A DNA stretch of 64,000 bases, taken from positions 1-64,000 of the forward strand of contig PKTM01000026.1 in NCBI GenBank assembly GCA_002869145.1, given 5' to 3'. The notes under the pieces are model-generated. The model did not search any database and had not been told where the DNA came from. It saw only the letters and a program-made list of their open reading frames with translations. Positions within the stretch are counted from its first letter, which is position 1. The number at the start of each line of letters is the position of its first letter. Of this stretch, positions 1-64,000 are shown piece after piece. The stretch comes from Denitrovibrio sp. (lineage in GTDB: Bacteria > Chrysiogenota > Deferribacteres > Deferribacterales > Geovibrionaceae). The position numbers were made by a program, and so were the translations under genes.

Positions 1-74
1 ATACCTTAGAGGCCCTTTTCTCACTAACAATGTCAACTAATAGACAGCATTAAAATTATGTTCCTACTCAAAAG

Positions 75-102
75 AAGGCCGGAAATTATCCGGCCTTTTT
101 TT
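75..102 (+). terminator. Rho-independent terminator
   Basis: An 8-bp perfect stem (AAGGCCGG at 75-82, CCGGCCTT at 90-97) closes a 7-base loop and runs into a T tract to 102. The T tract suits a + strand transcript ending here, from a gene left of the window. The A-rich left flank could also help stop cysK, whose stop codon is at 136 on the minus strand. Positions 1-74 hold no recognisable gene. Confidence 0.7.
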
Positions 103-135
103 ATGTTTAAATGAGAGAGGTTCAAGGGAGAATCA

Positions 136-1062
136 TTAACTGGAAAAAACGCCTGTTGATAAATATCTCTCCCCAGTATCTGGAAATAAAACCACAATGC
201 GCTTCCCTTTGTTCTCATCTCTGGAAGCTATAACTTTTACAGCATGAAAAACAGCCCCTGATGAAATTCCCGCAAGCACACCCTCATCTTTGGCTAGAGC
301 AGCAGCAGAAGCAAAAGCATCTTCACTTTTGACCTGTACAATCTCGTCCACTACACTGCTGTCGTATATCTTCGGAATAAAACCTGCTCCGATACCCTGT
401 ATTTTATGAGGTGAATGTGTTCCACCTGATAAGACGGGTGATTCTGCTGGTTCCACAGCCACTATTTTAACATTTGGATTTCGTGATTTAAGTACCTTCC
501 CAGTACCAGATATTGTCCCGCCAGTTCCAACACCTGAAACAAAGATATCAATATTTCCATCTGTGTCAGCCCATATCTCCTCGGCGGTGGTTTTAATATG
601 TACTGCCGGATTTGCAGGGTTATTAAACTGGTGAGGCACAAATGAATCTCTGAACTTTTCAGAAAGCTCTTCAGCTTTTTTAATAGCTCCTTTCATACCT
701 TCTGCACCAGGTGTCAGCACAAGCTCAGCACCATAAGCTTTAAGAAGTGCTCTGCGCTCAACGCTCATAGTATCAGGCATTACGAGAATAAGCCTGTGAC
801 CTTTCACCGCACAAACAAACGCAAGCCCTATTCCTGTGTTTCCGCTTGTGGGTTCAATAACAACTGTACCCTCACGAATAAGTCCAGCCTGTTCAGCGGC
901 TTCTATCATAGCCAGACTGATTCTGTCTTTCACGCTGCCCCCGGGGTTGAAAGACTCCAGCTTTGCAACAATTTCAGCATCCGTATCTGTACTTATTTTG
1001 CGCAGTTTCAACAGCGGCGTTCTGCCTATAAGTTGTGTAAGGTCTTCAGCAATTCTCATCAT
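136..1062 (-). CDS. cysK: Cysteine synthase A (O-acetylserine sulfhydrylase)
   Basis: This PLP enzyme makes L-cysteine from O-acetyl-L-serine and sulfide in the cytoplasm. The 308-residue length is normal for CysK/CysM. Visible motifs are NPGGSVKDR near residue 40-48, whose lysine binds PLP; PTSGNTG, the substrate loop; [12 protein letters not shown], the phosphate-binding glycine loop; and GISSGA near the C terminus. The protein starts [18 protein letters not shown], so the first or second Met may be the start. It is transcribed divergently from an Rrf2-family gene at 1224, the arrangement expected if that regulator controls cysteine synthesis as CymR does with CysK in Firmicutes. The family assignment is secure; CysK rather than CysM is likely from the motifs. 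Confidence 0.95.
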
Positions 1063-1112
1063 TTTTACTCCATTTATGTTTTTTGTTGTTCAATTTTAAT
1101 TATATACTTTTT

Positions 1113-1198
1113 CTATAGATTTAGTGAACAATATAACCTATACTCATATCTGTCAATGACTTTTTTTTAATTGAAATAATAAATAAGTAATCTATAGT
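1113..1198. promoter_or_regulatory. Divergent cysK/rrf2 promoter region with paired CTATAGATT sites
   Basis: CTATAGATT at 1113-1121 is exactly inverted by AATCTATAG at 1189-1197. On the + strand TTGAAA (1171-1176) and TATAGT (1193-1198), 16 bp apart, form a plausible sigma-70 promoter for the Rrf2 gene, with one copy of the repeat on its -10. On the minus strand the other copy sits just upstream of a TATAAT-like box at about 1099-1104 that could serve cysK. The two copies therefore look like operators for the divergent regulator. This is read from sequence only; Rrf2 sites vary between families. Confidence 0.4.
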
Positions 1199-1223
1199 TG
1201 TATTGATACGGAGGTATCTGCCT

Positions 1224-1688
1224 GTGTTCTCTATGAAAACGGTTTATGCGCTAAGAGCTTTGCAATTTCTTGCTGAAAAATATGAAACAGGGCATGTCCT
1301 GATTAGTGTAATTTCAGAAAATGAAAAGATTCCGAAAAAATTTCTGGAAACAATACTGCTGACACTTAAAAATGAAGGACTCCTAACGAGTAAGATAGGA
1401 AAAGGTGGAGGCTACATATTGGCGCTCCCGCCGTAACAAATACATCTTGATGCTGTTGTTAAAGCACTTGAAGGTGATATAGCACTTATTTCATGTGCAG
1501 ACAGCGAAAACGGTTCAAATAAATGTGAGCACTGCGAAAGTTACAACACGTGCGGAACAAGACTCGTAATGACATCCCTTTCACAAGAACTAGCCATGTC
1601 ACTGAAAAACAAAACTGTAAAAGACCTGTTAGAAGAAGCCAGAACTGCCAGACAGCAAAGCTCCGGTTCATATGACTACATGATCTGA
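1224..1688 (+). pseudogene. Rrf2-family (CymR/IscR-like) regulator with one in-frame stop
   Basis: Reading from the GTG at 1224 (GGAGG at 1210-1214, 9 bases upstream) gives a 154-codon Rrf2 protein interrupted by a single TAA at 1434-1436. The first part (70 codons) has the winged-helix typical of Rrf2: MKTVYALRALQFLAEKY, then IPKKFLETILLTLKNEGLL, and a wing ending GGGYILALPP. After the stop the same frame continues QIHLDAVVKALEGDIALI and a three-cysteine motif, CEHCESYNTC, with a further Cys nearby, as in cluster-binding or CymR-type members, ending SYDYMI. Family alignments usually have Glu right after the double Pro, so GAA to TAA would explain the stop. Without readthrough the dimerisation and cysteine region is lost. 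An alternative start is ATG 1233, but its ribosome-site spacing is poor. Confidence 0.8.
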
Positions 1689-1806
1689 TTTCTTATCATT
1701 TCTATATTTTAATTATTATATATTTTTAAAAAAATCTGTAACCATTCTAATCTCCGTTCGTTATGTAGTCAAATAACGTGTGATACACAAAATACGGAGG
1801 TTCAGA

Positions 1807-2556
1807 ATGAGAAAGTTTTTTACAGTGATTTTTGTTATAATGATCGCAGTTGCAATGAGCTCAGTGGTATATGCCAAAGGTGGAAAAGGTCACTCTGGCG
1901 GAATGGGTTCAGCAGGCGGAGCAAGCTCTTCTGGCGGAACGGGCGGAAGCTCAAGTTCTGGCGGAATGGGTTCAGCAGGCGGAGCAAGCTCTTCTGGCGG
2001 AATGGGTTCAGCAGGCGGAGCAAGCTCTTCTGGCGGAATGGGTTCAGCAGGCGGAGCAAGCTCTTCTGGCGGAATGGGTTCAGCAGGCGGAGCAAGCTCT
2101 TCTGGCGGAGCGGGCTCAGCAGACGGCGCAAGTTCTTCTGGCGGAATGGGCGGAAGCGCTTCATCCGGCAGTAACGGCGGTTTTGGTGCAATGGGAGCAG
2201 ATGCAGACCATGAGCCAGGCACAGGCATAGACACTGATGGCGACGGAGAAGCTGACACATTTGGCGGATTCCAGGGTATGAACGAAGATACAGACCGTCA
2301 GCCCGGTTCAGGCTACATGGGTGGAACAAACCCTGACTACGACCCTGCTACTGACACAAAAATGCTCGATCTAGGTGCTACATATAACGATGGAACATGG
2401 ACTTTTCCTGACGGAACAGAACATGTACCCGGAAGCGGTGATATGATAGGAATAGGTGCTGGTGACGGAACAATGCCGCGCCCACAAAATGGAACAGGAT
2501 TCGGTAATAGATGGATCGATGCGGATACAGAAGAAGGCTTCTCTACTGCAGGCTAA
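1807..2556 (+). CDS. Secreted Gly/Ser-rich repeat protein 1
   Basis: The 249-residue protein starts at ATG 1807 (GGAGG at 1796-1800) with a clear signal peptide, MRKFFTVIFVIMIAVAMSS, ending near VYA-KGG. Residues about 30-112 are a low-complexity Gly/Ser/Ala tract built from 12-residue units of the type GGMGSAGGASSS. The second half is different: it is acidic and aromatic, with DTDGDGEADTFGG resembling an EF-hand or thrombospondin type 3 calcium loop, and repeated (D/E)xxxxPGSG phrases. No enzyme domain is visible. It is first in an apparent operon with an ECF sigma factor, an anti-sigma factor, a lipoprotein and a second Gly/Ser-rich protein. I infer an exported, possibly surface or matrix, structural protein; function is unknown. 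Confidence 0.8.
   Translation: MRKFFTVIFVIMIAVAMSSVVYAKGGKGHSGGMGSAGGASSSGGTGGSSSSGGMGSAGGASSSGGMGSAGGASSSGGMGSAGGASSSGGMGSAGGASSSGGAGSADGASSSGGMGGSASSGSNGGFGAMGADADHEPGTGIDTDGDGEADTFGGFQGMNEDTDRQPGSGYMGGTNPDYDPATDTKMLDLGATYNDGTWTFPDGTEHVPGSGDMIGIGAGDGTMPRPQNGTGFGNRWIDADTEEGFSTAG
1897..2139 (+). repeat. 36-bp in-frame tandem repeats in Gly/Ser-rich gene 1
   Basis: The 36-bp unit beginning GGCGGAATGGGTTCAGC occurs at 1897-1932 and then as four identical head-to-tail copies at 1960-2103. A diverged copy follows at 2104-2139, and a shorter 27-bp variant lies between the first two copies. Each unit encodes 12 residues, so copy-number change keeps the frame. The near-identity at DNA level points to recent duplication or gene conversion. 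Confidence 0.9.
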
Positions 2557-2573
2557 TTTAGCAGAATAACAGA

Positions 2574-2599
2574 GGCGGGGAGCATAAACAGCCCCCGCC
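2574..2599 (+). promoter_or_regulatory. GC-rich hairpin between repeat gene 1 and sigma factor
   Basis: GGCGGGG (2574-2580) pairs with CCCCGCC (2593-2599) around a 12-base loop. It is followed by TTAAAATGG rather than a T run. It lies in the 59-bp gap between the first structural gene and the ECF sigma gene. It could act as a partial terminator or mRNA-end stabiliser that lets the secreted protein be made in excess over the sigma factor. It could also be a plain terminator. Confidence 0.5.
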
Positions 2600-2615
2600 C
2601 TTAAAATGGATTAAG

Positions 2616-3101
2616 ATGAACGATAAACGGCTTGTCCGGAAATTTTTCGAAGAGAACAGCGGTAAGCTTTTTGCATACATGCTGAAGATGGCTGGGAACA
2701 GAGACGATGCAGAAGACTGTTTTCAAGACTGCTTCATAAAGTATACCGAGAAATATCCCGACAAACTGAGTATGCCGCTTCTGTACACTGTGGCAAAGTC
2801 CATATGTCTGGACAGATTTCGTAAAAACAGAAGATATGAGCACTCAGAGGTAGATTCTGAAAGCACCTCACCGTCTCCTGAAGAGGCACTTATTTCGAAA
2901 GACGCTAATGCTTCTTTGAATAAAGCGATGAGTATGCTTGAAAAGGATGAGAAAGAACTCCTTGCCCTCGCAGGGCCACAAGGGCTTAAGTATTCCGAGA
3001 TATCAGAGATAACAGGGCTGAGTATAGCAAATGTTAAAGTTAAAATACACAGAGCAAGACAAAAACTGAAAAAGAACCTTGGAGAGATGAACTATGCATG
3101 A
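2616..3101 (+). CDS. ECF RNA polymerase sigma factor
   Basis: This 161-residue protein has only the two sigma-70 domains of an ECF factor. Region 2, about residues 5-70, contains the NRDDAEDCFQDCFIKY helix and the VAKSICLDRFRK segment that contacts the -10. Region 4, about residues 100-155, holds the helix-turn-helix YSEISEITGLSIANVKVKIH followed by RARQKL, which reads the -35. Its last 8 bases overlap the start of the next gene, an anti-sigma-like membrane protein, indicating translational coupling. It probably drives this operon of secreted Gly/Ser-rich proteins. The inducing signal cannot be read from sequence. Confidence 0.93.
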   Translation: MNDKRLVRKFFEENSGKLFAYMLKMAGNRDDAEDCFQDCFIKYTEKYPDKLSMPLLYTVAKSICLDRFRKNRRYEHSEVDSESTSPSPEEALISKDANASLNKAMSMLEKDEKELLALAGPQGLKYSEISEITGLSIANVKVKIHRARQKLKKNLGEMNYA

Positions 3102-3672
3102 CGAGAAAGAAATACTTATCAGCCAGTTCATAGACAATGAGCTGAATCTGGACGAAAAGATAGAATTTGTGCAAGAGGTCAGACAGAGTGAAGATTTTAC
3201 TTCTGAAGCACTCGAAATGCTGGAGCAGGAAAAGCTTTTAGAAAAAGCTTATAACACCCCTGCCCCTTCATTGCCTAAGGCTAAACAAAAACCTAAGGTT
3301 ATAAAAGTATCTTTCGCTAACACTGCATCTTTGACAGCTCTTGCTGCATCTTTACTTTTGGTAGTAAAAGTCTTTTTCCTTACTCCTGAAACAATGCCAG
3401 ATAACAAAGAGCTCCACCGTTTTGTACTTCATATGCCCGGTGCTGAAAATGTTTCTGTTGCAGGATCTTTTTCTGCTTGGCAAAATATAAAAATGCAGCA
3501 GGCAGGCGGATCAGGATACTGGCAGGTGTCACTACCTTTGAGCGAAGGCGAACACACCTACTCTTTTATTGTTGATGGTAAAGAGCAGATGGCAGACCCT
3601 ACAGTTTCCGCAAGACAAATGGACGACTTCGGCGGCGAAAACTCAATATTAAAGGTGGGTGACAAGGTTTGA
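3094..3672 (+). CDS. Anti-sigma factor with glycogen-binding-like (CBM48/E-set) outer domain
   Basis: The 192-residue protein starts inside the sigma gene. Residues 1-70 are an acidic helical region (ISQFIDNELNLDEKIEF) like the cytoplasmic sigma-binding part of small anti-sigma factors. Residues about 76-97 are a single membrane helix (TASLTALAASLLLVVKVFFL). The outer part, residues about 105-190, resembles the AMPK-beta/CBM48 E-set fold: VSVAGSFSAWQ, a YWQVSLPLSEGEHTYSFIVDG strand pattern split by the usual turn, then a DDFGGENSILKV end. A carbohydrate-sensing anti-sigma factor is the natural reading, but binding of a glycan is inferred from fold resemblance only. Confidence 0.8.
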   Translation: MHDEKEILISQFIDNELNLDEKIEFVQEVRQSEDFTSEALEMLEQEKLLEKAYNTPAPSLPKAKQKPKVIKVSFANTASLTALAASLLLVVKVFFLTPETMPDNKELHRFVLHMPGAENVSVAGSFSAWQNIKMQQAGGSGYWQVSLPLSEGEHTYSFIVDGKEQMADPTVSARQMDDFGGENSILKVGDKV

Positions 3673-3977
3673 GAAAAGTTTTAATACTCGCAATTTTACT
3701 GATTTTTTACGGATGCGCCACAATGAGAGTGCAGCAAAATGACCAATCAGTGAAAATGAGCTTTAAAACAGAAGCAGAAGAAGTAATATTTTACAGTTCA
3801 GCGAACGGTTTCAAGCCTTTACAGGCCAGTAAAAACGGTGAATGGTGGACTGTTACAATAAATAATACAAAAAAGATGAAGTATTTTCTGAAAACAGATG
3901 AAAATATTTACATCCCTGAATGCAAAATGAAGGAGTTTGACGATTTCGGCGGCGAACTTTGTATTTATGAAAGGTGA
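3669..3977 (+). CDS. Small lipoprotein with E-set-like domain
   Basis: This 102-residue protein starts at TTG 3669, overlapping the stop of the anti-sigma gene, and begins MRKVLILAILLIFYGCATM with a lipobox ending in Cys16, so it is probably a lipid-anchored exported protein. The rest (VIFYSSANGFKPLQ, GEWWTVTI, KYFLKTDENIYIPE, then EFDDFGGELCIY) has the same strand order and the same DDFGGE ending as the outer domain of the preceding anti-sigma factor, so the two domains look homologous. It may be a partner or competitor for the same ligand. No direct function is known to me. Confidence 0.75.
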   Translation: MRKVLILAILLIFYGCATMRVQQNDQSVKMSFKTEAEEVIFYSSANGFKPLQASKNGEWWTVTINNTKKMKYFLKTDENIYIPECKMKEFDDFGGELCIYER

Positions 3978-3981
3978 TAAT

Positions 3982-5010
3982 ATGAAAAAGTTAATTATAT
4001 TAAGCATGTTAATTATTACGTCGGCAGGTTTAGCAAATGCCGAAACTATATATGAAAATCTTTACCAAAATGCTCTAAAAGCAGGTGTCAGTGAAAGCAC
4101 TTCCCGTATGCTTGCTGAAAGAACAGATAATGCCGGATTTAACGAACAGGACACTGCAAAAATATCAGAAGTAATCTCGGGTCTTTATAAAGCAGGCGCT
4201 CAAAGCGCAGCTGAAAAAGTTCTGGAAGGGATAGCGAAGAATATTGCTCCGGCAAGAATAACAAAAGCTCTTGAAAATGTACAAACAAGATATAACAAAG
4301 CTATGCAGATAGCTTCTCAGTCAGGAGTAGAAATGAAAAATCTAGAAACAGTTGCAGGTGTTCTTGCTGAGGCTATGGCTGCTGGGGCTGATGAGGATAA
4401 TCTTGCTCAAATATCAAAATCTATAAAAACAAAAGCAAGCGATAAAAACGACTACTCAGAGTCTGTTTTTGAGCTTTACAGAGATATGGTGCGTTATGGC
4501 GTGGACAACGATAAAACCTATGAGGTCACTACTAAGATGATGAATAACCTGACCAGCAACGAAATCAATAACCTTAAAACTAATTTTAATAAAAAAGCTC
4601 CGTACTCAAATGTTAATAATATGGCTGAAAGCATGGGTTATAATGCAGAGCAGGGGATGCGTGGATCATCTGGACAAGGAAGCATGGGTGGCTCTGGCGG
4701 TTCTGATGGTTCTGACGGTTCTGGAGGCATGGGAGGCTCAGGCGGCTCAGATGGTTCTGGCGGATCAGGCGGTTCTGGCGGAATGGGAGGTTCAGGCGGC
4801 TCAGATGGTTCTGGCGGAATGGGAGGTTCAGGCGGCTCAGATGGTTCTGGCGGAATGGGCGGATCAGGCGGTTCCGGAGGTTCTGGAGGCATGGGAGGCT
4901 CAGGCGGCTCAGATGGTTCTGGCGGAATGGGCGGATCAGGCGGTTCCGGAGGTTCTGGAGGCATGGGCGGATCAGGTGGTTCCGGAGGTTCTGGTGGTGG
5001 GAAAAGATAG
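3982..5010 (+). CDS. Secreted Gly/Ser/Asp-rich repeat protein 2
   Basis: This 342-residue protein starts at ATG 3982 (AAGGTG at 3971-3976) with a signal peptide MKKLIILSMLIITSAGLANA cut before ETIYEN. Residues about 21-225 are non-repetitive, charged and helix-rich with regular Ala/Leu spacing, perhaps an all-alpha domain. Residues about 230-342 are almost only Gly, Ser, Asp and Met in units such as GGMGGSGGSDGS, ending GGGKR. It closes the sigma/anti-sigma operon and shares the 12-residue Gly/Ser/Met period of the first protein in the operon. I infer an exported fibre- or matrix-like protein. No domain name is assigned. Confidence 0.8.
   Translation: MKKLIILSMLIITSAGLANAETIYENLYQNALKAGVSESTSRMLAERTDNAGFNEQDTAKISEVISGLYKAGAQSAAEKVLEGIAKNIAPARITKALENVQTRYNKAMQIASQSGVEMKNLETVAGVLAEAMAAGADEDNLAQISKSIKTKASDKNDYSESVFELYRDMVRYGVDNDKTYEVTTKMMNNLTSNEINNLKTNFNKKAPYSNVNNMAESMGYNAEQGMRGSSGQGSMGGSGGSDGSDGSGGMGGSGGSDGSGGSGGSGGMGGSGGSDGSGGMGGSGGSDGSGGMGGSGGSGGSGGMGGSGGSDGSGGMGGSGGSGGSGGMGGSGGSGGSGGGKR
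4777..5000 (+). repeat. 36/72-bp in-frame repeats in Gly/Ser-rich gene 2
   Basis: A 36-bp unit beginning GGCGGAATGGGAGGTTCAGG is present as identical copies at 4777-4812 and 4813-4848. A 72-bp unit beginning GGCGGAATGGGCGGATCAGG at 4849-4920 is largely repeated from 4921 onward. Period and phase (12 codons) match the repeats of the first gene in the operon although the base sequences differ. Confidence 0.85.
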
Positions 5011-5177
5011 CACCATAAAGACTACACAAAGCTGAAACATCATGTAATCACCACAGCCATAAAAAAATTGATAAAACAAACATCAATTAAACTTCGCAAA
5101 TGATAAAAGGATCATTTTTTCTATCTGCAAACAACGAATTAAGCTATTTAATTACTATTGATATTGCGTAATATCCT

Positions 5178-5504
5178 TTAATTTCTGGTAACGAGACACT
5201 CATGAGCTTTAGCACAGTCTTCACAGTTAAAAAAGTTTTTAATAGCACCTGTCACAGACTGAGGGCTGTTCTTATCAACAACAATAAGGGGTATATCGTT
5301 CTTTTTGCAAATATTTTTTGCCTTGTTTGCCATGTTATGGCTTGAGCAGGTTGTTAGAAGTACAACACAGTTAGAGCATTTTACTGACTTCTCGAAACTG
5401 CTGTTTAATGTATTAAAAACCTTAGCTTTGCAGCCAATATCTTTGAATGAATTCTTGTATTCTTTCTCCATCCTGCTAAGTCCGCCAACTACACTTACTT
5501 TCAT
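5178..5504 (-). CDS. DUF2325-family protein
   Basis: The 108-residue protein MKVSVVGGLSRMEKEYK has the pattern of DUF2325 proteins: a Rossmann-like start with VVGG, a central CSNCVVLLTTCSSHNMANKA with cysteines and an SHN motif, and a KKNDIPLIVVDKNSPQSV region. The tail carries a further CEDCAKAHEC cysteine cluster, suggesting metal or redox binding. It is transcribed alone, with a very good Fur box 26-44 bp upstream of its start. An iron-repressed role is inferred. The biochemical function of the family is not established. Confidence 0.75.
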   Translation of the reverse strand: MKVSVVGGLSRMEKEYKNSFKDIGCKAKVFNTLNSSFEKSVKCSNCVVLLTTCSSHNMANKAKNICKKNDIPLIVVDKNSPQSVTGAIKNFFNCEDCAKAHECLVTRN

Positions 5505-5529
5505 AACTAGCCTCCAATAATCATCTCTA

Positions 5530-5548
5530 TATAATGATTATCATTATC
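5530..5548. promoter_or_regulatory. Fur box upstream of DUF2325 gene
   Basis: TATAATGATTATCATTATC matches 17 of 19 positions of the classical Fur consensus, GATAATGATAATCATTATC, and is itself nearly palindromic. It lies between the minus-strand DUF2325 start (5504) and the end of the EAL coding region (5599), so it can only be in the promoter of the DUF2325 gene. Confidence 0.8.
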
Positions 5549-5598
5549 AATAAGCAAAGTCAAGTATAATATTAAGATTATATAACTCTTTTTTTACT

Positions 5599-6330
5599 TT
5601 ATTTGGAAATCTGCAGTTTGCGTCCGCTTTTCAAAAGCTTGATGGTATCTTCTTCGCTCATAGGTTTGGCAAAATAAAATCCCTGAATAAAGTCACAGTC
5701 CAGTTTCTTAAGATACTCCAGCTGACTCTTGTGTTCCACACCTTCTGCAATAACAAGCATTCCAAAGTTTTTGCCAAGAGAAATAATTGCATCTGTTATA
5801 TGCTGTTCGTCCTTGTTATCTGTCAGCTCTCTGGTGAAGGTTTTGTCTATCTTTATAATACTTATAGGAAATTCTTTAAGATAAGCCATTGATGAATACC
5901 CTGTGCCGAAGTCGTCCAGTGACAGTCTGGCTCCATAGGATTTCAACTCTTTCATAGTGTCGATGGCCGCTTTTACATCCTGAATAACAGTGTTCTCTGT
6001 TATCTCCAGAATGAGTTTGTGGGCGCGTATACCTGTTTTTTCTATAATATCTTTCACCTGATTAGGAAACACTGGGTTCTGAAACTGCCTGCTTGAAACA
6101 TTTACAGAAAAGCTAAGGTGTTCATAACCAAGCTTGTTTATCTTTTTCATTGTTTTACAGGTCTCGTTAAGAACAAATTGACCTATTGAATTTATTAGCG
6201 GGCTCTGTTCTGCCACATCTATGAAACTTCCCGGTAAAACAAGGGTTCCGTCGCTTTTCTTCCATCTGATCAGAGCCTCAAAACCTTTAATCTCGCCATC
6301 CCTTAAACTGACAACAGGCTGATAATACAT
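5599..6330 (-). CDS. EAL domain, separated from its GGDEF partner by one stop codon
   Basis: This is the cyclic-di-GMP phosphodiesterase half of what should be one 894-codon PAS-GGDEF-EAL protein. The frame upstream of the Met used here continues KREFV, RRALL and DL back to a TAA at 6367-6369, then straight into the GGDEF part. The EAL domain looks catalytically complete: FEALIRW, ILEITENTV, SLDDFGTGYSS, IIKIDKTF, VIAEGVEH and FIQGFYFAKPM are all present. The ATG at 6330 has a GAGAG about 6 bases upstream, so separate translation of a free EAL protein is conceivable. Otherwise this is a decayed 3' end. Confidence 0.8.
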   Translation of the reverse strand: MYYQPVVSLRDGEIKGFEALIRWKKSDGTLVLPGSFIDVAEQSPLINSIGQFVLNETCKTMKKINKLGYEHLSFSVNVSSRQFQNPVFPNQVKDIIEKTGIRAHKLILEITENTVIQDVKAAIDTMKELKSYGARLSLDDFGTGYSSMAYLKEFPISIIKIDKTFTRELTDNKDEQHITDAIISLGKNFGMLVIAEGVEHKSQLEYLKKLDCDFIQGFYFAKPMSEEDTIKLLKSGRKLQISK

Positions 6331-6366
6331 TACGAACTCTCGTTTAAGAAGTGCTCTGCGTAAATC

Positions 6367-8283
6367 TTATTCTAGCCCAAGTTTGTCAATATCGGATGTA
6401 TCCATCGACTTGTCATAAATAACGAAGTTTGCCTTCCCTTTTTGTTTTGCCTGGTACATGGCCATATCCGCAGCCCGCAGCAGGTCTGATGCCTCAGTTC
6501 CGTCTTTAGGGTAAAAAGATATACCTATGCTGGCGGACGGTTGAAGCCTGAAGTCATTAATAACGATAGCATCTGTAAAACTTTCAAATATTCGTTTAGC
6601 AACGTTTACTGCGCTATCTTCTGTCTCAGCATCAGGCAGCAAAATAACAAACTCGTCACCGCCTACCCTTGAAACAGTATCTTCTTCTCTGCAAGAATCC
6701 TGTAGAATACCGGCTATCTTCTGAAGATATATATCTCCAACGTGATGCCCGGCGGCATCATTTATGTGTTTAAAATTGTCTATATCTATGAAAATAATAG
6801 CTAATTTTGTTTTATGTCTGGTCGAAAATGCCAAAGCTCTCTCTATCCTGTCATGCAGCAGCCCTCGGTTAGGAAGTCCAGTCAGTCCGTCATGGTATGC
6901 CTGATGCTTCAGCTGCTCTTCATTTTGCTTAAGCTCTGTTATGTCATGGCTTACAAGTACAAAGTGCTGTATATTGCCGTCATCATCTTTAATGGTTGTT
7001 GCAGACACCCACTCAGGATATATCTCGCCATTTGACTTTTTACTCCAAACTTCACCAGACCATCTGCCATTTTTGAAAAGTTCCTTCTGAATATTGTAGT
7101 AAAAGGACTGAGGATGTTTTCCGGAGCGCAGTATCCGTGTTGTTTTACCTATTATCTCCTGAGGCAGATAACCTGTAATTTCTGTAAAAGCAGGGTTTAC
7201 TTTATCAATAACACCTTTGTTGTTCGTTATCACAATGCTCTCTACTGCTGTGTCAAAGATAATGCCCGTAAGCAGAAGCTGCTTTTCATATTCCTTTCTG
7301 TGTGTAATATCCCTGAAAATACCTTCTATAGCTGTGGGGTTGCCTACTGAATCAAATATAACCTTGGTGTTCATCTCTACTATCACAGGCGTGTTATCCT
7401 TTTTGCGAAGCCTTATCGCATAGTCTTTCACTTCTCCTTTTTCAGCAAGAGTTCTCAGAAATTTTGTGCGCTCTGCTTTGTCATAAAACATGCTCTGTCC
7501 AAGGCCATAGCGCTTCATCTCGTCTTCGTCATTATAGTCCAGAAGCTTAACTCCCGAAGGGCTTATAAGAGTGAGATTCCCGCGAATATCAGTACTGTAC
7601 TGAACATCCATAATGTTTTCAAACAGCGAACGAAACTTCTTCTCACTCTCTTTTACAGCGTCTTCTGAAACTTTCTTTTTTATAATATAATAAAACATAT
7701 AAAAGAATATGAACATTATGATGCCGCTGAAGATAACCATGTAGTAAGAGTTATATGAGAAATTTGAAATATCTATAAGCGCCCTTCTGCTTAAGGCGAC
7801 CTTATAAAAGGAGTTTATCTCACCCTCTTTCCATCTCGTGTGACATCTTGTGCAGTAAGCACTTGTAGTTACCGGGAAGTAGTAAGTATTATTGACCATG
7901 TCTGATATCTGAAGTTTATCGCTTAGTCCAATAACATTACTGTCATTTGTACCTTTTTTATCGTTATCAGATGAGTAAATAATCTTTCCCTCAGGCTTAA
8001 CAAGAGAAAATTCGTCAACATATTCATACTCTCCTATCTCATTAAGAAGATTGGTGAAAAGTCTCATATTGCCTTTTTTAAGAGAGTCATATGTGCTGCT
8101 GAAGATCATGTCCTGCAGATAGCTCATGTATCCTGTAAGTGATTTTTCTATAACCTGAAGTTTTTTGCGCTCGTATGCAATATTGAGCAAAACAAGGCAA
8201 ATAATTAAGAATGCAGCAAGCATTGCTAATATGATCTTTGAATCCAAATGTTTTGCAAATTGTTTGATTTTATACACGTACAA
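6367..8283 (-). CDS. Membrane heme-PAS-PAS-GGDEF diguanylate cyclase
   Basis: Residues about 17-37 and 181-202 are membrane helices enclosing a periplasmic domain that carries one c-type heme motif, CTRCH, at 144-148. Two PAS domains follow (about 213-330 and 338-455), then a GGDEF domain (about 460-623) with an intact GGDEF at 541-545 and an RxxD inhibitory site (REED, 532-535). It therefore should make cyclic-di-GMP. The likely start is TTG 8283, touching the stop codon of the hydrogenase small subunit (ribosome site AGAGG), so it belongs to the hydrogenase operon. The frame ends in TAA at 6367-6369, beyond which an in-frame EAL domain continues. A sensor for redox state or hydrogenase electrons is inferred. 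Confidence 0.88.
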   Translation of the reverse strand: MYVYKIKQFAKHLDSKIILAMLAAFLIICLVLLNIAYERKKLQVIEKSLTGYMSYLQDMIFSSTYDSLKKGNMRLFTNLLNEIGEYEYVDEFSLVKPEGKIIYSSDNDKKGTNDSNVIGLSDKLQISDMVNNTYYFPVTTSAYCTRCHTRWKEGEINSFYKVALSRRALIDISNFSYNSYYMVIFSGIIMFIFFYMFYYIIKKKVSEDAVKESEKKFRSLFENIMDVQYSTDIRGNLTLISPSGVKLLDYNDEDEMKRYGLGQSMFYDKAERTKFLRTLAEKGEVKDYAIRLRKKDNTPVIVEMNTKVIFDSVGNPTAIEGIFRDITHRKEYEKQLLLTGIIFDTAVESIVITNNKGVIDKVNPAFTEITGYLPQEIIGKTTRILRSGKHPQSFYYNIQKELFKNGRWSGEVWSKKSNGEIYPEWVSATTIKDDDGNIQHFVLVSHDITELKQNEEQLKHQAYHDGLTGLPNRGLLHDRIERALAFSTRHKTKLAIIFIDIDNFKHINDAAGHHVGDIYLQKIAGILQDSCREEDTVSRVGGDEFVILLPDAETEDSAVNVAKRIFESFTDAIVINDFRLQPSASIGISFYPKDGTEASDLLRAADMAMYQAKQKGKANFVIYDKSMDTSDIDKLGLE

Positions 8284-9228
8284 TTACTCAAACCTCTGCT
8301 TCATTGCTGACCAGGGAAGGTCTTCAACATCGTTTACATCCAGATATATATCAGAGTTAAAAGGCCATCTTTTATGAATACAGCCGACACACGGGGTGTT
8401 ACTCTCAACACAAACACTTGTTTTCCTGTTCCATCTTCTGGTGGGACAGTCGGAATAAGTAATTGTTCCTCTGCAGCCTTTTTTCAGCAGGCACGCCTCT
8501 TTTTCTCTGTCAAAATCTTTTAAATAAATGTCCTGAGTGAAAAACTGGTGTCTGCTGCAGTGATTATGGATAAGATCTTTATAATACATTGCGGGTTTGT
8601 CATGAACCAATGGCGGGAAAGCACCTGTAGCTGCTATATATGCTACAGTCCCCATAAGTCTATCAGGGTTAACAGGGCAGCCGGGAACAATAATATGGGG
8701 TTTATTTACCCCTTTTTCTTCCATAATCATATTAACAGACACAGCTCCGGTGAGGTTTTCGCCTGAAGCAGGTATACCACCGTATGATGCGCAGGTTCCT
8801 GATGATATAACCATGGAAGCCCTCTGCAAAATATCTTCGATGCGGTCATATAACGGGGAATCTCCCAGATAGCAGGCCTCTTTAATGATTGTCGGTACAG
8901 GCCCTTCAACCACAACAATGCAATTACCACTGTCGAGAGCTTCCTCCATCCTTTCCAGATATGCATCCCCTTGACTAAAAGAGAGTGTCGGGTGCACCTG
9001 AAGGTTGATAACACGCAAGATGAAATCCAAAAAACCTGATTCGTTGCCATATGTAAGCGAAACAGAGCAGCCGGCACAGCTTAGGCCATGTATGAAAACC
9101 ACATTCGGCTTTTCAGCATCAGAAAGTGCAACAAAGCCCTCAGCTACCTGCGGAGCAAATATCTCACTGCCGAAAGCGGTTAATGAAACACCTGCACACA
9201 TCTTCATAAATGCTCTTCTGCTTAGCAT
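8284..9228 (-). CDS. [NiFe] hydrogenase small subunit, Tat-exported
   Basis: This is the iron-sulfur subunit that carries electrons away from the NiFe site. I chose ATG 9228 (AGGAG just upstream), giving 314 residues that begin with a Tat signal, MLSRRAFMKMCAGVSL. An upstream in-frame start at 9261 would bury the twin arginines. Cluster ligands are visible: GLSCAGCSVSLT and GTCASYGG and GCPVNPD (proximal), HCSRHQFF with GCRGTITYSDCPTRRWN (distal/medial) and CVESNTPCVGCIH. There is no C-terminal membrane helix, unlike many membrane-anchored uptake enzymes. It lies downstream of the large subunit, the reverse of the common order, and is followed at once by a heme-PAS-GGDEF sensor. Confidence 0.93.
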   Translation of the reverse strand: MLSRRAFMKMCAGVSLTAFGSEIFAPQVAEGFVALSDAEKPNVVFIHGLSCAGCSVSLTYGNESGFLDFILRVINLQVHPTLSFSQGDAYLERMEEALDSGNCIVVVEGPVPTIIKEACYLGDSPLYDRIEDILQRASMVISSGTCASYGGIPASGENLTGAVSVNMIMEEKGVNKPHIIVPGCPVNPDRLMGTVAYIAATGAFPPLVHDKPAMYYKDLIHNHCSRHQFFTQDIYLKDFDREKEACLLKKGCRGTITYSDCPTRRWNRKTSVCVESNTPCVGCIHKRWPFNSDIYLDVNDVEDLPWSAMKQRFE

Positions 9229-9236
9229 AGACTCTC

Positions 9237-10613
9237 CTAATGAACCGCACAAGCTACGCACGGATCGAAGCTTCTCACTATTCTACCAGCAACAATACTA
9301 CTGTCTTCTTTATCAATTACACTGCCGTTAAGTGCGCCTTCCACTATCCCAGGTTCTTTTATTCCGGGACCGAAGTTCCATGTGGACGGAACTATCATAT
9401 TATAACCTTCTATTTTGCCGTCTTTTACTATTGTTTTATGGTAAAGCATCCCTCTGGATGCTACAGATAATGCAGTACCTTCACCTGTTAGCATAATTGA
9501 AAGATCAGGGTTATTTATTGTGGATTCGTTCAGTCTGTATCTGTTCAAAATTTCACTTACATAATCCGCTATCTCTATTGATTCGGAGGCTCTGGAAAGT
9601 ATCCTTGTTGCCACTGAAGAGACATATGGATCAGTTTTATGTCTGGCACACATTTCGAAATATGTTTTACTTTTCTTAATAACAGCCCTTGCAACTGGTC
9701 CTGTCTCAAAGGACTGTCCGTTATATTGCGGTGTTTTTATCCAGCTGTATGCATTTTTCTTCTCAGGGTCAGGAAGGTTCTCATTTGTTATAAATGTAGA
9801 TGTGTTCACTTCTGCAATCATATCAGTATCAAGCGCACTTAAGACACCTTCACTGAAAACGCCCCCTTTAAAAAGAGGTTCGTCTAGCATTAAAAAAGAA
9901 TCAGCAGATATGAACCTCCCATATGAGATGCCTTTGTACCTGTACTCAGGAAAATAATCCAGGAGAATATCTGCATCACTCTTCATGGTTTTAGTGAGAA
10001 AATTATAAACATCATGTACAACACTGCGGATTTTCAGAAGCTTGTCGGGAGTTATGCTTGTAGTCACACCGCCTGGAAGCAAAGCGTGACAGAATGGCGT
10101 TTTTGCACCTATGGATGCCAGAGCCTCACCCAGATTACCACGCATATTTATAGCTGCCTTATAGTTATCTATAAAATTTGAAGTGAGTTCTTTCTCAGTT
10201 ATGAATTTTGCTTTAGCACTTGAGGAAAAATATCCTGATGTTTTAGAAAGAGCAGAAAAATCTACATAATCAGGAACCATTAGTTGGTAAAAATGTATCA
10301 TATGATCGCTGATAATGCTAAGTCCGAGTATTATATCTCTAAGAAGTGAACCGTTGAATGGGGGCTGTATCCTGTAAAGATCCTCCACTGCCATACAGCT
10401 AGCGACACCGTGCACTTCATGACAAACACCGCAAACCCTCTGTGTAATACGTACTGCGTCAAACGGATGCCTCCCTTTCAGAAAACTCTCAAACCCTCTA
10501 TACATTGTTCCTGCAAGCTTAGAGCCTGTTATTTTATTGTCAGAAATAGAGTAGTCGGCTTTCATGTGGCCTTCTATCCGTGTCAGAGGATCAACTTTTA
10601 TTCTTTCAGCCAT
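9237..10613 (-). CDS. [NiFe] hydrogenase large subunit without C-terminal extension
   Basis: The 458-residue catalytic subunit has both NiFe-binding motifs: RVCGVCHEVH with Cys61 and Cys64, and the C-terminal DPCVACAVH with Cys452 and Cys455. The Arg/His context resembles periplasmic group 1 enzymes. The protein stops exactly at the His after the second motif, so there is no peptide for the usual maturation endopeptidase to remove. This is typical of H2-sensing regulatory hydrogenases and unusual for energy-yielding ones. Export would depend on the Tat signal of the small subunit, whose gene begins 8 bases further on. No hyp maturation genes and no cytochrome b partner are in this window. Confidence 0.93.
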   Translation of the reverse strand: MAERIKVDPLTRIEGHMKADYSISDNKITGSKLAGTMYRGFESFLKGRHPFDAVRITQRVCGVCHEVHGVASCMAVEDLYRIQPPFNGSLLRDIILGLSIISDHMIHFYQLMVPDYVDFSALSKTSGYFSSSAKAKFITEKELTSNFIDNYKAAINMRGNLGEALASIGAKTPFCHALLPGGVTTSITPDKLLKIRSVVHDVYNFLTKTMKSDADILLDYFPEYRYKGISYGRFISADSFLMLDEPLFKGGVFSEGVLSALDTDMIAEVNTSTFITNENLPDPEKKNAYSWIKTPQYNGQSFETGPVARAVIKKSKTYFEMCARHKTDPYVSSVATRILSRASESIEIADYVSEILNRYRLNESTINNPDLSIMLTGEGTALSVASRGMLYHKTIVKDGKIEGYNMIVPSTWNFGPGIKEPGIVEGALNGSVIDKEDSSIVAGRIVRSFDPCVACAVH

Positions 10614-10794
10614 AAGCTCTCACCAATAATTTTAAAATCTCTTTGTTTATGTCTAGTTAATATACAAACACAGTTATACTATATCAACATATATTTCATA
10701 ATAATACCTGTTTTGGAAGAATATAAGAAAGTTATATTGTAACTTACACAAAGTTAACCTATTCTTTCCTTAGGCAGTATTTCGGGAGGATGAG

Positions 10795-12204
10795 ATGAGA
10801 AAAACTAAAATTGTGGCCACTCTGGGGCCTTCTTCTTTCGACAAAGAGACCATATCATACATGATTGATGCCGGAGTAAACGTTTTCCGGTTTAACTTTT
10901 CACACGGAACCCACGAAAAACATGGCGAGATGATTGACCTTGTCAGAGGAATCGCGAAAAACAAAGAAGTTTGCGTAAGCGTTTTACAGGATCTTTGCGG
11001 ACCAAAAATCAGACTGGGCATTCTTCCCGAAGACGGAATAAGACTAAACCCTGGAGACACATGCGTGCTGAGCTCTGAAGGTAACGAATCCGAAGGTGAG
11101 ATACCTGTTCAGTATGATGGCCTTGAAAAAGACCTTGTTGTGGGTGATAGAATTCTTCTGGCAGATGGCGCTATGGATCTTATGGTAGAAGACATAAAAG
11201 GCTTAAAGGTGCATTGCCTCGTTTTGAACGGCGGGATTGCACTCTCTAAAAAAGGTGTAAATATGCCAACCACAAACCTTAGTGTGGTTGCTTTCACAGA
11301 TAAAGACAGACAAGACCTTGAGTTTGGTCTTAAAAAAGGTGTGGATATGGTAGCTCTCTCATTTGTGAGAAGTGCTGCAGATTTGAAAGACATCAAAGAG
11401 ATGATAGCAAACGATCCCAGCCAGCCTCTTTTAATTGCAAAGATTGAAAAACCCCAAGCGGTTAAAAACATGGAAGAAATTCTCACAATGGTAGATGGTG
11501 TTATGGTCGCCAGGGGAGATTTGGGCGTAGAGATGTCCCTATATGAAGTCCCTGTCATCCAGAAAGAGATAATAAGCAAAGCACGCAGAGAGGGGAAAGT
11601 AATTATCACCGCTACTCAGATGTTAAAAAGTATGGTAACAAACTACCGTCCAACAAGAGCGGAGTGTACTGATGTTGCAAATGCAATATTTGACGGTACA
11701 TGTGCGGTCATGCTTTCTGAAGAAACTGCTTCAGGTCAATATCCAGTGGAGGCGGTTGCTGTTATGGAGAGGATAGCCCTCTCTACCGAGCCACACGTTC
11801 AATATAAACTTGATGTTTCAAGCGATGAACATATTTCAGACAAAAGTGTTGCGTGGGCAGTGGGACGCTCTGCAAGCTGGCTTGCGAAAGATCTGAACGC
11901 AAAGGCTATAGTGGCATACACAAACTCCGGCTTCACAGCGAGAAGCGTCTCCCGCTTCAGGCCTTCATGTCCTATTATTGGTCTTACGCCAAACGAAAGC
12001 ACTTTCAGACAGCTTAATATTTTCTGGGGTGTACAGCCGGGACTTAGTAAAAGTTTTGAGGATTCCGACGAAATGTTCTCTTCTGCTGCTTCGATAGTTG
12101 TTGAAAAAGGAATTGCTCAAAAAGGTGATACAATTATAATTACATCAGGAATACCATTGGGAGCAAAAGGGTCTACAAACCTTATAAGGGTTTATGAAAT
12201 ATAA
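10795..12204 (+). CDS. pyk: Pyruvate kinase
   Basis: Converts phosphoenolpyruvate and ADP to pyruvate and ATP in the cytoplasm. The 469-residue length is standard. The start MRKTKIVATLGPSS is characteristic, followed by FRFNFSHGTHE, the catalytic-lysine region LIAKIEKPQAV, the metal and active-site segment VMVARGDLGVE, ITATQMLKSM and the NAIFDGTCAVMLSEETASG block. The C-terminal domain, from about residue 350, includes AIVAYTNSG and ends IRVYEI. GGGAGG precedes ATG 10795. It stands alone between the hydrogenase operon and the nif island and appears to be an ordinary metabolic gene. Confidence 0.97.
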   Translation: MRKTKIVATLGPSSFDKETISYMIDAGVNVFRFNFSHGTHEKHGEMIDLVRGIAKNKEVCVSVLQDLCGPKIRLGILPEDGIRLNPGDTCVLSSEGNESEGEIPVQYDGLEKDLVVGDRILLADGAMDLMVEDIKGLKVHCLVLNGGIALSKKGVNMPTTNLSVVAFTDKDRQDLEFGLKKGVDMVALSFVRSAADLKDIKEMIANDPSQPLLIAKIEKPQAVKNMEEILTMVDGVMVARGDLGVEMSLYEVPVIQKEIISKARREGKVIITATQMLKSMVTNYRPTRAECTDVANAIFDGTCAVMLSEETASGQYPVEAVAVMERIALSTEPHVQYKLDVSSDEHISDKSVAWAVGRSASWLAKDLNAKAIVAYTNSGFTARSVSRFRPSCPIIGLTPNESTFRQLNIFWGVQPGLSKSFEDSDEMFSSAASIVVEKGIAQKGDTIIITSGIPLGAKGSTNLIRVYEI

Positions 12205-12215
12205 AAAATCGGGGT

Positions 12216-12234
12216 GGGGGGTGAACCGCCCCCC
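12216..12234 (+). terminator. Possible pyk hairpin
   Basis: Six G (12216-12221) face six C (12229-12234) across a 7-base loop, 12 bases after the pyk stop codon. No T tract follows, so this is at best a weak terminator or an RNA 3'-end stabiliser. Confidence 0.35.
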
Positions 12235-12304
12235 AACATAAGCAGACAAAGGTTTGATTGGGGTGACACATTGCCTGCCTACTGCCCCGCAATTTAAAAT
12301 TTAT

Positions 12305-12601
12305 TTAATTGTCTAATATCTTATTCATCATGTATTTAATATCTCTGAAAACGAAAATATCTTTACCTTTCATAAGACAATAAATAGGCCAGCCAACTTC
12401 TGCTCCAGATATCTTTGCTTCTCCGTTAGGCAGAAGAAGTGAAACAAGCCTGTTGCCTGAACGTATGTTCATGCTTGTGGTTATGTTCCCTACGTCTATA
12501 TCTTCGCAGACACCTTTTATAAGTTTATAGCCTTTATTGCTTAGAAGTTCAGCGGTTTGTGCCGTCATTTTGTTCTGAGACATGTTTTGTGAAAACTGCA
12601 T
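12305..12601 (-). CDS. Small protein following nifB, unknown
   Basis: This 98-residue cytoplasmic protein follows nifB by 15 bases on the same strand, with a good ribosome site (GGGAG, 8 bases before ATG 12601). It has no signal peptide or membrane helix. The C-terminal half (SGNRLVSLLLPNGEAKISGA, VGWPIYCLMKGKDIFVFRD) reads as a small beta-rich domain. I do not recognise a family. Its place at the end of the nifB transcript suggests a nitrogenase accessory role, which is guilt by association only. Confidence 0.65.
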   Translation of the reverse strand: MQFSQNMSQNKMTAQTAELLSNKGYKLIKGVCEDIDVGNITTSMNIRSGNRLVSLLLPNGEAKISGAEVGWPIYCLMKGKDIFVFRDIKYMMNKILDN

Positions 12602-12616
12602 TTAATCTTCTCCCTT

Positions 12617-13963
12617 TTATGCGGTCACTTTTGAAATGCTATCGTTCAATCTTTTTATCCCCACTGACCAAGCAGCGTCTTCCAGGAGTTTATATCCCCC
12701 AGTAGTATCAATTATGACACCTCTTCTGCGCATCTCTTTTACTGCGCTCTTTCCGGCAACAGAGCAAACAACCACTGAGCAGTCACTAAGAAGTTCAAGC
12801 ACATTCTTAAGGTGTCCAGAAAGCTTTATGCATGCTTCGCTGTCTTCATATTTTAGAGTGCGTATCTCTCGAAGATGCGCTCCCCATCCGGATACTTCAT
12901 ATACGTAAAATGTCCGTGCGTTCTTAAATGTAACGTCAGACATATATTTATTTTCAGTAGCAACAGCAACCAGAATCATCTTGTTTCTGGAAGCTCTTGA
13001 AGAGTTTTTAGTCACAGATTCAGATGCTAAACTGCGTGAAATGCTCATCACTTGAGATTTAACAGTGGCAGAATTCTCTATGACTTCATCAGAGAGGCTG
13101 TTTATATCAAACTCTTCTCCCAACTTGCCAATGGCATCCGCTCTGCACTGTCTGCAATGCTGCATAACACTGTCGAAACCGCCCATTATTTCAGCACATT
13201 CAAAACGTGCCTTTGCTATCATCTTAATGTCTGGTTCCGGTACTCCTTCCTTTGCAAATTTCGTGCCGTATTCCGGTTTGCTCATGAGAGGGATTATATT
13301 ATGTATAAAAACTCCAAGCTCTTTTATTTTCTTTGCTACTTCTGAAATGTGTAAGTCGTTGATACCAGGGATAAGAACTGAGTTAATCTTTACAAGCACT
13401 CCTTTGTCTACCAACATCTTTATACCTTTAAGCTGGCGTTCAAGCAGTATCTTAGCTGCCTCCACACCTTGGTATGTGACCCCTTCATAATGTATCCAGC
13501 TGTATATTTTTTGACCGATTTCAGGATCTACTGCACTAATTGTGACCGTTACATGACTGATGCCAAGCTCAACTATCTCATCTATATGGTCTGGAAGGTT
13601 TAGCCCGTTTGTGCTTATGCATGGTATAAACTCGTTATTGTATGCTTTCATAAGCCTAAGTGTCTGAAAAGTTGCAGAAGGATTAGCAAGTGCATCTCCA
13701 GGCCCCGCAATGCCTATAACACTGAGGTTCTCCAAAGACTGCTTTACCATAATCACTTTTTCGAGAGCCTGCTCAGGACTTAAAACGCCGCTTGTAACCC
13801 CTGGTCTTGATTCGTTTGAACAGTCATACTTCCTGTTACAGTAGTTACACTGAATGTTACAGGCGGGAGCAACAGGGAGATGTATCCTTGCAAATTTGTC
13901 GTGTGCGTCCTTACAGTAACACGGGTGTTTCTCAATTCTTTCTTTTACAGTGTCTTTATGCAT
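12617..13963 (-). CDS. nifB: FeMo-cofactor biosynthesis radical SAM protein NifB with NifX-like tail
   Basis: NifB uses two [Fe4S4] clusters and S-adenosylmethionine to build the NifB-co core of FeMo-co. ATG 13963 is chosen (GGAGG upstream), giving 448 residues beginning MHKDTVKERIEKHPCYCKDA. The radical SAM motif CNIQCNYCNRKYDC is near residue 35-48, with VIGIAGPGDALANP and other SAM-barrel motifs following, and a Cys pair HCRQCRADAIG at the barrel end. From about residue 315 a NifX/NafY-type cofactor-binding domain follows (ILVAVATENK, VVCSVAGKSAVKEMRRRGV). A -24/-12 promoter lies at 13985-14000 and a NifA-type site at 14045-14060. Confidence 0.96.
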   Translation of the reverse strand: MHKDTVKERIEKHPCYCKDAHDKFARIHLPVAPACNIQCNYCNRKYDCSNESRPGVTSGVLSPEQALEKVIMVKQSLENLSVIGIAGPGDALANPSATFQTLRLMKAYNNEFIPCISTNGLNLPDHIDEIVELGISHVTVTISAVDPEIGQKIYSWIHYEGVTYQGVEAAKILLERQLKGIKMLVDKGVLVKINSVLIPGINDLHISEVAKKIKELGVFIHNIIPLMSKPEYGTKFAKEGVPEPDIKMIAKARFECAEIMGGFDSVMQHCRQCRADAIGKLGEEFDINSLSDEVIENSATVKSQVMSISRSLASESVTKNSSRASRNKMILVAVATENKYMSDVTFKNARTFYVYEVSGWGAHLREIRTLKYEDSEACIKLSGHLKNVLELLSDCSVVVCSVAGKSAVKEMRRRGVIIDTTGGYKLLEDAAWSVGIKRLNDSISKVTA

Positions 13964-13984
13964 TTCCGCCTCCGCAAATACTAA

Positions 13985-14000
13985 AGCAACCTGCATGCCA
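13985..14000 (-). promoter_or_regulatory. Sigma-54 promoter of nifB
   Basis: On the minus strand TGGCATGCAGGTTGCT has GG and GC separated by exactly 10 bases, matching TGGCACR-N4-TTGCW with one change. It sits 22 bases upstream of nifB ATG 13963, correct for a short leader. Confidence 0.8.
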
Positions 14001-14044
14001 CTTCGTTAAACACTGTTAGATATGGTTTTTTCTATTATTACATG

Positions 14045-14060
14045 TGTAATGTTTCTTACA
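14045..14060. promoter_or_regulatory. NifA upstream activator site (nifB/nifV)
   Basis: TGT-AATGTTTCTT-ACA fits the NifA consensus TGT-N10-ACA exactly. It lies between the divergent nifB and nifV promoters and could serve both. Further TGTAA/TTACA half-sites follow to about 14107. Confidence 0.65.
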
Positions 14061-14212
14061 ATTGTAACTAAACACACCTGACAATTTGTAATATCTATAA
14101 TGTTACAAAAGCTCACTCTGCTGTCATGCTGAGTAAAGCAATACAGATGAAATCATTGTTAATACAGGTGTTTCAGCACACCCTCTCTGTCCTTGGTGAC
14201 TGCAGCCATATC

Positions 14213-14228
14213 TGGCACACCCTTTGCA
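14213..14228 (+). promoter_or_regulatory. Sigma-54 promoter of nifV
   Basis: TGGCACACCCTTTGCA matches the -24/-12 consensus at every conserved base, with GG (14214-14215) and GC (14226-14227) 10 bases apart. nifV starts at 14251, after GGAG at 14241. Confidence 0.88.
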
Positions 14229-14250
14229 AAGCATATTTAAGGAGATATAA

Positions 14251-15369
14251 ATGATTATAGATGACACAACGCTAAGAGACGGCGAACAGACACCAGGTGT
14301 CGCTTTTACAAAAAAAGAGAAGATGACAATAGCAAAACATCTGGATGCTATCGGAGTGCAGGAGATCGAAGCTGGTATTCCGGTTATGGGTATCGCAGAA
14401 TCACGTATGTTCGAATCTATAATGGATATGGGACTTTCAGCTCGCATTATTGCCTGGAACAGGGCACTCATAGGTGATGTTCAAGCATCTGTATCAGCAG
14501 GAGCTAAAGCTATAGAAATATCTCTCCCTATGTCTGATGTGCAGATATACACCAAGCTTGGCAAAACAAGACAGTGGGTTCTTGATCAGGTAAAATCCGT
14601 GCTTGATTTCTGCTCTAATCACAATCTATATGTCTCTGTTGGCGGAGAGGATGCATCTAGAGCTGATTTTGATTTTTTATCTGAATATGTGAAAACAATC
14701 ACTGAACATGGAGCAGACAGGTTTCGGTTCTGTGACACAGTCGGCATACTCGACCCATTCAAAACATATGAACTAACAAAAAAGATAAGAGAAATTACAG
14801 ACATAGATATAGAAGTACATACCCACAACGACTTCGGTATGGCAACTGCAAACGCTATGGCAGCTATAAGAGCTGGTGCCACACATGTGAACACAACTGT
14901 TATAGGGCTTGGTGAACGTGCAGGGAATGCCCCCTTAGAGGAAGTTATTATGGCTTCCAGCCATGTCTACGGCAAATCGGATACTTATGACACCAAAAAC
15001 ATGCGGTCACTCTCTGAATATGTAGCAAAAGCATCCGGTAGAAAGCTGGATCCACAAAAACCTGTCATAGGTGAATTCATGTTCACACATGAATCTGGAA
15101 TACACACTGACGGAGTTATAAAAAATCCTAAAAACTATGAACCTTTTGACCCGGAAGAGCTGAACATGAAGAGAAATCTGGTTTTCGGCAACCAGTCAGG
15201 GATAGCTGTTTTGAAACATATTTTAGAGTCAGAAGGATTTGTGCTAGAGGATTACCAATTGAAGGGACTGCTTATAGAGGCAAAAAAACTCGCCCGCAAG
15301 AGAAAAAGCATACTGAGTAAAAAACAAATGATGGGACTTTACAGTAAATTTATGAACCTGCCGGCATAG
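14251..15369 (+). CDS. nifV: Homocitrate synthase NifV
   Basis: Condenses acetyl-CoA with 2-oxoglutarate to make homocitrate, the organic ligand of FeMo-co. The 372-residue protein begins MIIDDTTLRDGEQTPGVAFT, the DRDGEQ-type catalytic and metal-binding start of the DRE-TIM family. It continues with IEAGIPVMG, ISLPMSDVQI, the metal ligands VHTHNDFGMATANAM, TTVIGLGERAGNAPLEEV and the GEFMFTHESGIHTDG segment. The length and lack of a long regulatory domain favour NifV over 2-isopropylmalate synthase, and it has its own sigma-54 promoter divergent from nifB. Its 3' end overlaps by 20 bp the 3' end of the opposing nifX-associated gene. Confidence 0.95.
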   Translation: MIIDDTTLRDGEQTPGVAFTKKEKMTIAKHLDAIGVQEIEAGIPVMGIAESRMFESIMDMGLSARIIAWNRALIGDVQASVSAGAKAIEISLPMSDVQIYTKLGKTRQWVLDQVKSVLDFCSNHNLYVSVGGEDASRADFDFLSEYVKTITEHGADRFRFCDTVGILDPFKTYELTKKIREITDIDIEVHTHNDFGMATANAMAAIRAGATHVNTTVIGLGERAGNAPLEEVIMASSHVYGKSDTYDTKNMRSLSEYVAKASGRKLDPQKPVIGEFMFTHESGIHTDGVIKNPKNYEPFDPEELNMKRNLVFGNQSGIAVLKHILESEGFVLEDYQLKGLLIEAKKLARKRKSILSKKQMMGLYSKFMNLPA

Positions 15370-15772
15370 CAGATAACTTCTCCAAACATTTAGCGACTAA
15401 CTTTTCGCCCTCTTCCTCTATTTTACCAAGGTCTGCAAAACCGAATTTGTGTGCATTTCTGTGCACCTTTGAAACGAGAATAACATCCTCATAAACAACA
15501 AGAGCACGTCCAAAACCTTCAGAGTTGATATCCAGAACACATATTGCCATCTTTCCTGACTGCCACTCTGCGTTCTGGGCAACAGCCTCATAAAACAGCC
15601 GCATCTTCGCCTTTGTATCCTCGGGCATTCTGCCATAGACATCTATCTTTTTTTTGTCTTCCTTGGTAACAACAAAATGCCTTGAGATAATTGTATCGTC
15701 ATCAATTTTTTTCCAAACTCCGTAAGCATCGTGTGAGCGAATTTTTGCGTTCAGAGTCTCCATGAACCTCAT
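15350..15772 (-). CDS. NifX-associated nitrogen fixation protein (DUF269)
   Basis: The 140-residue protein has the DUF269 pattern found next to nifX in most diazotrophs: RSHDAYGVWKKIDDDTIIS, then a middle AICVLDINSEGFGRALVVYE and KVHRNAHKFGFADLGKIEEE. It closes the nifHDKTENX transcript, 7 bases after nifX. No catalytic motif is known; a role in handling FeMo-co precursors is assumed from conserved context. An alternative start is ATG 15763. Its 3' end overlaps that of nifV, so the two transcripts converge without room for a terminator between them. Confidence 0.9.
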   Translation of the reverse strand: MRFMETLNAKIRSHDAYGVWKKIDDDTIISRHFVVTKEDKKKIDVYGRMPEDTKAKMRLFYEAVAQNAEWQSGKMAICVLDINSEGFGRALVVYEDVILVSKVHRNAHKFGFADLGKIEEEGEKLVAKCLEKLSAMPAGS

Positions 15773-15779
15773 AAACCAC

Positions 15780-16151
15780 CTATGAAGTTTTCAGCATAGC
15801 TTTTTTCAGCCATGGCGCAGGACTGCCCGCCAGCGTCTCTTTCAGATTGTTTAGAACATCCTCTATTTCAACAGGGTCAGTAACTTTTACAGTGTGTATC
15901 TTGTTTTTTATCACGTGTGCCGCAGCTGGACCGCCTATCTCTGCAACATAAAGAATTGCACAGTCTTTAAGCGCCTGAGCCTTTGTTTCAGTGTCTACCT
16001 TGTGATCTTTTTCAGGGTCGATAGGGATAAACTCTCTAACCTCGGCCAGTGAGTATTCTTTGTCATCTATATCGAAGATAGCAACCTTATCAGCTCTTCC
16101 AAAGTGCTGGTTTACTGTTTTCATGTCTGTTGTACAAAATGCGATTTTCAT
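15780..16151 (-). CDS. nifX: Nitrogenase cofactor carrier NifX
   Basis: NifX belongs to the NifX/NafY/VnfX fold that binds FeMo-co precursors between NifB and NifEN. ATG 16151 is chosen because GGAG lies 6 bases before it, while the upstream ATG 16157 touches the ribosome site. This gives 123 residues: MKIAFCTTDMKTVNQHFGRA is the typical opening (DxxxVNQHFG), followed by DCAILYVAEIGGPAAAHVIK, the conserved GGPAAA stretch. It follows nifN by 11 bases and precedes the DUF269 gene. Confidence 0.92.
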   Translation of the reverse strand: MKIAFCTTDMKTVNQHFGRADKVAIFDIDDKEYSLAEVREFIPIDPEKDHKVDTETKAQALKDCAILYVAEIGGPAAAHVIKNKIHTVKVTDPVEIEDVLNNLKETLAGSPAPWLKKAMLKTS

Positions 16152-16162
16152 GGTCATCTCCT

Positions 16163-17479
16163 TTATATTCTGTGTGATTCTTCTATATCCAGTTCCAGAC
16201 AGATATTGCCCAGATCAAAAGTTAAATTCATTGCACCAATGTATCCTATAAAATTTCTATGGAAGTGCCCAAGCATATCTTTTATAGGGTAGCCCACTTT
16301 GTAAAGCGGAAGTCCTTTTCTTTTACAGATATTTAGTGCGTTTGAGTTTGAAAGAACAAAATCAGAATCTGAAAGATGTTCCTCCAAGTCCTCCATATCT
16401 CCGCAGATGATATGTTCTGCATTTAATTTTTCAAAATTACCCTCTTTAGCAGTGGTCACTACACTCTGAAGTTTTACCCCAAGCTCTTCTGAGATAAACC
16501 TCCCAAGAGAATATGCCAGGCTTGGTTCAGCCGCTATAGAACAGCTCTTTCCGCCAAAACTGAAGTGTGCATCCAGCATTGCATCAACAGCACGCTTTCG
16601 CTCTATCTGTACCCACTCAGGTACAGGCTCGCCTGTGTAATCTATTAGCCAGCTTATAAGCTCGTCAGTAGCCTTAACCCCTGTCAGTGTATCGAATTTT
16701 TTATATGGGATACTGCACTTTTCAAGAAGAACATCAGCAGCGCGCTCCATGCATGAACCTATTGCAATGGTAAAATCAGCACCACCGGCCTTAGCAATAC
16801 GCTCAAGCGGCGCACCCTCTTCCGGCAGCCCGTAATACCTTGTCACCTGACCGCCCATACTTGAGGCAAGGTCAGGCAGAACAAATGCTTCTATGTTAAA
16901 ATCAGCCATTAACCGTTTTAGCCAGTCTATGTCTGCAGCAGTCGAGTGCATGCCTGAAAGTATGTTCACTTGTTTTTTTGTATTATATTTCTTTACATTC
17001 AAACAACTCAGAGCAGTCTCTAAAAGCGCTGCAACCGCCTCCCCATAGCCCGTCTCCGCATCACCTTTAAAATCAGGCGTTGAAACAGGAACTATAACAA
17101 CGTCCCCATACTCAGGATATTTCTCTCTGAAACGTAAAATAGTTGCTTTTGTGTCATCACCTCTTGTCTCTGTCATCCCTGTTGTCACAAGGCCTATTAT
17201 TTTAGGGCTTTGTTTTTCAATTACGTTTTTTATCCCATCATGCAGGTTCGAATCATCACCCAGAATTGTCGCAATATCAAAAACCGCAGTGGACTGCATT
17301 GGTGTTACTTCTCTAAAATGCTGTGTGAGAAAGTTTTTTGTAAATGCCATACACCCTTGTGAACCGTGTACCAACGGCATACATGAATCAATCCCAAGAA
17401 ATGCTGTCACAGCGCCAAGCACCTGACTCTTCTTCAGAGGGTTTACGCTGAGGGGTTTATCTATTACCTTTACCATCAT
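16163..17479 (-). CDS. nifN: FeMo-cofactor scaffold subunit NifN
   Basis: NifN forms with NifE the scaffold on which the cofactor is matured. The 438-residue protein is a NifK homologue: KPLSVNPLKKSQVLGAVTAF, GIDSCMPLVHGSQGCMAFTK with its cluster cysteines, and LVTTGMTETRGDD. Its start ATG 17479 overlaps the nifE stop as ATGA, so the two are translationally coupled; ATG 17476 directly after is equally possible. It is shorter than NifK, as normal, and lacks an extended N terminus. Confidence 0.95.
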   Translation of the reverse strand: MMVKVIDKPLSVNPLKKSQVLGAVTAFLGIDSCMPLVHGSQGCMAFTKNFLTQHFREVTPMQSTAVFDIATILGDDSNLHDGIKNVIEKQSPKIIGLVTTGMTETRGDDTKATILRFREKYPEYGDVVIVPVSTPDFKGDAETGYGEAVAALLETALSCLNVKKYNTKKQVNILSGMHSTAADIDWLKRLMADFNIEAFVLPDLASSMGGQVTRYYGLPEEGAPLERIAKAGGADFTIAIGSCMERAADVLLEKCSIPYKKFDTLTGVKATDELISWLIDYTGEPVPEWVQIERKRAVDAMLDAHFSFGGKSCSIAAEPSLAYSLGRFISEELGVKLQSVVTTAKEGNFEKLNAEHIICGDMEDLEEHLSDSDFVLSNSNALNICKRKGLPLYKVGYPIKDMLGHFHRNFIGYIGAMNLTFDLGNICLELDIEESHRI

Positions 17480-18840
17480 GCTACCTCCCACGGGGCTTTA
17501 CTGTGTGCTACCTCAAATACCGGAGATTCCAAAGTATATGTAATATGTTTTGCAAGCTCCACCATCCCTTCGTACCCGGCATAAGCAAAAAGTCTCTCCT
17601 GATTTACGTCCAGAAAAGGAACCTGCCCCTTCATAGCTGTGTACATGTTTCTACCCCCAGCCAAAAGAAGACTTGCATTATGCTCTTTTAAGAGATTTAG
17701 GATTGTTTTCCCATCTCCTTTCGGCATAAGGGCAGATTCATCACCATCAAAATGTTCAAGGATACGCTCTATGTCTTCTTCGGTAGATTTTCTAGTGCTG
17801 GATTTTATGACTTCCATGCCAAGCTCTTCTAATTGATAAAGAACCGACCAGCTTTTCACTCCGCCGGTATAAACAAGCACTTTTTTATTTTTAAGTGCCG
17901 GCAGGTAAGGTTTAAGCTGCTTATAAGTCTCTTTCTCCATTTTGGAAGTATAGCTCTCAATATTTTTCTCCAGCTCTTTGCTTTCGAAAATCGAAGCTAT
18001 TTTAAGCAGAGTCTCTTTGATCTGTTTCATTCCGTAAAATGAACCTTCAATATAAGGTATGCCATGGGTCTCTTTCAGCTGACGAGCAATGTATATAAGC
18101 GCCCTGCTGCATATAACAACAGACGCTTTAGCCTTATCAGCGAAACAAAGCTCCTCATAAGCGGCGTTGCCTGTCATTTTGGAAAGTATATCTATCCCCA
18201 CTGCTTTAAAAATAGGCTCAACCTGCCAGAGCTCTCCGGCTATGTTGTATTCACCAATAAGGTTTATTGGGAATTTACCTATATCTTCTGGTTCTGCAGT
18301 ACCTACGACATGTTTGATGAGAGCTTCCCCTGCAAACTTGTTTCCGAGGTTCTTGCTGCCCGAAAATCCGGGGGAGTCGACCGGGATAACAGGCAGCTTA
18401 ACCTCACTGGAAGCCTCTTCGCACACTCTCTCTATATCTTCGCCAATCATAGAGGTAACACAAGTACTGTATACAAAAACCGCTTTTGGTTTATATTTCT
18501 CAGCTATATAGATTATTGATTCTTTTAGTTTTGATTCGGATCCCATGATGATATCCATTTCGGATATATCCGTAGTGAAACCGTATGTATGCATGTCCCC
18601 CACTGTGGAGCGGGTTCCCCGATTATTATAACTGTGACCGCAGCATGTGATAGGTCCGTGGATAAGATGCGCTGCATCTGCCACAGGAAGAAGTACGATC
18701 TGAGCACCGTCAAAGGCGCACCCTCCGGCTGTTGCACCGGGAGTAGGTTTTTTACATGCTTCTTTCTTCTGTTTTTCTGTTTTAGACTGGTTATGATCGC
18801 AGTCCGGTTCATTAACCAGTGCCTGTAGTCGTAATTTCAT
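17476..18840 (-). CDS. nifE: FeMo-cofactor scaffold subunit NifE
   Basis: The NifD-like half of the NifEN scaffold. Start ATG 18840 is chosen because GGGGAG lies 8 bases before it; this gives 454 residues beginning MKLRLQALVNEPDCDHNQSK. Recognisable segments are PGATAGGCAFDGAQIVLLP, HLIHGPITCCGHSYNNRG with P-cluster-type cysteines, STCVTSMIGEDIERV, and VYTGGVKSWSVL before the C-terminal domain. It precedes nifN with a 4-base overlap and follows nifT by about 80 bases. Confidence 0.95.
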   Translation of the reverse strand: MKLRLQALVNEPDCDHNQSKTEKQKKEACKKPTPGATAGGCAFDGAQIVLLPVADAAHLIHGPITCCGHSYNNRGTRSTVGDMHTYGFTTDISEMDIIMGSESKLKESIIYIAEKYKPKAVFVYSTCVTSMIGEDIERVCEEASSEVKLPVIPVDSPGFSGSKNLGNKFAGEALIKHVVGTAEPEDIGKFPINLIGEYNIAGELWQVEPIFKAVGIDILSKMTGNAAYEELCFADKAKASVVICSRALIYIARQLKETHGIPYIEGSFYGMKQIKETLLKIASIFESKELEKNIESYTSKMEKETYKQLKPYLPALKNKKVLVYTGGVKSWSVLYQLEELGMEVIKSSTRKSTEEDIERILEHFDGDESALMPKGDGKTILNLLKEHNASLLLAGGRNMYTAMKGQVPFLDVNQERLFAYAGYEGMVELAKHITYTLESPVFEVAHSKAPWEVA

Positions 18841-18921
18841 TGTAAGACTCCCCTTACAGTTCAAGTTGTGCGAAATACTCTGCAACTACTTCCAATTATT
18901 TTAATTAGACGCCCTCTGCTT

Positions 18922-19134
18922 TTACTCGCCCTTACTGACAATTGTTATGTTGAATGTCTGAGGTAGTGACGGTTCAGCTTCCAGTTCACTGAAATCCAGC
19001 ACCCAGCCATTGCTCATGGTAAAAATTCCGCCCCAGTCGTTTGTCTTTTCGACAGAGACAACTTCGAGTTCCATATCTTTTTTAGGGACGTATACAGTGT
19101 ATACGTCCCCTTTTTTATTTAACGTACATTTCAT
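18922..19134 (-). CDS. nifT: NifT/FixU family protein
   Basis: A 70-residue protein, MKCTLNKKGDVYTVYVPKKD, with the all-beta pattern of NifT: KDMELEVVSVE, WGGIFTMSNGWVLDFSE and a PQTFNITIVSKGE end. It starts 5 bases after nifK, the usual position in nifHDKT operons. NifT is conserved but dispensable in the species tested, and its function is not settled. Size, sequence and position agree. Confidence 0.9.
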   Translation of the reverse strand: MKCTLNKKGDVYTVYVPKKDMELEVVSVEKTNDWGGIFTMSNGWVLDFSELEAEPSLPQTFNITIVSKGE

Positions 19135-19139
19135 TCAGA

Positions 19140-20651
19140 TTACCTCAGCAGGTCGTAGCTTGGGCCATCCTTTGTTTTGTCGTCCATGTCATCGAGTATC
19201 TCATTGACTATCCATGTGAGGATCTGAACGCCGCCTTTATATCCCAGTGTCGGATACCTGTGGAGGTGGTGTCTGTCCTGAAGAGGGAAGCCTATACGGA
19301 TGAGCGGTGTTCCAGTATCACGCTCAAGGTATTTGCCGTAAGAGTTACCTATTATGTAGTCCACTGGCTCAGTGAAAAGTAGTGAACGGAAATGCCACAT
19401 GTCTTTTTGAGGGTAAGCTGTACCGCCTTTTCCATACTCTGTGCTTTGCAGAAGTGCGTTACACTCTTTCTCCCATGTCTTGTTGCCGTTTGTAACAAGA
19501 ACATGTACCGGCTCGCCGCCGAGTTCTGTTACAAATCTTGTAAGTGCAAGTGAGAAGTCAGGGTCTGCATTAATACCGAAAGTCTTCCCGTGTATCCAGT
19601 AATAAGAATCGCCAATTGCATCCAGAAGCTGACCACGCTCTGTTTCAAGCTCCGCAGGTACAGGCTTTCCAGTAAGTTCGGATATTGCCATCATAAGTTC
19701 GTCAGTACCTTCGATACCATAAGGGCTTACAACTTTTACATCCTGCCCCCAGCCTTCTAGAACCTCTTTGGTTTTTATAAGCGAGTATTTCTGCATAAGG
19801 ATTGCGCCTTTTGCATTAGGTGCATCTTTAACATCAGCAAGCGGTGTTCCGCCGCGATACATTTTGTATTCGCCGTCTGTAGGCGAGTTAAGAGTTTCTG
19901 AAGGATCACTCAAAAGGTTGATCTCAGCTCCGAAAAGTTTGAATATACGCTTGATTTCGTTGAAGTTTTCTATGTAGGTGTCAAAACCCATAATAACGTT
20001 TATCTTATCGTTTTTCTCTTCTTTCTTCTCCCCCATCTGGGTAAGGATAGCAGCCATCATAGCATCGTAGCCCACGACATGTGACCCGACAAAAGAAGGT
20101 GTGTGAGCATATGTCACAGGGAAATCTTTCGGAATGTAGTCTTCCTCTTTAGCATTTTTTACGAAGTTGTTAAGGTCATCACCAATAACCTCTGCCATGC
20201 AGGAAGTCACTATAGCGATCATCTCTGGCTTAAAAAGCTCATAAGTGTTCTGAAGACCTAGGTAAAGGGCGTTGTGCCCACCGAAAACCGCAGCATCTTC
20301 TGTCATCGCATCACATGAACCTGGGAAAGGCTCACGGAAGTGACGCATGAAGTGTGAACGGAAATACGATGCGCAGCCCTGGGAACCATGCACAAAAGGC
20401 ATTGTCTTTTCAAAACCTATGGCAGCGTAAAAACCGCCCAGCGGCTGACAGGATTTAAGAGGGTTAACAACTAAGTCCTTCCTTTCGAAATTAATCTTCT
20501 TATACTCTTCGGTCTTTGTCCATTCGAGTATCTCAGCAACTTTTTCTGCTGATTCACCGTTTTCGTACTGCTTCTTGTTTTCAAACAGGTCTATGTAGTC
20601 CTGACGTTTGAAAAGATTTATGTGGTCATTTATTTTAAGTTTATCGCTCAT
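19140..20651 (-). CDS. nifK: Nitrogenase MoFe protein beta chain
   Basis: NifK pairs with NifD in the alpha2beta2 MoFe protein and shares the P-cluster. The 503-residue protein has the long N-terminal region of Mo-type NifK, then NPLKSCQPLGGFYAAIGFE, MPFVHGSQGCASYFRSHFMR (P-cluster cysteines), VTSCMAEVIGDDLNNF, and a C-terminal GNSYGKYLERDTGTPLIRIG block. It follows nifD by 15 bases, with nifT next. Residues needed for the P-cluster are all present. Confidence 0.97.
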   Translation of the reverse strand: MSDKLKINDHINLFKRQDYIDLFENKKQYENGESAEKVAEILEWTKTEEYKKINFERKDLVVNPLKSCQPLGGFYAAIGFEKTMPFVHGSQGCASYFRSHFMRHFREPFPGSCDAMTEDAAVFGGHNALYLGLQNTYELFKPEMIAIVTSCMAEVIGDDLNNFVKNAKEEDYIPKDFPVTYAHTPSFVGSHVVGYDAMMAAILTQMGEKKEEKNDKINVIMGFDTYIENFNEIKRIFKLFGAEINLLSDPSETLNSPTDGEYKMYRGGTPLADVKDAPNAKGAILMQKYSLIKTKEVLEGWGQDVKVVSPYGIEGTDELMMAISELTGKPVPAELETERGQLLDAIGDSYYWIHGKTFGINADPDFSLALTRFVTELGGEPVHVLVTNGNKTWEKECNALLQSTEYGKGGTAYPQKDMWHFRSLLFTEPVDYIIGNSYGKYLERDTGTPLIRIGFPLQDRHHLHRYPTLGYKGGVQILTWIVNEILDDMDDKTKDGPSYDLLR

Positions 20652-20666
20652 TTTACTAACTCCCTA

Positions 20667-22109
20667 TTATTTCCACGGTGGTGTGAGTTTTTTCCAGACC
20701 GGACCGTTCACAGCCATGTCCATGTCTCTTGCAAATACCGCAAAGCCGTCAAGACCGTGGTATGGACCACTGTAGTCCCAAGAGTGCATCTGACGGAAAG
20801 GAATACCGGATTTTTGTGTGGAATACTTCTCTTTGATACCTGAACCGACTAAATCCGGTTTAAAGTTATCAAGGAGCTTCTCCATTTCGTATTCGTTCAT
20901 GTCGTCTACTATAAATGTTGTGTTCTCAACATATTCCAGTGTTCTGGTGTAGTCGTCATTGTGTGCGAATTCGTAGCCGGATATAGTTACTTCTACACCG
21001 AGGTCACGGAAAGCAGGTATTGTGTGACGAGGTCTCAGACCACCCACAAAAAGCATACAGCTTTTGCCTTCCATTCTTGGCTTGAACTTCTCTACGATCA
21101 TCTTGAAAGCCGGCTCGTATTTCTCTTTTATGATTTTTTCTGTCTTCTCTTTAATCTTGTCATCAAACATATCAGCGATCTTTCTCATAGATTTTACAAT
21201 CTGAGTAGGGCCGAAAAAGTTAAACTCTACCCAAGGTATACCGTGTTTCTCTTCCAGATATCTTGAGATATAGTTCATAGAACGGTAGCAGTGGATAAGT
21301 ATCACTTTCGCTTTTGATGTGTTGGCTATTTCACTCATTGTAGCGTCACCTGTTGACTGAGCCACAACGTTAAGCCCCATATCCTCAAGAATAAGACGTG
21401 ACGACCATGCATCACCGCCGATGTTATAATCACCGATGAGCGCTATGTTGTAAGGACTGTCCTCTATAGGAGCACCATGAAGGTCTTTCTCATAAACCCA
21501 GTCTCTCAGTGAGTCGTTTGCAATGTGGTGACCAAGTGACTGTGAAACTCCTCTGAAACCCTCACAACGGCAAGGTATTACAGGTTTTTCAATAGCCTTT
21601 GAGCTCTGTCTTGCAACAGCCTCGATGTCGTCACCGATAAGCCCGATTGGGCACTCAGAAAGAACTGAAACACCCTTATTAAGAGGAAAAAGCGTGTTAG
21701 CTTCCTCTATCATGTTTGTAAGTTTTTTGTCACCGCCGAAAACAATGTCTTTCTCCTGAAAGTCAGATGTGATCTGCATATTTACAAAATTGTCAACGCC
21801 GCCAGTACCGTTAGCAAAGTTACGTCTGGCTGACCATGAGTACTGTCCGCAGCCAACAGGGCCGTGTGAGATGTGTATCATGTCCTTTATCGGACCGAAA
21901 ACCACACCTTTTGCTCCAGCATAGGCACATCCTCTCATGGACATAACCCCGGGGCGTATCTTTCTGTTAGCTACTATTCCGCATTTTTCAGTATCAGCAG
22001 AAACAACTTCCAGTTTCTTTTTGCGGTCTTTTTTGGTTTTATCATTATACCCGTCGAGGATCTCTTCCATCACTTGGGTGCCGTGTTCATGTACATTTTT
22101 CTTTGGCAT
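20667..22109 (-). CDS. nifD: Nitrogenase MoFe protein alpha chain
   Basis: NifD holds FeMo-co, where N2 is reduced. The 480-residue protein includes [37 protein letters not shown] and [20 protein letters not shown], which provide the P-cluster cysteines. The FeMo-co cysteine lies in the [12 protein letters not shown] to [20 protein letters not shown] region, and the homocitrate and cofactor His in [12 protein letters not shown] near the C terminus. It follows nifH by 28 bases with no nifI (glnB-like) genes between, so the cluster is of the bacterial Mo type. It is intact. Confidence 0.97.
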
Positions 22110-22137
22110 GTTATTACCTCTGTTTAATTATTTACTC

Positions 22138-23031
<894 letters not shown>

Positions 23032-23048
23032 TTAGATAGCTCTCTATT

Positions 23049-23064
23049 AACAAGTATCGTGCCA
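23049..23064 (-). promoter_or_regulatory. Sigma-54 promoter of nifH
   Basis: On the minus strand TGGCACGATACTTGTT matches the consensus except that the -12 GC reads GT. It lies 39 bases upstream of the nifH start. Confidence 0.75.
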
Positions 23065-23139
23065 ATTTGTAAGTTATTGATAGTAAAAGATTGTAACGTT
23101 TCTTTGTAAGGTTTTGTAGTGTGTATGATATGTGACAAT

Positions 23140-23155
23140 TGTAATGTTACAGACA
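23140..23155. promoter_or_regulatory. NifA upstream activator site (nifH)
   Basis: TGT-AATGTTACAG-ACA fits TGT-N10-ACA and lies about 75 bases upstream of the nifH -24 element, a normal distance for activator looping. Nearby TTGTAA repeats (23069, 23090, 23104) may add weaker sites. Confidence 0.6.
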
Positions 23156-23276
23156 TAAAAACATTTGGAAATTAAGATCAGATTATATCCTTTAAAGCTA
23201 TCTCAATGTTTATTATACATCTTGCTTAGTTATATTTGTAGAAGTAGTGTTTAATTAATAGATTATGGAGGTTACT

Positions 23277-23507
23277 ATGGGAAGAGATAAACAGAAAGAT
23301 GACAAGCATTTTAATTGTTCTCAGGAACACGAATTTCAGTATGTAGCAAACCTATATAGTGACTATAATAAAGTTTATGACTATTTAAAAGAAAAATGTA
23401 AAAATGGGCAAATTAAGAACTCTACTCATTTAGAAGTTTATAATATGATCAAAGAAGATTTAAAATTTGCTATACCGATAATAAGCTTCAAAAGCTTTAT
23501 TGGATAA
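23277..23507 (+). CDS. Small hypothetical protein between nifH and higBA
   Basis: A 76-residue protein starting at ATG 23277 with GGAGG at 23267-23271. It begins MGRDKQKDDKHFNCSQEHEF and is hydrophilic and aromatic-rich (EHEFQYVANLYSDYNKVYDY), with one or two amphipathic helices and no signal peptide. The codon use is more AT-rich than in the nif genes. I recognise no family. A good ribosome site and coding-like composition support it as real. It lies on the opposite strand from both neighbours. Confidence 0.6.
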   Translation: MGRDKQKDDKHFNCSQEHEFQYVANLYSDYNKVYDYLKEKCKNGQIKNSTHLEVYNMIKEDLKFAIPIISFKSFIG

Positions 23508-23508
23508 T

Positions 23509-23820
23509 TCAACCGGCAATTGATTTTATTATCTCAAGGTTAGTCTTCTGCCTTGCCACCCAGAGGTCATAAGCCTGCTGCATGTTCAGCCAGAACTGAG
23601 GAGACTGGTTAAAAAGTTTTCCAAGTTTAAGAGCCATCTCAGGCGTTACTGCTCTGTGCTTATTACAGATAAGGTTTATGGTGCGGGTAGACACACCTAT
23701 GCTCTCTGCCACCTTACCCTGTGTCAAACCCGAAAGCTCGTCTATTATCTCTGCTAACATCTCGCCCGGGTGCTCCGGTTCATATTGTGGTATTTCATTT
23801 ATGTCTCTTAAAATGCTCAT
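23509..23820 (-). CDS. higA: HigA-type antitoxin
   Basis: A 103-residue helix-turn-helix protein of the HigA (VapI/XRE) family, beginning MSILRDINEIPQYEPEHPGE. The HPGEMLAEIIDE entry, LTQGKVAESIGVSTRTINLI recognition region and a FNQSPQFWLNMQQAYDLW segment are characteristic. ATG 23820 follows GAGGGG; an in-frame ATG at 23844 would overlap the toxin gene. It neutralises the toxin encoded immediately upstream and should repress the pair by binding the two palindromes at 24122-24171. Confidence 0.92.
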   Translation of the reverse strand: MSILRDINEIPQYEPEHPGEMLAEIIDELSGLTQGKVAESIGVSTRTINLICNKHRAVTPEMALKLGKLFNQSPQFWLNMQQAYDLWVARQKTNLEIIKSIAG

Positions 23821-23830
23821 ATTACCCCTC

Positions 23831-24112
23831 TTAGTGGTAGTCAACTACGCCAACGTCTTCCGCATTACCATCAGCCCATCTGAAAATAATGCGAAACTGG
23901 TTGTTAATGCTGACACTCCAGAAGCCATCCAAATCACCAGACAGCTTATGAAGCCTGTTGCTAGGCGGCATGTAAAGAGACTCTACATCGTCAGTCTTAT
24001 CAATACGCCCTAACAGCTTCTTTGCTCTCTCAATAATAGATGGTGAAAACTTTCTGCTTTTACCAGTCAGAAAGAGCTGTTTAGTCTCTTTATCCTTGAA
24101 TGACTTAATCAT
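23831..24112 (-). CDS. higB: HigB-type mRNA-cleaving toxin
   Basis: A 93-residue RelE-superfamily toxin, beginning MIKSFKDKETKQLFLTGKSR, with LHKLSGDLDGFWSVSINNQF and RIIFRW as the catalytic and ribosome-binding core, ending VGVVDYH. The toxin-first order and 10-bp gap to the antitoxin are typical of higBA. The ATG at 24112 is 10 bases from the nearer operator. It is a ribosome-dependent mRNA interferase by family knowledge. The cassette sits inside the nif island and may stabilise it. Confidence 0.92.
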   Translation of the reverse strand: MIKSFKDKETKQLFLTGKSRKFSPSIIERAKKLLGRIDKTDDVESLYMPPSNRLHKLSGDLDGFWSVSINNQFRIIFRWADGNAEDVGVVDYH

Positions 24113-24121
24113 CACTAAGTA

Positions 24122-24171
24122 TATGAACCCTCAGTTCATATGTCAATGATTTTATGAACCCGAAGTTCATA
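24122..24171. promoter_or_regulatory. Double palindromic operator of higBA
   Basis: TATGAAC-N5-GTTCATA occurs twice, at 24122-24140 (spacer CCTCA) and 24153-24171 (spacer CCGAA). Centres are 31 bp apart, about three helical turns. The perfect 7-bp arms and conserved spacing directly upstream of the toxin start mark these as the sites bound by HigA. Confidence 0.85.
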
Positions 24172-24180
24172 TCATTGCTC

Positions 24181-24207
24181 AAAAAAAGGGGCAGACTAAC
24201 CTGCCCC
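24181..24207 (-). terminator. Terminator of draG-macro transcript
   Basis: GGGGCAG (24188-24194) pairs with CTGCCCC (24201-24207). Seven A at 24181-24187 give a U run on the minus strand, so this ends the draG-macro transcript 26 bases after the macro stop codon. Confidence 0.8.
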
Positions 24208-24232
24208 CTGTTTTATCAAAAATAATATGTAA

Positions 24233-24679
24233 TCACAGTATTTTCGGGATATCCCCTTTATTTAAAACGATAAATCTGTCGTCAAGGATGGGCGCAATCT
24301 CATTTATTACCGTTGACGGACGAAGGCCTCCGAACCCGCAACCGGGCAGAGGCATATATACTTTTTCCCAGCCTTGTTTATCTGCCAGCCTCTTCAGCTC
24401 TTCGGCGGAACGCTTCACAAGCATGATATCTGCTTGTGATGTCCAGGTCTCCTCCACAGGGAAGCTGATAAGCATCTCATCTATATGGTGAACATGATTG
24501 CCAAAGTTTGTCACTAGATAGCCAAGTTTTTCTGCTAGCCAGCTAACTGCTTTGCCGACTTCTTTTGCATTGCCGCGCCCCAGGTTCGCCTTGCCGTCCT
24601 TTTTTACTGTTCCATTTGTAGTAACAACAACAGGGGCTTTCCCTATGTAATCAACTAAATTTGCAGTTTCAAATTTCAT
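24233..24679 (-). CDS. Macro-domain ADP-ribose binding protein
   Basis: This 148-residue single-domain protein begins MKFETANLVDYIGKAPVVVT and has macro-domain features: VVVTTNGTVKKDGKANLGRG with the ADP-ribose loop, NAKEVGKAVSWLAEKLG, and a late PLPGCGFGGLRPSTVINEI phosphate-binding loop. Such proteins bind or hydrolyse ADP-ribose, its esters or O-acetyl-ADP-ribose. It overlaps the end of the DraG-like gene by 11 bases, so the two are coupled. I infer that it deals with ADP-ribose released when DraG demodifies NifH, or removes modification from another target. Enzymatic activity cannot be judged here. Confidence 0.82.
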   Translation of the reverse strand: MKFETANLVDYIGKAPVVVTTNGTVKKDGKANLGRGNAKEVGKAVSWLAEKLGYLVTNFGNHVHHIDEMLISFPVEETWTSQADIMLVKRSAEELKRLADKQGWEKVYMPLPGCGFGGLRPSTVINEIAPILDDRFIVLNKGDIPKIL

Positions 24680-25562
24680 CTGTGTACCTCACTGGGATAT
24701 CCATAAGTTCTCTGCACTGTATCCTTATAGCTCTTAAAACTTCTGTATCTATCTTTTTTGTCCATTTGGCCGGTATGCTGGAATAGCCGTAAAGTGCTCC
24801 TGCCATCATTCCGGCTATAGCGCCGTTAGTGTCAGCATCTCCCCCCTGATTCACCACGCCAACGAGTATTTTCTCGAAACTGGTTTCATCAGAGAAGTAG
24901 TGCATAACGGTTTTGAAAGTATCAACTATATATCCTGAAGACTCACCTTTGTATCTTGAATAAGAAAATTTGGGATTAATCTTTATAAGTCTGTTTGCAA
25001 TCTTCAGAGCATGCAGTTTGTCGCCTGTCTCTAAAAGTATTTTAGTCATCTCGCCGAAACAAAGTGTTATAAGGTCAGATTTTTTATTATTATGTGTAAG
25101 GTGAGACTGCAGCCTTGTCATCTGTTCAAAATATCCCCACTTTTTCAGGCAATATATTATAAGGGGCAGGTTTCGCATGGCAGCACCGTTTCCGGCGGCC
25201 ATCTCCGATTCCATCTGGACGGTTATCCCTTTCAGCATATAGTCCCTGATACCTTTTCGCACAGTGCTGCCTATGTCAACAGGCTTTGACCTCATCCACT
25301 GCACATAATGATCCCCTATGCAGTTCAAATTAAACCCCTGAGACTTTATAAGGCTGTTGCCCAGTGCCAGACTCATCTCGGTATCATCTGTTACACGTCC
25401 CGGTTTAAGCCTCAGCCAACCTCCTCCGGTGATCTTATTGTGGACACCTATGTTGACCTGTATCTCTCTGGGAGTCATAAACTCAGTAGTGGCTCCGAGG
25501 GCATCGCCCACTGCCAGCCCCACATAGCTGCCAAGAATTTTGTCATGTATATCATTTTTCAT
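24669..25562 (-). CDS. draG: ADP-ribosyl-dinitrogenase reductase hydrolase (DraG-like)
   Basis: A 297-residue ADP-ribosylglycohydrolase that removes ADP-ribose from an arginine, reactivating NifH when fixed nitrogen is scarce. The two metal-binding motifs are present: PGRVTDDTEMSLALG near residue 55-68 and NQGGDADTNGAIAGMMAGAL in the C-terminal third, with an AAGNGAAMRNLPLI segment between. ATG 25562 is chosen; an upstream TTG at 25568 adds two residues. It is divergent from the draT-like gene (35 bp apart) rather than cotranscribed with it, and cotranscribed with a macro-domain gene. Confidence 0.93.
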   Translation of the reverse strand: MKNDIHDKILGSYVGLAVGDALGATTEFMTPREIQVNIGVHNKITGGGWLRLKPGRVTDDTEMSLALGNSLIKSQGFNLNCIGDHYVQWMRSKPVDIGSTVRKGIRDYMLKGITVQMESEMAAGNGAAMRNLPLIIYCLKKWGYFEQMTRLQSHLTHNNKKSDLITLCFGEMTKILLETGDKLHALKIANRLIKINPKFSYSRYKGESSGYIVDTFKTVMHYFSDETSFEKILVGVVNQGGDADTNGAIAGMMAGALYGYSSIPAKWTKKIDTEVLRAIRIQCRELMDIPVRYTDEI

Positions 25563-25597
25563 TTGCAAACTCTGTTAACTTCTTTCATGATTCATTT

Positions 25598-26416
25598 ATG
25601 AGCATAAAGAAAAAGACCATTAGTAAGCTGAGCGACCTTAAAAGGTTTTATCACTTCACAAACCAAATCAATATTCCTACCGGAATGTTTGTGAGCAACG
25701 AATACAACCTGAACGTTCTCCCTATAACCATCAGCGGCGTGTGGGAATATTACAGTGATATCTTTAATGCTATTAAAAAAGCTGGAAACATTGAAGATGC
25801 AGCCTACATTTTCACAGGCGCTATGAACTCTCTGTTTTCTCTCTCCGAAAAGCACAACGGGAAGAAGCTCGGAAGCTATACCAGACTCCTCAAAGGGTGG
25901 CTTTTTGATTCTAACAGTGTCGAAGGCGCTGTTTTGAAAGGGTGGGTGGAGAGCCGATTCGGCATTACTCCTTTTTTTCATAAAGAGATTATTCCTGACG
26001 TAAACTCCGAACAATACTACGAATATATGGTAGAGAAGATGAACATTAAGCATAATAAAAACCTTATTTTTCATCAGCTTGACCTCCTGTATACATATAC
26101 TCAGGTAATCCTCCACACATTTTATAAAGAACAACTTCCCAAGCTGACTCTCTACAGGGGAGTTAATGATCTTTCAGAGCATCTGGTTGTCAAAGAACTG
26201 TCTGATAGAAACTTTTGCATTGAACAAAACTCACTTGTTTCATTCACATCGGACAGGGACATAGCCTCCCAGTTCGGAGACTATATCCTAACATCCTCTA
26301 TACCTTATACAAAAATAGTCTTCTTTTCAGAGCTTCTGCCTAATGTTAAATTCACCGGCGAGAAAGAATTTCTTGTCCTCGGCGGGCGGTATGACACAGA
26401 AGTTAGCTACTATTAA
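25598..26416 (+). CDS. draT: NAD+-dinitrogen-reductase ADP-ribosyltransferase (DraT)
   Basis: This 272-residue enzyme inactivates NifH by attaching ADP-ribose to a conserved arginine in response to ammonium or darkness/energy signals. Recognisable parts are FYHFTNQINIPTGMFVSNEY at the start, LLKGWLFDSNSVEGAVLKGW, LTLYRGVNDL (the R of the R-S-E triad), NSLVSFTSDRDIASQFGDYI, and the catalytic end GEKEFLVLGG. The length is standard for DraT. Together with the draG-like gene and the Arg101 site in NifH, reversible control of nitrogenase is very likely. Confidence 0.93.
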   Translation: MSIKKKTISKLSDLKRFYHFTNQINIPTGMFVSNEYNLNVLPITISGVWEYYSDIFNAIKKAGNIEDAAYIFTGAMNSLFSLSEKHNGKKLGSYTRLLKGWLFDSNSVEGAVLKGWVESRFGITPFFHKEIIPDVNSEQYYEYMVEKMNIKHNKNLIFHQLDLLYTYTQVILHTFYKEQLPKLTLYRGVNDLSEHLVVKELSDRNFCIEQNSLVSFTSDRDIASQFGDYILTSSIPYTKIVFFSELLPNVKFTGEKEFLVLGGRYDTEVSYY

Positions 26417-26420
26417 ACAG

Positions 26421-26449
26421 ATAAAATTATCTGTCCTAGATAATTTTAT
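26421..26449 (+). terminator. AT-rich inverted repeat after draT
   Basis: ATAAAATTATCT (26421-26432) and AGATAATTTTAT (26438-26449) form a perfect 12-bp stem with a 5-base loop, 4 bases after the draT stop. T-rich sequence is within the stem rather than after it, so it may be a terminator or simply a transcript-end structure. Confidence 0.5.
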
Positions 26450-26512
26450 TAAGAGCTACGCATCAACAAGTCAATGCTTCTCTCCCTCTCCGCTTGCCCC
26501 TTCGCAACAAGT

Positions 26513-26548
26513 TGCTCAGGCGCACTCCGAGAAGTACATCCTGTACTT
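26513..26548. repeat. Double-hairpin element, possibly a dispersed repeat
   Basis: The 108-bp gap between draT and nifZ is GC-richer than other gaps and carries two compact inverted repeats: GCAAC-AA-GTTGC near 26514-26525, and AAGTACA-TCC-TGTACTT at 26532-26548. There is no coding frame. The build resembles REP-like dispersed elements, but only one copy was noticed in this window. It could also be the end structure of the nifZ transcript. Confidence 0.35.
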
Positions 26549-26557
26549 TGGCAGACT

Positions 26558-26830
26558 TTAGCTAGTAGCCTTTTCGACCTTTACCCATGTTTCAGTCTCT
26601 TCATCAAAGTCTTCCACAACATCAAGTTCGCCTGCACGGAAACCGATACGTCTGTTTGATTCCATAAAATGAACCACATAAACCGGCTCAAAAAGAAAGT
26701 CCTGAATGTCACATATGAAACCTTCAAGCCCGACATAAGCTATCTCTTCGCCTCTGCTGCATCCGCCACAGGTTCCATCGTTGCGTATGACCTTGTTTAC
26801 TTTTACAAGCTGATTTATTTTCAGATCCAT
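26558..26830 (-). CDS. nifZ: NifZ family protein
   Basis: A 90-residue NifZ-domain protein, which in other diazotrophs assists P-cluster formation in the MoFe protein. The start MDLKINQLVKVNKVIRNDGT and the conserved core IQDFLFEPVYVVHFMESNR with IGFRAGELDVVED are typical. An added CGGCSRGE cysteine pair near residue 20 is notable. It follows the fdxB-type ferredoxin gene by one base and shares its sigma-54 promoter. Confidence 0.85.
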   Translation of the reverse strand: MDLKINQLVKVNKVIRNDGTCGGCSRGEEIAYVGLEGFICDIQDFLFEPVYVVHFMESNRRIGFRAGELDVVEDFDEETETWVKVEKATS

Positions 26831-26831
26831 A

Positions 26832-27095
26832 TTACGCCTCCAGAGGTTCGTGTGTAAGGCAACCTTTAGGGCAAGCCTTAGAGCAGGCGCGGCATCCTAT
26901 GCAGTTTCCATCATTTGTCACCTGCATAATCATTCTCGCATCGTCTTCTTCCTCTATTTCGTATGGGCCAAGACAGCCATATGCGCAGGATTTAAAACAT
27001 CTGGCACAGCCAATACATACCTCTTTGTCAATAGTCACAACAAACTGCGGTGTCCATGATGATCCGTTTTTCTTCACTCCTGTTACGTAAGCCAT
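26832..27095 (-). CDS. fdxB: nif-specific ferredoxin III (2[4Fe-4S])
   Basis: An 87-residue ferredoxin with two cysteine clusters, CIGCARCFKSC and CIGCRACSKACPKGC, and the N-terminal MAYVTGVKKNGSSWTPQFV typical of FdxB-type ferredoxin III. ATG 27095 is chosen because AGGAG lies 7 bases before it and because the sigma-54 promoter start site (about 27116) excludes the longer reading from 27131. It is a probable electron carrier for nitrogenase or cofactor assembly. It is first in an fdxB-nifZ transcript. Confidence 0.92.
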   Translation of the reverse strand: MAYVTGVKKNGSSWTPQFVVTIDKEVCIGCARCFKSCAYGCLGPYEIEEEDDARMIMQVTNDGNCIGCRACSKACPKGCLTHEPLEA

Positions 27096-27126
27096 ATCTT
27101 CACTCCTTATTTTTTCAAATTTAATA

Positions 27127-27142
27127 AGCAAAGGGTGTGCCT
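27127..27142 (-). promoter_or_regulatory. Sigma-54 promoter of fdxB-nifZ
   Basis: On the minus strand AGGCACACCCTTTGCT has GG and GC 10 bases apart and differs from the consensus only in the first base. It lies 32 bases upstream of fdxB and is nearly identical to the nifV promoter. Confidence 0.82.
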
Positions 27143-27193
27143 GTTTTATATGTTATTATTTATCAGTTGTTTATAAAAAACAGTCCTGATTTT

Positions 27194-27231
27194 TGTAACG
27201 TTATATACATTACAATGTAAAGAACATTACA
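27194..27231. promoter_or_regulatory. Two NifA upstream activator sites (fdxB/nifA)
   Basis: TGT-AACGTTATAT-ACA (27194-27209) and TGT-AAAGAACATT-ACA (27216-27231) both fit TGT-N10-ACA and are 22 bp apart centre to centre, two helical turns. They lie between the divergent fdxB and nifA promoters. Confidence 0.75.
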
Positions 27232-27374
27232 CTAAAAAAGCGATTAATTATTAAGCTTTAACGGTTAAATAGTGAGCAAATGTTACTAAAAAAACATAAT
27301 CGAATATCTCGGTTTAGTACTGATATGTAAGGATAATTGCGAATATTTCAGCAAAAATAATAGGACACTCTATA

Positions 27375-27390
27375 TGGCATCAACATTGCT
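27375..27390 (+). promoter_or_regulatory. Sigma-54 promoter immediately before nifA
   Basis: TGGCATCAACATTGCT has correct GG-N10-GC spacing (27376-27377 and 27388-27389). A start site 11-12 bases after GC falls at about 27400-27401, next to the nifA ATG at 27402, so a transcript from here would be essentially leaderless. No ribosome site precedes the ATG, which agrees. Confidence 0.6.
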
Positions 27391-27401
27391 TTTATAAAAA
27401 T

Positions 27402-29015
27402 ATGAATGCAAATTACTATAAAACCGCTTTAAACAGTATTTATGAAATAAGCGTTATACTTAACAGCTCCAACATGGTGCAGCACTCACTTTACAGATCA
27501 CTGCTCCAGATGGCTGACACTCTTTCTATGTCCAGAGGCGTTATACTCCTTATGGATAAAGAAACAAACGAGTTGGTTGTTGAAGCCTCCATAGGGATCG
27601 GCACAGAGGAGCACCCAGTTAAACGCACAAGGTACAAGACTGACGAAGGTGTTGTAGGCAAGGTTTTCAGCTTAGGATTGCCAATACTTATTCCAGACAT
27701 CTCAGAAGAGCCTCTCTTTTTGAATAAACTAGGCCGAATTAAATCAGACGAGGAGATCAGCTTTATCGGTGTACCCATAAAGCACGAGGGTGTGACATAT
27801 GGTGTTTTAGCTGTTGATAAGGTCGTCTCCAAAATGTATTCCATCACTACAGATGTGGATATACTAAAGATGATATCCACACTAATGGCATCTTACCTAT
27901 ACAAAATACAGTATTTCGAAAGCCAGATAGAGGCCATAGAGCAAGAACGTGCCCGTATTGAAGCTGAAAAGATGAAGCTTATGGGTGAAGTGAGCAAGAA
28001 ATATCAGTTTGAAGGACTTGTTGGCTCTGGAAGGCTAATGGGAAAGGTTCTTGATAAAATCCAGATGGTAACAGCCTCTGATTCTGCTGTTTTAATACGT
28101 GGTGAGAGCGGAACAGGCAAAGAGGTTGTTGCAAAAACAATTCATTACAACAGTGTACGCAGCAAAAAGCCTTTTGTAGCTGTAAACTGTGCGGCTATCC
28201 CTGGTGAGCTTATAGAGAGTGAGCTTTTTGGATATTCTAAGGGTGCATTCACAGGCGCAGCGGGAGAAAAAAAGGGTAAATTTGAGCAGGCAGATGGCGG
28301 AACAATATTTCTGGACGAAATAGGCGACATGCCTATGGAAGCTCAGAGCAAGCTTTTGCGAGTTCTTCAGGATAAAGTTGTAGAAAAACTTGGTGGAACC
28401 AGACCTGTTCAGGTTAACGTTCGAATACTTGCGGCCACAAACAAAAATCTTGAAGTTTATGTTCAGTCCGGAGAGTTCCGGCTTGACCTTTACTACAGGC
28501 TCAACGTGTTTGCGATATTTCTGCCGCCACTCAGAAAAAGAAAAGAAGATATACCTTAGATCGCTCATCATATAATAAAAAAGCTCAGCAGTCGCTACGA
28601 TAAAAATTACTCAATAACAAATGAAGCTTTAACAGCATTAATGGGATGTAATTATCCGGGTAATATCAGAGAGCTGGAAAACTGCATAGAGAGAGCCGCC
28701 TTCACAGCCGTTAACGGAAATATCAAACCGAAAGACATTTCATGTCAGCGTGGAGAGATGTGCCTGTCTAACCTTATGGAAAAGAGCATGTCGACTGAAC
28801 AGTCTAAACAGCACATATCACCACAGCCTATTGATAGCTTTGATGATGACAGCACAGAATATTTCAGCGAAGACTTGGACGAAAGAGAGCGTGTGGTTCA
28901 GGCGCTTGAAAAAGCAGGATGGGTACAGGCAAAAGCTGCCAGAATGCTGAACATGACAGTCCGTCAGATGAACTACCGCATCAAAAAATTTGATATCACT
29001 GTAAAAAAAATATAA
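27402..29015 (+). pseudogene. nifA: Nitrogenase regulator NifA with one in-frame stop
   Basis: The frame encodes a 537-residue NifA interrupted by TAG at 28557-28559. The N-terminal GAF domain covers about residues 10-165. The AAA+ domain (from about 208) has GESGTGKE (Walker A), GAFTGA (sigma-54 contact), [12 protein letters not shown] (Walker B) and RLDLYYRLNVF. After RKEDIP comes the stop, then the same frame resumes IAHHIIKKLSSRYDKNYSIT, the sensor II segment NYPGNIRELENCIERA, a linker, and a C-terminal HTH (GWVQAKAARMLNMTVRQMNY). Homologues usually have Leu at the stop position, so TTG to TAG would explain it. Truncated NifA would lack ATPase sensor II and DNA binding, leaving all sigma-54 nif promoters here without their activator unless the stop is read through or the base is wrong. 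Confidence 0.88.
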
Positions 29016-29101
29016 ATCTCAGTATGCCCTGAATTTTTGTTGGTTTTTCCTGTCAGTATCATTAGAATCCATATACTAATAATATTTCAAGAGGCATTAC
29101 A

Positions 29102-29635
29102 ATGAAGAGATTTCTAATACTACTTGTAACACTGCTTGTTTTTACAGGCACATCCTACGCCAAAGATGTTAACGTTGTTCTCCAGACCAATCAGGGGGAT
29201 ATAACTCTTAAGCTTCTACCGCTTGTGGCTCCGAAAGCTGTTGAAAATTTTACCACACATGTGAAAAACGGCTACTATAACGGCATAGCATTTCACCGTG
29301 TTATTAAAGGCTTTATGGTGCAGGGGGGCGATCCGACTGAGACAGGCAGAGGCGGAGAATCCATATGGGGAAAGAGCTTCGGTGACGAGTTCAACCAGAA
29401 CTATACCTTTGATAAACCAGGAATCTTAGCAATGGCAAACGCAGGACCAGGAACAAACGGAAGCCAGTTTTTCATAACAGTGGCACCAACACCATGGCTG
29501 AACTTCAAACACACTATATTCGGGTATGTGACTAAAGGATATGATGTTGTTGAACGCATTTCAAAAGTAAAAGTTGACGGTCAGTCCAGACCTTATGATG
29601 ATCAGGTAATACAAAAAGCATACATAAAAAAGTAA
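29102..29635 (+). CDS. Periplasmic cyclophilin-type peptidyl-prolyl isomerase
   Basis: A 177-residue cyclophilin with a signal peptide ([20 protein letters not shown]) that catalyses proline isomerisation in exported proteins. The active-site pattern is present: [41 protein letters not shown]. It is followed 12 bases later by a second cyclophilin that lacks a signal peptide, so the pair supplies both compartments, much like PpiA and PpiB. Confidence 0.93.
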
Positions 29636-29647
29636 CGGAGAATATTA

Positions 29648-30154
29648 ATGTCAAAGACTAAAGAACAGTATATCACAATGAAAACAACACAGGGGCAGAT
29701 CATATTTAAACTATTCCCTGAAATAGCTCCAAAGACAGTGGAAAACTTCACTACACACGTTGAAAACGGATATTATGACGGGATAGTGTTCCACAGGATA
29801 ATAGAAGGCTTTATGATACAAGGGGGCGACCCCACAGGTACAGGCCGAGGCGGCGAATCTATATGGGGGCACACTTTTGAAGACGAGTTTCACGAGGATT
29901 TCGAGTTTGAAGCTCCGGGAATTCTGGCTATGGCAAACGCAGGTCCCGGAACCAACGGCAGTCAGTTCTTTATTACAACAGTACCAACAGAGTGGCTGAA
30001 TAACAGACACACAATTTTCGGCAAAGTTGTTGACGGTATGGATGTTGTAAGAAAACTTGAAACGGTTGAAACAGGGATGGGCGACAGACCTATAGAGGAA
30101 CAAAAGATAATCAGCGCAAAATTACGTAAGACACCGCCGAAAAAAAAGGCATAA
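29648..30154 (+). CDS. Cytoplasmic cyclophilin-type peptidyl-prolyl isomerase
   Basis: A 168-residue PpiB-like cyclophilin without a signal peptide. Motifs [34 protein letters not shown] and [14 protein letters not shown] are intact, and the C-terminal tail is lysine-rich (KTPPKKKA). It is closely similar to the preceding exported paralogue, suggesting local duplication. A terminator follows at 30203-30232. Confidence 0.94.
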
Positions 30155-30202
30155 TACTTCCATTTTTTTGCAGACTGACCTATCAGAATGATGTAAACAA
30201 TT

Positions 30203-30232
30203 AAAAGCTCCTAACAAAAGGGGCTTTTTTTT
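30203..30232 (+). terminator. Terminator after cyclophilin pair
   Basis: AAAAGCTCC pairs with GGGGCTTTT (one T-G wobble) and is followed by a run of eight T ending about 30232. Directly downstream of the second cyclophilin gene. Confidence 0.7.
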
Positions 30233-30288
30233 AACAGGCAAATATAAATAAGAGAAGTTGTATCTCGTAACAAATAAGAGGAAGCAGA

Positions 30289-31350
30289 ATGACAGATATA
30301 AGCAGAGATAAACCAGTTCTTGTAACAGGAGCCACAGGCTATGTGGCTGGACGTCTTGTGGAGAGGCTTCTTGCAGAGGGGCTTACAGTTCATGCAGCAG
30401 TTAGAAATATTTCAGACGAAACAAAACTTAAATATCTAAACAAGCTTGCAGAAGAATCTGATGGTGAAATTAAATATTTTAGTTCTGACCTGCTTATAAA
30501 CGGTTCATATGCAGAAGCCATGGAAGGGTGTGAGCTTGTTTACCACACTGCATCCCCATTTACATCAAAGATAAATGACCCACTAAAAGACCTTATAGAG
30601 CCTGCTGTTCTGGGTACTAAAAATGTTCTGGAACAGGCAAAAATGACTGACTCTGTTAAAAAAATTGTAGTAACAAGCAGCGTTGCAGCAATTTATGGCG
30701 ACAATGCAGACACTGAGAGAGTACCAAACGGCATCTTTACAGAGGAGCACTGGAACGTGTCCTCAAATGCTGGCCATCAGGCTTACTCCTATTCGAAAAC
30801 AATCGCAGAACAAGCCGCCTGGAAGATATCAAAAGATCAGGACAGATGGGAGCTTGTAACAGTAAACCCTTCTCTGGTGATAGGCTCAGGGATTAACCCT
30901 GACGGCACATCTGAAAGTTTCAGCATTGTAAAAAAACTAGGTGACGGTTCGCTGAAAAGCGGAGTGCCTCACTGGGAGATATCTTTGGTAGATGTGCGAG
31001 ACCTTGCCGAAGCTCATTTCCAAGCAGGTTTCAACAAAAAGGCTAAAGGGCGTTATATCGTTTCAGGACATGATTCCAGCCTGCTCCAGATGGCACAGCT
31101 GCTTAGAGAACACTATGGCAAAGCTTATCAGTTCCCAAATAAAATACTGCCAAAATCAATTGTGTGGCTTGTGGGGCCGTTACTGGACAAAAATATGACC
31201 AGAAAAGCAGTCAGCAGAAATGTTGGTCATCCGCTTAGAATAGATAACAAAAAAAGCAGAGAAGAACTTGGGATAACATACAGACCTCTGAAAGAGTCCA
31301 TTGTGTATTTTTTCCAGCAGATGGTAGAGAGCGGTCTAGTCGGTAAATAA
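30289..31350 (+). CDS. NAD(P)-dependent extended SDR (dihydroflavonol-4-reductase-like)
   Basis: A 353-residue Rossmann-fold reductase. VLVTGATGYVAGRLVERLL near residue 10 is the dinucleotide-binding GxxGxxx motif, and VVTSSVAAIYGDN with YSYSKTIAEQAAW provide the catalytic Ser and YxxxK. The NPSLVIGSGINPDGTS segment matches the dihydroflavonol-4-reductase/cinnamoyl-CoA-reductase branch. Bacterial members reduce varied ketones or aldehydes, and the substrate here is unknown. It stands alone. Confidence 0.88.
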   Translation: MTDISRDKPVLVTGATGYVAGRLVERLLAEGLTVHAAVRNISDETKLKYLNKLAEESDGEIKYFSSDLLINGSYAEAMEGCELVYHTASPFTSKINDPLKDLIEPAVLGTKNVLEQAKMTDSVKKIVVTSSVAAIYGDNADTERVPNGIFTEEHWNVSSNAGHQAYSYSKTIAEQAAWKISKDQDRWELVTVNPSLVIGSGINPDGTSESFSIVKKLGDGSLKSGVPHWEISLVDVRDLAEAHFQAGFNKKAKGRYIVSGHDSSLLQMAQLLREHYGKAYQFPNKILPKSIVWLVGPLLDKNMTRKAVSRNVGHPLRIDNKKSREELGITYRPLKESIVYFFQQMVESGLVGK

Positions 31351-31370
31351 ATAATTACACTATAAAGAGC

Positions 31371-31901
31371 TTATAAAGCTTTTATGACCTGATCTGCAAA
31401 GTTGCTGCATTCGTCTTCAGATATTTCGTCACGCATTTTTCTTCGTTCCGCCTTCTGCTCAGGAGACAGACCTATGCTGTCGTAAAACCTCTCCAGCCCT
31501 CCCCTGTCCTTTTCTGTCAAAACAGAAAAATCCATCCTACCGTGAAGCATCCCTTTTACCAACGGATTAAGCTCATATTTATCCAGAATAAGTTCCCCGC
31601 CGAACGACCTGCCATTCTTATGGATCACTTCTGTGCGCATGGCAACGCCAAACATCCCTAATCTACATGAGGCCAGAATGCTTCTTTGCTCAGCTATAAA
31701 CTCTTCCATTTCAGGCAGAAGCTTATGCGCATAGATACCAGAACCGAGCAAAACCATATTGTGTCTGCTCACATCCGGCGCATCTTTGACATCAGCTGTT
31801 TCAGCCAGATGCCCCTTCTCATTTAGAAAATCCGCTATCATCTGCGCCACTTGTGCTGTACTTCCATATCTGCTTGCATAAATCACTAAAATATCTGACA
31901 T
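31371..31901 (-). CDS. Flavodoxin-domain protein (HemG-like)
   Basis: A 176-residue protein starting MSDILVIYASRYGSTAQVAQ, with the FMN-binding T/S-x-T-G-type loop (SRYGSTAQ) of flavodoxins. A VLLGSGIYAHKLLPEMEEFI segment and C-terminal helices resemble menaquinone-dependent protoporphyrinogen oxidase HemG and related flavodoxin-like proteins. HemG function is possible but unproven; no heme genes are next to it. ATG 31901 is chosen over 31913 because it starts directly at the first strand. Confidence 0.8.
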   Translation of the reverse strand: MSDILVIYASRYGSTAQVAQMIADFLNEKGHLAETADVKDAPDVSRHNMVLLGSGIYAHKLLPEMEEFIAEQRSILASCRLGMFGVAMRTEVIHKNGRSFGGELILDKYELNPLVKGMLHGRMDFSVLTEKDRGGLERFYDSIGLSPEQKAERRKMRDEISEDECSNFADQVIKAL

Positions 31902-32050
31902 TTTCCTGCTCATCTTTTGAAATAAATTTTATATTGTCTATTATATAACAAAGAGCGCACCGGCTCAACAAAAGCAATCGATAATATCATGAAAGCAGGC
32001 ATAGCTATATAGGTGTTGTTTCCATCGTAAAAAAACTCTAATATCTTCAC

Positions 32051-33247
32051 ATGGAAGCAATAACAAAAGACACTGTCTCAATCATCCTTTCAAAAAACGG
32101 TCTGAAGGCTGTTCGTTCAGGCCACCCATGGATTTACAGCAAAGGTATATCCAAAATTAATAAAAATGCGGATTCAGGTGACATTGCTGTTTTATATGAC
32201 GAAAAACGTAAATTCGCAGGTCTTGGGCTTTTTGATGCGCACTCCCCCATAATGGTTCGTGTGCTTTCCTCAGGCAAGCCTGTCACGCTGAACAGAGACT
32301 TTCTTAAAGAACGTATTTACAGCTCTATCCAAAAACGAACTGAACTTATAAATGATGAATCAACAACAGGCTACAGACTTATAAATGGGGAGAATGATCA
32401 GCTTCCTGCTGTGGTTCTGGACAGATACGACGAAACACTGGTGCTGAAACTCGACTCTGTCTGCTGGCTGAAACATCTTGATATACTTACAGAAATTTTT
32501 ATTGAGCTGTTAAACCCTGAAAGAATCGTTTTGAGACTCAGCAGATCTGTAAAAGAATTTTCAGATACGCCTGACGGCTCCGTCATTTATGGCGAAGAGT
32601 TAAACGGTCAGATCACTTTCAAAGAGAACGGTATACTCTTTTATGCAGACCCTATTCGAGGTCAAAAGACTGGTTTTTTTATAGATCAGCGGGAAAACAG
32701 AGCAGAGGTTGGCAAAATATCTCGCAGCAAAAATGTTCTTAATGTTTTTTCATATACCGGAGGTTTCTCCATATGTGCGGCAAAAAACGGTGCACTATCA
32801 GTAACCAGTCTGGACATCAGCAGACATGCACTAGACGGGTGCAGCGAAACTTTTATGCTGAATGATGAAAAGTGCCCCCATGAGATAATTTGCGGAGATG
32901 CTTTTGAAGAGATGGAGAAGCTTGCAAAAATTGGCAAAAAATACGATCTGGTTATTGTGGATCCGCCATCGTTTGCCAGAAAAATGTCAGACTTGGAGGG
33001 CGCACTGAAAGCTTACGCAAAAGTGAATATATTAGCGTCTAAGCTTGTAGAAAAAGATGGGGTTCTGGTTGCTGCATCCTGCACTGCTAGGGTTTCATCA
33101 GATGATTTCTTCGGCGCTGTTTTACGGGCTGTAGGCTCATCAGGAAGGCCATATAAAGTTATAAAGAAAACAGGCCACGCTTTAGACCATCCAGTTGGCT
33201 TTCCAGAGGGTGCATATTTGAAGTGCATATATGTAAAGATTCAGTAG
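32051..33247 (+). CDS. Class I rRNA methyltransferase (RlmI family)
   Basis: A 398-residue enzyme with an N-terminal PUA RNA-binding domain (GHPWIYSKGISK, about residues 20-80), a central domain, and a C-terminal SAM-dependent methyltransferase: GQKTGFFIDQRENR, NVFSYTGGFSICAA (SAM loop), SLDISRHALDGC, the catalytic DPPSFARK and a VAASCTARVSS cysteine. RlmI methylates a 23S rRNA cytosine at C5; the exact target here is not certain. Its last 7 bases overlap the end of the opposing thioredoxin-like gene. Confidence 0.93.
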   Translation: MEAITKDTVSIILSKNGLKAVRSGHPWIYSKGISKINKNADSGDIAVLYDEKRKFAGLGLFDAHSPIMVRVLSSGKPVTLNRDFLKERIYSSIQKRTELINDESTTGYRLINGENDQLPAVVLDRYDETLVLKLDSVCWLKHLDILTEIFIELLNPERIVLRLSRSVKEFSDTPDGSVIYGEELNGQITFKENGILFYADPIRGQKTGFFIDQRENRAEVGKISRSKNVLNVFSYTGGFSICAAKNGALSVTSLDISRHALDGCSETFMLNDEKCPHEIICGDAFEEMEKLAKIGKKYDLVIVDPPSFARKMSDLEGALKAYAKVNILASKLVEKDGVLVAASCTARVSSDDFFGAVLRAVGSSGRPYKVIKKTGHALDHPVGFPEGAYLKCIYVKIQ

Positions 33248-33684
33248 TCCTCTACCATCAGGTTCAAATCTTCGATACTCTGCTTTCCGTACTCAAGGTC
33301 AAGCTGCTCACCCTTGTTGCTGTAAACAATAGTCAGAGGCACAGCATCTATCCGCTGAAGTTTGTCATAAATATCTTTCTCACCTATAATAAATCTGAAA
33401 GGCATCTTCTCATGTTCAACCAAATTTTCCGCTTTCCCTTTATCATTTAATTTAGTAATGCCTATTATCTGAAGATTATTATCGCTGACAAACTTGGGAT
33501 TATCTCTGATTACTTTTAGTTCCTTCAAGCACCATGGACACCACGGAGCCCAAAAGATAACCATTGTCTTGCCATCGTGGGATTTAACCTCTTTCATAAG
33601 TCCGTCAAGATTAACGCTGGGCATATCAGCTGCAAATGCAGAAAAAGAAACCATAAATATAAAAATAAATGCAAATAAACGCAT
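33241..33684 (-). CDS. Exported thioredoxin-like (TlpA/ResA-type) protein
   Basis: A 147-residue protein with signal peptide MRLFAFIFIFMVSFSAFA and a thioredoxin fold: FWAPWCPWCLKEL gives a CPWC active site, and AVPLTIVYS holds the cis-proline. It probably acts as a periplasmic thiol reductase, for instance in cytochrome c maturation, which this cytochrome-rich organism needs. The specific partner is unknown. Confidence 0.9.
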   Translation of the reverse strand: MRLFAFIFIFMVSFSAFAADMPSVNLDGLMKEVKSHDGKTMVIFWAPWCPWCLKELKVIRDNPKFVSDNNLQIIGITKLNDKGKAENLVEHEKMPFRFIIGEKDIYDKLQRIDAVPLTIVYSNKGEQLDLEYGKQSIEDLNLMVEDY

Positions 33685-33818
33685 GGGAGTCTCCTGTATC
33701 TATTAATAAGAATATACAATTTAATACTGAATAACTCAGCAGTCAACTATATAAAGTTGGATTGACGAAACGATAAATAGAACTGATACTATAGTATAAA
33801 CTTAATAAACGGTGATAC

Positions 33819-34781
33819 ATGGACGAACACATTCTGCACAGTTTCATTTTGGATAACGATGGCAAATGGATAAACCTTAATAAAAAAATGCCTGAAGACG
33901 TCAGGTACAAATTTCACTGGCTGCACTTGCACCGCGAAAGTGTAAACACGCAAAAATGGCTTTATGAAGCAGATTTTGACGAGATGATAATTGACAGCCT
34001 TACAGATTCTGACACCAGACCAAGAACAACAGTTTTTCCTGACGGTGTTTTGCTGAATATGCGGGTAGTAAACACTGACAACGAGGACTATCCTCATAAC
34101 ATGCTTTCAATGCGCTTGTTCATCGAAAAGAACCGCATAGTATCAACATCATTGAAAGATATCCACATACTCAAAGACATAATAGAGGTAATGCACGGTA
34201 CATATCCGCCAACGAGCAAAAACGAATTTCTGTCGTATATGATAGAGCTGATCACCGACAGGATTGAGCCATATGTGGCCGAAAACAGAGAAATCATTTT
34301 CGATATGGAATGTAACCTGATAGACGACAGCGAACTGCCAAAACAGAGCACCATCTCTGAGGTCAGGCGTTCCGTTATTACTTTTGCCAGATACCTGGCC
34401 CCTCAGAAAGAAGCACTTATGAAACTGATGACTCTCAAAGAACACAACTTCTCGCAGGACGACAAAATTGTTGTAACTGAGAGTATAAACTCCACCAGAC
34501 GCTATCTGGAGGATCTGGAATCGACCAATAACAGATGCCACATCATGAAGGATGACATAAGCGCACTTTCTGCAGAAAAGATGAACAGAAACATGTATAT
34601 GCTCTCTATAGTTACAGCGGTGTTTCTCCCCCTTAGCTTTCTGACAGGATTGCTGGGCATAAACGTAGGAGGCATACCCGGCTCTGATAACCCTCATGGG
34701 TTCAGGAACTTTTCGCTGATCCTTATTGCGGTTTTTATATTGCAGTTTATACTGATACGCATATCGAGAAAGTTTAAATAA
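33819..34781 (+). CDS. CorA-family metal transporter, ZntB-like
   Basis: A 320-residue CorA-superfamily protein: a large cytoplasmic domain (about residues 1-255) and two C-terminal membrane helices (about 258-278 and 292-312). The signature between helices reads GINVGGIPG, the ZntB-type variant of the CorA GxN motif, preceding the SDNPHGFRN loop. ZntB handles zinc with proton coupling; metal choice here is inferred. It is followed after 9 bases by a glyoxalase-type gene. Confidence 0.88.
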   Translation: MDEHILHSFILDNDGKWINLNKKMPEDVRYKFHWLHLHRESVNTQKWLYEADFDEMIIDSLTDSDTRPRTTVFPDGVLLNMRVVNTDNEDYPHNMLSMRLFIEKNRIVSTSLKDIHILKDIIEVMHGTYPPTSKNEFLSYMIELITDRIEPYVAENREIIFDMECNLIDDSELPKQSTISEVRRSVITFARYLAPQKEALMKLMTLKEHNFSQDDKIVVTESINSTRRYLEDLESTNNRCHIMKDDISALSAEKMNRNMYMLSIVTAVFLPLSFLTGLLGINVGGIPGSDNPHGFRNFSLILIAVFILQFILIRISRKFK

Positions 34782-34790
34782 GGAGTCATC

Positions 34791-35168
34791 ATGAAAGCAA
34801 AGTTTATACACACAAACATAAACGTATTTGATCTGGAAAAGAGCTTAAAATTTTACGAAAAAGCACTCGGCATGAAAGAGAAACGAAGGTTTGAACACCC
34901 AGAAGGTAATTTTATACTCGTATACATTACCGATGAAACATCTGACATAGAGATAGAGCTCACTTGGCTGAGAGATAGAGAAAAACCTTATGATCTGGGT
35001 GATAACGAGATCCATTTAGCTTTCCGTGTGGATGATTTTGAAGGTTTTTATAAGCTGCACAAAGAGATGGACTGCATATGCTACGAAAACATTGAGATGG
35101 GACTTTATTTCATCAGCGACCCTGACGGCTGGTGGCTGGAAGTAGTCCCTGAAAGACTGAAAGTATAA
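34791..35168 (+). CDS. gloA: Lactoylglutathione lyase-like glyoxalase I
   Basis: A 125-residue vicinal-oxygen-chelate protein that detoxifies methylglyoxal. It begins MKAKFIHTNINVFDLEKSLK with the first metal His; IELTWLRD supplies a Glu, HLAFRVDDF the second His, and ISDPDGWWLEVVP the last Glu, giving the usual H-E-H-E set. The short length and single metal set match the bacterial Ni-type GloA. It shares a transcript with the ZntB-like gene and ends at a strong terminator. Confidence 0.88.
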   Translation: MKAKFIHTNINVFDLEKSLKFYEKALGMKEKRRFEHPEGNFILVYITDETSDIEIELTWLRDREKPYDLGDNEIHLAFRVDDFEGFYKLHKEMDCICYENIEMGLYFISDPDGWWLEVVPERLKV

Positions 35169-35172
35169 ATGA

Positions 35173-35211
35173 AAAGCCCCGTTAGCATTTTCAGCTGACG
35201 GGGCTTTTTTA
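35173..35211 (+). terminator. Strong terminator after gloA
   Basis: AAAAGCCCCGT pairs with ACGGGGCTTTT, extended by AGC/GCT, and is followed by a T run to 35211. A run of A on the left side may allow it to stop minus-strand transcripts too, but the DASS gene ends at 35250 just beyond. Confidence 0.9.
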
Positions 35212-35249
35212 TCATGAGGTCACCTTATGTTTAAGGTGATGTATGGACC

Positions 35250-36992
35250 TTATTTAGGAATAGCGTTTACCCATTCAGGGAGCACTCCAATCTCTATACC
35301 GAAAATAGGAATAACTATAAGGTATGTTATAGCTACTGTGATTATAATTCCGATGACGTTGAGACCGATACCGGACTTAACCATCTGAGGTATAGTTACA
35401 TATCCCGAACCAAAAACAATAGCGTTCGGAGGTGTAGCAACAGGAAGCATAAATGCACATGAAGCAGCTATAGCAGCAGGTATAACAAGCAGAAGCGGTG
35501 ACTGGCCAAGACCAATTGCAACAGCAGCAAGAATTGGCATAACCATAGCTGATGTAGCAGTGTTGGATGTTAGCTCTGTAAGGAAAATGATCAGAGTGGC
35601 TACTGCAATAACCAGAACAAGTATAGGAGCATTATCGAGCAGTCCTACCTGAAGACCGATCCAGTCAGCTAGCTTTGTAGCTTTGAATCCGGCAGCCATA
35701 GAGAGACCACCACCAAAAAGGATAAGTACTCCCCAAGGCATCTTAGAAGCCCAGTGCCAGTCCATTACGAACTGATTTTTCTTAAGATTAATAGGGATAA
35801 CAAACAGGATAAGTGCGCCTGTCATAGCTATAGCAGCATCAGTAACAAGCTTTGGATCTGGGAATATAAATCCTACCTGTTTGCGGAATATCCAGCCAAG
35901 TGCAGTTACAAAAAAGACAAGTGCTGTCCACTTTTCGCCCTTGCTCATAGAGCCCATCTCTTTAAGCTCTGCATTGATAAGTTCTCGTCCGCCAGGAACT
36001 TTTTTAAGTTTCATCGGGTTCGCTACTCTTGTGAGCCAGAGCCAGCAGATAGGGAGGAATACCACAACAAGAGGAACACCAACCATTAGCCACTTAGCAA
36101 AAGTGATCTCATAGCCGTATGTCTTTGTAAGGTATCCGGCAAGAACTGTATTAGGAGGGGTACCAATGAGTGTAGCAATACCACCAATGGAAGCAGCGTA
36201 TGCGATACCAAGCATAAGGTTAAGACCGAATGCGAACTGCTCAGGTGAAAAGTCTATATGTTTATCGAGTCCCTCTTTCTTACCTTCAGCCACAACGTGG
36301 TGAATGATAGCAAGACCGATAGGCATCATCATAACTGTTGTAGCAGTGTTAGAAACGAAAGCTGAAAGAACAGCTGTTGCTGCCATGAAACCGAAGATAA
36401 GTCTGGATGGTGAGAAACCAACAACTTTAACAATGTTCATAGCTATTATTCTGTGCAGGTTCCAGCGCTGCATTGAAAGAGCAATGATAAATCCACCCAT
36501 GAAAAGGAAGATAAGGTGACTAGCGTAAGGCGCGGTGGCCTTTTTAGTATGCATAATACCAAGAAGAGGAAAAAGCGCGATAGGCAGCAGTGATGTTGCA
36601 GGGATTGGAATAGACTCGCACATCCACCATGTTGCCATCAAAAATGCAACAGCAGCCATTTTCTGAGCTTCCGGTGTCATTCCACCCGGTGTAGGTATTA
36701 CAAGCATAAGTATGAAAAGTAAAGGTCCGAGAACAAGGCCTATTTTCTGGCGTTTTGTATATTCTTTCGGATCTTCTTCATCAACACCACCAGGTGTTGT
36801 TTTAAGACGCTGATTGTGCTCAGCTGGTGCATCGTCCATTTCGTCAGCAAGATCAACGTCGTGCTCGACATGGTCTTTACCAAAAAAGATTTTCCCCTTC
36901 AAGATGTCTTTTACAGCCGTTGGGGTAAAAGAAAACAGTGCTTTTGTTTCGTAGTGCATATCCCACATACGATTCCAAACGTTAGCAAACAT
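35250..36992 (-). CDS. DASS-family sodium/dicarboxylate (anion) symporter
   Basis: A 580-residue inner-membrane transporter with about 12-14 hydrophobic segments. ATG 36992 is chosen (AGGAG 7 bases upstream). Residues 1-85 are a hydrophilic, acidic N-terminal extension, longer than usual. The DASS signatures are visible: SNTATTVMMMPIGLAI in the first half and LTSNTATSAMVMPILAAVAI in the second repeat, plus GTPPNTVLAGY and VATPPNAIVFGSG. Succinate, fumarate or malate uptake is likely. Its promoter is a strong sigma-54 site, and an NtrC-type regulator with a DctB-like kinase lies immediately upstream. Confidence 0.93.
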   Translation of the reverse strand: MFANVWNRMWDMHYETKALFSFTPTAVKDILKGKIFFGKDHVEHDVDLADEMDDAPAEHNQRLKTTPGGVDEEDPKEYTKRQKIGLVLGPLLFILMLVIPTPGGMTPEAQKMAAVAFLMATWWMCESIPIPATSLLPIALFPLLGIMHTKKATAPYASHLIFLFMGGFIIALSMQRWNLHRIIAMNIVKVVGFSPSRLIFGFMAATAVLSAFVSNTATTVMMMPIGLAIIHHVVAEGKKEGLDKHIDFSPEQFAFGLNLMLGIAYAASIGGIATLIGTPPNTVLAGYLTKTYGYEITFAKWLMVGVPLVVVFLPICWLWLTRVANPMKLKKVPGGRELINAELKEMGSMSKGEKWTALVFFVTALGWIFRKQVGFIFPDPKLVTDAAIAMTGALILFVIPINLKKNQFVMDWHWASKMPWGVLILFGGGLSMAAGFKATKLADWIGLQVGLLDNAPILVLVIAVATLIIFLTELTSNTATSAMVMPILAAVAIGLGQSPLLLVIPAAIAASCAFMLPVATPPNAIVFGSGYVTIPQMVKSGIGLNVIGIIITVAITYLIVIPIFGIEIGVLPEWVNAIPK

Positions 36993-37032
36993 ATAGATTC
37001 TCCTTATAAAATAAAATGAGCATGTAAAGAAA

Positions 37033-37048
37033 AGCAATGAGTGTGCCA
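37033..37048 (-). promoter_or_regulatory. Sigma-54 promoter of the DASS transporter
   Basis: On the minus strand TGGCACACTCATTGCT matches the -24/-12 consensus at all conserved positions. It is 41 bases upstream of the transporter start, with the activator gene next door. Confidence 0.88.
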
Positions 37049-37175
37049 AGGTTATTATTTTATAAAGAGATAGTATTACGGTTATTTTACAAACAATTGA
37101 TACACAGGGGATTGATATAATAATTTTGTGGCAATATATAATTTAGTTATAAAAAACAGACACATTAAGCAGACG

Positions 37176-37219
37176 CAAAAAAGGCTGATTTCCGCCATAT
37201 TTATCAGCAAAATCAGCCT
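37176..37219 (-). terminator. Terminator of the sensor-regulator transcript
   Basis: AGGCTGATTT (37182-37191) pairs with AAATCAGCCT (37210-37219). A run of A at 37176-37181 gives U on the minus strand. It ends the two-component transcript 70 bases after the regulator stop. Confidence 0.7.
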
Positions 37220-37291
37220 ATATTATTTATAATATTCTATTTTTACTTTAAAATCTATTGCTGGCTAATTTTAGCCATCACTTAAAACCAA

Positions 37292-38668
37292 TTAACCGCT
37301 CAGTCCATACTTCTCTATTTTATACCTGAGAGTACCTCTGGGTACACCGAGCAATCTTGATGTTTTTGCAACATTTTTATCAGTGTTATTAAGTGCTGTG
37401 CTGATCATCTCTTTTTCTACATCACAAATAAATTGCTCCAGATCAAGACCTTCTATTGGTATCTCAAAAGAAAACGCATTATTGTTTTTGTTACTATTTC
37501 CAGATATTTCCACTGGAAGCATCTCTCTGGTTATCACTTCTGCGTTCTGCATTATGCATATACGTTCAACAACATTCTTTAATTCTCTAACGTTACCAGG
37601 CCATTCGTATTGCATTAAGTAATTTAATGCATCTCTGGAAACATCTCTTATCTTCTTTTTAAACTCTGTACTGAAACGGTTCAGGAAAAAATTAAGGAGT
37701 GGCGGAATATCATCTTTCCTCTCTCTGAGCGGTGGAATATATATAGGAAACACATTAAGTATGTAGTATAAGTCTTCTCTGAAATGTTTATCATCTATAG
37801 CTTTTCTGAGTTCTCTGTTAGTCGCAGCTACAACTCTGACATCGATTTCGATGTTCTTTGTGCTTCCAACCCTTCGAAACTTTCTATCCTCAAGCACACG
37901 CAGCAGCTTAACCTGAAGTCCCATATCCATTTCGCCTATCTCGTCAAGGAACAGAGTACCACCCTCCGCCTCTTCAAAAAGTCCGGTTTTACGGCTTTTA
38001 GCGTCTGTAAAGGCTCCTTTTTCATGACCGAAAAGTTCAGATTCCAGGAGGTTATAGGGCAGTGAACCGCAATTTATCTCTATGAAAGGTTTATTTTTTC
38101 TTGGTGAAAGGTTATGCACTTCTCTGGCTACGAGTTCTTTCCCTGTTCCACTCTCGCCTGTAATCAGAACTGTTGATGTCTCGTGTTTTGCCACCTCTTT
38201 TATCTGGTGGTAAACATCTAAAATCTGAGGGCTGGAACCTACTATCTGTGATGATGTCAGCTCTGACTGGCCTCCCCTTTTCAGCTGCCGAACCTCACGG
38301 CGCAGGTTTTGTGTTTCCAGTGCAAGTCTCACTATAAGGTGTATCGCATCCGCTTTAAATGGTTTCTTTATATAGTCATATGCACCCATTTTAAGGGCTT
38401 CAACGGCGCTTTCTACAGTTCCATAACCTGTTATTATAATAACAAGAAGCTCAGGGTCGCTCTCTTTTAATTCTCGAAGAACATCAAGCCCGCTCTCCTC
38501 TCCCAGATTTAAATCGAGAAGGACAAGGTCTATCTCCTCCTCCTGAAGCATCTGTCCTGCACCCTTACCGTTTTCTGCAGAATAAAGCTTGTAGCCTTTC
38601 CCTGTAAGTATCCTCTCAAGGTTGTCTCTTATAAAAGCTTCATCATCTACAACTAATATTTTTTCCAT
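37292..38668 (-). CDS. NtrC-family sigma-54 response regulator
   Basis: A 458-residue regulator: receiver domain (about 1-120) with LVLLDLNLGEESGLD holding the phospho-Asp; AAA+ domain (about 140-370) with GESGTGKE, GGTLFLDEIGEMD and the sigma-54 loop reading GAFTDA instead of GAFTGA; and a Fis-type HTH at the end (NVAKTSRLLGVPRGTLRYKI). It sits between its kinase gene and a dicarboxylate transporter with a sigma-54 promoter, so DctD-like activation of that transporter is likely. GAFTDA is a known natural variant in several such regulators. An alternative start is ATG 38677. Confidence 0.94.
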   Translation of the reverse strand: MEKILVVDDEAFIRDNLERILTGKGYKLYSAENGKGAGQMLQEEEIDLVLLDLNLGEESGLDVLRELKESDPELLVIIITGYGTVESAVEALKMGAYDYIKKPFKADAIHLIVRLALETQNLRREVRQLKRGGQSELTSSQIVGSSPQILDVYHQIKEVAKHETSTVLITGESGTGKELVAREVHNLSPRKNKPFIEINCGSLPYNLLESELFGHEKGAFTDAKSRKTGLFEEAEGGTLFLDEIGEMDMGLQVKLLRVLEDRKFRRVGSTKNIEIDVRVVAATNRELRKAIDDKHFREDLYYILNVFPIYIPPLRERKDDIPPLLNFFLNRFSTEFKKKIRDVSRDALNYLMQYEWPGNVRELKNVVERICIMQNAEVITREMLPVEISGNSNKNNNAFSFEIPIEGLDLEQFICDVEKEMISTALNNTDKNVAKTSRLLGVPRGTLRYKIEKYGLSG

Positions 38669-38750
38669 ATGAACCATCTTTTAAAGTTTCAGCTATAATA
38701 GTAATAGATTTTAAAATATGCAATGAATAAGTGGTGAATTTTCGCCACTT

Positions 38751-41213
38751 TTATATGCGGAAGATTATAATGAACTCTGTCCCTTTATCTTTTGTGCTTT
38801 CGACTCTAATTTCGCCGTTATGCTCAGAAATAATGTTATGTGTAATGGCAAGCCCCAGACCTGAGCCTTCTTTTTTTGTGGTGTAAAACGGCTCAAAAAT
38901 ATGCTCAAGCCTCTCTTTTGAGATACCTTCACCTGTATCTTTAATATTTGCTCTGACGGACTGCCCTTTCTGGTAAATCCTGATAGAAAGCTCACCACCT
39001 TCTTTCATAGAGTCTATAGCGTTTGTTATTATATTTATAAAGGCCTGTTTCAACCTTGCAGAATCCTGCGGGAATGAACTGACAATTCCATCATATTCAG
39101 TTTTTAGCTTTATGTTTTGTTTCTCACACTGTTTCTGCACCAGAAAAACCACGTCAGAAACCACAGTCCGAAGGTCACCCTCTTCAAATTCTGAGCTTTG
39201 AACCTTTGCAAAACTTAGCAGTTCATTCACAAGCGTCTCAAGCCTCTCCATCTCTTGCAGAGATTTTCTGATCAGCACCTGATCGTCCTGTCTGTCGAGC
39301 ATCCTGTCGTGCAGGTCGTCCAGCAGTATGCTGACCCCTGTAAGCGGATTTCTGATCTCGTGAGCCAGCCCAGCTGACAGCCTCCCCATAGATGCCAATT
39401 GCTCCATGCGCCCCATCTGTTTGCGCATGATCACTCTTTCTGTTAGATCTTCCACCGTCAAAATTCTGCCGTGTAAAGACTCATAATGCAGCGGCAGCAC
39501 AGCCAGCCTGAAAGTAATTTTTCGGCCGTTACGCTCCATCTCCAGATAACCATCCCACTTTTTATTATCATCATTACGCAGTGCTTCCTGAAGAACATTA
39601 ACTATCTCCGGCCAGTCTATGTTTAAAAATCCACACAGCTCAGAATTAATAGCTTTCTTGTCATTAATTTTCAGAATTTTACATGCAGGCGAATTTATAA
39701 AACTTATTATATTATTCTCATCAACAGTAATGATGCCTGTCTCTATATTCTCAAAAACGGTAGTTTTAAAGGATTCCTCTTTTATCAGCTCTGCTCTGGA
39801 GACCTCAAGCGCCCGCAGTGAGCTTACCAGCCTGGCTCGTCTGGTTTCCAGTTCATTTGCCATAATATTAAACGAATCAGCCAGCTGCCCAACCTCGTCG
39901 GCAGAATCTACATCTACACGGGTGTATTCATCTGATTTTGTCATATTCTTTGTTGCCTGATACAGCTTGTTAATTGGTTTTGTGATGCCATGTGCAAGCC
40001 TGTAGCTGAATATTATAACTATAATAGATATAATCCACACCATGCCCCAAGCACTGTTTATAAATTTACTAATCTCAATATTTATAATCTCAGCAATATC
40101 ATCCGCAGGTTCATGAAATATATGCATCTCTGAGCCTATGGTAATGCCGCCAAAAACACCTGCCTCTTTATAAACCCCTCTGGAATATATAATAGGCGCA
40201 TACGCCATCATCTTTTGTGACCCGCCGACATTCGTAACGTCAACAACACCTGATATCCCTTTTGTGATATCGCTGGCCACCAGAGGATAGTTCTGATGGA
40301 TAAAACCTGCGTTGAAAAGATTATATGGTATACGACCAATCCTGATATCTTCTTCAGTAGAGTTTTCAGTATATGGAGGCACCAGTTCGCCGTTTTTATC
40401 CACACCTCTGATATCCCAGTGTTTTGGATGAGTTATTATCCAGCCCTGGTTATCAAACATAAAGCTGTAGTTACCGCTGCTGTAAGAAGGAACTGGCACA
40501 TATTTTTCACTGGCTGGTGTTATGTGCTGGGTAAATTCCATGAGGTGTCTGTGATCCAGAGCAATTGTAACCACACCCGCCAGCTCTCCATTTTCATATA
40601 CAGGCTGAGCAAAACGGATATGTCCTTTGAATTTTGTACCGTAATAATCCTGCCCTGCCATAGTTTTACCCACATGGAAACCCGTAACATGACCGACGTA
40701 TATCTCTCCTTCAGGAAGCTTTTTTGCTTGCTGAAAATAATCCTCTTTCAAATATGTCGTGTTGGCAGGATTTGACAAATCTTTCAGGTCAGTTACTATA
40801 CGGCCTTCTGAAATCTTTATCTGTTCCACACCATCGGGTGCAATAAAGGCTATCTCACTGTAAAGACGTAGATTTTCTCTCTTTTCGATGTCACCACTCA
40901 GATACCAAACCTCTTTGTCGTGGATATCGCTGAATTTCTTATATATCTGCGGTGTGCGTTCTAAAAGTTCCGCCTCATGCAGATCGCTCTCTATCTCTGC
41001 CAGAAAAGCTGTCATCTGCACTGCGACCATCTCTGCACGAAAAATAAGAGCTTCAGAAGCTACAGCATCAAGTGCATTAGCCGCATTAGAGCGAAGTATG
41101 TTCTCTACTCTATGCAGATTGACGGAAGAGTAGTAAACAACCATTGCCAGCGGAATTATGGCAAGAAAGATAAAAGCTGTAAGTACTTTTTGCCTCAGAT
41201 TCAGTTTCAACAT
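38751..41213 (-). CDS. Membrane sensor histidine kinase (dCache-HAMP-PAS)
   Basis: An 820-residue kinase. A first membrane helix (about 8-30), a large periplasmic double-Cache-like domain (about 35-380), a second helix, HAMP (about 405-460), a coiled linker and a PAS domain (about 475-590), then HisKA with LSAGLAHEIRNPLTGVSILL, and a HATPase with INIITNAIDSM, KDTGEGI and GSGLGLAITHN. All catalytic boxes are present. By position it should phosphorylate the NtrC-type regulator downstream, probably sensing a C4-dicarboxylate or other small acid outside the cell. The ligand is an inference from the neighbouring transporter. Confidence 0.92.
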   Translation of the reverse strand: MLKLNLRQKVLTAFIFLAIIPLAMVVYYSSVNLHRVENILRSNAANALDAVASEALIFRAEMVAVQMTAFLAEIESDLHEAELLERTPQIYKKFSDIHDKEVWYLSGDIEKRENLRLYSEIAFIAPDGVEQIKISEGRIVTDLKDLSNPANTTYLKEDYFQQAKKLPEGEIYVGHVTGFHVGKTMAGQDYYGTKFKGHIRFAQPVYENGELAGVVTIALDHRHLMEFTQHITPASEKYVPVPSYSSGNYSFMFDNQGWIITHPKHWDIRGVDKNGELVPPYTENSTEEDIRIGRIPYNLFNAGFIHQNYPLVASDITKGISGVVDVTNVGGSQKMMAYAPIIYSRGVYKEAGVFGGITIGSEMHIFHEPADDIAEIINIEISKFINSAWGMVWIISIIVIIFSYRLAHGITKPINKLYQATKNMTKSDEYTRVDVDSADEVGQLADSFNIMANELETRRARLVSSLRALEVSRAELIKEESFKTTVFENIETGIITVDENNIISFINSPACKILKINDKKAINSELCGFLNIDWPEIVNVLQEALRNDDNKKWDGYLEMERNGRKITFRLAVLPLHYESLHGRILTVEDLTERVIMRKQMGRMEQLASMGRLSAGLAHEIRNPLTGVSILLDDLHDRMLDRQDDQVLIRKSLQEMERLETLVNELLSFAKVQSSEFEEGDLRTVVSDVVFLVQKQCEKQNIKLKTEYDGIVSSFPQDSARLKQAFINIITNAIDSMKEGGELSIRIYQKGQSVRANIKDTGEGISKERLEHIFEPFYTTKKEGSGLGLAITHNIISEHNGEIRVESTKDKGTEFIIIFRI

Positions 41214-41374
41214 AGAGGTAATATAACAACATAATCTCTTTTAATGAATAAAAATCTATTTCAGTCACAATTAGCAAATTTTCACATTAGTGAAAAGTAG
41301 CTTGTGTTAGCAAAAAAAATATATAATATATTCAAATATGAATTAACCAATATTAATTATTAACTGAGACTGAC

Positions 41375-41836
41375 ATGAAGAAATTGTGCCTTATTATGCT
41401 TATGATCGTACTTACAGCGATCAGTGCTTTTGCATCTACCCTATACCTTGGTGAAAAGCTCACACTTAATGAAGTAACCAAAATGTCTGAAATTAATGCT
41501 AACCCTTCCAAATATCTGGGCAAAAGAGTTCTTGTTGAAGGACTTGTAATAGAAGTATGCTCCACTAGAGGCTGCTGGATGGATCTGGCAAGTGACGTAC
41601 CTTTCCAAAAAATGCAGATAAAGGTTGTAGACGGTGTTATTGTCTTCCCTATGGAGGCGAAAGGCCGCACTGCAAAAGTAGAAGGGATTGTAGAAGTACT
41701 TGATTATAATCTTGAAGAAACCATTGAATATTACGAGCACAAGGCATCTGAAAAAGGTCAGAAATTTGACCCCTCTTCTGTAACAGAACCTTTAAAGATA
41801 TATCGCATTAGAGGGCTCGGAGCTGAGATCCGCTAA
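41375..41836 (+). CDS. Exported OB-fold protein (DUF4920-like)
   Basis: A 153-residue protein with signal peptide MKKLCLIMLMIVLTAISAFA. The mature part reads as a small beta-barrel: SKYLGKRVLVEGLVIEVCST, RGCWMDLASD, KMQIKVVDGVIVFPMEAKGR, VEGIVEV. This matches DUF4920-type periplasmic proteins, which keep the C-x4-GCWM cysteine pair. The pair may be a disulfide or bind metal. It ends one base before a PepSY-associated membrane protein gene, so the two are cotranscribed. Confidence 0.75.
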   Translation: MKKLCLIMLMIVLTAISAFASTLYLGEKLTLNEVTKMSEINANPSKYLGKRVLVEGLVIEVCSTRGCWMDLASDVPFQKMQIKVVDGVIVFPMEAKGRTAKVEGIVEVLDYNLEETIEYYEHKASEKGQKFDPSSVTEPLKIYRIRGLGAEIR

Positions 41837-41837
41837 G

Positions 41838-42389
41838 ATGAACTGGCGCAAATTAAACTACGTTCTCCACAGAGATATTGGATTTCTATGCATAGGGCTT
41901 ACTCTTTTGTATGCTGTAAGCGGCGTGGTAGTGAACCATGTCTCTCACGACTTCAATCCCAGCTACAAAATTGTCAAGGTTGAATCTTCTGTAGAACCTA
42001 TACCTGACGGAACATCACCAGACATGGATATTGTCTCTAACATCCTTGACCAGGTTGGTGAGCACGGCAAATTCAAAAACGTCGCAATGACCTCACCTGA
42101 CAATATGAGAATATTTGTTGAAGGTAACACATTAGATGTCCAGCTTTCCACCGGAGCAGTCGTGCAGGAGAAAGTCACCAAAAGACCTATTCTATTTGAA
42201 CTGAACTATCTGCAACTGAATAAACCGAAGAAGTCATGGACAATAGCGGCGGATATCTATGCTGTTCTGCTTGGATTTCTGGCTATTTCCGGACTTTTTA
42301 TGATAAGAAAAAAGACAATGAAAAGAGGCATAGTGCTTACAGCAGCGGGATTTGCTATCCCAGTATTTTTTCTAATATATTTGCTGTAA
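41838..42389 (+). CDS. PepSY-associated membrane protein
   Basis: A 183-residue protein with an N-terminal helix (FLCIGLTLLYAVSGVVVNHV), a periplasmic domain of about 90 residues, and two C-terminal helices (IAADIYAVLLGFLAISGLFM and VLTAAGFAIPVFFLIYLL). The HRDIGFLCIGLTLLYAVSG motif is typical of PepSY-associated transmembrane proteins, often found with metal or cytochrome systems. It follows the DUF4920-like gene directly. Function is unknown. Confidence 0.78.
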   Translation: MNWRKLNYVLHRDIGFLCIGLTLLYAVSGVVVNHVSHDFNPSYKIVKVESSVEPIPDGTSPDMDIVSNILDQVGEHGKFKNVAMTSPDNMRIFVEGNTLDVQLSTGAVVQEKVTKRPILFELNYLQLNKPKKSWTIAADIYAVLLGFLAISGLFMIRKKTMKRGIVLTAAGFAIPVFFLIYLL

Positions 42390-42466
42390 AATAAGAGTGA
42401 TTAAGCTCTTTTCTCCACTTAACCTGTAAAAAATGTCTGAGATAGTTTTAGGCACTTACTAATTAA

Positions 42467-42495
42467 AAAGCCCCGCCATGTGACGGGGCTTTATT
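42467..42495. terminator. Bidirectional terminator between convergent genes
   Basis: AAAGCCCCG (42467-42475) pairs with CGGGGCTTT (42484-42492) around an 8-base loop, with A before and T after. It separates the PepSY protein gene from the convergent lipoprotein gene ending at 42515. Confidence 0.88.
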
Positions 42496-42514
42496 TGTAT
42501 AAGCTTATATATGC

Positions 42515-44770
42515 TTACTGGCAGGCAGCAGCATTATTAGTTATCGGGTCTGTTTCATCACAAATGTATTGCTGCATCTGCTCTTTGAAATTTACTGAAT
42601 CTATCCCTTCGGAGCAGGTGGTCACATCACCTGAACCGCCGAGACGTTTCTGTGTACACTCATTCACATTAGGAATTGAATCAAGATCCACACTGGCAAA
42701 ATCACCTGTGGATTCACAATTCCACGGATCAGATATTGTCGGAATAACAGTTGTTCTGGCAGGAGCTGAGAGGTTATCCCCGAAATAATTTGCCAGCTCT
42801 GTAGCATTGTTGTCTTCTATCATGGAATACGCCAGCCAACCTTCTTCGACAGCACTGATAAAGCTGAAACCGGCTTCTACAGGTACGGAGTATACAGTAT
42901 ATCCATATCCGTTTGCCATAGCTGTTGCAAATGACGTTCCTGCAAAATACAGCCCTTCGTCTGTGTTGTAACACTTCTCAGCAAAAAGGCCGTTGTAAAT
43001 ACTATAGTCGATCATCTGCTGTCTGCCGTTTACAATATTCCCTTCGTATCTGAGAAAACACTGATTATCATCCTCTGTAAGGGAAGCACCGCTTGCGCCT
43101 GTACAGTTGGAGCTCTGCTCATTCAGTGTATGTATAATATATGAGTATATTTCACGATTGCCCGTAGTAGCCGCACTTGCGTAAAGTTTTAGTCCTTCTG
43201 ACACTTCGCCGCCGTCTGCTGCGCCGTTGTAGTCATTATCTCTGACAACAACACCTTCCACATCATAACCATTCGTAGACTTTGTGATACTCACATGCAC
43301 GTTCTCAGTCTGCTGATTGGATTCAGCATCTGCATTGTAACACATGCTCATTGTCACGTTGCTTCCGGAATATGTCAGTTTTGTTTTCTGTTCCAGACCG
43401 TCAGTCAGGAACTTCACATAATAAACTCCATCTTCTATCCCCGTCAGCATGTCAGCATCAGCTGCCTTAGCGAGAGCACAGCGGAAAAACTCAACATCAT
43501 GGATATAGAAGCTTGCATTGTTTCTTACAGCGTTTGTGTAGCAAGCACCTGTGGAAAGATCGCCTGCTGCTCTGCTGTATATATTGAAATTATCAGCGGA
43601 TGCCTCAATGGCATCACTGCCGAAATCATACTTTATAACAGGTGAATCAGCTATCATAGCCTGAACATCACTCAGGTCTCCTGTATCTGGATTAACTGTA
43701 CCGCCTGTGTCTGTGTCGCTGTCATCCTCAGTGTAGCACATTGGTCTTCCGTTAGTGTTCATCTTCAGACCTTTGTTACAACTAACAAATTCAGAGTACT
43801 CGCTAAATGCTTGCTGCATAAGTGTCGAGCTGACCATATTGTTTTTAATAACTCTTTTTATGTATTGAGCAGGTGCTGTGTTATCTATAAAAGTGTCAAG
43901 GTCATTGTTTTTAAAAGATTGTACAGCCGCCATTGCCTGACCTAAGTTCCCACTGGAGTTATACTCATTTTCAGCAACTTCCATAATATGGTCGCAAACG
44001 GTAACAGCAGTGTTAATAACATCCATAATATCTATATCAGGCACATTTGCGCCATTTGGTATCATGTCTTGAAAAGTAGATATTTTATCTACTGTAATGG
44101 CTTCAGTAATTGTTGACATCATCTCTTCTGCTATCTGCTGAACCTCAGTGCTGTCCACTAACTCTTCACCTGTAAGCGCAGCCAGATCAGGGTTATTTTC
44201 GATCATACGCAGAAGCATATAAGCACCTATATTCGCCCTGATAGCTGCAAGGTCTTCGTCAGTTATGTCTGTATCGCCTTTAATAACAGGTATAGGCTCG
44301 GTATTAACAGCAGCAGGATGAAGCCCTAGTAATCCGTCGGGATCTAAAAGAGCAACTACTTGTTCGTTTGTAAGCTCTTTCTCTGCAAGAGTGGTCAGTG
44401 GAGAAACAACCAGCTCGCCGCCTTTAAATTCAGCAGTCATTTTATCAAACTGATATGGTACCCCAAGGTGCGTACCTGCAGTTTTCATTACTATTTTATC
44501 ACCTTCCTCGAGTGCCTCAGAAAATGTAAAAACACCATTTTCGTCACTGGCAGTAGATTCTGGCTCTCCTGCATCGCAGGTTTTGTTAAGATTTTCATCA
44601 ATACAAAAAACAGCACCGACTATATATGGGTCTACAGCAACACCTGATGTTGTTTTACCTGTACTCCCTTCTGTATTGGTGTCTGGACTTGATCCAGAGC
44701 TTGACGACCCGCCGCCGCAGCCGATTATAACGGTCATGGCAAAGATCGTTAATATTATTAAACGTTTCAT
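42515..44770 (-). CDS. Large secreted lipoprotein
   Basis: A 751-residue protein starting at ATG 44770 (GGAGG upstream) with a lipoprotein signal, MKRLIILTIFAMTVIIGCGG, and a Ser/Gly linker (GGGSSSSGSSPDTN) after the lipid-modified Cys. Next comes a carboxypeptidase-regulatory-like Ig domain (VDPYIVGAVFCIDENLNKTC, ASDENGVFTFSE), then a helical region and a Cys-containing C-terminal half with several aromatic beta segments. No enzyme motif is visible. It may be an outer-membrane surface lipoprotein. Its place between two unrelated transcripts gives no functional clue. Confidence 0.75.
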   Translation of the reverse strand: MKRLIILTIFAMTVIIGCGGGSSSSGSSPDTNTEGSTGKTTSGVAVDPYIVGAVFCIDENLNKTCDAGEPESTASDENGVFTFSEALEEGDKIVMKTAGTHLGVPYQFDKMTAEFKGGELVVSPLTTLAEKELTNEQVVALLDPDGLLGLHPAAVNTEPIPVIKGDTDITDEDLAAIRANIGAYMLLRMIENNPDLAALTGEELVDSTEVQQIAEEMMSTITEAITVDKISTFQDMIPNGANVPDIDIMDVINTAVTVCDHIMEVAENEYNSSGNLGQAMAAVQSFKNNDLDTFIDNTAPAQYIKRVIKNNMVSSTLMQQAFSEYSEFVSCNKGLKMNTNGRPMCYTEDDSDTDTGGTVNPDTGDLSDVQAMIADSPVIKYDFGSDAIEASADNFNIYSRAAGDLSTGACYTNAVRNNASFYIHDVEFFRCALAKAADADMLTGIEDGVYYVKFLTDGLEQKTKLTYSGSNVTMSMCYNADAESNQQTENVHVSITKSTNGYDVEGVVVRDNDYNGAADGGEVSEGLKLYASAATTGNREIYSYIIHTLNEQSSNCTGASGASLTEDDNQCFLRYEGNIVNGRQQMIDYSIYNGLFAEKCYNTDEGLYFAGTSFATAMANGYGYTVYSVPVEAGFSFISAVEEGWLAYSMIEDNNATELANYFGDNLSAPARTTVIPTISDPWNCESTGDFASVDLDSIPNVNECTQKRLGGSGDVTTCSEGIDSVNFKEQMQQYICDETDPITNNAAACQ

Positions 44771-44942
44771 ATATACATACCTCCAAATAATTGTAATTAT
44801 AATAATACCATATTCGCATTTCCACACGAAAGTCTGTTATTTTTCACATGAAGCAATTTTTACTATATGTAACTTTAAGCAACTTTTAGAAAATGACGGC
44901 ATATTATATTGTCAAATATATTTTTTTAAATATTATGTGTTT

Positions 44943-46067
44943 ATGACAAATTTGCCTATACATTACACAGATTCATTTGAGAATGCTCCTGAAAGTATCT
45001 GCATACTAACAGAAGACTTAAATATTTTATATATTAACAATGCTTTTTCCAGATTCTTAGAAACTTTTACAGATTAAAATTCTGATTTTTTTATCGGAGC
45101 TGACTTCTTTGATAAAATAAGCAAATTTATGCACAAAGACGACCTTATCACGTCAGGTATTAAAGAAGGTATTCAGGAGATTAAAAGAACGCCGGAAAAA
45201 TGTTTTACTTATGAATTTCCATTTTATACATTAAAAAACTGCTTCTGGTTTATGTTCGTGGCCTGTTTAGTAAAAGATGCCGAATCCGGCAATGTTTTTA
45301 TAATCACTAAATACTACGACATTACAGACCACCACAATAGGCGCAAACACGAAAATAAACTTGAAGATAATAATATTGTAAGACAGATAATAGGTGAATC
45401 CATGCACACATGGAGACAACCGCTAAACAACATCTCTTTGTTTGTTCAGGATATCAAAGAACAGTTTACCGACAGCACACTGACTGAAGACAGCATGAAT
45501 TTTTCTTCCACACAGATAGTTTCTGAGATTGGCAGACTTTCAGAATCAATAGATGAAATGGCTGAGTTTTACAATAATGATACTCTTGAAGACACGATCA
45601 ATATTTCTGAGGCGTTGTTTCGCAATATACATAAAGTAGATCATATTATCAAAGAATCCAAAATAACAGTTGGTGTTGACTGTCACGCCCTCGGCAACGT
45701 CGATAACGCAAAATTCGTAAACATTACAGACAGATTCAGGATTAAATGCGGAACCGGTACAAAATTATGCTTTAAATCAGGCAACAGGGGCAACCTCTTA
45801 GTATACGGAGACAAGGTATTGTTCAACTACCTGATAAGAATGATTATAGGTTTAACTAAAGACATACAAACAGAAGAAGCAAAATATATTCACTTCGATC
45901 TTTCTATAAAAAACAATAAGTTTACAGTGGCTGCAACCATTAACCATAACCCTGATAAACCAGAGACATTGGAGTTTCTAAAAAGCCTGTTTGAGCAAAA
46001 TTTCAAAGGGACATGCCTAATATCTGAAACTGATGATGAAGTACAAATTGAAATGAGATTTCAGTAA
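44943..46067 (+). pseudogene. PAS histidine kinase-like gene with one in-frame stop
   Basis: From ATG 44943 the frame reads MTNLPIHYTDSFENAPESIC, a PAS-type opening, up to FLETFTD, where TAA at 45075-45077 interrupts. It resumes NSDFFIGADFFDKISKFMHK and runs to 46067 (374 codons in all). A kinase H-box (SMHTWRQPLNNISLF) of the HWRQPLN type follows at about residue 155. The C-terminal part matches an ATPase domain poorly: FNYLIRMIIGLTKD replaces the N-box and no GxGLG is visible, so ATP binding is doubtful even if the stop is ignored. Met 45129 could start a shorter product. There is no partner regulator nearby. Confidence 0.65.
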
Positions 46068-46094
46068 TACAAAGCGAAAAACCCAATCTAAAAG

Positions 46095-46529
46095 TTATTG
46101 CTTGTACAGCTTTTTGACAAGGTGAAGAAGCATCTCCTTCTCATCATCTGTATATATACTGAGAATCCCATCCAGATTTTCCAGATGCACAGGGAAGAAA
46201 TCTTCCATAAACTCTAAACCTTTATCAGTAAGGCTTATAAGCTTTGACCTTCTGTCTTTTTCAGAAATTATCGACTGCAGATATCCATCTTTGACCAAGT
46301 TTGAGATAACCAGAGAGATATTACCTATACTTGAAAGAGTTCTGTCTATGATATTGCCTACGGTAAGCGGGCCAAAGTGGTATGCAATTACTAAAACTTC
46401 GAACTGGGCAAAAGTCACACCTGTTTCACTGATTTTTGCAAATTCTTTCCTCCGCAGAGCTTTCAGTGACCTGTAGAGAGACGAGACAAGCCTCATATTT
46501 AGCATCTCTGTGTCGTTGTATTCTTTCAT
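46095..46529 (-). CDS. MarR-family transcriptional regulator
   Basis: A 144-residue winged-helix protein: FAQFEVLVIAYHFGPLTVGN (helix 2), SIGNISLVISNLVKDGYLQS (recognition helix) and SEKDRRSKLISLTDKGLEFM (wing), the canonical MarR pattern. The ATG overlaps the photolyase stop codon by 4 bases, so it is coexpressed with that gene. The ligand is unknown; it may regulate its own transcript. Confidence 0.9.
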   Translation of the reverse strand: MKEYNDTEMLNMRLVSSLYRSLKALRRKEFAKISETGVTFAQFEVLVIAYHFGPLTVGNIIDRTLSSIGNISLVISNLVKDGYLQSIISEKDRRSKLISLTDKGLEFMEDFFPVHLENLDGILSIYTDDEKEMLLHLVKKLYKQ

Positions 46530-47866
46530 TTTAAATCCTTTATTTTCTGTATATATCTATCAACACTGAACTTTGATCTGCAACCATTGTAGTTCATGTA
46601 GCGTATCTTTCCAAAAACCGGTCTGTTTTGCCATGCTCTGTCGTGCACCCCGCAAATAGACCATGCAACCCCCGTGTAGCCATTCGGATCACGACCATCC
46701 AGCGAATATTTGTCATTCAATGCCAGAGCAGTATCAAATGCGGTCTCAACATCAGGTGTCCACTCCAAAATCTTCTTTGCCCAGTACATACGCATATATC
46801 CGTGCATTTTTCCTGTTATAAGCATCTCCTTCTGGGCAGCGTTCCATAGTTCGTCGTGTGTTCTTGCCCGTTCAAACTCATCAAAACCGTAAATGTATTC
46901 TCTGGTATCGTCCCTGTGCTCTTCAATGGTCTTTTTAGCCCAATCGTGTGCGCCAGCTACACTGTCGTAGTTTTCATTATAAAAGCAATAGTTCTCTGCC
47001 AGCTCGCGTCTGACTATGAGCTCTTCCAGAAAAGCATTAATATCATCCGGTGACCAAAAAGCCTCTTTAGCGTTTAGAGCCACCCTCTGTGCAGAGATGT
47101 TGCCGAAATGCAGATATGGGGATAGATTTGATTGGTTATCAAGATTCGGATCGTTACGTTTAGCACTATACCCATTCAGCCCGCCTGTCAGAAAGTTCCG
47201 CAGCTGATCATCAGCGTTTTTTATTCCGGCAGGGTAAAATTCGTTAGGTTTCCCGAATGAGTTAATGATGCGATCCCAGTCTATGTGAGCCACATGACCT
47301 TTCCATTCAAATTTTTGCCTGCGCAGCTCAGGAAACTCCACAAGAAACTGCGGAAGAAGTCAGTTTATCTTGGGTCTGATGGTTCTGGCTGCGAACTCCT
47401 CTTTGTGGCTGGCCATACGACAAGGCACTATGTTATGGGCATCCACCTCTATTACAGGAATATTTATTGATAAGGCAAGTTCGCTTTTCATTTTACGGCT
47501 GTGTTTCAGTGGAGAAAAATCTGTAACGACAGCGCCTGCACCTATTTGTTTGATAAATTTGTTGAGCTCAGAAACAGGGTCGCCCTGAAGCATAAAGAAG
47601 GGTATTTTCAGATCTTCGAGCTCGTGGTCTACATCACAAAGACCTTCTGTCATAAAACGAAAATGCTCATGGGAAGCGCTAGGGTAGTCTGGAATCAGGC
47701 AAAATACTATACACACTGCGCACTGACGGCTCTCGGCCAGATGAAGCGCTTTAATGAGTGCCCAGTTATCACGAACACGCATATCTCTGGACATCCAGTA
47801 GATAACCGGTCCGCCAAAATATGTCACACCTTGATTTAATTGATGCTCTCGCCTGATGTCTGTCAT
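46526..47866 (-). pseudogene. phr: Class II CPD photolyase with one in-frame stop
   Basis: The full frame (446 residues) is a class II deoxyribodipyrimidine photolyase, which repairs UV-made pyrimidine dimers with light and FAD. An N-terminal antenna domain (GPVIYWMSRDMRVRDNWALI) is followed after TIRPKIN by TGA at 47360-47362, then LLPQFLVEFPELRRQKFEW continues in frame. The FAD and DNA-binding half has YLHFGNISAQRVAL, MHGYMRMYWAKKILEW and LDGRDPNGYTGVAWSICG, all class II hallmarks. The family usually has Lys or Arg at the stop; CGA to TGA would explain it. The product is split at residue 168 unless the stop is read through. Confidence 0.9.
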
Positions 47867-47924
47867 GTATAAATCCTTGTAAGGATAAATATATCATATT
47901 AGATACAGATGGAAAGATAAAAGC

Positions 47925-48524
47925 CTAAATGATTAACGAAACCGCCACAGACCACATCACTGCACATATGGAGATATCCAGTATCTTCCATGTAAGCGGT
48001 TTGGAGAAGAAAGGTGCAAGTCTGACACCTGCAAATGTCAGCAGATAAAACCATAGTGCTGAGGCTGTGCAAGCGCCAAGTGCAAACATAAGCCTGTTTG
48101 AAGCATCAAACTGCGATGATATACCACCAAGCAAAATCACTGTGTCTATGTAGACGTGAGGGTTTAAGACAGTTACAGCAAGGGTTGTCAGTACCACCTT
48201 TTTCAGAGAATCATCACCTCTGTTAACCATACCGAGAGATTTTCCGGTAAAAGCCGAACGGAGCGAGAAAAAACCGTAAACAAAAAGAAATGCAGCCCCG
48301 CCGTATGCTGCAATTTTCATAAGAAGCTCGTTCTGAGCGAAGAAAGCACCTACACCAGCAACGCCCACAGAGATGAACAGGATATCAAAGAAAGTGCACA
48401 TGAGAGCTATTGCAATGTGATGATTTTTCCTTACGCTCTGAGAGAGCAGATAAGCGTTTTGAGCCCCTATTGCAATAATGAGTCCTGCGGTTGTTCCAAG
48501 TCCTGTGAGATATGCTGTGGTCAT
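47925..48524 (-). CDS. argO: LysE/ArgO-type amino-acid exporter
   Basis: A 199-residue membrane protein with about five to six helices. The start TGLGTTAGLIIAIGAQNAYL holds the GAQNA signature of LysE/ArgO exporters of lysine and arginine, and FVYGFFSLRSAFTGK and LNPHVYIDTVILLGG are typical too. It is divergent from an ArgP/LysG-type activator gene, the usual partner, which supports ArgO/LysE. Confidence 0.9.
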   Translation of the reverse strand: MTTAYLTGLGTTAGLIIAIGAQNAYLLSQSVRKNHHIAIALMCTFFDILFISVGVAGVGAFFAQNELLMKIAAYGGAAFLFVYGFFSLRSAFTGKSLGMVNRGDDSLKKVVLTTLAVTVLNPHVYIDTVILLGGISSQFDASNRLMFALGACTASALWFYLLTFAGVRLAPFFSKPLTWKILDISICAVMWSVAVSLII

Positions 48525-48617
48525 GTTAAAGTCTCCTTATGAGTTATTGTTAATCCTTTTCGTTAATAAAGTAAAATTAATTGTTTTAATATTTCATTAG
48601 ATTTGCTAATATTGACT

Positions 48618-49499
48618 ATGTACGATTACAAGCTTCTGGAGGCTTTTGCTGCGGTGGTCGATTTCAAAGGTTTTGAAAAAGCGGCGGCAAACCTTTTCAT
48701 AACACAGTCTGCCGTTTCACAACGGGTGCGCCAGCTTGAAGAATCTCTGGGGCAGATACTCCTTGTACGCTCCAACCCTCCAAAACCAACGGAAGCCGGT
48801 AAAAAAATCATTGCACACTGGGGGAAAGTAAAACTTCTGGAGAGTGGTCTCGCTGAAGAACTCTCAGAAACGGGCGGGTCAGATTATACAACCCTCTCCA
48901 TAGGTCTGAACGCTGACACCCTTGCCACATGGTTTTTTGATGCTGTAGAAAATGCTATACGTAAACACAGAATACTTCTGGATTTGCACGTGGATGATCA
49001 GGATGAAACTCACAGGCTGATGCGTGACGGTGAAGTTGCAGGTTGTATCACCACCAGAGAAAAACCTTTTCAGTCGTGCACCTGTACATATATAGGCAGC
49101 ATGACATACAGGATGTACTCTGCTTCTGATATTTATGATAAATTTTTCCCAAACGGGCTGAGTGCTGATGCTCTGAAAGACGTGCCTGTTATAATATACA
49201 ACGAAAAGGATACGCTTCATCTTCAGATGTTTGAAAAGGCTTTTGGTAAAACTCTTATAAACTGCCCAAAAATGTATATCCCCTCTGTGGAACAGTATTT
49301 TGATGCAGTCAGACGGGGTTTCGGTATAGGAATGATGCCCGACAATCAGTGTAAAGACCTTCTGGAAAATGGCGTTCTTAAAGATGTATTTGCACCGCAT
49401 GTGGTAAAGGCACCACTATACTGGCACAGGTGGAGCATCTCTTCCTCACCCATGGATGCCCTTACTAAGGCACTGATTAATAAACCTAAACTCTTATAA
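48618..49499 (+). CDS. argP: LysR-family activator ArgP/LysG
   Basis: A 293-residue LysR protein starting MYDYKLLEAFAAVVDFKGFE, the typical ArgP/IciA/LysG start, with HTH FEKAAANLFITQSAVSQRVR (about residues 18-38) and an effector-binding domain to the end. By homology it activates the divergent argO-like exporter gene when basic amino acids are high. Intact. Confidence 0.92.
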   Translation: MYDYKLLEAFAAVVDFKGFEKAAANLFITQSAVSQRVRQLEESLGQILLVRSNPPKPTEAGKKIIAHWGKVKLLESGLAEELSETGGSDYTTLSIGLNADTLATWFFDAVENAIRKHRILLDLHVDDQDETHRLMRDGEVAGCITTREKPFQSCTCTYIGSMTYRMYSASDIYDKFFPNGLSADALKDVPVIIYNEKDTLHLQMFEKAFGKTLINCPKMYIPSVEQYFDAVRRGFGIGMMPDNQCKDLLENGVLKDVFAPHVVKAPLYWHRWSISSSPMDALTKALINKPKLL

Positions 49500-49562
49500 G
49501 TCTCTGCTTTAAAAAAATTAATACTTTCTATATAATGCAATATGATTTTTTAAGGATAGCTA

Positions 49563-49670
49563 ATGAACTTTCAAGATAACATGAAAATTTTCAAAGCGAA
49601 TAGGTTGCCAGAGAAACATTCAGTAATACTTTGGAAGTGCACACCGGCACATCCTAGCGGGGATAAATAA
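49563..49670 (+). CDS. Possible 35-residue leader peptide
   Basis: ATG 49563 follows AAGGA by about 8 bases and opens a 35-codon frame, MNFQDNMKIFKANRLPEKHS and so on, ending TAA at 49668-49670 that overlaps the ATG of the lysE gene as TAATG. The overlap suggests translational coupling and a possible leader role. It has no known homologue in my memory and may be chance. Confidence 0.35.
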   Translation: MNFQDNMKIFKANRLPEKHSVILWKCTPAHPSGDK

Positions 49671-50293
49671 TGCTGGAGCTTGACCAGATACTTTTATTTG
49701 CCTCCACAGCCATTTTGTTGGCATTGGCTCCGGGGCCTGACATCTTATACGTTGTTACGCGTGGAATAACCCAAGGCCGATCATCAGCACTGGCTGCTGC
49801 CGCAGGCTTTTCAATAGGCAATATAGTCCACACCACATTCGCCATAATAGGTGTTTCTGCAATAATAAAGGCTTCTGCCACTGCATTCACCATCATTAAA
49901 ATAGCAGGTGCTATATATCTAATATATATAGGCATAAAAATATTCAGGAGCGGCTCTGCAAGCGCAGAGAAAGATAAAAAGCTCTTAGCCCCGAAAACTG
50001 TCTTCATACAGAGCTTTACAGCAAATATCCTGAACCCGAAGGTGGCTATCTTTTTCATAGCACTCTTCCCGCAGTTTATAAGGAGCCAGAACGGACACGA
50101 ATCTATCCAGATGGCACTGCTCGGAGCAGAATTCATATTATGCACATTCTTTGTCTTCTCAGCATGCGCTCTCTTTTCCGGACATATAGGCGAATTTCTG
50201 AAGAAAAAGCAAACTAGTGCAGGACTTCTGAATAAACTTGCAGGAGCAGTACTTATTGGATTAGGCGTGGCTCTCGCTTTTAGCAAAAGGTAA
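49670..50293 (+). CDS. LysE/RhtB-family amino-acid exporter
   Basis: A 207-residue exporter with about six membrane helices. LALAPGPDILYVVTRGITQG near residue 20 is the RhtB/LysE signature, and SFTANILNPKVAIFFIALFP the second conserved block. It probably exports threonine, homoserine or neutral amino acids. It is 2 bases before azlC, so exporters for several amino acids form one transcript. Confidence 0.92.
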   Translation: MLELDQILLFASTAILLALAPGPDILYVVTRGITQGRSSALAAAAGFSIGNIVHTTFAIIGVSAIIKASATAFTIIKIAGAIYLIYIGIKIFRSGSASAEKDKKLLAPKTVFIQSFTANILNPKVAIFFIALFPQFIRSQNGHESIQMALLGAEFILCTFFVFSACALFSGHIGEFLKKKQTSAGLLNKLAGAVLIGLGVALAFSKR

Positions 50294-50295
50294 CA

Positions 50296-50973
50296 ATGAC
50301 AAACTATCAATCATTTAAAAACGGTATTGTTATGGGCTTCCCTCTCGCACTTGGTGTTGCCACCTACGGTGTGGTTTATGGGATTTTGACTCAGAATGTT
50401 CTGACCACTCCAGAAACAATACTTTCATGCCTTATGGTATATGCAGGTGTTTCTCAAGTGCTTGCCCTCGACCTATGGAATCACCCTTTACCTATATTCA
50501 TGTTAATACTCTCTACTTTCATTATAAACTTACGACATATGATCATGTCTGCATCTGTATACCCGTATGCTATTAATGAAAACAGATGGTTTGTGTATTT
50601 CAGTACCTTTTTTATGATAGATGAGGGCTGGGCTCTTTCTATGAGCGAGTTTGCAAAAGGAAGACAGCGCATAGGTTTTTTGCTTGGAACAGGTGTTATA
50701 AATTATTTCCTTTGGGTTTCATCTGCAATGTTAGGGCGCAGCATGGGAGCACTGGTTCCTTCACCAGAATCCATAGGGATAGATTTTGCACTGACAGCAC
50801 TTTTTCTTACTATAGCAGTAGGAAGCTACAGAGGCCGTAAAGATATCCCTATAGTTTTAGCTGCTGTTATCGTTTCTGTAATAACATATAAAATTGTAGA
50901 TTGAAAATGGTACATACTTGCAGGCGGCATAGCCGGGGGAATAGCTGGGTGGGTGTCTTATGACCGCAACTAG
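50296..50973 (+). pseudogene. azlC: AzlC branched-chain amino-acid exporter subunit, late in-frame stop
   Basis: AzlC is the large subunit of the AzlCD (YgaZH) exporter of branched-chain amino acids. The frame is complete to residue 202 (GFPLALGVATYGVVYGIL, VYAGVSQVLALDLW, FIINLRHMIMSASVYP), where TGA at 50902-50904 interrupts. The same frame continues KWYILAGGIAGGIAGWVSYD to a stop at 50973. The tail is the final membrane helix normal for AzlC and would overlap azlD by 14 bases. GGA to TGA is one possible change. Losing only the last helix might leave partial function. Confidence 0.85.
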
Positions 50974-51256
50974 TTTTTTTACGATATTAGGCATGTGCGT
51001 TGCCACATATATAACAAGAGCCTCAGGTATTTTCATAGCCAGCAGGTTTAACATGACACCGCGCTTTAAAGCTGCTCTTTCAGGCATTCCTATTGCGATT
51101 ATTATCTCGATAATTATTCCGAATATTTTAAGCGGAGGGGCTGCCGAATATATATCGTCTGCAATAGTTGTCGTTCTGGCATACAAAAGACTTAATCTGG
51201 TGCTGTGTTTGGGAGTTGGGATTGCAGCAGTGAATGTTTTCAGATATTTTTTGTAA
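50960..51256 (+). CDS. azlD: AzlD branched-chain amino-acid exporter small subunit
   Basis: A 98-residue membrane protein with three to four helices: FFTILGMCVATYITRASGIF at the start carries the YITR signature of AzlD/YgaH, followed by KAALSGIPIAIIISIIIPNI and two more helices. Its start lies inside the readthrough tail of azlC, showing that the longer azlC is the ancestral form. Confidence 0.92.
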   Translation: MTATSFFTILGMCVATYITRASGIFIASRFNMTPRFKAALSGIPIAIIISIIIPNILSGGAAEYISSAIVVVLAYKRLNLVLCLGVGIAAVNVFRYFL

Positions 51257-51320
51257 TAAACAAAAAACAGGAGCATCCAATAATCAGACACTCCTGAAAA
51301 TGTTTACAGTTTTTTGTTTA
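51257..51320. terminator. Nested inverted repeat between azlD and glnS
   Basis: An outer perfect 12-bp repeat (TAAACAAAAAAC at 51257-51268, GTTTTTTGTTTA at 51309-51320) encloses an inner CAGGAG/CTCCTG stem (51268-51273, 51291-51296). It begins directly after the azlD stop and ends in the glnS stop codon. A T run on both strands suits a bidirectional terminator for the convergent genes. Confidence 0.6.
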
Positions 51321-53003
51321 GCCCGAAGAAGCTTGCTTCTTTGCCCAGGTGTCTTTCAAACCTACTGTTTTGTTGAAAACAGGTTTACCGGGCTTCGAAT
51401 CTTTATCGCTAGTAAAATAGCCTATGCGCAAAAACTGATAGTGGGTCATCGGCTGAACTTCACTTAAAAAAGGTTCAGCATATGCAGTGACTACCTTCAG
51501 TGATTCAGGATCTACATTATCAGTAAAAACTTCACCCTTCTTTCTACGGTCAGGGTTATCTATTGTGAATAAGTGTTCATACATTCTTACTTCTGCTTTA
51601 ATGGCATGTTTTACAGAAACCCAGTGTGCTGTACCTTTAACTCTTCGCCCGTCATCTGTCCATCCGCCTCGGCTTTTCGGGTCGTAAGTACAGTGAAGCT
51701 CAACTATCTCACCGTTCTCGTCTTTGATGACATCTTCGCACTTAATATAATAAGCATGCTTCAGCCGCATCTCATTGCCGGGTGAAAGTCTGAAATATTT
51801 CTTCGGCGGGTTCTCCATAAAATCATCTTTTTCAATATAAACGACTCTGGAAAATGGCATCTGACGTGTCCCGTCCGCCTCATTCTCTGGGTTATTTTCT
51901 GCATCCAGCATCTCTTCTTTGTCTTCGGGATAGTTTGTTATAACCACCTTAAGCGGGTCTGTCACAACCATAACTCTTTGTGCTTTTTTGTTCAGGTCTT
52001 CTCTGATGCAGTACTCAAGCTGTGCAAAATCGACTTTTGAGTTTGCTTTGGAAACACCTATCATCTCTGAAAAATTTCTGATGGATTCTGGTGTGTAACC
52101 TCTCCTGCGCAGTCCTGCAATTGTAGGCATCCTAGGGTCGTCCCATCCGCTGACATAACCTTCCTGAACCAGAGTAAGCAGCTTTCTTTTACTCATTACA
52201 GTATATGTAAGGTTCAGCCTTGCGAACTCTATCTGCTGCGGGTGAAAAACACCTAGTTTTTCCAGAAACCAGTCGTAAAGAGGTCTGTGGTCTTCGAACT
52301 CAAGAGTGCATATAGAGTGAGTGACTCCTTCTATGGAGTCCTCTAGTCCGTGGGCAAAATCGTACATCGGATATATGCACCATTTCTCATCTGTTCTGTG
52401 ATGTTTTGTGTGTGATATACGGTATATTATAGGGTCACGCATGTTAATGTTTGGGCTGGACATATCTATCTTTGCCCTCAAAACACATTCTCCGTCTGCA
52501 AACTTCCCATCTTTCATCTGCTCTAGCAGTTTTTCATTCTCTTGGGGAGTTCTGTCTCTGAAAGGAGAATTTTTGCCCGGCTCCTGAAGTGTCCCTCTGT
52601 TTTCCTTTATCTCATCAGGGGACTGATGATCCACATAAGCATTGCCATCTTTTACAAGCTGCACAGCACATTCATAAAATTTTTCAAAATAATCTGATGC
52701 GTAAAATTCTTTTTCACCCCAGTCGAACCCAAGCCACTTAACATCCTCTTTGATGGAATTCACATATTCAACGCTCTCCTTGAGAGGATTCGTATCGTCA
52801 AAGCGAAGGTTGCACCTACCGCCAAATTCCTCTGCAACACCGAAGTTCAGGCAGATTGATTTGGCATGTCCTATATGCAGGTAGCCATTTGGTTCCGGCG
52901 GAAAACGAGTGTGTACACGTCCGTCATTTTTGCCTTCTGCAAGGTCTTTTCTGATAATGTTCTTTATAAAATTCGATGGTTTAATATCTTCATTGTTTTC
53001 CAT
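51318..53003 (-). CDS. glnS: Glutaminyl-tRNA synthetase
   Basis: A 561-residue class I synthetase that charges tRNA-Gln. [20 protein letters not shown] contains the HIGH motif at about residue 33-43, with RFDDTNP next, and [14 protein letters not shown] is the KMSKS loop. The C-terminal anticodon-binding barrel ([20 protein letters not shown]) is typical of GlnRS. It lies 5 bases after gltX in one transcript. Direct charging of tRNA-Gln makes a GatCAB route for glutamine unnecessary. Confidence 0.97.
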
Positions 53004-53008
53004 ATATA

Positions 53009-54457
53009 TTATCCTATATAATCAGATGCATTTTTGATTCTTCTTACACTACAGTCTTTTCCGAGGTGCAAAAGCATATCCAGAAGATCTGGGCCGCCGC
53101 CCACACCAGTCACAGCCAGCCTTAGTGCAGGTTTTATCTTTCCTGCTGACATCTCAAGTGATGCTGCTACAGAGTCTATTGTGCCTTCTATGTCTTCACG
53201 CTCCCACTTTATGGCCGGAAGCTCTGCTGTTAATTTATCAAGAGCCGGCTTAACAGCTTCTTTTAACTGCTTACCAGCTTGCTTTTCATCATATCCAGTT
53301 GGATCTTTAAAAAAATAATCGGCAGTCTCTGCAAGCTCAGTCACTCTCTTTGACCTTACCTGAAGCAGCCTTACAACGCCCGCTGCATATTCTGTGTCAT
53401 CAACAGAAAGTCCACGCTCCCGCCAAAGAGGTATAACCTCTTCTGCTAGCTTTTCAGCAGGATATGTCTCCATATATTGCCCGTTCATCCACTCTAGTTT
53501 CTGCTCATCAAAAACAGCAGGTTTTGACGATATTTTTTTAGCACTGAACGAAGCAATAATCTCAGAGACAGTCATTATCTCTCTGTCGTCTCCCGGATTC
53601 CAGCCAAGAAGCGTAAGGAAATTAAACAGTGCTTCAGGCAGGTATCCGGCCTTTTTGTAGTCCATAACGCTCGCAGCGCCTTTCCTTTTGGACAGTTTTC
53701 CGCCGGTAGGCGAGAGTATAACAGGCAGATGAGCAAATACAGGCATCTCCCATCCGAAAGCTTTATATAATAATACGTGTCTTGGTGTGCTGGCTATCCA
53801 CTCATCACCGCGCATTACATGGCTGATTTTCATAAAATGATCGTCCACAACAGATGCAAGGTGATATGTCGGGAAACCATCGGTTTTTAATAAAACAGTA
53901 TCATCCACCATGTTTACAGGTGTCTCAATAATGCCTCTTATCATGTCTTCAAAAGAGATGGAACCGTCAAGAGGTGCTTTCAGTCTGACGACATAAGGCA
54001 TCCCTGAATCTATATTCTCATTGACCTCTTCAGCTGACAGGTCACGGCATTTTCTGTCATACCCGCCGTGTTGCTCTTTTCTCAGCTCTTTCTCTTTACG
54101 AACCTGCTCCAGTCTTTCAGATGTACAGAAGCATTTATATGCAGAACCATCAGCGAGAAGTTTTTCTGCGTGTTCTTTGTATAATGTCAGCCTTTCAGAC
54201 TGAACATACGGACCGAAATCGCCGCCTACTGAAGCACCTTCATCCCAATCAAGACCGAGCCACTTAAGGCTTTCAAATATCTCATTAAGGGAATCTTCCT
54301 GAAATCTGGTTCGGTCGGTATCTTCTATTCTGAGGAGGAATTTCCCTCCGGCTGCTTTTGCAAAAAGATAGTTAAAAAGTGCCGTTCTAGCTCCGCCCAC
54401 ATGAAGGTATCCTGTAGGTGATGGCGCAAAACGTACTCTGATATTTTCTGTATTCAT
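53009..54457 (-). CDS. gltX: Glutamyl-tRNA synthetase
   Basis: A 482-residue class I synthetase for tRNA-Glu. [20 protein letters not shown] contains the HIGH-type motif (HVGG), [13 protein letters not shown] follows, and [20 protein letters not shown] is the KMSKS loop. The size is normal for bacterial GluRS, and the C-terminal helical domain is complete. First gene of a gltX-glnS transcript. Confidence 0.97.
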
Positions 54458-54571
54458 CTCGACTCCTGTTAATTCTTACGGATGCTAATACTAGACTACT
54501 TCAGCGATGTTTTCAACAATTCTTAGCATTTTAGCTCTTGTTTTCAGATATAAAAACAGGTATTATTTATT

Positions 54572-55921
54572 ATGAGTATTGATTTAGAAAATCACTTTTA
54601 TGATAAATATGTTACATCTACATTTGACATTATATATTCTTTGTCAAAAGCACTCTACCTTGTAAATCCGCTCATAAATGATCACCACCAAAGGGTTGCT
54701 TTTATAGCAGGGTCTATCGCTAAAGAAGCTGGCTATAGCGAAGATGAGATTGAAGATATAATACTTGCATCACTCGTTCATGATATAGGTGTTGTCGTGG
54801 AGAAAGAGTTCCACGAGCTGGTTAACGATGAAGAACAATATGAGTGTGAGCTTTCTCATGTGCTTGTGGGTTCATTTCTTATGAAAGATCTTCATTTTTT
54901 CCCAAACATCCCAAAACTAATTAAATATCACCACACACCTTACCGCATAGAGAAGAATCTGATAGACGAAAACGAAGAAGTACCGGAAACTTCAAACATC
55001 ATACATTTAGCTGACAGAATTGACATAGCACTGAAAAGAGATGTACCTGCTCTTGACCAAAGAGAAAAGGTGACCGATAAGATAAAAAACTACAGCCCTA
55101 ACAAGTTTAACCCGGCACATGTCGAAGCGTTTTTGAGGCTTGCAGACAGGGAGCACTTCTGGTTTGAGATAGAAGAACATGACAAATATCCGCTGATAAA
55201 ATATAATTTCCATTTCTCACATATAGATATGACTATGGACGATGCCCTTGAGATGTCGAGGCTTCTCAGCCGAATAATTGACTTCAGGTGCATCTTCACC
55301 TCTACACACTCTGCTGGGGTTGCAACCGTTGCATATACTGTAGCGGAACTGATGGGGATGAGCCCTGACGAGTGCAAAGCCGCAAAAATAGCAGGATATC
55401 TTCACGACATCGGAAAACTGGCTATTCCCTCATACATACTTTATAAAACTGACAAGTTAACACCGGAAGAATCTCTAATATTAAAAAAACATCCTTACTA
55501 CACTTACAGAATACTTAATTCTTTCCAGATATTTGAGACCATAATAGACTGGGCTTCTTACCACCACGAAAAGCTAAACGGTAAAGGATATCCTTTTCAT
55601 CTCCACGAAGACAAACTCAGCAAAGGCTGCAGAATACTTGCTGTTGCTGACATTTTCACCGCTCTTTCTGAGGAGAGGCCATACAGAAAAAGTGAATCCA
55701 AAGAAAACCTTACAGCTCTTTTAAAAAAACTGGCAGAACAAAACGAACTGGATCATGATGTAATCAATACATTTATAGACAACTTTGACATTATCTCACA
55801 AAAAAGGCAAAAAGCTCAGAATAAAGCCTCTGAAGAATTTAGCATGTTCTGCAAGAATGTTTTTTCAAATAATGTCTGCAAGAGCAATATTACCTACGTA
55901 AGTGTACTTACAGCTGACTAA
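54572..55921 (+). CDS. Tandem HD and HD-GYP phosphodiesterase
   Basis: A 449-residue cytoplasmic protein with two metal-dependent HD domains. The first (about residues 25-130) has HHQRVAFIAG and LVHDIGVV. The second (about 225-415) is an HD-GYP: THSAGVATVAY, YLHDIGKLAIPSYIL, HPYYTYRIL, YHHEKLNGKGYPFHL and AVADIFTALSEERPYR. HD-GYP proteins degrade cyclic-di-GMP. No sensor domain is fused, so the N-terminal HD may be the regulatory part. It stands alone and could balance the GGDEF protein encoded at 6.4-8.3 kb. Confidence 0.9.
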   Translation: MSIDLENHFYDKYVTSTFDIIYSLSKALYLVNPLINDHHQRVAFIAGSIAKEAGYSEDEIEDIILASLVHDIGVVVEKEFHELVNDEEQYECELSHVLVGSFLMKDLHFFPNIPKLIKYHHTPYRIEKNLIDENEEVPETSNIIHLADRIDIALKRDVPALDQREKVTDKIKNYSPNKFNPAHVEAFLRLADREHFWFEIEEHDKYPLIKYNFHFSHIDMTMDDALEMSRLLSRIIDFRCIFTSTHSAGVATVAYTVAELMGMSPDECKAAKIAGYLHDIGKLAIPSYILYKTDKLTPEESLILKKHPYYTYRILNSFQIFETIIDWASYHHEKLNGKGYPFHLHEDKLSKGCRILAVADIFTALSEERPYRKSESKENLTALLKKLAEQNELDHDVINTFIDNFDIISQKRQKAQNKASEEFSMFCKNVFSNNVCKSNITYVSVLTAD

Positions 55922-56193
55922 ATAACGCCTTGTTAATAATTTTAAAACGACCAACACAGTTTTGTTTATTTTCCAGTTATCATTAATGCCATAATTTACA
56001 AATATTTACACTTCTTTTTAAAAAATATAGTTAAAAAGCACAACATTAACTATTGAAATTAATGACTTTTCTACAATATTATATAATTGTTAATTAAAAA
56101 ACACTTTCGGCTTTACAAAAACAAATATAAGTGCTAGTTACCTGTGTTTCAAATTTACAAAAAAGATACAATATAAATCCTCGGAGTTATTTT

Positions 56194-57876
56194 ATGAAAA
56201 TGGGCATTAAAACTAAGGTTATTATGCTGGCAGCACTGCCGGTCATCATAACCACCATAGCTATGACAGCTTTCTTCTACTTTCAGATCAACTCTCTCGG
56301 CAATGCACAAATTGCTTCATATGAAAAAAACATGATAGAAAGTAAAAATAATGAGCTTAAAAATTATCTTGATCTTGCCTTCTCTTCTATCAAAGTATAC
56401 TACGACGAAACAGACTCTAACCAGTCACTGGTACAGAACATGTCTGTGGATATACTTCAGAAACTCAGATACGGCTCAGACGGCTACTTCTTTGCCACTG
56501 ACTACAACGGCGTTGTTACAGCACACGGTGTAAAGCCGGAACTTATCGGAAAAAACCTTTATGAGTTCAAAGATAAAGAGGGCAATCAGCTTTTCAAAGA
56601 GCTTATTGATGCTGCTAAAAAAGGCGGCGGGTATGTTGAGTACGTGTGGCCGAAAGGTTCAGATGGCGAAATTGCTCCCAAACTCAGCTATGCTATGCAG
56701 CTTAAAAACTGGGACTGGATGCTTGGAACAGGTTTTTACATTGATGATGTAGAAGATGCTGTAGCTGTTAAAAAGGCAGAGTTGGCAAGCAGAACCACAA
56801 AAGTTATTGCTACTGTGCTTGTGGCAGGCTTAATAATAATTATTGGCGTTGTATTAATATCTCTCTTCCTGTCTGGAATGATAACAAAAGGAATCATTCA
56901 GGCTAACACCTTTCTTAAAGAGGTTTCAGAGGGAGAAGGTGACCTTACTAAACAGCTTCCGGTGAACTCAACTGATGAAGTAGGACTTATGTCCACACAC
57001 TTCAACGTGTTCATCAACAAATTAAATGACATTATCTCTGTGGTCAAAGAAGGCTCGCAAAGTGTTGCATCAGGCTCTACAGAGCTCGCAAGCGCAACAG
57101 AAGAGCTTTCTGTAACTATGCACGATCAGGCCTCACAGATAACATCTGTAGCAAGTGCAACTGAGCAGATAAGCGTGTCTTCCACTGAGGTGCTTCAGGC
57201 TCTTCAGGAAGCAAATCATCAGACAGCAACAGCGGACAAGCTTACCACAGAAGGCAAAGATAAACTTCTTGTCTCTGTAAATGAAGTTATGGCTATTAAA
57301 GAACGTGTGGAAAAGCTAGGTGCAACAATAGGCAACCTGTCCACATCGTCTGAAGAGATAGGAAACATTATAAGCGTTATCAACGATATCGCAGACCAGA
57401 CAAACCTTCTGGCTCTAAACGCAGCCATCGAGGCAGCCAGAGCCGGTGAACACGGCCGCGGATTTGCAGTTGTTGCTGACGAAGTGCGTAAACTTGCTGA
57501 AAGAACTCAGTCAGCTACAAAAGAGATAGAGTCCATCATTTTTAGCCTTCAAAATGAGACAAAAGCTGCAAATAATGATATGAAAGAAGCAACACAAAAG
57601 GTTGTAGCTGGTGCTGAGACCATTAAAGAAACTGAACATATATTTGAACAGATTGTTACTTCTGTGGAAGCTATCCACACTACAAATGACATAATCACAG
57701 GCTCTATAGAGGAGCAGGTGACAGCTATAAACAACATTAACGATAACGCTCAGGTGATCTCCTCCGGAATAGAGCAGAGCTCTGTGGCGGTTCACCAGAT
57801 TTCAAAAACAGTTGTTGATCTTCAGCAGCAAGCTGATGATCTTCATACACTTGTAGATAAATTCAAAACAGCATAA
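56194..57876 (+). CDS. Methyl-accepting chemotaxis protein (single Cache)
   Basis: A 560-residue transmembrane chemoreceptor. ATG 56194 follows CGGAG by 7 bases. A helix (residues about 8-30) precedes a periplasmic Cache domain with [20 protein letters not shown] and [16 protein letters not shown], signature of sCache_2. A second helix (about 207-228), HAMP and a long signalling coiled coil follow, with the invariant hairpin tip [20 protein letters not shown] and [20 protein letters not shown]. It senses a small molecule outside the cell; many sCache_2 domains bind organic acids, but the ligand is unknown. Confidence 0.94.
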
Positions 57877-57893
57877 TTGAAAAACTTCTAAAT

Positions 57894-57924
57894 AAAAAAA
57901 GCGGGCTTTTGCCCGCTTTTTTTT
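57894..57924. terminator. Bidirectional terminator
   Basis: GCGGGC (57901-57906) and GCCCGC (57911-57916) around TTTT, flanked by A7 on the left and T8 on the right. It ends the chemoreceptor transcript and the opposing gene that stops at 57953. Confidence 0.9.
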
Positions 57925-57952
57925 GGTAGGAGTTCGTTTATAACGAGAAAAC

Positions 57953-58483
57953 TTAACTGTCTGCCAGCTCTATGTTATGATTTGACTTAAGTTCACTTAT
58001 GAATGATCTGAAAAGCTCTATACGCTTGCGAGAAATTAACTCTCTCTCCGCCGCCTGCAGATCTTTTAATTCTTTATTGCTTTCAAGAAGAGCTCTAACC
58101 TCTTCTTCTGTATATTTAACCTTGTCGTTTACTTCTTTTTTAAGGACTGCACTTAAAATTGCAGATTCAGTGCTTACATTGCCCATAGTGTGAGAAGCGA
58201 CAAAGCTGTCATTCTCTTTAATATTTTCTTTGGCAAACTTGAGCAGTATCGTTCTGTTGACGTAGTGTCCGAATAGTTCTTTTCTGCCCTCTTTCGACTT
58301 CAGCTTGTCTTCGTAAGCCTCACCAAGCAGGCTGTCCACATAGTTCTGAAGATCAGACACCATTACTGCCTGTCCGTCAAGATAACCCACTGTACCTTCT
58401 GCGTCCTTGCTGCTGAATGCTGAAACGCCTACAACTCCTGCAGCGGCAACTATAACAACTAAAAGAATAATTAATTTTTTCAT
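57953..58483 (-). CDS. Exported or membrane-tethered SurA_N-like protein
   Basis: A 176-residue protein with an N-terminal hydrophobic segment, MKKLIILLVVIVAAAGVVGV, acting as signal or anchor. The rest is helical and charged (GYLDGQAVMVSDLQNYVDSL, then long Lys/Glu helices) and resembles the N-terminal chaperone part of SurA/PpiC proteins, but no parvulin domain follows. It lies 66 bases after the HAO-like cytochrome gene on the same strand and may help fold or assemble that periplasmic protein. Confidence 0.65.
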   Translation of the reverse strand: MKKLIILLVVIVAAAGVVGVSAFSSKDAEGTVGYLDGQAVMVSDLQNYVDSLLGEAYEDKLKSKEGRKELFGHYVNRTILLKFAKENIKENDSFVASHTMGNVSTESAILSAVLKKEVNDKVKYTEEEVRALLESNKELKDLQAAERELISRKRIELFRSFISELKSNHNIELADS

Positions 58484-58549
58484 CAGGAAACTCCCTTTAG
58501 AGTTTTTTTAAAAGGCAGGGGACAAAAGTCCCCCGCCGTGTAATGTTTC

Positions 58550-60187
58550 TTACTTGATCAGCTCCTCAGCCGGTGTCGGTGATGGAAGTCCAATCTTTAT
58601 TGCTTTTGAAAGCGGTGTGTTAGGATCGTTCAGGTTAAGCTCCATAACTCTGCGCTTATTGTACTCTTTCCACATTGGATGCTCAGGGAAGTTTTTACCG
58701 AGATACTGATCACGGTTGTCATATCTGTTCTTCCAGAGAGCAAATGCGTCATCAGAAAGGAAACCTTTCTTGTAAGCCTGCTCAACGTTTGCAGCTATCT
58801 TCTCCCAGTAGTTAGGGACGATCTGATAAAGTGCAGGAACATCAAACTGCTCGGCTGTCACTACAGAGAAGAGGGAACCAGGGATATCATATAGCTTGTA
58901 AGTGAAGAATTTCGCAGGAGAATCTGATTCATAGATCTTCTTAGCTTCTTCTACACCGTGCTCAGCACCCCATGCTATCATTTCCTGAAGATTATGCTGG
59001 AGTTCCCAGATACCGTGCCACTGTACATAGTCTGCAGCAGCCATGGCGGATCCCATACGGAACCTTCTGCCTTCGTGGTGCCATGAGTTATACATAAGCT
59101 CAGAAGCTGTTGTGTACCAGCTGCCGTTGATAACTGTACCGGAGTATGTCTTCTCTTCGCCTGTGGCAACTACTTTATCTTTAAGTACTTTCACAAGACC
59201 CAATGCCTGATATTTCTTGATCCAGTATACGAACTGTCTTCTGATTTCGTTGTACTGAAGGTTTACAAGGTCATATGTAAGGATATACTCATCTATAAAT
59301 GTAGGAGAGTGGCATGAGTAGCAAGCAGCCTTCATACGGTCTGATTTCTCTTCCCATGTACCTAGCTCTTCTTCGTACCATATAGTTCTGTATGACCAAG
59401 GAGCCTGAGCTTCCCATGCTAGACGCTCTGATACGTTGTGTGTAGACATAACTTTTGTACCAGGAACTGCATCCATGTGGCATGTGGAACATACTGGAGC
59501 TTCTATAGGAATTCTGTCGACCTCTTCTGAGTCATAGCTGAGATCCCATTTGCTGCCTTTAGCTGCGAAGATGTTACCGTGCTTTGATTCATAATAGATC
59601 TCTTTCTGTGGATGGTCAGGACCGAGGTGACACTCACCGCAGGTATCAGGGTTTCTTGCTACTGATACGTCAAAGGAGTGTTTTGTGTGACATATGTCGC
59701 ACTCACCAACTGATCCGTCAGGCCACATAGCTGAAAGGTTGTGACAGCTTTCGCAGCCCTGCTTTGTACCAACTATAGGCTCAAAAACTGATCTGTCAGC
59801 AGAAGCCATAAGCCAGAAAGGATAAGCGTGTTTTGACTTTGTGTGCTCTTCAACTTCTTTTTCGTGGCAGCTTGCGCAGTCTTTTGGTGTCGGGTGCGAA
59901 GCGATTACCGGGTGTCCGTTCTTTGTAAAGGCGTCAAAATCGCCTTTCTCAGCGGAGTGGCAATCCATACATCCGATACCGTTTTTAGCGTGTGCGCTTT
60001 CTGCGTACTGGTCGTGGATCTTCGGAGCAATCCGCTCATTTTCGTGGCAGGTCACACATTTCTTGGATTCGCTGTCTAGATCGATGTCTTTGTAGGAAGC
60101 TGCGAATGCGCTGCTTGCTGCAAACATCATAACCAATGCCATCAAGAAAAGTCCGGCCTTTGGTAAAACAAATGAATACTTTTTCAT
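58550..60187 (-). CDS. Octaheme cytochrome c, hydroxylamine oxidoreductase-like (HAO family)
   Basis: A 545-residue exported protein: signal peptide to about residue 30, then eight CxxCH heme motifs at residues 44, 73, 104, 145, 163, 183, 233 and 289. The spacing and the heme-free helical C-terminal half (SWHHEGRRFRMGSAMAAADY, WHGIWELQHNL) match the HAO family rather than NrfA, whose active site uses CxxCK. Members either oxidise hydroxylamine or, in several anaerobes, reduce nitrite or hydroxylamine to ammonia. Whether the crosslinking Tyr of oxidative HAO is present needs alignment. A divergent two-component system with a heme sensor starts 150 bp upstream. Confidence 0.9.
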   Translation of the reverse strand: MKKYSFVLPKAGLFLMALVMMFAASSAFAASYKDIDLDSESKKCVTCHENERIAPKIHDQYAESAHAKNGIGCMDCHSAEKGDFDAFTKNGHPVIASHPTPKDCASCHEKEVEEHTKSKHAYPFWLMASADRSVFEPIVGTKQGCESCHNLSAMWPDGSVGECDICHTKHSFDVSVARNPDTCGECHLGPDHPQKEIYYESKHGNIFAAKGSKWDLSYDSEEVDRIPIEAPVCSTCHMDAVPGTKVMSTHNVSERLAWEAQAPWSYRTIWYEEELGTWEEKSDRMKAACYSCHSPTFIDEYILTYDLVNLQYNEIRRQFVYWIKKYQALGLVKVLKDKVVATGEEKTYSGTVINGSWYTTASELMYNSWHHEGRRFRMGSAMAAADYVQWHGIWELQHNLQEMIAWGAEHGVEEAKKIYESDSPAKFFTYKLYDIPGSLFSVVTAEQFDVPALYQIVPNYWEKIAANVEQAYKKGFLSDDAFALWKNRYDNRDQYLGKNFPEHPMWKEYNKRRVMELNLNDPNTPLSKAIKIGLPSPTPAEELIK

Positions 60188-60337
60188 ATACTATACCTCC
60201 TGTTGTAACTATTTAAAGTTTAAAGATAATATTTAAAAGAAGGTGTAAAGTATGTTGAGTGGATGTAAAAGATGAAAAGAACTTGTCTTAACATTTTTAA
60301 CAGGTACTTTTATTGTTAATTGAGGTAAAAATAATAT

Positions 60338-61033
60338 ATGAGTAAAAAAATATTAGTCATTGATGATGATCCGGATATTCTTGAGGTCTTAAGGCTGCTT
60401 CTGGGTCTTGAAAACTATGAAGTGACCACCGCTCTGAGCGGCATAACTGGCCTTTCACTTGCAAGAGAAAACAATCCCGACATTATAATATTAGACCTGA
60501 ATCTTCCTGATATTGACGGGCAGCAGATATGCAAAATAATCAGAGGTGAACTGAACGTTCCCATACTTATATTATCAGCGAGAGACAACGTGTCCGACAA
60601 AGTCGTATGTCTGGAGTACGGCGCAGATGACTACCTTACCAAACCATTCGAAAACATAGAGCTGATAGCAAGAGTGAAGGCCATCTTAAGAAGATCAGAG
60701 AAAGCTGATAATCATACTGAAGGGGACGACTCGGTAGTTGTTTTCCACCACCTGAGCATCGACAAATCAAGCCGGCAGGTTTTTTCGAAAAATGAAAAGA
60801 TCAGTCTGACACCAAAAGAGTACGAGATTCTCCTGTATTTCATTAATAAAGCAGGACAAGTATTGTCCAGAGACGACATTGTTAACGATATATGGGGTAA
60901 AAACTCTATATATTCATGGTCAAGAAGCCTTGATGTCCACATCAAGAACCTCAGACAAAAGATAGAGATTAACCCTAAAAATCCGGACATAGTCAGCACT
61001 GTCTCCGGAGTTGGATACAAGATTAAAAAATGA
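60338..61033 (+). CDS. OmpR-family response regulator
   Basis: A 231-residue regulator: receiver domain with VIDDDPDILE, LDLNLPDIDG (phospho-Asp) and GADDYLTKPF; and a winged-helix DNA-binding domain (LTPKEYEILLYFINKAGQVL, SRSLDVHIKNLRQKIE, VSGVGYKIKK). The stop overlaps the ATG of the kinase gene (ATGA). It faces the octaheme cytochrome gene, which it may control. Confidence 0.95.
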   Translation: MSKKILVIDDDPDILEVLRLLLGLENYEVTTALSGITGLSLARENNPDIIILDLNLPDIDGQQICKIIRGELNVPILILSARDNVSDKVVCLEYGADDYLTKPFENIELIARVKAILRRSEKADNHTEGDDSVVVFHHLSIDKSSRQVFSKNEKISLTPKEYEILLYFINKAGQVLSRDDIVNDIWGKNSIYSWSRSLDVHIKNLRQKIEINPKNPDIVSTVSGVGYKIKK

Positions 61034-62595
61034 AATTAACTGCAAAACTGATCTTTAGCATTACAATTGTAAGCATTGTTATCATTTCAGCAACGATAAA
61101 CTTCTTCTGGGTGAGCCAGAGGCAGCTCCTGCTTCAGCAGGCGCATGCTCAGGCAAAAACACTCTTTGAAATGCTTGTTGTTACAAGGCAGTGGGTAGCA
61201 GAAAATAGAGACTCAATAAAACCCGTCCCTGCTGTTGCAACCAAAGAGCTGTCAGAATATGCTAAAGTCATGACAGATTTCAGATTTCATATCACCAGTG
61301 ACATACTGATAAACCCTGAAAATGCTCCTGATGATTTCGAAAAAGATGCTATGGCAATGTTCAGAAAAGATGCCAGAGAATACAGTGAAATAACAACTGT
61401 AAAAAAAGAAAAATACTACCGATATATGGCTCCGCTTTATGTAAACGAGGCCTGCCTGGAGTGCCATGAATACCAAGGATATAAGTCCGGTGATTTGCGC
61501 GGCGGTATCTCTATCATGCTTCCGCTGAAAGATCTGGAGCAGGCACTGGCACAAAACAACCGCAACTATTATATGATAGCTTTTTTATCTTTCATTGGGA
61601 TATTGGTAACCATGACAATGCTTATGAAGGCACTGGTTCTTAAAAACGTCGACAAGCTCACTGCCGCCGCGTCCTCTTATAAAACTGGTGACTTCTCGGA
61701 AAAACTTGTTATGAAAACAAGCGATGAGATTCAGGAATTGGCAGAAGCCTTTGAAATAATGCGTCAGAGTATTGTTGAGAATGAAGACAGGCTGAAAGAG
61801 GAACTAAAGAGAGTTACCGGGCAGTACCAGACTGTCATGGAAGAACTTAAAGAGCGGAACAAAGAGTTGAAAAGTGTTAACCTCTTTAAAACAGACATTC
61901 TGGATTCACTTTCACACGAGCTGCGGACACCTCTGACCAAAATAATAGCATTTTCCAACCTGCTCATGCAGGAAAACGTAGAGAGTGATACAGAAGTAAA
62001 GAGCAAGTCACTTGATGCCATAAACAGAAGTGCAAAACTCCTTAATACTCTTTTTAATGAAATTATCACACTTTCAAGACTGGAGAGTAAGCAGTACACA
62101 TATCATTTTATCCCTGTGGAGATATATAAACTGACATCTGAAATAATTGAGCTTTTTGAAAAAGAGATATCAGACAAAGAGCTGGACGTTACCATAGAAA
62201 TGCCAAAGGATATTGTGATTTGTGTTGACGGTGAATCTTTCCGTCATGTGATAACAAACCTGCTTACCAACGCAATAAAATTTTCAACGCCCGGCGGTAA
62301 AATAAATTTCTCATATTACATAGAAGGTGACTATAAGGTGCTTGAGGTAAAAGACACCGGAGTGGGTATTCCCGAAGACGAGATAGGAAAGATAACCGAA
62401 AGGTTTTTCAGAGGGTCTAATGTAAAAAGGGAATACTCCGGAACCGGACTTGGACTGTCTATAGTTAATAGAATCATAGACGGTCATAACGGAAAATTTG
62501 AGATAAAATCTTCTTTGGGTCAAGGTTCTGTTTTCAAACTTCTCATCCCTATTGATCTTGAGTGCAGTAAAAACCTTGAAAGTGACGAAGAGTAA
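61030..62595 (+). CDS. Heme-c sensor histidine kinase (DUF3365/Tll0287-like)
   Basis: A 521-residue membrane kinase. Helices at about 8-28 and 178-200 enclose a periplasmic domain with one c-type heme motif, CLECH (142-146), in a segment reading VNEACLECHEYQGYKSGDLR, as in DUF3365/Tll0287-like redox or gas sensors. HAMP, a coiled linker, HisKA (LDSLSHELRTPLTKIIAFSN) and HATPase (NLLTNAIKFS, KDTGVGIPED, GTGLGLSIVNRI) follow, all intact. The heme suggests sensing of redox state, NO or O2. The adjacent HAO-like cytochrome is a plausible target of the pathway. Confidence 0.92.
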   Translation: MKLTAKLIFSITIVSIVIISATINFFWVSQRQLLLQQAHAQAKTLFEMLVVTRQWVAENRDSIKPVPAVATKELSEYAKVMTDFRFHITSDILINPENAPDDFEKDAMAMFRKDAREYSEITTVKKEKYYRYMAPLYVNEACLECHEYQGYKSGDLRGGISIMLPLKDLEQALAQNNRNYYMIAFLSFIGILVTMTMLMKALVLKNVDKLTAAASSYKTGDFSEKLVMKTSDEIQELAEAFEIMRQSIVENEDRLKEELKRVTGQYQTVMEELKERNKELKSVNLFKTDILDSLSHELRTPLTKIIAFSNLLMQENVESDTEVKSKSLDAINRSAKLLNTLFNEIITLSRLESKQYTYHFIPVEIYKLTSEIIELFEKEISDKELDVTIEMPKDIVICVDGESFRHVITNLLTNAIKFSTPGGKINFSYYIEGDYKVLEVKDTGVGIPEDEIGKITERFFRGSNVKREYSGTGLGLSIVNRIIDGHNGKFEIKSSLGQGSVFKLLIPIDLECSKNLESDEE

Positions 62596-62660
62596 GTAGC
62601 GATTTACTAATCAACTTGAATCAAGCAACCGCTGCAGGTATCATTTATATAAGGTGATAT

Positions 62661-63305
62661 ATGCCAGGACTTGAAATTGGTAAATTTTACAGCCAAATAC
62701 TCAATGTAGTCACGTCAAATCTAAAATTATCCTGTGACGATAAAAGTCTAACAGAATTAATGCGTTTAGTTACAGAGCTTGCCGAAGAGGAAGCAAACAG
62801 GTCTATTTCAAAAGAAGAGAGAGACCATATGGATTGTAAAGAAGGATGCTGCATATGCTGCAGGGTGCATGTCCCTGTACTACGGCCTGAAGCACTCAGA
62901 ATTAAACATTACCTTGCAGAAAATCTAAACGAGCAAGAACAAAATGAGCTATTAGCAAAGATGAAGAAGATGTGTATAGAGATACGCTGTCTGGATGAGA
63001 TAGAGAGGATATTTGTAAATAAAAAATGTGTCTTTTTGGGCTCAAACGGCCAGTGCACTATATACCCTGTACGGCCTCTGCTTTGCAGGTCAGTAACATC
63101 TGCTGATGCAGATGCGTGCAAAGAATCCATAAGCATGATAGCGCTTGATCAGGACAGAAGTATCCCTATGAATATAAAACAGAAAAGTATATACGACACA
63201 GCGTTCAAAGCTCTGGCTGACGGGCTTGATCAATACGGAATATCTTCTAAAAGTAGAGAGATAACAGGTGGAGTTCTTTTAGAAATAGACCCGATGAAAA
63301 TTTAA
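62661..63305 (+). CDS. YkgJ-family cysteine cluster protein
   Basis: A 214-residue protein with the YkgJ pattern: DCKEGCCICCRVHVPVLRPE (four clustered Cys, about residues 58-78) and KKCVFLGSNGQCTIYPVRPL followed by LCR. The eight or so cysteines are thought to bind zinc or an iron-sulfur centre. No function is established for the family. It lies 65 bp after the heme kinase. Confidence 0.88.
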   Translation: MPGLEIGKFYSQILNVVTSNLKLSCDDKSLTELMRLVTELAEEEANRSISKEERDHMDCKEGCCICCRVHVPVLRPEALRIKHYLAENLNEQEQNELLAKMKKMCIEIRCLDEIERIFVNKKCVFLGSNGQCTIYPVRPLLCRSVTSADADACKESISMIALDQDRSIPMNIKQKSIYDTAFKALADGLDQYGISSKSREITGGVLLEIDPMKI

Positions 63306-63398
63306 ATAATAAGCTTTAGCAAATAGTGCAATGTTTAAGTTGACTGTTTGCTTTTGCAGAGCAATACTTAGTAATATAATAAATTTACGAGGTGCTAC

Positions 63399-63701
63399 AT
63401 GAAGAAGTTTCTAATCACAATCACATTTTTACTCGCAGTTGTCTCTTTTGCAGTTGCATCTGCAGACGGCGAGGCTATTTACGCTAAATGCAAAGGCTGC
63501 CACGGCGCCGATGGATCAAAAAAAGCAATGGGCACTGGCTTGCCTTTGAAAGGTCAGTCAGAAGATGAGCTGATTTCCAAACTTAAAGGTTACAAAGATG
63601 GTTCATACGGCGGCGCAAAAAAAGCTATTATGGCTTCTCAGGCAAAAAGACTATCAGACAAAGAGATTGAAGAAGTTTCAGAGTATATATCTAAATTCTG
63701 A
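63399..63701 (+). CDS. Small class I cytochrome c
   Basis: A 100-residue periplasmic cytochrome: signal peptide MKKFLITITFLLAVVSFAVA, heme motif CKGCH at residues 31-35, the GADGS loop, and Met in AIMASQAKRLSDKEIEEV as likely sixth ligand. The size and pattern match cytochrome c553/c-555-type electron carriers. It could serve the HAO-like cytochrome or another reductase. A SCO-like gene follows. Confidence 0.93.
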   Translation: MKKFLITITFLLAVVSFAVASADGEAIYAKCKGCHGADGSKKAMGTGLPLKGQSEDELISKLKGYKDGSYGGAKKAIMASQAKRLSDKEIEEVSEYISKF

Positions 63702-63710
63702 TACAAAACA

Positions 63711-64000
63711 TGAAGCAAGACTTATATAAAATACTGCTGGTCGTAAGCTTTGCAGTTCTCTTTTGTGTTCCCCTTTATGCAGCTGAGCATAACTCCGCCA
63801 ATATGGATATGCCAAAATCCGAAATAAACCCGGAGACGGATAAAGGGGACGCTCACGAAAATATGGACATGACAGATAATGAGCATGCCCATAAAGAGAC
63901 AACAAAAGAGGAAAAAGCTAAGATAGGCGTTACAGAAAAGCTTGGTGAATATATCGAGCTGTCGGCTGTTTTTAAAAACTCTAAAGGTGAGACAGTCACT
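63711..64000 (+). CDS. SCO1/SenC-like protein, partial
   Basis: The reading frame opens at ATG 63711 and runs off the window. Signal peptide MKQDLYKILLVVSFAVLFCV, then a Met/His/Asp-rich segment (NMDMPKSEIN, ENMDMTDNEHAHKE) likely to bind copper, then IGVTEKLGEYIELSAVFKNS, which matches the start of SCO-type copper chaperones for cytochrome oxidase assembly. The thioredoxin-like core with CxxxC lies beyond the window, so the assignment is provisional. Confidence 0.65.

Follow-up and report, generated by a model that had tools for sequence, protein, structure and literature searches.

A predicted autoregulated ECF sigma/anti-sigma operon with two CBM48-type domains and Gly-rich exported proteins

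Five adjacent genes in the window (the 64 000-nucleotide stretch of DNA analysed here) probably form, to judge from their sequences, an autoregulated operon for ECF sigma/anti-sigma signalling whose regulon is very small and nearly closed. Four of them, encoding the sigma factor, an anti-sigma factor with an outer CBM48 domain, a CBM48 lipoprotein and the protein g5, are by gene order and alignment one conserved cassette in two phyla. No description of the set of five genes was found in the searchable open-access literature. An earlier note on this DNA had placed the genes in this order with overlaps inside, and all five open reading frames are present where it put them. The features, all on the + strand, are as follows.

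1737–1763, +: predicted ECF promoter TGTAAC-N16-CGTTA (−35 and −10 elements), one match in the window
1807–2556, +: g1, open reading frame of 249 aa, exported Gly/Ser-repeat protein
2574–2599, +: RNA hairpin between g1 and sigma, without a U-run (folding against shuffles)
2616–3101, +: sigma, open reading frame of 161 aa, ECF sigma factor
3094–3672, +: anti-sigma, open reading frame of 192 aa, 8-nt overlap with sigma
about 3319–3378, +: hydrophobic segment of the anti-sigma, single (19-residue hydropathy)
about 3415–3660, +: outer CBM48/AMPK-CBM domain of the anti-sigma (profile match)
3669–3977, +: lipoprotein, 102 aa, TTG start, 4-nt overlap with anti-sigma
3982–5010, +: g5, exported helical-repeat protein, 342 aa counted from the ATG at 3982
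about 4042–4665, +: helical domain of g5 (AF2 model)
about 4681–5007, +: Gly/Ser-rich tail of g5 (composition)

No terminator was found 3′ of g5, and no known RNA family reaches its gathering score within 1100–5300.

The sigma factor matches PF04542 (Sigma70_r2, 34.1 bits) and PF08281 (r4_2, 45.3 bits), both above cut-off, and TIGR02937 (86.3 bits, cut-off 42.9). The anti-sigma factor matches PF16561 [AMPK1_CBM, E = 4.3e-12, 46.5 bits (cut-off 26.8)] and PF02922 [28.7 bits (cut-off 22.4)], and by profile the AMPK β-1 CBM in the PDB (E = 1.8e-12). The proposal that its outer domain is of the CBM48/AMPK type is thus borne out by profile match; the fold was predicted for the paralogous lipoprotein instead. 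A hydropathy of at least 1.6 over 19 residues is seen in 95 of 97 anti-sigma factors, and none of the 97 has the CxxC of ZAS (zf-HC2) proteins in its first 80 residues. No known anti-sigma domain model of Pfam or NCBIfam scores over cut-off with the window protein, which presumably binds sigma. An M50 protease is present, but says little because all 14 controls have one too. We take Trp100, Lys126, Trp133 and Asn150 to be the glycogen-contact positions of AMPK β. When the equivalents are located by pattern rather than structure, Trp100 and Asn150 are present in 97/97 anti-sigma factors, Trp133 is Trp in 0/97, and Lys126 is Lys in 1/97 (5 unread), and so lost in at least 91/97. With two of the four contact positions lost, AMPK-like glycogen binding is rated lower, and glycogen-type sensing by this domain appears doubtful.

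The lipoprotein is, according to its model, a second CBM48-fold domain and a paralogue of the outer domain of the anti-sigma factor, a relationship new here. It has no Pfam match above cut-off. Its AF2 model (mean pLDDT 89.3) superimposes on the AMPK CBM 1z0n_B with a VIA Z-score of 12.3 (r.m.s.d. 1.5 over 78 residues, 12% identity), and hhalign matches it to the anti-sigma alignment at E = 8.3e-17; the latter value is independent, unlike the lipoprotein/anti-sigma E-values from the iterated-inclusion profiles of the phylum loci. The lipobox cysteine (Cys16), which follows a hydrophobic start, is invariant in 23/23 rows of the phylum alignment and 40/40 rows of the wider one; the wider alignments each hold 40 chosen sequences, and ‘invariant’ there refers to those rows. 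Two further cysteines, Cys85 and Cys98, flank a DDFGG motif. They are likewise invariant among the 40 rows chosen for the lipoprotein, and in a set of 93 lipoproteins the pair is complete in 90; the exceptions are L103 and L125, without the first, and L120, which is short.

The genes at both ends had been described as encoding exported low-complexity repeat proteins; this holds for g1, but g5 is mostly a helical domain to which a Gly/Ser-rich tail is attached. Residues about 20–230 of g5 form eleven helices in the AF2 model (mean pLDDT 93.5), and the final 109 residues are Gly/Ser-rich. The tail, of 20–109 residues, is present in 23/23 aligned g5 sequences. Compared with PDB folds, the g5 model gave no match at E ≤ 0.001. 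In the VIA comparison a designed helical repeat came first (Z = 10.1), a value within the chance level for helical models, so g5 may yet have a known fold. A collagen-like adhesin of the SclA/SclB kind was considered and rejected, since the scores of 17.7 and 15.9 bits fall below the respective NCBIfam cut-offs of 325 and 400.

The order sigma/CBM48 anti-sigma/lipoprotein/g5 is kept in 23/23 uncut loci of the phylum of the window, where anti-sigma identity is 34–62%. Relatives were found with an alignment as query, a single-protein query giving no matches. From 390 relatives the wider scan retained 80, among them six (L053–L058) that by name are genomes of the phylum set; the same order is seen in 71 of the 80 and in 65 of the 74 outside that set, which are by name mostly Desulfobacterota. 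Among the nine outside loci without the full order are L076 and L080, both ending at contig ends. In 50 genomes searched, anti-sigma occurs in 24 and g5 in 23, the single difference being a contig cut; G008 is truncated by the end of its contig and does not figure in the phylum alignments. The conserved order that the earlier note had asked for is seen well beyond the window, and its view of a dedicated, self-contained unit is supported.

The g1 protein has a signal-peptide-like start and one DGTG motif close to its C-terminus, and its gene contains a 36-bp tandem repeat in 5.4 copies. A g1-like gene, recognized by position, composition, signal-like start and motif rather than full-length homology, precedes sigma in 20/24 phylum loci (not in G015, G016, G017 and G001), with DGT/DGS-type motifs in 17 of the 20. 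The hairpin reported 3′ of g1 is confirmed (−19.1 kcal/mol, z = −3.7, equalled by 0 of 200 shuffles). GC-rich hairpins lie in the same place in all 20 phylum loci with a g1-like gene (coordinates compiled by hand); their letters differ, z ranges from −7.2 to −1.7, and that of G022 is folded in another form. In these predicted structures, a conserved hairpin sets g1 apart from the regulatory genes.

The guess that the ECF promoter lies at about 1736–1762 was a good one. TGTAAC-N16-CGTTA matches once in the window (0.04 expected), and this is also the single match of the strict pattern in the 2.88-Mb genome of the window. Since the strict pattern occurs once there, the regulon looks nearly closed, and the predicted regulon of sigma, resting on that pattern, is probably its own five-gene operon only. 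With two mismatches allowed, no wider regulon emerged in this genome: the pattern matched 16 times and its reversed control 23 times. A looser pattern with spacings of 15–18 matches in 43 of 49 phylum genomes, including those without the system, at about control level and is thus uninformative by itself. Upstream of the operon in the phylum, the strict form is found in 14/24 loci (shuffle mean 0.02) and the relaxed form in 21/24 (shuffle mean 0.09); G013, G012, G014, G009, G006, G007 and G008 have the relaxed form only, and G015–G017 a variant, TGTAAC-N16-CGTC.

Recurrence of the motif upstream of similar genes, proposed earlier as a check, is evident outside the phylum. Promoters were counted in the 69 of 74 outside loci that have 250 nt of sequence before them (five have less); g5 follows in 60 of the 69. 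Strict TGTAAC-N16-CGTT precedes sigma in 47/69 (0 in 100 shuffles), 16 being the sole spacing seen among 10–24, and stands before g5 in 26/60 (shuffle mean 0.03). Exported Gly-rich genes of the g1 type lie behind a strict copy in 31/74 outside loci, 27 of the 31 with DGT/DGS-type motifs. Sites facing such genes number 32/117, compared with 68/5850 random positions, which partly hit these same genes. The counts exclude L106, L108 and one L060 site, which proved to be g5; their manual removal lowered the loci from 33 to 31 and the sites from 35 to 32. There is no g1 in the G015 operon; searching that genome with nothing but the pattern led to a site that an unlinked g1-like gene follows after 57 nt. 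G017, of the same genus, has a 94% identical counterpart with a promoter site at equal distance, and G016 has no match to the G015 protein. By these pattern matches, one promoter type precedes the operon, often g5 again, and g1-type exported Gly-rich genes as well. Several strict sites elsewhere face other genes or no clear gene.

Pairs of an ECF sigma and a membrane anti-sigma factor with an outer sensor domain are known from the RpoE-RseA and RsiV types. The present system shares with them sigma regions 2 and 4, an overlapping anti-sigma gene, one membrane segment, an outer domain and a promoter motif preceding its own operon. It differs in that the outer domain is a CBM48/AMPK-CBM with a second CBM48 on an operon lipoprotein, that the cassette includes a helical protein with a Gly-rich tail, and that the regulon is seemingly limited to the operon and g1-type proteins. 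The RsgI-type anti-sigma factors of Clostridium thermocellum are polysaccharide sensors and also carry an outer carbohydrate-binding-type domain, but theirs is from another CBM family and the RsgI-type N-terminal domain is not among the Pfam matches here. The likeness to the AMPK β CBM is one of family by sequence and, for the lipoprotein, of predicted fold; in the present system its carriers are an anti-sigma factor and a lipoprotein, the Trp133 equivalent is missing, and that of Lys126 is missing in most cases.

In the signalling operon that we favour, the anti-sigma factor would sit in the inner membrane, its cytosolic part holding sigma and its CBM48 domain facing the periplasm. The lipoprotein may be a co-sensor or a competitor for the same ligand, and the helical domain of g5, as a third component in the periplasm, probably partners the CBM domains or is their ligand. 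A periplasmic or outer-membrane signal would free sigma, probably by regulated proteolysis, and freed sigma would make more g1, g5 and both sensor proteins. Fresh lipoprotein and anti-sigma would then bind ligand or sigma and close the loop. The hairpin may keep g1 mRNA plentiful relative to that of sigma, and the exported output, whether it stays in the envelope or leaves the cell, is likely to be g1 together with the g5 tail. Such a simple, nearly closed circuit, kept in two phyla and combining few outputs with a pair of matched sensor domains and a predicted promoter, would be a clean case for what CBM48 senses outside the cytoplasm, for the role of exported DGTG/Gly-rich proteins and for whether cells gauge the assembly of their own surface material. 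Many unannotated Gly-rich exported proteins of sulphate reducers would also gain a predicted regulatory home.

That the sensor monitors an outer polymer, as the earlier note suggested, fares less well. A CBM48 anti-sigma factor that binds an outer glycan while g1 and g5 build or bind the polymer is consistent with the CBM48/AMPK-CBM family or fold in both sensor proteins, with the conserved Trp100 and Asn150 equivalents and with outputs that are exported and Gly-rich. In family f4 a GH57 1,4-α-glucan branching enzyme gene adjoins g5 on the opposite strand (G013 and G014, 2/2 tested); in G012, of the same family, a similar-looking gene, judged by look, is next to g5. This neighbour was seen in one family only, and together with the lost Trp133 and Lys126 equivalents and the fact that CBM48-fold domains can bind proteins too it leaves the polymer sensor unlikely. 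An envelope-stress switch whose products protect instead of forming a structure, with g5 as a binding protein or scaffold in the periplasm and g1 secreted for protection, is also rather unlikely. It would suit a mostly folded helical g5, and autoregulation with an outer sensor domain is usual in envelope-stress ECF systems; however, the operon is the sole strict promoter site in the genome of the window, so that genes for chaperones, proteases or envelope biogenesis are not preceded by one there. A chance neighbourhood of unrelated genes is hardly credible, given the shared promoter and an order held over two phyla despite the divergence of the anti-sigma factors within one.

The remaining readings draw on eight distant relatives from the phylum of Desulfosarcina, namely the nine best partial matches by CBM score less G117. 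As in the cassette, a CBM anti-sigma and a g5-like gene are clustered, within about 0.7 kb of each other in 8/8, with sigma beside them in 7/8. A zf-HC2 N-terminus is found in two of three anti-sigma factors tested. These modules differ from the cassette in that none has TGTAAC-N16-CGTT (L264 has a spacing of 15 and CGTA), that the Trp133 equivalent is Trp in 6/9 CBM domains, that the Gly-rich tail is absent from the three g5-like proteins examined in full (L260, L263 and L264), and that genes with 7 to 18 CxxCH adjoin the sigma, anti-sigma or g5-like genes in 5/8. The helical domain thus accompanies CBM anti-sigma factors even without the tail. This clustering, the missing tail in those three and the co-occurrence of g5 and anti-sigma over the 50 genomes argue for g5 as a signalling part, its helical domain being a periplasmic ligand or regulator of the anti-sigma factor and its tail a later addition. 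Against it, g5 often has its own promoter copy, as an output would, the tail is retained throughout the phylum alignment, and the g5-like and anti-sigma frames of L266 and L267 do not directly abut; we hold this role for g5 to be possible, at somewhat under an even chance. Quite unlikely, in our estimate, is the wider proposal of an undescribed ECF superfamily in which CBM48 serves protein recognition, the CBM domains of anti-sigma and lipoprotein competing for g5 and so gauging an exported Gly-rich assembly, with coupling to cytochromes in relatives. If true, a cell would make more Gly-rich product only when outside assembly runs short, and the same sensor set would be coupled in relatives to other surface assemblies (multihaem cytochromes).

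Cell-surface electron transfer, with relatives driving multihaem cytochromes and g1 and g5 replacing or supporting such parts, is very unlikely. ORFs with at least 4 CxxCH are absent from the flanks of all 74 close outside loci and of 21/24 phylum loci, including that of the window, and the eight relatives were chosen by CBM score. The related sensor set is linked to multihaem cytochrome genes by neighbourhood: both of the distant ones tested match Paired_CXXCH and Cytochrome_C7. Of the phylum loci, that of G010 has an opposite-strand gene with 8 CxxCH immediately following g5, and ORFs with 4 CxxCH lie some kb away in G019 and G023.

The window's genome comprises 2.88 Mb in 29 contigs. The five genes at 1807-5010 of the window all run in the same direction, with overlaps between the sigma and anti-sigma genes and between the anti-sigma and lipoprotein genes; the lipoprotein gene starts with TTG at 3669. 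Regions 2 and 4 of the ECF sigma factor are both over the Pfam cut-off. The first gene (g1), the lipoprotein gene and the last gene (g5) have no family model over cut-off among Pfam and further family models.

g1, first gene of the operon (+): exported Gly/Ser-repeat protein with a 36-bp repeat in 5.4 copies

A DTDGDGEAD stretch inside g1 (window 2230-2256) resembles a calcium-binding loop. A long open frame elsewhere in the same genome (1063 aa, G000:C28:108073-110595) gives weak matches to g1, probably through low complexity. Two interrupted genes flank the operon: just 5' of it, at 1203-1688 (+), a frame with the look of an Rrf2-type regulator contains one in-frame stop and, 3' of it, at 5599-8283 (-), a protein that looks to be of GGDEF/EAL type, with a CxxCH motif in its N-terminal part, is split by one in-frame stop. 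The interruptions reflect either decay or assembly error.

The gene order described in the earlier note, for which relatives offered the check, is conserved both within the phylum and beyond it. The anti-sigma factor is present in 24 of 50 phylum genomes (9 of 19 genera) and an independent search finds g5 in 23 of the same 50, the difference arising because one contig (genome G008) ends within the anti-sigma gene. Neither was found by this search in the sampled genomes of families f6-f9 or in genomes G011, G002 and G003. All 23 uncut phylum loci have sigma, anti-sigma, lipoprotein and g5 in this order, with overlaps or short gaps. Upstream of sigma, a Gly-rich exported gene that is g1-like (by position, composition, signal-like start and motif rather than full-length homology) is found in 20 of the 24 phylum loci, and DGT/DGS-type motifs occur in 17 of these 20; the four loci with no such gene there are those of G015, G016, G017 and G001.

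To look beyond the phylum, we scanned 84,980 species genomes with an alignment and took forward the best 80 of 390 relatives. Six of these 80 belong to the phylum set; nearly all of the other 74 (outside loci) carry titles of sulfate reducers or further deltaproteobacterial groups, a few being just 'Proteobacteria' or 'uncultured bacterium'. Searched with their own profiles, sigma and anti-sigma are found in 80/80 of these best relatives and all four genes in order in 71/80, corresponding to 65/74 outside loci. Among the nine loci without the full order, L076 and L080 break off shortly behind the last gene detected, L121, L124 and L128 have g5 5' of sigma (L128 also being without a lipoprotein match), L066 and L067 match neither the lipoprotein nor the g5 profile, and L070 and L107 have no match to the g5 profile. 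An even sample of 148 genomes from the phylum of Desulfosarcina alkanivorans contains 7 with a near-full-length anti-sigma match (E < 1e-49) and a further 63 with weaker matches only, mostly to the CBM part; the system is therefore widespread, far from universal.

The TGTAACC / CGTTA pair, which the earlier note had put forward as an ECF promoter to be checked by recurrence near similar genes, recurs before phylum and outside operons and is a candidate for binding by the sigma factor. Its pattern matches just once in the window (0.04 expected) and just once in the genome as a whole, where a looser -10 with fixed spacing likewise gives one match. Phylum operons carry the motif upstream in 21/24 cases in a relaxed form and 14/24 in the strict form TGTAAC-N16-CGTT (shuffle means 0.09 and 0.02); the three loci without a relaxed match (G015-G017) have TGTAAC-N16-CGTC. 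Of 69 outside loci, 47 have the strict form no more than 250 nt upstream of sigma, with spacing 16 only (0 in 100 shuffles), and 18 have it upstream of sigma on the opposite strand; before g5 it stands in 26/60.

Most of the divergent and downstream strict sites point towards the gene of a small, Gly-rich exported protein, in many cases with DGTG-type motifs. By a fixed rule and with g5 removed, a g1-like gene stands behind a site in 31/74 outside loci (32/117 sites vs 68/5850 random positions). In genome G015, whose operon has no g1, the promoter pattern alone led to a g1-like gene that lies about 0.94 Mb away from the operon and has the site 57 nt ahead of it. G017, of the same genus, encodes a protein 94% identical to its product on another contig, with the site equally far upstream, and no match to the G015 protein was found in G016 and four other genomes; given how closely G015 and G017 are related, the two together amount to one independent test only. 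Several observations count against a closed regulon: two-mismatch matches in the window's genome number 16, below the 23 of the reversed control, a looser pattern matches most phylum genomes at about control level, and in Desulfosarcina, Desulfoluna and some phylum genomes there are additional strict sites that face other genes or none that is clear. One two-mismatch site (L209, G000:C10:196205-196231, -) is located 59 nt upstream of the gene for a 152-aa protein whose start is signal-like; this may be chance. G015, G016 and G017 have, upstream of sigma, a divergently oriented gene for a lipoprotein-like product (about 250 aa) that faces a strict promoter copy. The distance from promoter to start of divergent g1-like genes is 118 nt in five outside loci (L060, L063, L077, L082 and L132) and 120-123 nt in six more, which suggests a long, constant 5' leader.

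A GC-rich hairpin follows the g1-like gene in all 20 phylum loci that have one, with differing sequence letters and z-scores of -7.2 to -1.7. The stem has 7 to 15 pairs in 19 of the 20, the program folding that of G022 otherwise. Most of the hairpins have no T-run. In G010 the hairpin leads into T residues and sigma has a second promoter copy immediately 5' of it, as expected if transcription stops at the hairpin there. The hairpin likely separates the dosage of g1 from that of the regulators.

The outer domain of the anti-sigma factor, likened earlier to glycogen-binding domains, is indeed CBM48 by profile (AMPK1_CBM 4.3e-12, CBM_48 1.7e-06, both over Pfam cut-offs); the predicted fold applies to the lipoprotein only. 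In hhalign, the alignment of lipoproteins matches that of the anti-sigma factors over the outer part of the latter (E 8.3e-17), and the predicted structure of the lipoprotein (mean pLDDT 89.3) places AMPK beta CBM chains on top in Foldseek (E 1.5e-4 for 5t5t_B, 1.8e-4 for 1z0m_B) and superimposes on 1z0n_B with a VIA Z of 12.3 and an rmsd of 1.5 over 78 residues. Alignment and predicted fold together indicate that the sensor domain exists in two copies, the lipoprotein being the lipid-anchored one; the extra cysteine pair of the lipoprotein is kept in 90/93. AMPK contacts glycogen through four positions, Trp133 and Lys126 among them. Two of the four are kept in 97/97 anti-sigma sequences; the Trp133 equivalent is lost in 97/97 and that of Lys126 in 91 of the 92 sequences read at that position. 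The next gene downstream of g5 in family f4 lies on the opposite strand and encodes a GH57 1,4-alpha-glucan branching enzyme:

L045 (G014), 5084-6661 (+): GH57 branching enzyme next to g5, on the opposite strand to g5
L043 (G013), 9892-11469 (-): GH57 branching enzyme next to g5, on the opposite strand to g5

With this neighbour and with the contact residues half lost, polymer sensing by the CBM48 domains is possible, though the residues do not point to it.

For the first 235 residues of g5 the structure prediction gives a high-confidence helical repeat (mean pLDDT 93.5), for which no PDB match was found at E<=0.001; the best VIA hit is a designed repeat protein with Z 10.1, a score that carries no meaning for helical models. 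The helical part is followed by a Gly-rich tail (20 to 109 residues) in 23/23. In G015 a further g5-like copy, broken into two pieces, lies outside the operon (G015:C1:628046-629003; L156, L158).

With the cassette, promoter, hairpin and predicted lipoprotein fold established by comparison, we propose that a periplasmic or outer-membrane signal would cause the membrane anti-sigma factor to let go of sigma, probably via regulated proteolysis; an M50 protease is present in the genome, but equally in all 14 controls. Freed sigma would raise its own operon, lipoprotein and anti-sigma would shut the loop, and g1 and the g5 tail would be the exported products. g5 itself may be output, ligand or both. 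The parts are of known kinds; no description of the gene set, of the paired CBM48 domains, of the g5 domain or of the small regulon was found in searches of open-access literature. An ECF group number for the sigma factor may already exist outside that literature.

Eight more distant loci with a CBM domain, taken from the nine best partial matches in the Desulfosarcina-phylum sample, all have a g5-like frame no more than about 0.7 kb from the CBM anti-sigma gene, and 7 of the 8 have a sigma gene. The anti-sigma N-terminus is zf-HC2 in 2 of 3 tested, and L261 has a lipoprotein-like CBM gene 5' of sigma as well. Multihaem genes with at least 7 CxxCH adjoin in 5/8:

L260, L262, L263, L264, L266: multihaem genes (7 to 18 CxxCH) beside sigma, CBM48 anti-sigma and g5-like genes

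This content suggests that sigma, CBM48 anti-sigma and the g5 domain are the core, and that lipoprotein, Gly-rich tail, g1 and cytochromes vary. Frames with at least 4 CxxCH were found in the flanks of none of the 74 close outside loci. Within the phylum, G010 (L039) has a multihaem cytochrome by Pfam, with 8 CxxCH, directly after g5 on the other strand (5194-6669, +), and G019 and G023 each have one ORF with 4 CxxCH some kb from the operon.

Follow-up and report, generated by a model that had tools for sequence, protein, structure and literature searches.

Three adjoining genes in a 64,000-nucleotide stretch of a Denitrovibrio sp. contig (PKTM01000026.1, positions 1 to 64,000; hereafter the window) encode the two subunits of an exported [NiFe] hydrogenase and a transmembrane haem receptor with cyclic-di-GMP domains, which raises the question of whether the enzyme serves the receptor as a detector of H2. 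An earlier note on this DNA had proposed such a link. We consider it likely that the hydrogenase of this operon senses H2 in the periplasm and passes the signal on, probably through haem reduction, to exchangeable outputs, in this case cyclic-di-GMP. The features of the locus are collected in Table 1.

Table 1. Features of the hydrogenase–receptor locus, with positions in the window.
Feature	Position	Strand	Description and basis
[NiFe] hydrogenase large subunit	9237..10613	-	458 aa, without C-terminal peptide; PF00374 E 1.5e-79
C-terminal nickel-ligand motif DPCVACAVH, stop codon directly after	9237..9266	-	sequence and pattern match
N-terminal nickel-ligand motif RVCGVCHEVH	10410..10439	-	motif inspection
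Hydrogenase small subunit	8284..9228	-	314 aa, Tat signal, no membrane anchor; TIGR00391, PF14720, PF01058
Tat-type signal SRRAFMK	9202..9222	-	sequence; RR invariant in alignment
Sensor, TTG start: TM–periplasmic haem domain–TM–PAS–PAS–GGDEF	6370..8283	-	638 aa up to in-frame stop
Periplasmic Cache-like domain of sensor	7750..8163	-	AlphaFold2 pLDDT 84; Foldseek
CTRCH haem c motif of sensor	7840..7854	-	CxxCH invariant in 19 homologues
Two cytoplasmic PAS domains of sensor	6934..7641	-	PF13426, two stretches
GGDEF domain, RVGGDEF intact, with upstream RxxD	6421..6912	-	PF00990 E 4.6e-49
In-frame TAA between GGDEF and EAL	6367..6369	-	probably a sequence error
EAL domain, same frame; possible restart ATG at 6328-6330	5599..6366	-	PF00563 E 2.2e-77
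Divergent upstream region, common to pyruvate kinase	10614..10794	-	resembles region before hydrogenase-less sensor of relative G002

The large subunit also carries an RIEGH motif and, as the earlier note had read, its final His is the last residue before the stop codon. The note was equally right about the small subunit, which begins with MLSRRAFMK, scores above the TIGR00391 (hydA) cut-off and contains no hydrophobic or transmembrane segment; the RR pair of the Tat motif is present both here and in the aligned relatives, and the Cys/His ligands for a full Fe-S relay are retained. In the sensor, a single CTRCH lies between two transmembrane segments, and the EAL domain displays the motifs EALIR, NVSSRQ, EITE, DDFG, IKID and EGVE. 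The active-site motifs of the GGDEF domain (with its RxxD) and of the EAL domain are intact, and cyclase and phosphodiesterase activities are predicted from them. Next to the trio, the window has no gene for a cytochrome b, a protease or a Hyp protein, in agreement with what had been noted for cytochrome b and hyp genes, and hypD sits on a different contig of the assembly. The upstream region aligned locally with the region before the sensor of G002, a relative that has kept an intact receptor of the window's branch and lost the hydrogenase pair, with a score of 66; 200 shuffles reached 45 at most.

All domains and motifs that had been described for the sensor were recovered; what had been overlooked is the TAA that cuts off the EAL domain. 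At this position G002 has GCT and a continuous frame of 892 aa, and the GGDEF-EAL sensors of the closest relatives are intact, at 886-892 aa. Single in-frame stops of the same kind, flanked on either side by an intact frame, also interrupt a nifA-like and a photolyase gene in the window and, in other parts of the assembly, groEL, mutS, uvrA and mtnA, so the TAA is most likely a sequence artefact. The EAL domain beyond it is under constraint similar to that of the other sensor domains. A functional split into separate GGDEF and EAL proteins was dropped as the default reading, since groEL, mutS and uvrA are stopped likewise, and a single change of the genetic code was ruled out because TAA, TAG and TGA all occur.

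The earlier note had suggested a search for the same three-gene order, and this order proved to be conserved within Deferribacterota and also in a second phylum. The succession large subunit–small subunit–haem receptor was found in 13 Deferribacterales genomes (17 loci), in three Chrysiogenaceae genomes, and in 15 of 297 genomes (18 loci) of the second phylum. The second-phylum loci were retrieved using the large subunit alone; a haem receptor nevertheless follows in 17 of the 18, and the remaining locus stops at a contig edge. Constant features of the trio are its gene order, the lack of a C-terminal peptide on the large subunit, a Tat-type small subunit and a haem-Cache sensor. Its recurrence at more than 30 loci, together with curated-family matches for each part at E <= 1e-20, indicates that the arrangement is not due to chance. 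The sensor was found beside tail-less Tat-type large subunits and not beside 11 tailed ones (Fisher p 9e-8, with two loci scored negative that do have a haem kinase). By Pfam, the output is mostly a methyl-accepting chemotaxis domain and sometimes a histidine kinase; GGDEF-EAL occurs only in the window, in a Flexistipes-like pair and in one hydrogenase-less relative. Cyclic-di-GMP stands as the proposed output for the window's branch; across the module as a whole, chemoreceptors predominate and GGDEF-EAL is a minority output. An exact-peptide scan of genome contigs with the large subunit returned only distant, tailed enzymes, and a PLSDB search only distant hydrogenases. Tail-less large subunits were also met outside Deferribacterota among the first 385 genomes; those inspected were of cytoplasmic type with non-Tat small subunits and were set aside. 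The samples around genomes G248 and G158 were small (6 and 12 genomes, respectively).

Phylogenetic analysis placed the large subunits of the module in a clade with 100/99 support. The tailed respiratory sequences (n=20) form a clade of their own (98/99) with no sensor-linked member inside, and HoxC, HupV and the L147 enzyme form another (100/100), apart from the module. A grouping of the module with group 2 reached 54/82 in one tree and is missing from the combined tree. A single origin of all sensor-linked large subunits was neither demonstrated nor rejected (AU p 0.113; p 0.22 for two groups). The large subunit of the window lies on a long branch and has an 18-residue gap. Within the module, the large-subunit clades track the type of output, i.e., GGDEF-EAL, short MCP, or MCP with CZB. 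Hydrogenase and sensor distances are correlated (r=0.95); the two phylogenies agree, a pattern that shows co-evolution.

The AlphaFold2 model of the sensor domain contains a helix at residues 142-147, with the CxxCH at 144-148, between strands 131-139 and 156-165. The motif is thus predicted to sit within a periplasmic Cache fold, ahead of the last strand, as in sCache_heme receptors. A Foldseek search with this domain ranked WalK first and had the GSU0935 haem domain (3b42) among its matches. Searching PDB sequences with the receptor domain gave nothing significant, and Pfam PF11845 (Tll0287-like) did not match the receptor at E 0.01. Between the two classes, the receptor domains show homology (hhalign E 6.7e-14). 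CHxxW was considered as a mark of hydrogenase-linked receptors and rejected, as orphan receptors have it too and some linked receptors do not.

We hypothesize that H2 is split on the periplasmic side by the exported hydrogenase, whose maturation would involve no C-terminal proteolysis, and that a signal, most likely electrons passing through the Fe-S relay, would reach the c-type haem in the Cache domain of the receptor within a putative complex of the two. The H2/H+ couple lies at about -414 mV at pH 7. The midpoints of homologous c-haem receptors, -156 and -251 mV (PMC8396549), are above that couple, so electron flow from H2 would run downhill. A change in haem redox state or ligand may then move the transmembrane helices and set the PAS-GGDEF-EAL output, whereby H2 would tune cyclic-di-GMP up or down; in other genomes the same front end would act on chemotaxis receptors and occasionally on a histidine kinase. 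Alternatively, the hydrogenase could sense H2 and signal by protein contact or conformational change, the haem being structural or setting a redox baseline. HoxBC is thought to work in this manner, by interaction with the kinase HoxJ (PMC6978683), and hydrogenase–receptor co-evolution fits contact as well as electron transfer. We regard this as unlikely, however, given that all module receptors examined carry CxxCH, which a pure docking domain does not need, and that the small subunit has kept its relay ligands.

Slightly less likely again is a receptor that senses NO (or O2 or redox state) in the periplasm, where the hydrogenase would only keep the haem reduced, or where H2 would be reported together with a second gas. 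Signalling-linked haem-Cache domains can act as NO sensors and bind NO tightly (PMC12889525), and a receptor can persist without a linked hydrogenase, as seen from G002 and from orphan haem MCPs in two genomes (G022 and G001); NO sensing alone, however, leaves unexplained why a dedicated tail-less hydrogenase pair stands beside the receptor in two phyla. The enzyme might also be an ordinary uptake hydrogenase of the periplasm that yields energy and stands beside a haem receptor by chance, but this is already disfavoured and very improbable: the small subunit fits group-1 type models and the large-subunit profile is closest, among PDB matches, to periplasmic [NiFeSe] enzymes, but electron partner and protease are lacking, the tail is missing in all members, the adjacency is preserved in two phyla, the tailed respiratory enzymes fall into a clade of their own, and the genome has another hydrogenase with both tail and protease. 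The earlier note had named two findings that would count against it, close homologues that are clearly energy-yielding uptake enzymes and a sensor gene that is not conserved beside the hydrogenase, and neither was borne out: the three-gene order is conserved, and the homologues are without a C-terminal peptide, have no cytochrome b or protease neighbour and fall outside the clade of tailed respiratory enzymes. Its reading is supported to that extent.

Compared with known systems, the preferred reading of a haem-coupled H2 sensor combines familiar parts in a different way. The regulatory enzymes HoxBC/HupUV (HydDB group 2b) share the absence of the C-terminal peptide, HoxC and HupV likewise terminating at the final His, and an adjoining signalling-protein gene; however, they are cytoplasmic and target a nearby PAS histidine kinase, HoxJ, whereas the window's enzyme has a Tat signal, is partnered with a transmembrane haem receptor bearing GGDEF-EAL, and falls outside the HoxC/HupV clade in the combined tree. 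HydDB group 2c comprises putative diguanylate cyclase-linked [NiFe] enzymes for which H2 control of cyclic-di-GMP was proposed (PMC5037454), and in the window, too, a GGDEF protein is encoded beside the hydrogenase. The idea of an H2-to-cyclic-di-GMP route is therefore not new; none of the group 2 members in that paper is described as periplasmic or haem-coupled, which sets the window's enzyme apart from 2c by description. The MCP versions of the module resemble the putative chemotactic [FeFe] group C2 hydrogenases (PMC5037454) in their link to a methyl-accepting protein, although the C2 enzyme family is unrelated. Tat export, a soluble heterodimer and the best PDB profile matches are shared with periplasmic group 1a [NiFe]/[NiFeSe] enzymes; these are respiratory, and, unlike respiratory group 1, the module has no cytochrome or quinone partner in the operon. 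On the receptor side, sCache_heme or Tll0287-type receptors, DcrA, GSU0582 and GSU0935 (PMC12889525, PMC8396549) also have a periplasmic Cache/PAS-like CxxCH domain fused to an MCP, kinase or GGDEF-EAL, but no hydrogenase is described alongside them, and the word hydrogenase is absent from PMC12889525. The architecture of an exported hydrogenase coupled to a haem receptor appears undescribed, so the earlier note's statement that no such layout was known stands for this part and not for the link to cyclic-di-GMP.

Methanococcus maripaludis has been shown to be chemotactic towards H2 (Brileya et al. 2013, cited in PMC4266047). In a sulfate reducer, H2 causes biofilm to disperse and motility to rise, and hydrogen chemotaxis has been suggested there (PMC12004927); no bacterial receptor for H2 taxis was identified in the literature searched. 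The module is a concrete candidate for one, in which an enzyme would bind the ligand for a transmembrane receptor with exchangeable outputs, and it probably represents a widespread, so far unrecognised bacterial means of H2 sensing. We lean towards the view that the trios, found in at least two phyla, represent a separate class of sensory [NiFe] hydrogenases, periplasmic and so far unrecognised, which serve transmembrane haem receptors as their H2-detecting subunit; these would be the missing receptors for H2 taxis and, in the window's branch, a means of H2 control over cyclic-di-GMP. With such a class, sensory hydrogenases would no longer be confined to the cytoplasm but would operate in the periplasm as well. 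As the class lies outside the clade of tailed respiratory enzymes, there is room for a sensing type that is older than, or split early from, the group-1 respiratory hydrogenases. The module would be relevant to syntrophy, corrosion and underground hydrogen storage.

The window lies on contig 23 of a 2.88-Mb genome (completeness 99.4%). The large hydrogenase subunit matches PF00374, carries two nickel-ligand motifs and ends at DPCVACAVH, as the earlier note had read it, with the stop codon directly after the motif. The claim of a Tat-signal small subunit without a membrane tail was likewise borne out: the protein begins with MLSRRAFMK, matches the hydA model TIGR00391 above its cut-off, and no membrane segment was found in it. 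Its sequence contains both the proximal and the distal cluster ligand sets and suggests four ligands for the medial Fe-S cluster (Cys 261, 273, 280 and 283). The sensor is composed of a transmembrane segment, a periplasmic domain with CTRCH, a second transmembrane segment, two PAS domains, GGDEF with RxxD, and EAL, and its start directly abuts the small-subunit stop. Given this contact and the tight spacing of the subunit genes, where the small-subunit start comes 9 bases past the large-subunit stop, a single transcript for all three is likely. The sensor described previously holds for its domains and its gapless contact with the small-subunit gene; its GGDEF-EAL frame is broken by a TAA.

Coordinates of the hydrogenase-sensor operon in the window
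Feature	Position	Strand
Operon, in the order large subunit, small subunit, sensor	10613 to 5599	minus
Large-subunit stop codon	9237-9239	minus
Small-subunit ATG	9226-9228	minus
In-frame TAA between GGDEF and EAL, same frame on both sides	6367-6369	minus

Elsewhere in the window, Gly/Ser-rich repeat proteins (1780-2556 and 3937-5010) flank a sigma-factor-like gene and its neighbours. Dinitrogenase reductase ADP-ribosyltransferase (DRAT) and ADP-ribosylglycohydrolase genes, the known DraT/DraG nitrogenase switch, adjoin the nif cluster (24672-26416). At 58550-62595, a haem histidine kinase of Tll0287 type and a response regulator are encoded divergently from a multihaem cytochrome.

We infer that the sensor is probably one 895-codon gene carrying a sequence error at the TAA, because relatives are uninterrupted, the EAL part is constrained, and like stops occur in other genes of the same genome. 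The closest sensor, from relative G002 (65% over the first 341 residues), has GCT at this position and reads through 892 aa, and the frames of two Flexistipes-like relatives read 886 and 888 aa. The EAL part is constrained like the other sensor parts (pN 0.24 versus 0.19-0.27, with pS saturated). Single in-frame stops of the same kind interrupt two other genes of the window, one nifA-like (TAG) and one for a photolyase (TGA), and, within 200 kb sampled elsewhere in the genome, groEL, mutS, uvrA and mtnA; in groEL, mutS and uvrA the two halves are contiguous in the family profile except for a single position. No comparable stops were noticed in the loci of seven relatives. The stops outside the sensor (window 28557-28559, plus strand, and 47360-47362, minus strand; L262, L261 and L264) lie inside conserved genes, include TAA, TAG and TGA, and point to nonsense load or sequence errors throughout this assembly.

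Searches of relatives with each of the three operon proteins on its own led to identical loci. The search for the same three-gene order, suggested in the earlier note, found large subunit, small subunit and haem receptor in this sequence beyond Deferribacterales and, within Deferribacterales, in 13 genomes (17 loci, two each in four genomes). The large subunit terminates at the last His in 17/17 of these loci, and all small subunits examined are Tat-type and lack a tail. By Pfam, receptors in the window's own family have a methyl-accepting domain as output, either short or with a CZB domain; the sensors of the window, G002 and the Flexistipes-like pair have PAS-PAS-GGDEF-EAL instead. The second module copy of the window genome (contig 14) is a methyl-accepting chemotaxis protein (MCP) version. 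In G002 both hydrogenase genes are missing beside a sensor of the window's branch, which directly adjoins pyruvate kinase, a place held in the window by the hydrogenase; the regions upstream of the G002 sensor and the window hydrogenase are similar (score 66; maximum of 200 shuffles, 45). The simplest account of this arrangement is that the receptor was kept while the hydrogenase was lost. In G001, of the same genus, a transposase-like ORF lies between small subunit and receptor (L044:4533-5954; second copy at 12236-12973), the small-subunit C-terminus is unlike that of its relatives, and the module looks interrupted. Haem MCPs of the receptor's domain family without an adjoining hydrogenase occur at L108 (G001) and L086 (G022).

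The trio is also present in three Chrysiogenaceae genomes, where the receptor is a two-haem MCP with a domain homologous to that of Deferribacterales (probability 98%, E 6.7e-14). In a second phylum (centre G073), 18 loci in 15/297 genomes were picked without use of the receptor, by a large-subunit profile and, independently, by the pattern DPCxxCxxH-stop. A Tat small subunit and then a haem receptor follow in 17 of them, L243 included, while the 18th runs into a contig edge. Nine outputs examined are MCPs; the L248 receptor carries an Hpt domain and the ATPase domain of a histidine kinase. The signature list for receptor scoring did not contain the kinase type of L246 and L248, which were consequently scored negative; both carry haem receptors. 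No such receptor was found beside eleven tailed large subunits.

Deferribacterales large subunits form a single clade (100/99), within which that of the window groups with the Flexistipes-like pair (98/95), sharing its output type. A tree of both subunits joined separates the module from tailed group 1 and from group 2, the latter represented by HoxBC, HupUV and one enzyme from the window's family that is linked to a kinase; groups 1 and 2 are also separate from each other. With the second phylum added, 20/20 tailed enzymes fall in one clade (98/99) and 33/33 sensor-linked rows outside it; a single clade for all sensor-linked rows gave an AU p of 0.113. The large-subunit phylogeny proposed as a check sets the sensor-linked enzymes outside the tailed respiratory clade. 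Within the module, hydrogenase and receptor distances correlate (r=0.95); where a genome has two modules, its hydrogenases group according to the type of receptor. The correlation supports hydrogenase-receptor co-evolution but does not prove it, since the permutation control leaves shared ancestry in. The window's family also contains another kind of sensory hydrogenase (L147:8020-12562, genome G007), which groups with HoxC/HupV. Its locus encodes a non-Tat small subunit, a large subunit with an 11-residue tail, a histidine kinase of 671 aa and a protein with a receiver.

The receptor-domain model (AlphaFold2, pLDDT 84) combines a long helix with a sheet like that of Cache domains; CxxCH lies on a short helix that precedes the last strand. 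Its top Foldseek matches are WalK-type Cache domains, the c-haem sensor GSU0935 is among the matches listed, and the predicted fold fits the sCache_heme description (PMC12889525); the Pfam Tll0287 model gave no match on the receptor. The most likely reading is H2 sensing through haem reduction, with cyclic-di-GMP as output. H2 would be split at the [NiFe] site and electrons passed down the Fe-S relay to the receptor haem, a reduction expected to be downhill given the midpoints of related haems (-156 and -251 mV; PMC8396549). The reduced haem would alter its ligation and the helix position, in line with the proposal for Geobacter receptors, and the PAS-GGDEF-EAL part would then shift cyclic-di-GMP either up or down. 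Two rivals to this haem-reduction reading are live: contact signalling, by analogy with HoxBC-HoxJ, and a receptor that senses NO.

In HydDB, every group 1 enzyme is classed as respiratory and group 2b as linked to kinases; the putative roles given for 2c and [FeFe] C2 are linkage to a diguanylate cyclase and chemotaxis, respectively (PMC5037454). From the last two entries, control of cyclic-di-GMP and of chemotaxis by H2 have each already been suggested, for other enzymes. No description of a periplasmic [NiFe] hydrogenase with a haem receptor was found in the literature searched, most subscription journals being outside its scope. The finding of the earlier note stands and is larger than stated there: a recurrent putative receptor module rather than a single operon.
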